Shown here in pieces: positions 1-20,096 of a stretch of 20,096 nt of DNA. A program made the translations under genes and the position numbers. The stretch lies in NCBI GenBank assembly GCA_900544435.1, contig UQVG01000009.1:1-20096 (forward strand), in the 5' to 3' direction. The stretch is from an uncultured Erysipelotrichaceae bacterium. GTDB lineage: Bacteria > Bacillota_I > Bacilli_A > Erysipelotrichales > Coprobacillaceae. The notes below the pieces were generated by a model, which was not told where the DNA came from, did not search any database, and saw nothing but the letters and a program-made list of their open reading frames with translations. Numbering within the stretch: position 1 is the first letter of the stretch; each line of letters opens with the position of its first letter.

Positions 1-38
1 GATCTACACTCTTTCCCTACACGACGCTCTTCCGATCT
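1..38 (+). other. Illumina adapter sequence (assembly artefact)
   Basis: These bases begin GATCTACACTCTTTCCCTAC and end CTCTTCCGATCT. From memory this is identical to the 3' portion of the Illumina TruSeq universal adapter, ending at the junction where insert DNA is ligated. The sequence is untrimmed adapter at the contig end and not part of the genome. Natural sequence starts at about position 39. The gene that follows is therefore cut by the contig edge, and any start codon assigned inside the first 50 bases is unreliable. Confidence 0.96.
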
Positions 39-40
39 GC

Positions 41-1015
41 TCATTGTATGAAAAATACATTCATATTGGTGATGATGTCCAAGAATCGATTAAAAAGAAA
101 ATCGAAGAAGCTCAAAAGGACATTTCATCTTTTGTTAGCGAGGTAACTTTCCTTTCTTCAATAAACAATAATAATGCAACTGAAGTAATTGTTTCTGAAT
201 CGACAAATACAAAATCATCATTTATTATTGGTGAGAAAATTGAAAATAATCCAGATGAAAACGCATCATGGGAAGATACACTAGACACTTTTATTGCTGA
301 ATTAGAGTCAATTGGTTTAACCGAAAAGACAAAGGAAACTGCAGCTGTTATTTATTCTTGCTACATCAATAAACATCCTGTTCTTTTGGCAGGACCTTTT
401 GGTGAAGCAATTGCAAATGCATTATCAGTAAGTATTAATTCTCAAATGGCGTCAAGTCTAGATTGTATGGGAAGTATAGATATAGATGATCTTAGAGTAA
501 TTGATGATGAATCGGTTGTACTAGTTAGAAATATACTTAATTCACATGTTAAAGATGAAGTTTTAGAAAAAATATCTATGAAAGATTATTTCTTTATCTT
601 TACTACACCTTTTGCTGATGATTTAAAAATAGAATCAAAAGAATTGTTAAATTATATGCTTCCTATCTTTACGGAAGACTTATTCACTAGTAGACCAAAA
701 TATGATTTTGTTGGTGGTATTTGTACAGATGACTACGAAAAATATATTTCTGAAGAATCACATAATCTATCTAAGAAAACATTTAAGAAACTTGGTACTA
801 GTAAATATCTGATAAATAGATTAAGTGTGATCGTTTCTGACGCAAATCAAATGATTTCAGCTAATAATGATGATATTGAATGTTATTTCTTTATGTATCC
901 AGCAGCTTTCCTTGCTGGTAAAGAAAGCGATCTTCGATTGGAATTAGAAAATAAAAGAAATATGACATCTTCTATAAAAGAAGAAATTTTAGAAGAATTG
1001 GGTGAAGATGAATGA
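41..1015 (+). CDS. 5'-truncated protein with degenerate AAA-like P-loop; helicase partner 1
   Basis: The frame is open from the adapter junction to a TGA at 1013-1015. The TTG at 44 has no ribosome binding site, so the true start is almost certainly lost at the contig edge. About 325 residues remain. I do not recognise the family. Counting from the TTG codon, residues 111-128 read HPVLLAGPFGEAIANALS, which looks like an AAA+ P-loop region in which the usual GK(S/T) has become GEA. Residues 182-208 (YFFIFTTPF, then NYMLPIF) resemble the sensor/arginine-finger stretch of McrB/MoxR-like ATPases. The N-terminal part is acidic and low in complexity. The stop codon overlaps the next gene by ATGA, implying translational coupling in the helicase operon. 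A plausible role is a non-hydrolysing AAA-like subunit or scaffold of a helicase defence complex; this is inference. The missing lysine could also mean the P-loop resemblance is accidental. Confidence 0.72.
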   Translation, partial: SLYEKYIHIGDDVQESIKKKIEEAQKDISSFVSEVTFLSSINNNNATEVIVSESTNTKSSFIIGEKIENNPDENASWEDTLDTFIAELESIGLTEKTKETAAVIYSCYINKHPVLLAGPFGEAIANALSVSINSQMASSLDCMGSIDIDDLRVIDDESVVLVRNILNSHVKDEVLEKISMKDYFFIFTTPFADDLKIESKELLNYMLPIFTEDLFTSRPKYDFVGGICTDDYEKYISEESHNLSKKTFKKLGTSKYLINRLSVIVSDANQMISANNDDIECYFFMYPAAFLAGKESDLRLELENKRNMTSSIKEEILEELGEDE

Positions 1016-2016
1016 GTGTTTCACAACAATTGATTGAATCAATATCAAAAGATTTACGAATCAAAAGAGGTATTGGTGAAAATAATGCTGATTGGATTGC
1101 TAGAGTTATATATAGTGCAATTGCAAAAAATGCTTATTGCTCATTATGGGATCAACAAGAAGATGACCCGTCAATTACACATTTTAAGAAGAGATGTAAT
1201 GAACAGTTAATCTCTTATATTAGAATATATCCAGAGGTGAGAATGGTAATCTCTAGCTCTGAAATTGCTAAAGATTATGTTGATAATATTTATAATCTAT
1301 ATTTAAAAATGGGTTTTCTATTACATAAAAAAAATCATATTACGAACTCAAAACGTAGAAGTTCATCAATGGATGGTTGTTGTTTGGTAAGAAGTCCTGG
1401 ACCTGGAGAAGATCTATTTATGTCAGGAGTGGGATACTATTCATTATTAGAATCAAAAGAAAATGATGAGGATATAAGAGAAGTGTTCAATTTATCTAAG
1501 CTTTCTTTGGGGGAGTATTTAGATAAGCTTCAGAATAGGCTGGTGTTTAGATCATTAGAATCTCAAAGCGATATCGATTATTTAAGACTTGAACCACCTT
1601 TTTCAAGAGGATATTGGAAAAAACAAAAAGATGAAAATAGACTGTCTTTATTAAGGATTGGTCAGCCTGGGAATCAGATTTATTATCTATATAAGGCGAT
1701 AAATGATGAAGTCCTAGTATCTCAATTACCAGAATGGATGGTAATTGATGGAAACTATCGTATGATTTCATGGGGATTGTTAGACAAATATCGACAAGCT
1801 TCTAGTATAGATTACATTATTTCAGGTGATTTAGTTCATGTCCATTTGAACTATCTTTTACCAATTAATGAACAATTATTTTTTGAATTATTTAGTTGGA
1901 CTGAAAACTTCACTACCTTAAGTAGCTTTAATCGAACAATGGACATAAACGTTTTTAAGATAATGAAAGTGGAGTTTGAAAAGATTGGATTCAACTTTTT
2001 AGAAAGGGATAGATAA
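1012..2016 (+). CDS. Unrecognised protein, helicase partner 2
   Basis: The 334-residue product does not match a family I know. It is soluble, with no signal peptide or membrane segment. The N-terminal third is helical and moderately charged, and a basic patch (KRRSSS) sits near residue 115. The middle contains a glycine- and proline-rich turn (SPGPGEDLFMSGVGYY), and the C-terminal half is rich in aromatic residues. The ATG overlaps the upstream stop as ATGA, and the stop codon is two bases before the helicase ATG, so the three genes are almost surely co-translated. The position suggests a dedicated partner of the large helicase, like the small accessory proteins of Druantia-type systems. Function is unknown. 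Confidence 0.75.
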   Translation: MSVSQQLIESISKDLRIKRGIGENNADWIARVIYSAIAKNAYCSLWDQQEDDPSITHFKKRCNEQLISYIRIYPEVRMVISSSEIAKDYVDNIYNLYLKMGFLLHKKNHITNSKRRSSSMDGCCLVRSPGPGEDLFMSGVGYYSLLESKENDEDIREVFNLSKLSLGEYLDKLQNRLVFRSLESQSDIDYLRLEPPFSRGYWKKQKDENRLSLLRIGQPGNQIYYLYKAINDEVLVSQLPEWMVIDGNYRMISWGLLDKYRQASSIDYIISGDLVHVHLNYLLPINEQLFFELFSWTENFTTLSSFNRTMDINVFKIMKVEFEKIGFNFLERDR

Positions 2017-2018
2017 CT

Positions 2019-5000
2019 ATGGTAAATGGTGCTAATTCTGTACATAACGAATTAAAAAAAGAATTGGAAAAATATATAAAGTCACAGTATTTGGGAAAGT
2101 CTGAACTACTTTTAAATGTGATTGGAGAAAGACTAGACGAAGAAGGAGTTTTGTATCAAAAGCCCTATATAGAATCTTCACCAGCCTATGTTAGTGTACC
2201 AGATGGAATTCGTACTGCTAATATTGAAGACTGGAAGAAAGATTTCTTATGCAAACTATCTGAAAGTAATTTAGGTGTTTTTACTTCGCCATTTAAGCAT
2301 CAGATCCAAGCGTTAGAAGCAATAAACCAAGGGAAAGATTTATTTGTTTCAACAGGTACTGGTTCAGGGAAAACAGAATGTTTCATGTGGCCTTTGATGG
2401 TTAAACTTGCAAATGAAGCAAGAGAACATGGTGATAGTTGGGCACAGCGAGGTGTTAGAACAGTTATCATGTACCCTATGAATGCATTAGTTTCTGATCA
2501 GGTTGCTAGATTAAGACGATTAATTGGTGATAAAGAAGGAAAATTCTTGAATATTTTCACTGGTACATGTGGTAATGTTAGAAGACCACAATTTGGTATG
2601 TACACCGGTAGGACACCATATCCAGGTATAGAACCAAATAAGACACAAGATAGAAAACTAGAAAGCACACTTTCTCGTATGACAAAAGAAGGTTTGGGAC
2701 CTAGTGAACAAAAGTTTTTTGAAGAATTGGAAAAGAATGGTAAGATTCCAGCAAAGAAAGATATGACTGCTTTCTTACAAAAACTGCATAATAGTCAACA
2801 TTTCCCTGATGATGACGATGCTGAATTGATTACACGTTTTGAGATGCAGCGAGTAACGCCAGATATTCTAATTACTAACTATTCTATGCTTGAATATATG
2901 CTACTTAGACCAATTGAAGAAAATATTTGGGCTGATACAAAAAAATGGTTGGAGATGGATTCAAATAATAAGTTGTTATTTATTATTGATGAAGCTCATA
3001 TGTATCGAGGATCATCAGGCGGAGAAGTTGCTTTATTGATTAGAAGATTATTTAATAAAATTGGAATTAAACGTGACCAAGCTCAGTTCATACTAACTAC
3101 AGCAAGTATGCCTGATAAATCTGAAGAAGATAGAGAAAAGGTGATGGATTTTGCAAGAAATCTAACTGCTGCAGATGATGCAGATAACTTTTGTTATTTA
3201 AAAGGTGAACGAGAAAATATTGCAAATCAGCTTAAGTATAAGATTGATGAGAACTTATTCTTGAATTACAAAGCTGAAGAATTCGAAAATAATATTTCAA
3301 GATTAGATGCTTTAAAAAGATTTTGGAAAGAAGCAGGTGAAACTGTAAATTTTGAAGATGAATCATCCTGGTGTGAATGGATGTATGATAATCTTGTTTA
3401 TTTTGATAAATTTCATGAATTAATGATTCAATGTAGAGGTGCTGCAGTATCATTACAAGAACTAGCAGATACCATTTTTCCATCGCTAAATGGGGATGAT
3501 GCATTAAATGCTGTTGGTATTTTATTGGCTATCGCTCCATTAGCAAGAAACAGTAAAGGTGCGGTTTTATTCCCTGCTAGAATGCATATGTTATTCAGAG
3601 GAATAGATGGTATTTTTGCATGTTCTAATGATAAATGTTCACATGGTCACTCAGGTGGAGGTTTATCTCTAGGTGAATTATTCTTGAGTGATGGTAAGCT
3701 AGTATGTCCCCATTGTGGAAGCACAGTTTATGAATTATATAATGACAGAAGATGTGGAGCGTTATTTTTTAAGGGGTATATCCTAGAAGATGACATTAAT
3801 AAAAATAGGGCTTTTTTATGGCGCTATCCAGGTCAATTGATTGATCATAGAATGAAAGAGCTACATCTGTATATTCCAACTGATGATTATGTATTACCTA
3901 CTAGACAAGGAAAAAATAAAATTGAACCATGCTACTTAGACACAAGAAGTGGATTCATCTATTTTAAAGATGATACTTGTGAAAATAAAGAAGGATTTAG
4001 AAAACTTTATTACTGTAATTATTCACAAAAAGGACGTCCAGGAATTCTTACTTTTCCAACATGTCCACATTGTAGGCACATGTTCCATCAAACACAGTTA
4101 ACATCATTCAATACGAGAGGTAATCAATCTTTCTATAACTTGATTAAGACTCAGTTTGATGTTCAACCTGCTGTTCCTGGAAAAGATGATGATCCTATTA
4201 ATATTCCTAATGAAGGAAGAAAGGTTTTATTATTCTCTGATAGTAGACAAAGAGCTGCAAAGTTAGCACGCGATATGTCTGATACTTCAGATATACATGC
4301 TTCGAGACAGTTGTTTGCACTAGCTATTAGTGAAATGGAAAAGTCTAAAAAAGAACCAGAACCTTCTTTAAACGATTTATATGACTATTTCTGTTTGGTG
4401 GCAGGACAAAAACATGTTCAAATATTCCATGATACTGAAAGAGAAAAATTCTTTAAAGATTCTAATTCTACAGTAAAAAGTTATGAAAAGAGTCAAAAAA
4501 GAAGAAAAGAGTATTCTCCAAAACTAACTATAGATAATTCACCAATGAAAATGAAAGAAGTCTTATTAAGAATGTTCTCTGGTGGTTATAATACATTATT
4601 TGATTCTGCAGTAGCATGGCTTGAGCCAACTGACGATAACTTATATGACGCAATAGATGAATTGGAAGAAATGGGTTATGAAATCTCTGAAGAAGAATTT
4701 AAAGAAGTATTTAATGCGTGGCTTCTACAAATGAGCGATTTATACATGCCTATTGGACACAATATTTCTGATGATATTAGATTGGAAGTAAGAAATAATT
4801 ATGAAGGCTATGGAATTCCATTGGATTGGAAGTTTTCTAAAATTATTCAAGATGCTAAAGGTTGGGATAATCAATCAGAAGAAATGGAAGCTTGGAGAAA
4901 TGTTTTAACTCAAACTTTCCTAGACAATGGACAAGAGAATATGGCTCGCTTGTATTATGAGATGAGTCGAATTAAACCAAGATTTGATTTAAAACATGAA

Positions 5001-7271
5001 TGGTATAGATGTGATCAATGTTCAGAAGTAACACCTTATAAGTTGATTGGTAAATGTCCAAGCTGTGGGTCTGATCATATCCATAAAATGACTGATAAAG
5101 AGTATGAAGCGTTTGATTTTTGGAGAACACCAATTAAAGCAGCACTAGAAGGGTCTAAAATAAATGTAATCGATACTGAAGAGCATACTGCACAGCTTTC
5201 TCATAAAGATCAGACAGATAGTTTATGGTCTCAAACTGAAATGTATGAATTAAGATTTCAAGATATGGTGCAAGATGGTGAAATGCCAGTAGATATCTTA
5301 AGTAGTACAACAACAATGGAAGTTGGTATCGATATAGGTTCCTTAGTTGCCGTAGGTTTAAGAAACATACCTCCTATGAGAGAGAACTATCAACAAAGAG
5401 CAGGGCGTGCTGGTCGACGTGGATCAAGTTTATCAACTATTGTAACTTATTGTGAAAATGGACCACATGATACATTGTATTTTAACAATCCGGTACCAAT
5501 GTTTAGAGGTGATCCACGTACACCATGGATAGATATTGAAAGTGAAAAACTAATTCAGAGACATTTAAGCATTATTATATTTGAAGAGTATCTGAAAGAA
5601 TCTAGTCGAAGTCTAGATACTGTATATGCGGCTGAATTCCTTGATGATGATTTGGATGATTTTATCTCATACTTAAAGGATTTAAATATTAATCCTAATA
5701 GTGTATTAATTCCTAAAAATGTTAATTTCAATGAAAAAGAATTAGTCAAATTAATCATTTCATCTATGAAACAATTAAAAAATAAAAGGGATGAACATCC
5801 TGAATTATATGGCGTAAGAGATAATGAAGAATTAAACAAAAATGCAAAATCATTATTAGATGCTTTATATGAAGAAGGTGTAATACCAACGTATTCATTC
5901 CCTAAAAACGTAGTAAGCACATATATAACTAACTTAGAGGGACAAACTAAGTATGAAGTTGAACGAGGCTTAGACGTTGCTATCGGTGAGTATGCACCAG
6001 GCAGAGGTATTGTTGTTGATAAACAAACATACCAAATTGGTGGATTATATTACCCAGGTAGTGAAAGAAAAAAAGGTGCAGCTTCAGCTGCAGCGCGTAC
6101 ATATATGGAAGATCCAAATTATGTAAAGAAAATTTTAAAATGTCCTGAATGTGGATGGTTTGGGTTAGAATCTGAAAGTGAAGATACTTGCCCATTCTGC
6201 GGTAATGATTCATTAAAGATTGGAAGAGATATGGTCAAGCCATGGGGATTTGCTCCAAAGGACGCAAAATCTATTCCAAATGCGCAGTTATCCGAAGAAT
6301 ATACTGCAGTTCAACAACCGTTATATTCTACGTTACCAAAATCAGAGGATATTAAATTAATAAGAGGCTATAAAAATACGAAAATGGCTTCTAGAACAAA
6401 TCAAAGAATCATCATGTTAAACCATGGATTATCAGATCACGGGTTTATGATTTGTCCTGATTGTGGTGCTGCAATGCCAGGCGATGATGCAAGTGTTTTA
6501 AAAGGAATCAAGAGACCGTACAATTCAAGGTTTGCAAAATCACAATGTAGACATGATGGTGCTAGAAATATTAATTTAGGATATGATTTCATTACAGATA
6601 TGCTAGTATTGGAGATTGAATTAAACAAGGATGAAATTAATACTAAACGTGATAATATCTGGTTAAATAGATCAGCGCAGTCTTTGGCAGAAGCATTAAG
6701 ACTAGCAGCATGTCAAGAACTTGATGTTGAATTTACTGAACTTGTTACAGGATATCGTTATAGACAAAATAAGAATGGAAATTATATAGATATCTATTTA
6801 TATGACAGTTTGTCTAGCGGAGCAGGTTATTCTATCAACATTGCATCAATCATTGACAATTTACTAACTAATGTGGAGCAATTATTAATTGGTTGTGATT
6901 GCGAAAGTGCCTGCTATAAATGTCTAAAGCATTACAGAAATCAGTATATGCATGGTATTCTTGATAGATTTGCTGCGTTAGATTTATTAAGATGGGCAAA
7001 ATATGGTATCAAACCTTCTCAAATAGATATTAAAGATCAAAAAGATTATCTTGAACCACTGTCTAACATTTTAGAAGGCATGAAATGTGAAATAGTCTAT
7101 GAACGAAATAAGATTTTTGTTAGACATGATAATATAAAGAAACAAGTAGAAATATATCCAGCTATGTGGCGTGAGCCAAAAAGCAGAGAAGTAATCTATT
7201 TAAGCGATGCGTACCTAAAATATGCGAAACCTTATTGTATAGATGCAATCGCTAAAGCAATGGATTTATAA
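2019..7271 (+). CDS. Large SF2 DEAH-box helicase with C-terminal DUF1998/MZB domain (DruE/DISARM-like)
   Basis: A 1750-residue ATP-dependent helicase. Visible motifs: Q-motif-like FKHQIQAL at about 92-99, Walker A STGTGSGKT at 111-119, motif Ia YPMNALVSDQ at about 152-161, DEAH at 324-327, SDSRQRAAKLA near 740 opening the second RecA fold, GIDIGSL near 1105, and motif VI QQRAGRAGRRG at about 1125-1135. Several CxxC pairs (CPHC, CDQC/CPSC, CPEC/CPFC, CPDC) suggest zinc ribbons. The C-terminal cluster C1626, C1628, C1632, C1635 followed by a KHYRNQ segment is the DUF1998/MrfA zinc-binding (MZB) signature. A SF2 helicase plus DUF1998 in one very large chain is typical of Druantia DruE. In DISARM the same parts are split between DrmA and DrmB. 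The ATG has the binding site AGAAAGGG inside the end of the previous gene. The protein probably translocates on or unwinds invading DNA as the motor of a defence system. The family call is strong; assignment to a named system is not. Confidence 0.9.
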   Translation: MVNGANSVHNELKKELEKYIKSQYLGKSELLLNVIGERLDEEGVLYQKPYIESSPAYVSVPDGIRTANIEDWKKDFLCKLSESNLGVFTSPFKHQIQALEAINQGKDLFVSTGTGSGKTECFMWPLMVKLANEAREHGDSWAQRGVRTVIMYPMNALVSDQVARLRRLIGDKEGKFLNIFTGTCGNVRRPQFGMYTGRTPYPGIEPNKTQDRKLESTLSRMTKEGLGPSEQKFFEELEKNGKIPAKKDMTAFLQKLHNSQHFPDDDDAELITRFEMQRVTPDILITNYSMLEYMLLRPIEENIWADTKKWLEMDSNNKLLFIIDEAHMYRGSSGGEVALLIRRLFNKIGIKRDQAQFILTTASMPDKSEEDREKVMDFARNLTAADDADNFCYLKGERENIANQLKYKIDENLFLNYKAEEFENNISRLDALKRFWKEAGETVNFEDESSWCEWMYDNLVYFDKFHELMIQCRGAAVSLQELADTIFPSLNGDDALNAVGILLAIAPLARNSKGAVLFPARMHMLFRGIDGIFACSNDKCSHGHSGGGLSLGELFLSDGKLVCPHCGSTVYELYNDRRCGALFFKGYILEDDINKNRAFLWRYPGQLIDHRMKELHLYIPTDDYVLPTRQGKNKIEPCYLDTRSGFIYFKDDTCENKEGFRKLYYCNYSQKGRPGILTFPTCPHCRHMFHQTQLTSFNTRGNQSFYNLIKTQFDVQPAVPGKDDDPINIPNEGRKVLLFSDSRQRAAKLARDMSDTSDIHASRQLFALAISEMEKSKKEPEPSLNDLYDYFCLVAGQKHVQIFHDTEREKFFKDSNSTVKSYEKSQKRRKEYSPKLTIDNSPMKMKEVLLRMFSGGYNTLFDSAVAWLEPTDDNLYDAIDELEEMGYEISEEEFKEVFNAWLLQMSDLYMPIGHNISDDIRLEVRNNYEGYGIPLDWKFSKIIQDAKGWDNQSEEMEAWRNVLTQTFLDNGQENMARLYYEMSRIKPRFDLKHEWYRCDQCSEVTPYKLIGKCPSCGSDHIHKMTDKEYEAFDFWRTPIKAALEGSKINVIDTEEHTAQLSHKDQTDSLWSQTEMYELRFQDMVQDGEMPVDILSSTTTMEVGIDIGSLVAVGLRNIPPMRENYQQRAGRAGRRGSSLSTIVTYCENGPHDTLYFNNPVPMFRGDPRTPWIDIESEKLIQRHLSIIIFEEYLKESSRSLDTVYAAEFLDDDLDDFISYLKDLNINPNSVLIPKNVNFNEKELVKLIISSMKQLKNKRDEHPELYGVRDNEELNKNAKSLLDALYEEGVIPTYSFPKNVVSTYITNLEGQTKYEVERGLDVAIGEYAPGRGIVVDKQTYQIGGLYYPGSERKKGAASAAARTYMEDPNYVKKILKCPECGWFGLESESEDTCPFCGNDSLKIGRDMVKPWGFAPKDAKSIPNAQLSEEYTAVQQPLYSTLPKSEDIKLIRGYKNTKMASRTNQRIIMLNHGLSDHGFMICPDCGAAMPGDDASVLKGIKRPYNSRFAKSQCRHDGARNINLGYDFITDMLVLEIELNKDEINTKRDNIWLNRSAQSLAEALRLAACQELDVEFTELVTGYRYRQNKNGNYIDIYLYDSLSSGAGYSINIASIIDNLLTNVEQLLIGCDCESACYKCLKHYRNQYMHGILDRFAALDLLRWAKYGIKPSQIDIKDQKDYLEPLSNILEGMKCEIVYERNKIFVRHDNIKKQVEIYPAMWREPKSREVIYLSDAYLKYAKPYCIDAIAKAMDL

Positions 7272-7295
7272 TATAGAAACACGGGAGAATGACAA

Positions 7296-7499
7296 ATGAA
7301 CGTAAGTTATAAGAAGTTATTCAAATTATTGATTGATAAAGAAATTAAAAAAACAGTATTTGCTAAGAATGCAAACATAAGTCAGAACACATTAGCAAAA
7401 TTATCAAAAAATGAATATGTATCAATGGAAGTGCTAGTCAAGATTTGTACATATTTAAATTGTACTTTTGATGATGTTGTGGAAATAGTAAAAGACTGA
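7296..7499 (+). CDS. Small Cro/C1-type (XRE) helix-turn-helix regulator
   Basis: The 67-residue protein is essentially one Cro/C1-type DNA-binding domain: VFAKNANISQNTLAKLSKNEYVSMEVLVKICTYLNC carries the two HTH helices (roughly 22-42) and the following helices. It belongs to the short YozG-like regulators that are often found beside restriction-modification and toxin genes. A weak GGGAGAA binding site precedes the ATG. The gene starts 24 bases after the helicase and ends 40 bases before hsdR, so it sits inside the defence operon at the boundary between the helicase and restriction modules. It probably tunes expression of the operon or of hsdR, as C proteins do in other systems. The operator is not identified, and a role as an autorepressor is inference. 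Confidence 0.85.
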   Translation: MNVSYKKLFKLLIDKEIKKTVFAKNANISQNTLAKLSKNEYVSMEVLVKICTYLNCTFDDVVEIVKD

Positions 7500-7539
7500 T
7501 GAATTGGATTTTATTCAGAGTAAGAAAGGAGATATTTAT

Positions 7540-10500
7540 ATGGCTGGACGTTTTACAGAATTAACAAGAGTACAAATGCCTGCAATAATGCATCTTACCA
7601 GGTTGGGCTATACATATACTGGAAAGATTCGTGATAGCCAAGCTGGGGATGTGTATGATCCTGATACTAATATTTTGATTAAGGTCTTTAAAGAACAATT
7701 TGAAAAATTGAATCCAGATAAAAAGGATACATTTAATCAAGTATTAAAAGATATCAAAATCGAATTAGATAATGATGATTTAGGTAAGAGCTTCTATAAT
7801 AGATTAGTTTCGGTATCTCCATCAAAGTTGATTGATTTTGATCATCCAAATAATAATATTTATCATTGCACGGCTGAATTCACTTGTAGAAGAGACGAAG
7901 ATGAATTTAGACCTGATATTACATTATTCATTAACGGATTACCTATATCATTTATTGAGGTTAAAAAGCCTAATAATGCAGGTGGAATGTTAGCTGAAAG
8001 TAATAGAATGAATAATCAAAGATTTCCTAATAAAAAATTTAGACGATTCATCAATATTACTCAATTAATGCTATTCTCAAATAATATGGAATACGATACT
8101 GAAGGAGGAATTGTACCAATTCAGGGAGTTTTCTATTGTACTGGCTCTAGAAATAAATCCTCATTCAATTGTTTCAGAGAAGAAAATAAAGGTGGAGAGA
8201 AAGTAGCTCCATATAATGCAGAATATCCTTATAAGGCTATTGATCCACTTGTTGAAAAAAGAGTATTAACAGATTTCAATTGTCAAGTAATCCATACATC
8301 AGCGGAATACCAAACAAATCTGAATACTAATTCACCTACTAATAGAGTTTTAACATCAATGTGTTCTCCTGAAAGATTATTATTTTTGATTAAATATGGT
8401 ATCGCATATGTGAAGTTTGAAAAAGAAGAAAATGGAAAAATAGTTTCAATTGACCAAAAGCATATCATGCGTTATCAACAAATGTTTGCTGCATTATCAG
8501 TTAAGGAACAATTAGCAGAAGGGAAAAAATCTGGTGTTATATGGCACACACAAGGTAGTGGTAAGACTGCATTATCATATTATATGAATAAAGTACTTAC
8601 TGATTATTTTGCAACAGTGAATAAGGTTCCTAAATTCTATTTCATTGTTGATAGGTTAGATTTATTGAAACAGGCCTCACAAGAGTTTGCTGCTCGTGGA
8701 TTAGAAGTTAAGACTGCTAATTCACGTAAAGAATTAATGGATCAATTTAAAGATAATAGTTCATTGGTTGGAACAAGTGGTAAACCTGAAATTACAGTTG
8801 TAAATATTCAACGCTTTGCTGAAGATAAAGAGAAGGTTAGAATTAATTCTTATTCTACTAACCTTCAGAGAATATTCATTATTGATGAAGCACATAGAGG
8901 ATATAATCCGAAAGGATCTTTCTTGGCTAATTTATTTGATGCTGATCCAGATTCAATTAAAATAGCTCTTACAGGAACACCTTTATTAAAGGCAGAACGC
9001 GCTTCATGGAAAGTATTTGGGAATTATTTCCATACATACTACTATGATAAGTCAATACAAGATGGATATACTTTAAAAATAATCAGAGAAGATATTGAAA
9101 CATCATATAGGGAAAAATTATTTGATGTTTATAATAGATTAGAACAATTAGTAAATAAGAAAGACGTGAAAAAATCAGATATTGTAGAACATGATTCATA
9201 TGTAAAAGAATTGTTGAGATACATCATTGACGATTTAGGTAAGTTTAGAATCCTTCAAGGGGATAATACACTTGGCGGAATGATTGTTTGTGAGACAAGT
9301 GAACAAGCTAGAAAACTTCATGAGTATTTTGATGAAATACAAGATGAATTAAATTCTAAGACAAATCACAAAACACATTTTAAAGCTGGTCTAATATTGC
9401 ATGATAGCGATGATAAAGAAACTAGGGATAACATCATAGCATCTTTCAAAAAAGATCAAACTGTAGATGTATTGATTGTATTTAATATGCTATTAACTGG
9501 TTTTGATGCACCACGTCTTAAAAAGCTATATTTAGGAAGAAAACTACGAGATCATAACTTGTTACAAGCAATTACAAGAGTGAATAGACCATATAAAGAT
9601 TGTAGATATGGCTACATAGTAGATTTTGCTGATATTAAAGAGAACTTTGAAGAAACAAATCAAAGTTATTTAGAAGAATTAAATAGATTTAACAATCCTG
9701 AAGAGGTTGGGGAAGGTAATACAACTGACACTTTCTTACAGGTTATCGAAGATAAAGATGCTGTTATTCAAGAAATGAAAAATATTGGTAATAAGCTATT
9801 TGATTATACCTTGAATAATGCTGAAATCTTTAGCCAAGAAATATCTGATATAACAGATAAAATGACATTAATAGACTTAAAGAAAACATTAATCTCTGCT
9901 AGGGATTACACTAATATTGTTAGAACTTTTGGTGACGATGATTTAAAAGCAGAATTCAGTAAGTTAGAAATCTATATGGTTAATCAACTTCTTGCAGAAG
10001 TGCAAAGACATATAGATATATTAAATCAAAAAGAATATTTTGAACGTAGCGATGAAACAAAGCAAATGATTAATGAGGCTATGGCTAATATTCAATTTAG
10101 TTTTAATAAGATTGGCACAGATGAAATGGAGATTGTTTCAGCTGCGCAACTACAAGAAAAATGGGAATATACAATTCATTCATTTACTATTAATGATGAT
10201 TTAGAAGATCCAGAGTTTATTACATTAAGAGAAGCTTTCATGAAAAGATTTAAAGAGCATGGATTTGAAATTGATTCAGTTGCTAAATTTAATGAACAAG
10301 CAAAAGCACTAGATGATTTTATTAAGAAGTTATCAGATTTGAAAAAGAAAAATAGGGCATTAGCTAGTAAATATAATGGAGACATGAAGTTTGCTAGAGT
10401 TCACAAACGTGTTAGGGAAACTAATGCTTTAAGGGAACCGACAACAGATATGCCTGTTATTTCTTATCAAGATATTCAAATTGTCACTGCATTATACAAA

Positions 10501-10713
10501 ATCAAAATGGATATCGATCAAAAAGTTTATGACCGAAATGATATATTGAAAAAGGATGCATACTTTGAACAAACAGTTATGAAAGAATTAACAGAGAGTA
10601 TGAAATCTTTAGATATTCCTGGCAACAGAAGTGATAGAGTTTTCTTGCAAAAATGCATTTCAAAGCAATATTTAGAACAATATAAAAATACATATATGCC
10701 TGTAGTGAATTAG
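7540..10713 (+). CDS. hsdR: Type I restriction enzyme, R subunit (HsdR)
   Basis: A 1057-residue HsdR, the motor and nuclease subunit that translocates DNA and cuts far from the recognition site when that site is unmethylated. The N-terminal PD-(D/E)xK nuclease is visible as RPD126, then E140-V-K142. Two RecA folds follow: Walker A QGSGKT at 338-343, DEAH at 449-452, an LTGTPL motif III, and motif VI QAITRVNRPY starting at 676. The C-terminal helical region binds the methylase. Length is normal for the family. The ATG at 7540 was chosen because a strong AGAAAGGAG lies eight bases upstream; the in-frame TTG 36 bases earlier has no such site. The hsdM-S fusion begins 11 bases after the stop, so both are in one transcript. 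Confidence 0.95.
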   Translation: MAGRFTELTRVQMPAIMHLTRLGYTYTGKIRDSQAGDVYDPDTNILIKVFKEQFEKLNPDKKDTFNQVLKDIKIELDNDDLGKSFYNRLVSVSPSKLIDFDHPNNNIYHCTAEFTCRRDEDEFRPDITLFINGLPISFIEVKKPNNAGGMLAESNRMNNQRFPNKKFRRFINITQLMLFSNNMEYDTEGGIVPIQGVFYCTGSRNKSSFNCFREENKGGEKVAPYNAEYPYKAIDPLVEKRVLTDFNCQVIHTSAEYQTNLNTNSPTNRVLTSMCSPERLLFLIKYGIAYVKFEKEENGKIVSIDQKHIMRYQQMFAALSVKEQLAEGKKSGVIWHTQGSGKTALSYYMNKVLTDYFATVNKVPKFYFIVDRLDLLKQASQEFAARGLEVKTANSRKELMDQFKDNSSLVGTSGKPEITVVNIQRFAEDKEKVRINSYSTNLQRIFIIDEAHRGYNPKGSFLANLFDADPDSIKIALTGTPLLKAERASWKVFGNYFHTYYYDKSIQDGYTLKIIREDIETSYREKLFDVYNRLEQLVNKKDVKKSDIVEHDSYVKELLRYIIDDLGKFRILQGDNTLGGMIVCETSEQARKLHEYFDEIQDELNSKTNHKTHFKAGLILHDSDDKETRDNIIASFKKDQTVDVLIVFNMLLTGFDAPRLKKLYLGRKLRDHNLLQAITRVNRPYKDCRYGYIVDFADIKENFEETNQSYLEELNRFNNPEEVGEGNTTDTFLQVIEDKDAVIQEMKNIGNKLFDYTLNNAEIFSQEISDITDKMTLIDLKKTLISARDYTNIVRTFGDDDLKAEFSKLEIYMVNQLLAEVQRHIDILNQKEYFERSDETKQMINEAMANIQFSFNKIGTDEMEIVSAAQLQEKWEYTIHSFTINDDLEDPEFITLREAFMKRFKEHGFEIDSVAKFNEQAKALDDFIKKLSDLKKKNRALASKYNGDMKFARVHKRVRETNALREPTTDMPVISYQDIQIVTALYKIKMDIDQKVYDRNDILKKDAYFEQTVMKELTESMKSLDIPGNRSDRVFLQKCISKQYLEQYKNTYMPVVN

Positions 10714-10724
10714 GAGAGGTAAAA

Positions 10725-12971
10725 ATGCAAATTGAAAATATAAAAACAAGAACAGTTCATCTTATTGATGAATTGAAATCAACATGCCAAACATATGGTA
10801 TGGGAAATGATGGAAATGAATATAAAATTATTACTCAAGTCTTCTTATACAAATTTCTTAATGATAAATTTTGTTATGAATTAAAGCAATTACGTCCTGA
10901 ATTTAACAAAGAAGACTGGGAAAAAGATTTTGAAAATATGTCTGAAGATGATATCGAGGACTTGTTTGATGAATTATCACCGGATATTCCTAGATTCTAT
11001 CCACATCATCTTATTTCGTACTTATGGAATAGACAAACAGATGGGGAATTTCATAAATTATTCGATGATACAATGACAGATATTGCAGCAAAGAATATTG
11101 ATATTTTCTCAACACAAACAACAAATAACACAAAGATGCCATTGTTTGAAACTTTAACAAATTATGTAACAGACGAAGCTCAAAGACCAGCTTTTTCAAG
11201 AGCTCTAGTTGATAAATTAGTTAGATTTTCATTTGAAGATGCATTTCAACAACATTATGATTTCTTTGCATCAATATTTGAGTACTTAATTAAGGATTAT
11301 AATACTGCAGGTGGTGGTAAGTATGCAGAATATTATACACCCCATGCAATTGCTACTATTATGGCTAGACTATTAGTCGGTGATAATTCTGATTTACATA
11401 ATATTGAATGTTATGATCCATCTGCTGGTACGGGTACATTATTAATGGCTTTGGCACATCAAATTGGTGAAGATAGATGTACTATTTTCTCGCAGGATAT
11501 TTCTCAAAAAAGTAATAAAATGTTAAAACTTAATCTTATTTTGAATGGTCTTGTTTCTTCGATGGATCATGCAATTCAAGGTGATACTTTAGTTTCTCCA
11601 TATCATAAAAGTGATGATGGTCAAACATTAAGAACCTTTGATTATGTAGTCTCTAATCCTCCTTTTAAAATGGATTTTTCTGATACTAGAGAAGCTATTT
11701 CTGATCAGGTTTCTAGGTTTTGGGCAGGAGTTCCGAAAATTCCTGATAATAACAAGGAGAAAATGGCCATATATACTTGTTTTATTCAACATGTTATAAA
11801 TTCATTGAAAGATAATGGCAAAGGAGCCATTGTTGTACCGACAGGTTTCCTTACTGCAAAAAACGGAATCGAAAATAAGGTGTTAAAATCTATTGTTGAT
11901 GATGGAATTGTTTATGGATGTATAAAAATGCCCGCAAATGTTTTTGCAAATACTGGAACTAATGTATCTGTGTTATTTTTTGACAAATCTAAAAATAATA
12001 AATCTGTATTGTTAATTGATGCTACTAATTTAGGGGAAGAATATAAGGATGGTAAAAATACTAAAAGACGTTTAAACTTAGAAGAAATAGATTTGATAAC
12101 AAATGCTTTTTTAAATGAGGATGAAATTGATAAATTTTCTGTGAAAGTAAGTTATCAACAAATAAAAGATAATAAATATTCGTTATCTGCCGGTCAATAT
12201 TTTGTAGTAAATGTACCATTTGATGCTCCTAAATCTTCTGATTTTAATAAAAAGAAGGAAATGATAATTAATAATATTCAGAATTGTTCAAAAAGAATAA
12301 GTGATTTAAATTTTCAAATTCAAAGCATTACGAAGATGTTAGAGTATAGGGAGAAAATAAAAATGATTTATAGTAATCAATTAAAGAGAAATATTCCACA
12401 AAATTGGATTGTGAAATCTATTAATGATATTGCCTATATGAAAACAGAAAGTATTACACCACAGAGTGGAGTGATATATGATCATTATAGTATCCCTGCG
12501 TTTGACGATAATAAATTGCCTATTAAACAAAATGGCGATGAGATAGACAGCAATAAATACTGTGTACCAAATAATTCAATATTGATATCTAAATTAAATC
12601 CTCAGTTCAGCAGAGTTTGGGTGCCGTTTAAATATGCTGATAGCTGTATTTGTTCTACAGAATTTATTCCATTCGTACCTTTTGAAGAATCAAATAAAGG
12701 ATTTTTATATATGATTTTTAGTAGTGATGAATTTCAACAATATATGACACAAAGTGCTTCTAGTTCAACTGGTAGCAGAAAGAGAATATCGCCTGAATTG
12801 ATTGGTAAATATAAATTTCCTTTTCCAGAAGATAAGGAAATTCTAGCAAAATATAATGAGTTATTTTCTCTTTTGCTTGAACTTGAAAAATGTAATCTAC
12901 AATTAGGAATTGCTATAAAAGAATATAATGATAGTGTAGTACCACTTATCGCTAGAGGTTATATAATGTAG
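10725..12971 (+). CDS. hsdM: Type I methyltransferase HsdM fused to a single-TRD HsdS half
   Basis: A 748-residue fusion. Residues 1 to about 490 are a complete HsdM: the helical HsdM_N domain, EYYTPHAIA near 202, the AdoMet-binding motif DPSAGTGTL at 231-239, and the catalytic N6-adenine motif NPPF at 311-314. The usual HsdM ends near 500-530 residues. Here an amphipathic helix-rich linker (about 505-553) leads to one HsdS-type target-recognition domain that starts with IPQNW near 557 and contains TGSRKRI near 682-688. A C-terminal helix follows, resembling the conserved spacer helix of HsdS. A full HsdS has two recognition domains; only one is present and no separate hsdS occurs in the window. 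By analogy with half-subunit S proteins, two fused chains would pair to recognise an interrupted palindrome and methylate adenine on both strands. The binding site GGAGAGG is well placed. Confidence 0.93.
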   Translation: MQIENIKTRTVHLIDELKSTCQTYGMGNDGNEYKIITQVFLYKFLNDKFCYELKQLRPEFNKEDWEKDFENMSEDDIEDLFDELSPDIPRFYPHHLISYLWNRQTDGEFHKLFDDTMTDIAAKNIDIFSTQTTNNTKMPLFETLTNYVTDEAQRPAFSRALVDKLVRFSFEDAFQQHYDFFASIFEYLIKDYNTAGGGKYAEYYTPHAIATIMARLLVGDNSDLHNIECYDPSAGTGTLLMALAHQIGEDRCTIFSQDISQKSNKMLKLNLILNGLVSSMDHAIQGDTLVSPYHKSDDGQTLRTFDYVVSNPPFKMDFSDTREAISDQVSRFWAGVPKIPDNNKEKMAIYTCFIQHVINSLKDNGKGAIVVPTGFLTAKNGIENKVLKSIVDDGIVYGCIKMPANVFANTGTNVSVLFFDKSKNNKSVLLIDATNLGEEYKDGKNTKRRLNLEEIDLITNAFLNEDEIDKFSVKVSYQQIKDNKYSLSAGQYFVVNVPFDAPKSSDFNKKKEMIINNIQNCSKRISDLNFQIQSITKMLEYREKIKMIYSNQLKRNIPQNWIVKSINDIAYMKTESITPQSGVIYDHYSIPAFDDNKLPIKQNGDEIDSNKYCVPNNSILISKLNPQFSRVWVPFKYADSCICSTEFIPFVPFEESNKGFLYMIFSSDEFQQYMTQSASSSTGSRKRISPELIGKYKFPFPEDKEILAKYNELFSLLLELEKCNLQLGIAIKEYNDSVVPLIARGYIM

Positions 12972-13018
12972 AAATAATCGATTTATTATGGAAAGGAACC
13001 TTGATAGGAAGTGGTGAA

Positions 13019-15736
13019 ATGGAAGATATTAATAAACATATTGTTGATAAGATTATAATTATTGATAATGCTATATCTAAAAATATACAATTCGTAGATA
13101 CAATAGGGCGTGGTTTAGTATCAACAAATGTGTTGTCTCACTTGAGAAATCTTATTGAACATATTTTAGTTTATGGTTTTGGTAAAGAACAAAAGAAAAA
13201 AGTGGAAATAGACTGGGAGCATTTAAATAAAATTGATGAAAGAATGCGGCAATATTCGGATTATGCTTTTATTTTAAAATTTCATAGGTTATTACAAATT
13301 TCAGAATCACATTACACACAAACAGAAGAGGATTCAGAAAGATTAATGATTTCTTATTATGAATATTTAATTAGATTAAGAAATTTTGTGAATGAAAATT
13401 TTGGCTTTAATATTTTAGATAATTTAGGTGATTATCCTCTTAATCTAGACGATTCGGATAAAGAATATTATTTAAGTATTATAAAAAAAATAGAGAAGTT
13501 TCAGTACGCATATCCATTAAAAGCTCAACGCTTTTATGTTCAAAAAAGAAAAGCAATCATTATTGATTCTAAAATAATATACGAGATTATTTTAACACCT
13601 GCCGTGGATAGAGTAAGCAAATTTGATCGTATCGTTGCTTATTCGAAAACTGATATTCCTACAAACTATGCAATAAGTGCCACAATAGCTGAAACATATA
13701 TAAATGAATTTGGAAAGTATGTACCGATTAGTATAATTGATACATTTGCATGTTCAATAAGACCGTGTGAGTTAAAAAATTATTCTAAGTTTTTTGGGCT
13801 TAAAGTGGATTTTCAAAGTAATAATAGTGACTATAAAAGGATAATGCAGTATTTATCTTCTACATCTCATAACTTGTCTTCTTTAGTAGAAACGGATGAT
13901 AAGTATTATAATAGTATTGTAAATGAATTTGGAAAAACTGCAGTAGGGAAAGAATTTGTAGAAGTATTAAATAAATCACGAAATATTATATTAAAAGGAA
14001 GGTCTGGTAGTAATATACTTAGGTATTTACTATACACAATGAAAAACCAAGTGTTGAAAGACCAATATTATTTCGAGGCAAATCAACTAATATCAAATCT
14101 ATATTTAGACTACGGATGTATTCCTTTCGATACAATGCCATTAACATCATCATTAAAAAATCATAATCCATCGTCTAAGGATTTATATGAATGCATCAAT
14201 TTGGATGGAAGAGAACATGAGTATTTATCAAGAATGTTATTAAGAAATGCAGAAATAGGCAGAGAAATATACACAGATATTAAAGATATAAATTTTGACA
14301 ATATTGAGCAGCTAGTAGAACACTTTAATAATAAAGTATATTATAAGCATTTACATAGAAGAATAGAAATGTTTTCACATTACTTATACATTAAAGGGTA
14401 TGAAGATAACATTCTTGAGATAATACAAAAATTACAAAATGAGACAACTATGAATATTGGTGGATATGAATCAATGGCAAAAGGGTGGGTTGATCAAAGA
14501 ACAGATATTGATGATGAAAACAAAAGAGATACAATAAAAAGATTATTCGTCTCTTCCAGAGTTGCTTTAGTGTACGGGGCTGCTGGAACTGGAAAAACCA
14601 CTCTTTTAAAATATGTGTCTGAACTGTTTGAGAAAAACAAAAAAATATTTGTAGCTAATACAAATCCGGCTGTTGAATTATTAAAAAGAAGAATAAATGA
14701 TCAAAACTCTTCTTTTATGACAGTGGCAAAAGCTATAAGAGGTAAGTATAAAACTGATTTATTAATTCTCGATGAATGTAGTACTATTAGTAATTATGAT
14801 ATGATTGAATTGTTAAAAAACATTGAGTATCAAGCAATTCTTTTGGTTGGTGACACATACCAAATTGAGTCAATTCAATTTGGTAACTGGTTTTCCATCA
14901 TAAGATTTTTTTTAAGAAAAAATGTGATATTTGAATTAACTAATGCATTTAGAACTAAGAGTGAAAATTTATTAGATTTTTGGTCTTGTATACGACAATT
15001 TAGAATTGACGAAGCTTTGACAAAAATGACGGCATATGGATACAATAATTTACTTGATGAAACTTTGTTTATTCCTAATGATAAAGATGAAATCATATTG
15101 TGTTTGAATTATGATGGGATTTATGGAGTGAACAATTTAAATAGAATAATTCAATCAAATAATCATGGAAAGTCAGTAAAAATAGGTATTAATACATACA
15201 AAGTTAATGATCCGGTATTATTTAATGATTCTAATCGCTTTTCCCCTATTATATTCAATAATAACAAAGGAATTATTACCAATCTTATTGATAGAGAAAA
15301 TGATGTATATTTTGAAGTTGAATTGGATAAATTAATAACGGAGATAGACGTTTATTGTGTGGATGGTTTGAGTTATATAGGAAATAACCGAACTGAAACT
15401 GCATCAATTGTAGGGTTCTATGTGGACAAAAACATTGATTCTGACGATGATTCACACCAAGAGAGAATGATTCCTTTTCAAATAGCATATGCTGTATCTA
15501 TTCATAAAGCACAAGGGCTAGAGTACAGCTCCGTTAAAATAGTTGTATCGAATGAAGTTGAAGAAGATGTAACTCATAATATTTTTTATACTGCTATTAC
15601 TAGGTCAAAAGAGAAATTAAAAATTTATTGGAGTCCCGAAGTAATGAATAGAGTGTTTGCTGGATTTAATGATGATAAATTGAAAAAAGATGCTAATATC
15701 TTAGCTGGAAAATATAAATTAAAAATGCATAAATAA
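13019..15736 (+). CDS. HEPN-like N-terminal region fused to SF1 (RecD/UvrD-like) helicase
   Basis: A 905-residue protein. The helicase is C-terminal: Walker A GAAGTGKT at 520-527, Walker B LILDE ending at E586, VGDTYQ motif III-like stretch, IHKAQGLEY near 830 and the final YTAITRSKEKLKIY motif (UvrD_C_2 type). The first ~130 residues are helical and contain LRNLIEH, an R-x4-H pattern (R43...H48) typical of HEPN ribonucleases, followed by a further helical segment ending LIRLRNFVNENFGF. Residues about 170-500 are not recognised. The start was placed at ATG 13019, which has AGGAAGTGG six bases upstream; an in-frame TTG at 13001 has poorer spacing. The gene is the last of the operon, 47 bases after hsdM-S. 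It may degrade RNA when the helicase senses damaged or invading DNA, an abortive-infection backup to restriction. The helicase call is firm; HEPN activity is inference from one motif and helical context. Confidence 0.88.
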   Translation: MEDINKHIVDKIIIIDNAISKNIQFVDTIGRGLVSTNVLSHLRNLIEHILVYGFGKEQKKKVEIDWEHLNKIDERMRQYSDYAFILKFHRLLQISESHYTQTEEDSERLMISYYEYLIRLRNFVNENFGFNILDNLGDYPLNLDDSDKEYYLSIIKKIEKFQYAYPLKAQRFYVQKRKAIIIDSKIIYEIILTPAVDRVSKFDRIVAYSKTDIPTNYAISATIAETYINEFGKYVPISIIDTFACSIRPCELKNYSKFFGLKVDFQSNNSDYKRIMQYLSSTSHNLSSLVETDDKYYNSIVNEFGKTAVGKEFVEVLNKSRNIILKGRSGSNILRYLLYTMKNQVLKDQYYFEANQLISNLYLDYGCIPFDTMPLTSSLKNHNPSSKDLYECINLDGREHEYLSRMLLRNAEIGREIYTDIKDINFDNIEQLVEHFNNKVYYKHLHRRIEMFSHYLYIKGYEDNILEIIQKLQNETTMNIGGYESMAKGWVDQRTDIDDENKRDTIKRLFVSSRVALVYGAAGTGKTTLLKYVSELFEKNKKIFVANTNPAVELLKRRINDQNSSFMTVAKAIRGKYKTDLLILDECSTISNYDMIELLKNIEYQAILLVGDTYQIESIQFGNWFSIIRFFLRKNVIFELTNAFRTKSENLLDFWSCIRQFRIDEALTKMTAYGYNNLLDETLFIPNDKDEIILCLNYDGIYGVNNLNRIIQSNNHGKSVKIGINTYKVNDPVLFNDSNRFSPIIFNNNKGIITNLIDRENDVYFEVELDKLITEIDVYCVDGLSYIGNNRTETASIVGFYVDKNIDSDDDSHQERMIPFQIAYAVSIHKAQGLEYSSVKIVVSNEVEEDVTHNIFYTAITRSKEKLKIYWSPEVMNRVFAGFNDDKLKKDANILAGKYKLKMHK

Positions 15737-15840
15737 AAATAATATAACTATATAAACGGTTATTTCTATGATGTTTATGCATTTTAAGACACAAAAGTAT
15801 GCTTTAGGCTTACCAACTGTCATAACAAGTGATGATATTG

Positions 15841-15846
15841 TATAAT
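15841..15846 (+). promoter_or_regulatory. Candidate -10 box in the leader region
   Basis: A perfect TATAAT lies about 105 bases after the defence operon. The -35 position at 17-bp spacing is only TGTCAT, a poor match. If active, it would start a transcript near 15853 that contains the foldable RNA, the nested terminator and the MIRAPP leader before the sigma-like gene. Confidence 0.35.
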
Positions 15847-15878
15847 AATACTTCATTTTGTTAATGGCAGGGTGGTAG

Positions 15879-15953
15879 TTAGAAGAAATAGAAATAATTC
15901 TAATGCACCTGTTTATTGAAAAGGTGCGTGGGATTGGTGAGGGTTTCTTCTAA
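15879..15953 (+). ncRNA. Candidate structured leader RNA (three-way junction)
   Basis: A perfect 10-bp stem, TTAGAAGAAA (15879-15888) with TTTCTTCTAA (15944-15953), encloses a small AGAA/TTCT hairpin and a GCACCT/AGGTGC hairpin (15905-15910 with 15922-15927). The remaining single-stranded stretch is purine-rich (GGGATTGGTGAGGG). It lies downstream of a TATAAT and upstream of an intrinsic terminator, the arrangement of a riboswitch or attenuator leader. I do not recognise a known class, and chance folding in AT-rich DNA is possible. Confidence 0.35.
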
Positions 15954-15979
15954 TATATATGTAAAACCAAATATAATTG

Positions 15980-16027
15980 AAAAAGTGACAAAAGTGATTG
16001 AACATCACTGGATCGTCACTTTTTTTT
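15980..16027 (+). terminator. Nested intrinsic terminator
   Basis: An outer stem AAAAAGTGAC (15980-15989) pairs with GTCACTTTTT (16015-16024). Inside it, AGTGAT (15993-15998) pairs with ATCACT (16004-16009) around a TGAAC loop. A run of T follows at once. It can end transcripts of the defence operon, and it could also be a regulated attenuator for the sigma-like gene downstream, because AAGTGAC and AAGTGAT are near repeats that could compete for the same partner strands. Confidence 0.8.
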
Positions 16028-16084
16028 ATTAAAATTTACGATGTGGAGCGTGTTTCGTCGCCTATTTATTGAGGAGATGATGAC

Positions 16085-16105
16085 ATGATAAGAGCTCCAC
16101 CATGA
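16085..16105 (+). CDS. Six-codon leader ORF encoding MIRAPP
   Basis: The ORF reads ATG ATA AGA GCT CCA CCA TGA. A good ribosome binding site, GAGGAG at 16071-16076, sits eight bases before the ATG. The peptide ends in Arg-Ala-Pro-Pro, the same motif known from the arrest peptides ApdA and ApdP, where addition of the last proline is blocked. The TGA ends at the first base of the hairpin that hides the ribosome binding site of the next gene. A ribosome stalled at the Pro-Pro step would cover the left arm of that hairpin. Upstream, GTGGAGC (16043-16049) can pair with the leader codons at 16094-16100, offering a second layer of structure. The ORF is too short for proof by coding statistics; the case rests on binding site, motif and geometry. 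Confidence 0.55.
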   Translation: MIRAPP

Positions 16106-16134
16106 CTTCCTGAAAAAAATATTTTTCAGGAGGT
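16105..16134 (+). promoter_or_regulatory. Hairpin sequestering the Shine-Dalgarno site of the sigma-like gene
   Basis: ACTTCCTGAAAAA (16105-16117) pairs with TTTTTCAGGAGGT (16122-16134) around a four-base loop. The stem is 13 bp with a single G-U wobble. The right arm contains the whole AGGAGG (16128-16133) that serves the ATG at 16139, so the gene should be silent when the stem forms. No U-tract follows, so this is not a terminator. Confidence 0.75.
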
Positions 16135-16138
16135 AAAT

Positions 16139-16591
16139 ATGAGGTTTATTTATACATTAGAAGAAAAGAAATTTAAAGAAGAGAAGGAGAAAGAGAACGA
16201 GATACTTAGGGCTTTTGGAATAGATGAAGAAACAATTGAAAAAATCTATGAGTACGATAAAAAGATGCTCAACAAGAACAGATCGTTTTGTACAAACGAA
16301 GTTTATCTTGAAGATACATTTTATAAGATGAGTAGACCAAATGTTTCTTTGTTAGTATGTGATGTTCATCCTTTTGAAACAACAGATGACATTGAATATG
16401 GATTACAGTTGATATTTCCATATCATGCTGTATCACAAATTGATCAGCTTACCTTACAAGCTCTATTATTAAGGATAAATGGTTATACACTTAAAGAAAT
16501 TGGTGCTCAAATGCACTTAAAAGAATATCAAGTTGATTATATATTTAGAAAATTAAAAAAATATTTAAAAAAGTTTACGAAACATAGCTGA
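16139..16591 (+). CDS. Sigma-70 region 4-like regulator (Tn916 Orf7-like position)
   Basis: A 150-residue acidic protein. The C-terminal part (about 100-146), with LTLQALLLRINGYTLKEIGA then HLKEYQVDYIFRKL, is a sigma-70 region 4-type helix-turn-helix. The N-terminal half is charged and not recognised. Size and place, ahead of a second small sigma/HTH gene and an excisionase, match orf7 of Tn916-like elements, whose product activates excision and transfer genes. The binding site AGGAGG is strong but buried in a hairpin just after the MIRAPP leader, so translation is probably conditional. The link to Tn916 is by gene order and domain type; sequence identity was not tested. Confidence 0.75.
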   Translation: MRFIYTLEEKKFKEEKEKENEILRAFGIDEETIEKIYEYDKKMLNKNRSFCTNEVYLEDTFYKMSRPNVSLLVCDVHPFETTDDIEYGLQLIFPYHAVSQIDQLTLQALLLRINGYTLKEIGAQMHLKEYQVDYIFRKLKKYLKKFTKHS

Positions 16592-16886
16592 ATTCACTGC
16601 CTATTATATGTAAGGGGATAATAGTTTAATCCCAAAGAGATCTTTGAAAATAGAATAAAGGCGATATCAGTCCACACCATAGTTTTGCATCTAGCGAATC
16701 AAATACAATGATACTTGCAATAGGTCTTAGTCCGAGCGTGATAACAACCGTCGCAGGCAGAGATATTGTGCAGGATAAAACAAAAGGACACCTGCTTGAT
16801 ATACATCAAATGAACGACTAATAATGGGATATGTCGTTGCTGATATTGAAACATAACATGAACTATATAAGAGGGAAGGAATTCCA
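16592..16886 (+). other. 295-bp spacer with a possible relic ORF
   Basis: The stretch has a small GGGAT/ATCCC hairpin at 16617-16640 and an open frame from about 16653 to the TAA at 16819-16821. The only ATG in that frame (16708) would give 37 residues beginning MILAIGLSPSVITTVAGRDI. It has no ribosome binding site, yet the segment is richer in G+C than its surroundings, as if derived from other coding DNA. I see no recognisable family. It may be a relic or the promoter region of the next gene. Confidence 0.3.
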
Positions 16887-17174
16887 ATGGCTACATTATT
16901 ATATTGGCCAATAGTAGATGTTGATGTTGAATCATTACCTGATCCAGCATCAACACTAATGGCTAATAAAAGGGAACATTTATATTACGAATTAGAACAA
17001 TTAACTAAAGATTTAACTGCAGTTCAACAAAGACGTCTATATATGAAATATTACTTAGAAATGTCAAATGTGGAAATTGCTGAAGTTGAACAAGTTTCAT
17101 ATAGTGCTGTTCGTAAATCAATTGATCAAAGTATCAGATATATAAGAAGAAAGATGTACAAGTTCATTCATTGA
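16887..17174 (+). CDS. Small sigma-70-like HTH protein (Tn916 Orf8-like position)
   Basis: The 95-residue protein has a typical region 4 pattern: LTAVQQRRLYMKYYLEMSNV, then EIAEVEQVSYSAVRKSIDQS, ending in a basic helix (RYIRRKMYKFIH). Proteins like this are common in Gram-positive integrative elements between orf7 and xis. The ATG has AAGGA six bases upstream. The gene lies between the larger sigma-like gene and the excisionase and probably controls the recombination genes with them. It lacks regions 2 and 3, so it is not a complete sigma factor and may act as an activator or anti-activator. Confidence 0.8.
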   Translation: MATLLYWPIVDVDVESLPDPASTLMANKREHLYYELEQLTKDLTAVQQRRLYMKYYLEMSNVEIAEVEQVSYSAVRKSIDQSIRYIRRKMYKFIH

Positions 17175-17200
17175 TTTGTACCTTATTCTTATTTAAGGAA

Positions 17201-17218
17201 AAACTCTATAATGAGTTT
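17201..17218 (+). promoter_or_regulatory. Palindromic -10 region before the excisionase gene
   Basis: AAACTC (17201-17206) and GAGTTT (17213-17218) form a perfect inverted repeat around a consensus TATAAT. A second small hairpin, CCTTA/TAAGG, lies just upstream (17181-17198). The layout suggests a promoter with an overlapping operator for the excisionase gene 27 bases downstream. No convincing -35 box is visible, which would fit dependence on an activator such as the sigma-like proteins. Confidence 0.4.
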
Positions 17219-17244
17219 ATCAAGGAAAAGGAGAATTACTAAAT

Positions 17245-17463
17245 ATGGAAAAACGTATTGAAAAAGAAATTATGACAGTAAGAGAATTTGCTAAGCATAC
17301 TGGATTAAGTGAATGCTGCGTTAGAAAGTTATTAAGAGAAGAAAAAGTGTTTTACATGAAGATCGGTAGCAGATATTATATTAATGCACCTAGAACAATT
17401 GACTTTCTAACACATAATCCAATTATGGATATTACTTGGAAAGAACCGGTAGCCTCAGTGTAG
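17245..17463 (+). CDS. xis: Excisionase-family DNA-binding protein
   Basis: A 72-residue protein with a MerR-like winged helix of the excisionase (HTH_17) family: MTVREFAKHTGLSECCVRKL, then KVFYMKIGSRYYINAPRTID. Members bend DNA at the ends of integrative elements and push the integrase towards excision. The binding site AAGGAG lies 11 bases before the ATG, slightly long but usable. In Tn916-like elements int follows xis directly; here a terminator and non-coding repeats follow instead, so the integrase partner is missing or moved. The gene itself looks intact. Confidence 0.82.
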   Translation: MEKRIEKEIMTVREFAKHTGLSECCVRKLLREEKVFYMKIGSRYYINAPRTIDFLTHNPIMDITWKEPVASV

Positions 17464-17476
17464 TTTAAACAAAAGA

Positions 17477-17515
17477 AGAGATGTGGGAGTTATACTCCTG
17501 TATCTCTCATTTTGC
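17477..17515 (+). terminator. Intrinsic terminator after xis
   Basis: AGAGATGTGGGAG (17477-17489) pairs with CTCCTGTATCTCT (17495-17507) around a five-base loop; three consecutive pairs are G-U wobbles. An interrupted T-rich run (CATTTTGCTTTT) follows. It would end the sigma-sigma-xis transcript, confirming that no integrase is co-transcribed after xis. Confidence 0.65.
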
Positions 17516-17516
17516 T

Positions 17517-17642
17517 TTTATACGTGAAAAAAATAGGTAACGATGCACTGAATTTAAGCACATCAAAAAACAAGGCCATTTTTGGTGGTTTTTACGTATA
17601 AATGACTTATAAAATATGCGTTTATACGTGATTTATACGTGA
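17517..17642 (+). repeat. TTTATACGTGA 11-bp repeat cluster
   Basis: Exact copies occur at 17517-17527, 17621-17631 and 17632-17642, the last two in perfect tandem. An inverted copy matching 10 of 11 positions lies at about 17592-17602 (TTACGTATAAA). Short direct repeats next to xis suit the arm-type binding sites of a tyrosine recombinase or excisionase at an element end. Replication iterons are less likely because no initiator gene is present. Confidence 0.7.
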
Positions 17643-17674
17643 AAGTTTCAGAAAACATAATTAACAGTTGCACA

Positions 17675-17754
17675 CGATAAATAAAAATAGCTTAAAAAAA
17701 TATAGTTTTTCGATTTATTTTAACGATTTTGTTCCAGATAAAACGATAAATAAA
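17675..17754 (+). repeat. Pair of CGATAAATAAA direct repeats
   Basis: The 11-mer CGATAAATAAA occurs at 17675-17685 and 17744-17754, and a partly inverted relative (CGATTTATTTTAACG) lies between them. Together with the preceding repeats this fills the gene-free stretch 17464-17787, which holds no supported ORF. It may be part of an attachment region; chance similarity in AT-rich DNA is possible. Confidence 0.4.
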
Positions 17755-17787
17755 CGTTTTACCTTACGTTGGTGAATAATAACTATT

Positions 17788-17816
17788 AAAAAACCTTGAT
17801 AAATTCAAGGTTTTTT
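17788..17816. terminator. Bidirectional intrinsic terminator
   Basis: AAAAAACCTTGA (17788-17799) and TCAAGGTTTTTT (17805-17816) form a perfect stem around a five-base loop, with A-run and T-run flanks. It can work on either strand. It lies just past the 3' end of the minus-strand integrase remnant and so probably served that gene. Confidence 0.75.
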
Positions 17817-17839
17817 TATTTTTTAAGAACATATTGACA

Positions 17840-18004
17840 TCATTTGTATAAATTAATGAGTTTTTCTGATAGTGATTCTTTACTTTCGGCGTATAAGTGG
17901 CTATATGTTTTTAAAACAGTATCTACCGTATCACCAATTCTATCAGCTACAATTGTTGGGCTATATCCTAAATCTATAAGTAATGAAACATGATTATGGA
18001 TTAC
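17840..18004 (-). pseudogene. C-terminal remnant of a tyrosine integrase
   Basis: Reading the minus strand towards the TGA at 17842-17840 gives about 54 codons containing HNHVSLLIDLGYSPTIVADR, then IGDTVDTVLKTYSHLYAESK and a short charged tail. This is the end of a phage-type tyrosine recombinase, including the active-site tyrosine in the TYSHL motif. The expected GHT box-II histidine is GDT here, and the expected LRHSH arginine motif reads IHNH. In-frame stops lie immediately upstream. Both changes and the missing N-terminal ~300 residues show the gene is dead. It resembles phage or island integrases more than the Tn916 type, so it may come from a different element than the xis gene nearby. 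Confidence 0.75.
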
Positions 18005-18007
18005 GTT

Positions 18008-18157
18008 TTAAATTACTTTCTGAATATTACGGTGTGGCAAGGCCACTCCGTAATATTCAACTTGAGATCGTATTCTTTGATATGTTAAATCATCAACGAA
18101 AAGACTTTGTTTTCTTTTATCAAATAATAAATAAAGTTGTCTTTGAATAGAGGACAT
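18008..18157 (-). CDS. Possible 49-residue minus-strand protein
   Basis: The ATG (complement of 18155-18157) opens a frame of 49 residues beginning MSSIQRQLYLLFDKRKQSLF and ending PHRNIQKVI. The composition is protein-like, mixed charged and hydrophobic, and an AGGA lies about 11 bases before the ATG. I do not recognise it. It ends four bases before the start of the integrase remnant, on the same strand, so it may be a relic gene from the same element. A long perfect hairpin lies inside its 3' half, which is unusual for coding DNA. Confidence 0.3.
   Translation of the reverse strand: MSSIQRQLYLLFDKRKQSLFVDDLTYQRIRSQVEYYGVALPHRNIQKVI
18021..18059. repeat. 18-bp near-perfect hairpin
   Basis: The arms TGAATATTACGGTGTGGC (18021-18038) and GCCACTCCGTAATATTCA (18042-18059) pair with one mismatch around a three-base loop. 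No T-run follows on either strand, so it is not an intrinsic terminator. It lies at the boundary of the integrase remnant and could be a recombination relic, a binding site or a regulatory RNA hairpin. Confidence 0.85.
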
Positions 18158-18192
18158 TTCATAAAAGTCCTACTAATATTATTTTTATATAG

Positions 18193-18224
18193 TACATATG
18201 TTGAATTTCATTTCAACATATGTA
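18193..18224. repeat. 13-bp perfect inverted repeat with 6-bp spacer
   Basis: TACATATGTTGAA (18193-18205) and TTCAACATATGTA (18212-18224) are perfect inverted copies separated by TTTCAT. Long symmetric arms with a short spacer fit a dimeric regulator's operator or the core site of a tyrosine recombinase. It sits between the possible minus-strand ORF and the YwqG-like gene and could control either. Confidence 0.8.
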
Positions 18225-18294
18225 TTCGCTAAAAAAGAGTTTTTTCTTTTTAAATAATAATTAATTGATACAATAGTATAAAGGAGGAATCATT

Positions 18295-19116
18295 GTGGGA
18301 TTTTTAGACAAACTATTAAAAAAAGAAAATAATAAACAAGAAGAAAAACCTGCCAAAAGAATCTATCAAAGATTAAAAGAAGTAAGTGAAATTGAATATA
18401 TACGCTTTGAATTAGAAGAAAAAGAAACACATATCTTTGATAGTAAAGTAGGTGGTGCTTATTATGTACCTAGAGATCAAAATCTTCCAGTAAATCAAAA
18501 AACAGGAGCACCTTTATATTTATTAGCACAAATAAATTTTGAACAAATACCTCATATAAAAGATCTTCCAGAAAAAGGATTACTTCAAATCTTTATTAGT
18601 GGAGATGATGATGTTTATGGATTAGACTTTGATAATGAATATAACCAATCAGGGTGGTGTTTACGTTATTTAGAAGAAGTACCAAAATTAGTAGATAAAT
18701 TATGTATCTATAGGTTTCAATGGAGCGAAGATACTGATCTGCCTTTAGAAAAAGATACAACTTTTTTATTAAAGGCTCATTTAGATAAACAAGTTATAAC
18801 AATGAATGATATTCATTTTGATGAAGTTGTTGATACTTATTTAGATGAAAAATTAAAAGAAGCTATGCAAGATGATGAGGTAATGGATGAATTAAATGAT
18901 TTGTTTACTTTGATTCCTTGTCAAATAGGCGGTTATCCTTTTTTCACACAATATGATCCTCGTCAAGAAGATAGTAATGAAGTATTGTTATTTCAACTTG
19001 ATTCACAAGATCATATTTTATGGGGCGATTCAGGCATCGGTAATTTCTTTATTTCAAAAGAAGATTTAAAAAATAAAGATTTTAGTCATGTTCGCTATAA
19101 TTGGGATTGTTATTAG
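18295..19116 (+). CDS. DUF1963 / YwqG-family protein
   Basis: The 273-residue protein matches the YwqG (DUF1963) family: GGAYYVPRDQNLPVNQKTGA near 58-77, then YLLAQINFEQIP, GLLQIFISGDDDVYG, and near the C-terminus IGGYPFFTQYDPRQ and ILWGDSGIGNFFIS. These are the conserved blocks and order of the family, at about the usual length. The first 25 residues are a lysine-rich extension. The start is GTG, chosen because AAGGAGG lies seven bases upstream. The molecular function of the family is not established. It is likely a cytosolic single-gene unit of the host chromosome, apart from the element to its left. Confidence 0.88.
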   Translation: MGFLDKLLKKENNKQEEKPAKRIYQRLKEVSEIEYIRFELEEKETHIFDSKVGGAYYVPRDQNLPVNQKTGAPLYLLAQINFEQIPHIKDLPEKGLLQIFISGDDDVYGLDFDNEYNQSGWCLRYLEEVPKLVDKLCIYRFQWSEDTDLPLEKDTTFLLKAHLDKQVITMNDIHFDEVVDTYLDEKLKEAMQDDEVMDELNDLFTLIPCQIGGYPFFTQYDPRQEDSNEVLLFQLDSQDHILWGDSGIGNFFISKEDLKNKDFSHVRYNWDCY

Positions 19117-19127
19117 ATGCATATTGT

Positions 19128-19156
19128 TTGCTTAATAGAGAAAAATAGTTTATATT
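19128..19156 (+). promoter_or_regulatory. Candidate promoter for desulfoferrodoxin
   Basis: TTGCTT (19128-19133) and TATATT (19151-19156) are spaced 17 bp apart, a plausible sigma-A-type pair. The predicted start near 19163 leaves a short leader before the binding site AGAGGAAAAGG and the ATG at 19200. Confidence 0.45.
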
Positions 19157-19199
19157 ATAAATAGGAATAATTACTACTTATAGAAAAGAGGAAAAGGCT

Positions 19200-19574
19200 A
19201 TGAAACAAAAATTTTATATTTGTAAACACTGTGGAAATGTGATTGAAAAAGTTGAAGATAAAGGAGTCCCTGTGGTATGTTGTGGAGAAGTTATGAAAGA
19301 ACTTCAAGCAGGAATAGAAGATGCTGCATTTGAAAAACATATTCCTGTTTATACAGTGGAAGGAGATACTGTTCATGTATTTGTAGGAGAAGTTGAACAT
19401 CCAATGACAGCAGAACATTGGATTGAATGGGTTTCTTTAAAAACAGATAAAGGTATTCAAAGAAAATATCTAAAACCAGGAGAAAAACCAAGTGTTGATT
19501 TTAAAATCTTAGAAGATGAAAAAGTAGAAGAAGTGTATGCTTATTGTAATCTTCATGGATTGTGGAAAAAATAA
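19200..19574 (+). CDS. dfx: Desulfoferrodoxin (superoxide reductase, 2Fe type)
   Basis: The 124-residue enzyme reduces superoxide to hydrogen peroxide without releasing oxygen, as anaerobes do in the cytoplasm, taking electrons from rubredoxin or a similar donor. The N-terminal desulforedoxin domain has all four iron ligands: C8, C11, C27, C28. The catalytic domain has the EKHIP motif (H47), H67, H73, C116 and H119, which correspond to the four-histidine, one-cysteine iron site. E45 and K46 are the residues next to the active site. Length and spacing match the Desulfovibrio enzyme almost exactly. The gene has its own candidate promoter and a strong terminator, so it is a single-gene unit. It is the best clue that the host is an anaerobe. 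Confidence 0.96.
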   Translation: MKQKFYICKHCGNVIEKVEDKGVPVVCCGEVMKELQAGIEDAAFEKHIPVYTVEGDTVHVFVGEVEHPMTAEHWIEWVSLKTDKGIQRKYLKPGEKPSVDFKILEDEKVEEVYAYCNLHGLWKK

Positions 19575-19583
19575 TGAAGCTAT

Positions 19584-19607
19584 AAAAAGACCAGAAATGG
19601 TCTTTTT
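19584..19607 (+). terminator. Intrinsic terminator after dfx
   Basis: AAAAAGACCA (19584-19593) and TGGTCTTTTT (19598-19607) pair perfectly around a GAAA tetraloop, with the T-run built into the right arm. It lies ten bases after the dfx stop codon. Confidence 0.92.
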
Positions 19608-20096
19608 ATATGTATTATATGAACAGTTCAATTATAATTATCATTTGATAAATAGTTTTTAGTATATTAATTCTTAATAATATATAAACAATGGTAAGTA
19701 TAATAAAAACAAACACTTTAAAACAAGATATACGTCTTAAAAAATGGTAATTAAATTTGTTTATGCAACCGTTGGTTTAGTTTATGTATGCTTTATAAAA
19801 TACCAAGTGAGGATGAACATCGTTTATTTGATTAAAAAAGTTTCGAATTGAAGTGAACTGAATAAGTTGGACCAACAACTTAGGAGGTTCACTTCATTTT
19901 TTGCTTTTTTGATGAATTATTAGGTTCTTAGGAATCGAGTCTCATTGTCAATAAGGAAATTGGAATAAATTTAGGACATTTTCATTTTCGAATCACATTT
20001 TTTAAGTATTGCTGGTAAGACTTGGAGATTAGAGCATTATGATTTTTTTGTATATTTAGAAATTCTATAAAATTATTGATTTATATCTTAATTAAC
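19608..20096. other. Gene-free tail of the window
   Basis: Nearly 490 very AT-rich bases show no ORF of protein-like composition on either strand. The one structured part is the inverted repeat at 19849-19896. The rest may be a promoter region for a gene beyond the edge or decayed mobile DNA. Confidence 0.6.
19849..19896. repeat. Nested inverted repeat resembling an IS3-family end
   Basis: The outer arms TGAAGTGAAC (19849-19858) and GTTCACTTCA (19887-19896) are perfect, and an inner AAGTTG/CAACTT stem (19864-19869 with 19876-19881) is nested within. The pattern GTGAACTG, AAGTTGGAC, AGGAGGTTCACTT resembles the left end of IS150-group IS3 elements, where AGGAGG would serve the first transposase ORF. 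No transposase ORF follows. It could be a solo IS end, or simply a terminator, because TTTTTTGCTTTTTT comes next. Confidence 0.5.

Follow-up and report, generated by a model that had tools for sequence, protein, structure and literature searches.

The question raised by this locus is how a gene whose ribosome binding site is buried in an RNA hairpin comes to be translated, and what a very short reading frame placed directly before that hairpin has to do with it. The gene encodes a sigma-like protein and lies in the window, as the whole stretch of 20,096 nucleotides that was analysed is called here. An earlier note on this DNA had proposed that a six-codon leader with its own Shine-Dalgarno (SD) site, ending in the arrest motif RAPP, stalls a ribosome on the left arm of the hairpin and thereby frees the site of the sigma-like gene. 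The SD, MIRAPP, the hairpin, AGGAGG and the gene start were all found in place when the sequence was checked, and are the following.

16071..16076, plus strand: SD of the leader, GAGGAG, read from the sequence.
16085..16105, plus strand: leader reading frame encoding MIRAPP and a stop, read from the sequence, with its motif conserved in homologues.
16091-16102, plus strand: RxPP core of the leader, with the predicted P site at 16097-16099 and the A site at 16100-16102.
16105..16117, plus strand: left arm of the SD-sequestering hairpin, by folding, pairing and covariation with the relative L001.
16122..16134, plus strand: right arm of the same hairpin, containing AGGAGG at 16128-16133, by folding, pairing and covariation.
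16139..16591, plus strand: sigma-like gene (sigma B), 150 aa, with a C-terminal helix-turn-helix (HTH) resembling sigma region 4 (weak Sigma70_r4_2 and TIGR02937 matches).

The leader (ATG ATA AGA GCT CCA CCA TGA) ends on the first base of the hairpin, 16105, and only two codons precede its Arg codon, which leaves no room for a localisation signal or transmembrane (TM) segments. Its own ribosome binding site is clear in the window and is weak or absent in many relatives. The arms of the hairpin are complementary at 12 of 13 positions, the thirteenth being a U-G pair, and the RNA from 16071 to 16160 folds at -23.9 kcal/mol (z -4.0), with none of 200 shuffles equally stable; the whole AGGAGG of the sigma-like gene is thus buried, as had been claimed. 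A ribosome footprint extends to about +15 from the P site; if the P site holds the first Pro codon (16097), the footprint reaches 16112 and covers ACTTCCTG, the partner of CAGGAGGT. By the computed geometry, 16106-16111, the left-arm strand paired with AGGAGG, lies within the footprint of a stalled ribosome, which agrees with the overlap proposed earlier.

An intrinsic RxPP arrest leader that opens the hairpin, acting as a translational attenuator for the sigma gene of a mobile element, is in our view the probable reading of this arrangement, and we hold it with considerable confidence. In the mRNA, the hairpin at 16105-16134 hides the entire SD of the sigma-like gene, as its sequence and folding show. 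A stall with 16097 in the P site and 16100 in the A site would hold the ribosome over 16106-16111 and fill the left arm to about 16112, so that the hairpin could not form over AGGAGG, which at +31 would stay outside the footprint. Given the spacing needed by two ribosomes, the 42 nt from the P site to the ATG should fit a second one. The sigma-like protein would then be made and would presumably act on the promoters of its element. Since the same arrangement stands before related genes of other mobile elements, the jam is probably the on-switch.

The stalling, the direction of control and the input are inferred, the stalling from published work on RxPP peptides; the burial of the SD, the covariation, the conservation and the specificity were established computationally. 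According to PMC12992588, ApdA and ApdP stall with the third RxPP residue in the P site and the fourth in the A site, Arg is irreplaceable, and the x position gives strong arrest with Gly and Ala and partial arrest with Ser, Asp or Pro, Gly for Ala retaining or strengthening arrest in both peptides; in ApcA only the exact RAP works. The minimal RxPP is said to be sufficient for arrest in PMC10951233, where N-terminal context can also abolish RxPP stalling, and where ApdP is given as KCIRAPP, with its Lys-Cys-Ile touching 23S rRNA. Points against the arrest reading are therefore that MIRAP offers almost no N-terminal context, which can matter for RxPP stalling, and that ApcA tolerates no departure from RAP.

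The nearest relative whose DNA could be compared, L001, was the only match in the genome-contig search, and its protein has 49% identity to the sigma-like protein of the window. Its leader, GTG ATA CGA GGA CCG CCT ATA GCC TCC TAA, encodes MIRGPPIAS, and a candidate earlier ATG is also present. Compared with the window, the Arg codon and the two Pro codons carry synonymous changes, and Gly stands in the place of Ala. The two hairpins have 12 pairs in common, of which four show compensatory changes and one a one-sided change, and none is broken. The alignment that the earlier note had suggested as a check was thus found to give both compensatory changes in the stem and a leader motif conserved through synonymous codon changes. 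A tyrosine integrase lies just upstream in L001 (PF00589, E 7e-31), and none was noticed among the window ORFs, part of which were searched.

Profile searches extended the comparison to the relatives of the L001 genome (194 genomes) and to the whole order (315 genomes), where places were counted at E 1e-20 or better. The order-wide search gave 44 places in 29 of the 315 genomes, with 41 distinct 100-nt upstreams, and the homologues are distant, with 22-35% identity to the window protein in the 18 other rows compared. A phylum-wide sample of 392 genomes gave matches in 10 genomes, all already found. With x left free in the scan, 26 of the 41 distinct upstreams were found to have RxPP at a distance of 100 nt or less, and x was always Ser, Gly, Ala or Asp; L010 (motif at -111) and L086 (match beginning inside the gene) raise the count to 28 of 41. 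Arg belonged to the search pattern, and the control is a count over all frames of the 41 upstreams, in which 26 of 30 xxPP tetrapeptides start with Arg. Similarly, of 26 homologue upstreams, 17 have R[AGSD]PP within 100 nt, where dinucleotide shuffles predict 0.05; this set includes near-duplicates with the motif (L011/L015) and without it (L012/L013, L014/L016, L019/L020). Across the family the conserved unit is R-[S/G/A/D/P]-P-P, mostly with a Cys or Ile residue in front of Arg, so the conservation predicted for MIRAPP holds for the R-x-P-P core but not for the whole peptide.

The earlier note had also named a hairpin kept with its leader lost as the case that would speak against it. This is not the rule, RxPP being present in 28 of 41 upstreams, but 13 of 41 lack it even after the addition of L010 and L086, and a few of these still seem to bury the SD. 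Several elements carry a second sigma-like gene, sigma A (Sigma70_r4), followed by a small resolvase-N-like protein and then by sigma B, and three of the 13 (L014, with the identical L016 and L037; L084; L087) sit behind a leader-bearing sigma A. L058 (with the identical L013) comes after a sigma A with RPPP, and the other nine motif-less upstreams are L042, L052, L054, L077, L078, L080, L081, L082 and L083. By eye, L019/L020, which have no nearby RxPP, seem to possess an SD hairpin and another short ORF, perhaps a different leader. Additionally, the motif was met in metagenome proteins called too long: in a scan of 141 proteins, with 120 of 220 matches listed, 10 of the 13 flagged N-terminal extensions contain RAPP, RGPP or RSPP. 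Of the remaining three, P0010 was flagged artefactually by the rule, and P0037 and P0080 lack RxPP; for P0018-P0020 the query used to find them already included the extension. In P0006, RAPP starts 16 residues before the conserved start.

The leaders are specific to sigma-like genes. Among the 147 genes of the loci whose start is supported by an SD, 34 were found to carry R[AGSDP]PP in the 100 nt before them, and all 34 encode sigma-like proteins. Nine are assigned by profile to sigma A and 24 to sigma B (some belong to the profiles themselves), while the 34th, in L046 (RDPP), is another kind of protein, whose sigma region 4 domain passes the Pfam cut-off. The set used below, selected with R[AGSDP]PP, consists of 33 of these rows and the window. 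It leaves out L038 sigma B, whose gene start was not fixed, L010 and L086, where over 100 nt separate the motif from the start of the match, L051/L018, which lack a clear gene start, and L005 sigma A, which was missed by the start rule. Within this selection x is Ser in 16 leaders, Gly in nine, Ala in four, Asp in three and Pro in two, residues that match the arrest-permitting set of ApdA/ApdP mutagenesis; in 26 of the 34 the residue before Arg is Cys or Ile. The Arg codon is AGA in 18, CGT in 13 and CGA in three, and all four Pro codons occur. L033 and L034 retain MRCRSPPL despite an ATG to GTG change of the start and four synonymous third-base changes, and farther upstream, in the same frame (open from a TTG), amino-acid changes are present.

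These codon patterns bear on two other explanations. If the attenuator sensed amino-acid starvation, the hairpin would be opened by slow decoding at the Arg or Pro codons and not by the peptide, and these codons do lie directly before it. However, there are no runs of a single codon, the Arg and Pro codons vary, and the middle residue is limited to S/G/A/D/P, which starvation sensing would not require; we consider this explanation highly improbable. The RxPP codons could also be the by-product of a conserved DNA or RNA motif, either a protein-binding site or the anti-SD strand itself, and in 20 of the 34 leaders the SD-pairing strand does contain bases of the Pro codons. It contains none in the other 14 (the window, L001 and the L003-like group among them), and yet these retain RxPP; moreover, Arg is written as AGA or CGN, Ser as TCN or AGY, and the third bases of Pro vary. 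The 14 leaders of this kind, together with the 26 of 30 xxPP tetrapeptides that start with Arg, indicate that the prolines are not just anti-SD sequence, and the by-product explanation is hardly credible to us. The arrest peptide remains the preferred reading.

The leaders are short. An in-frame canonical start (ATG, GTG or TTG) lies within 20 codons of Arg in 30 of 34, the nearest one being at most 17 codons away in these 30, so that the chain at the stall would measure about 4-20 aa when counted from the nearest in-frame start. Some leaders have additional in-frame starts, in L038 sigma A for instance at 27 and 30 codons, and the SD sites of many leader starts are poor. No canonical start falls within 20 codons in L012 sigma A, L046 sigma B, L049 and L061, the last of which has internal stops in its gene. 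The leader frame enters the sigma gene without a stop in five of 34, and other leaders stop in or after the hairpin. The position of termination is free and that of RxPP is not.

The geometry of the window was found in nearly all of the 34 leaders. The median SD accessibility was 0.005 for the free RNA, 0.605 when the mRNA was masked as far as 15 nt beyond the first base of the P site and 0.283 with a shuffled spacer (mononucleotide shuffles). Accessibility after masking exceeded 0.5 in 21 of 34 leaders, and the gain exceeded 0.25 in 29. In 33 of 34 leaders the first base of the SD-pairing strand falls inside the footprint, and in 31 the whole strand does; the SD itself lies at +25 to +43, and the P site is 36-58 nt (median 44) from the gene start. 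Not every hairpin is significant alone, since in 15 of the 34 leaders the SD is buried equally well by more than 5 of 100 shuffled spacers; in 12, more than 10 of 100 bury it as well or better. The masked accessibility was 0.07 in L035 and 0.31 in L033, the latter rising to 0.64 in another sequence context.

With the SD buried (accessibility below 0.2) in 31 of 34 leaders, the hairpin might be a plain translational silencer or a thermometer, with a leader that only couples translation and whose sequence would not matter. In the five leaders whose frame is open into the sigma gene, read-through could also open the hairpin. Nevertheless, the stop position and the frame vary while RxPP and the 36-58 nt distance from the P site to the gene start are kept, and Arg stands first in most xxPP tetrapeptides, as given above. 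We judge the silencer unlikely and continue with the arrest leader.

The neighbourhood of the sigma-like gene looks like that of a mobile element, and the earlier suggestion that the gene looks like the activator of an integrative element rests on it. In the window, a helicase-like gene precedes the leader region, the Sigma70_r4_2 and TIGR02937 matches of sigma B are below cut-offs (PF08281 is found in most of the 120 sigma B relatives listed, of 220 matches), and two small genes follow.

16887..17174, plus strand: 95-aa protein with a sigma region 4-like HTH, just below the Pfam cut-off and nearly identical in L001.
17245..17463, plus strand: excisionase-like HTH protein of 72 aa (TIGR01764, E 5e-4, below the curated cut-off), identical in L001.

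Similar motifs, GCCTATTTATTGAGG (16060-16074) and GCCTATTATATGTAAGG (16599-16615), flank the sigma-like gene, likewise in L001 when compared by eye, and could be promoters recognised by the sigma-like protein. The stretch behind sigma B (16592-16886) is non-coding, its start is similar in L001 by eye, and it contains CTTTGAAAA, which we take to be boxA-like. The cargo at 1012-15736 resembles a defence island, with a Druantia DruE1-like protein (1751 bits), a weak DruD match, a type I restriction-modification pair and a PDC-S53 protein. A PemK/MazF-like gene lies behind sigma B in several elements; the identities of element genes come from Pfam on L011 only, the order in other loci having been read from ORFs. 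The leaders of sigma A read RAPP in L005 and L011, RGPP in L070, RPPP in L008 and L012, RDPP in L023 and RSPP in L033 and L038. In a search of plasmids, five records were found to encode a protein weakly related to that of the window, and the three annotated records (two plasmids and one phage-collection record) are of a tet(O)-type element; a search with sigma A gave the same plasmids and two Salmonella plasmid records with 65% of the protein. No relative was found in two scans of viral contigs, and E. coli genomes gave no match.

In the attenuators of cat and erm genes, a short leader with its own ribosome binding site carries its stall codons ahead of a hairpin in which the following SD is buried. 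The present leaders share with them the hairpin that hides the SD and the left arm within the stalled footprint, where the SD-pairing strand begins in nearly all leaders. They differ in that the cat and erm stalls need a drug and serve a resistance gene, whereas here the arrest motif is predicted to be intrinsic and the gene is sigma-like. This likeness gives rise to a further explanation, namely a drug-dependent attenuator, in which a weak RxPP pause would be fixed by a peptidyl-transferase or tunnel antibiotic and the element would sense ribosome-targeting drugs. The common geometry and the short chain at the stall are in its favour, as is one leader type that stands before sigma A behind tet(O)-type genes in L032 (Enterococcus faecalis plasmid), L033 (Monoglobus plasmid record) and L034 (Streptococcus suis record), and the Ser and Asp variants arrest partially in ApdA/ApdP (PMC12992588). 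Against it, Arg and the x set fit intrinsic arrest, no resistance gene was recognised beside the window copy, and no inducer is known. The drug-dependent explanation is doubtful but has a real chance of being right; the intrinsic arrest leader is retained as the main reading.

The region before the leader may hold a transcription attenuator or a short RNA (15817-16025) upstream of the translational attenuator, because a promoter-like site, a strong fold and a terminator-like hairpin occur there and are partly conserved in L001.

15817..15846, plus strand: promoter-like site CTGTCA-18-TATAAT, with 10 of 12 consensus matches and its sequence conserved with L001.
15853..15977, plus strand: structured 5' untranslated stretch between the promoter-like site and the terminator-like hairpin, by folding.
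15979..16025, plus strand: terminator-like hairpin in two storeys with a T run behind it, located before the leader, by folding and also in L001.

Promoter-like sites of that quality number 12 in the region, against 10.0 in shuffles. The fold of 15853-15990 has a z of -5.0, and the terminator-like hairpin has z -5.0 in the window and z -5.8 in its L001 counterpart; a consensus terminator scan restricted to loops of 3-8 listed no terminator, although the fold at 15979-16025 is strong. By eye, terminator-like hairpins with T runs stand directly before the leader in L011, L018, L033, L034, L040, L041, L056, L072 and L087, and a candidate TTG start lies at the end of the T run in the CRSPP group. 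Two 22-nt arms (15944-15965 and 16145-16166, 86% complementary) join the 5' stretch to the first codons of the sigma-like gene, and 15944-15965 also pairs locally by folding. Rfam gave one sub-threshold match in the window, to rli38 (30 bits where the gathering score is 49; E 0.12), which was taken as chance, and no match in L001.

The earlier note had called such a leader undescribed. This stands for the short attenuator form in a mobile element, as the open-licence PubMed Central literature searched gave no description of RxPP leaders from conjugative or integrative elements, but it is limited to that form, because PMC12992588 describes RAPP/RGPP uORFs in Streptomyces lividans (SLIV_33595 and SLIV_33605) that precede ECF sigma genes and have four predicted TM domains. 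ApdA, ApdP, ApcA and the S. lividans uORFs have in common with the present leaders an R-x-P-P type core, an invariant Arg, an overlapping x set and a position upstream of a regulated gene, which in the two S. lividans cases is likewise a sigma factor gene (PMC12992588). There are also differences: ApdA, ApdP and ApcA act on protein localisation genes, and they and the S. lividans peptides carry signal sequences or TM segments, whereas the leaders described here precede sigma-like genes, would have a chain of about 4-20 aa at the stall (from the nearest in-frame start), are unannotated, and belong to mobile elements of Bacillota. The survey of predicted proteomes in PMC12992588 gives RAPP/RGPP uORFs as absent in many Gram-positives including Bacillota, and the present leaders, being short and mostly unannotated, would be missed by such surveys.

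The SecM stall is released by pulling on the nascent chain. SecM (GIRAGP) also controls a downstream gene by an Arg-containing core, with Ile before Arg as here, but is a long force sensor (PMC12992588), and CruR of Bordetella pertussis (RAPP, copper), likewise with an Arg core controlling a downstream gene, is a long metal sensor (PMC12992588, PMC9426467). The window leader would have a chain of only five residues at the stall, which could not be pulled from outside as in SecM, ApdA and ApdP, and the signal would therefore have to act at the ribosome itself. Candidate inputs would be the peptidyl transferase centre, the rate of rescue or drop-off, a ribosome-targeting drug and the frequency of leader initiation. 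This matters to the arrest reading, since a constitutive stall would mean constitutive derepression unless it were modulated.

The RxPP arrest peptides of the cited papers are longer sensors of secretion, metals and similar. The leaders found here join a predicted intrinsic arrest with cat-style attenuation and recur before the sigma-like genes of mobile elements, and they raise the question of what ends or stabilises a stall in which the nascent chain counts five residues and stays inside the tunnel. It is possible, and offered here tentatively, that an ultra-short RxPP arrest peptide serves mobile elements of Bacillota for gauging the state of the host ribosome: stalls that are not cleared would open the sigma genes and turn the element on. 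If this were true, transfer would be tied to the translational distress of the host, such as an overload of rescue, a peptidyl-transferase drug or slow drop-off.
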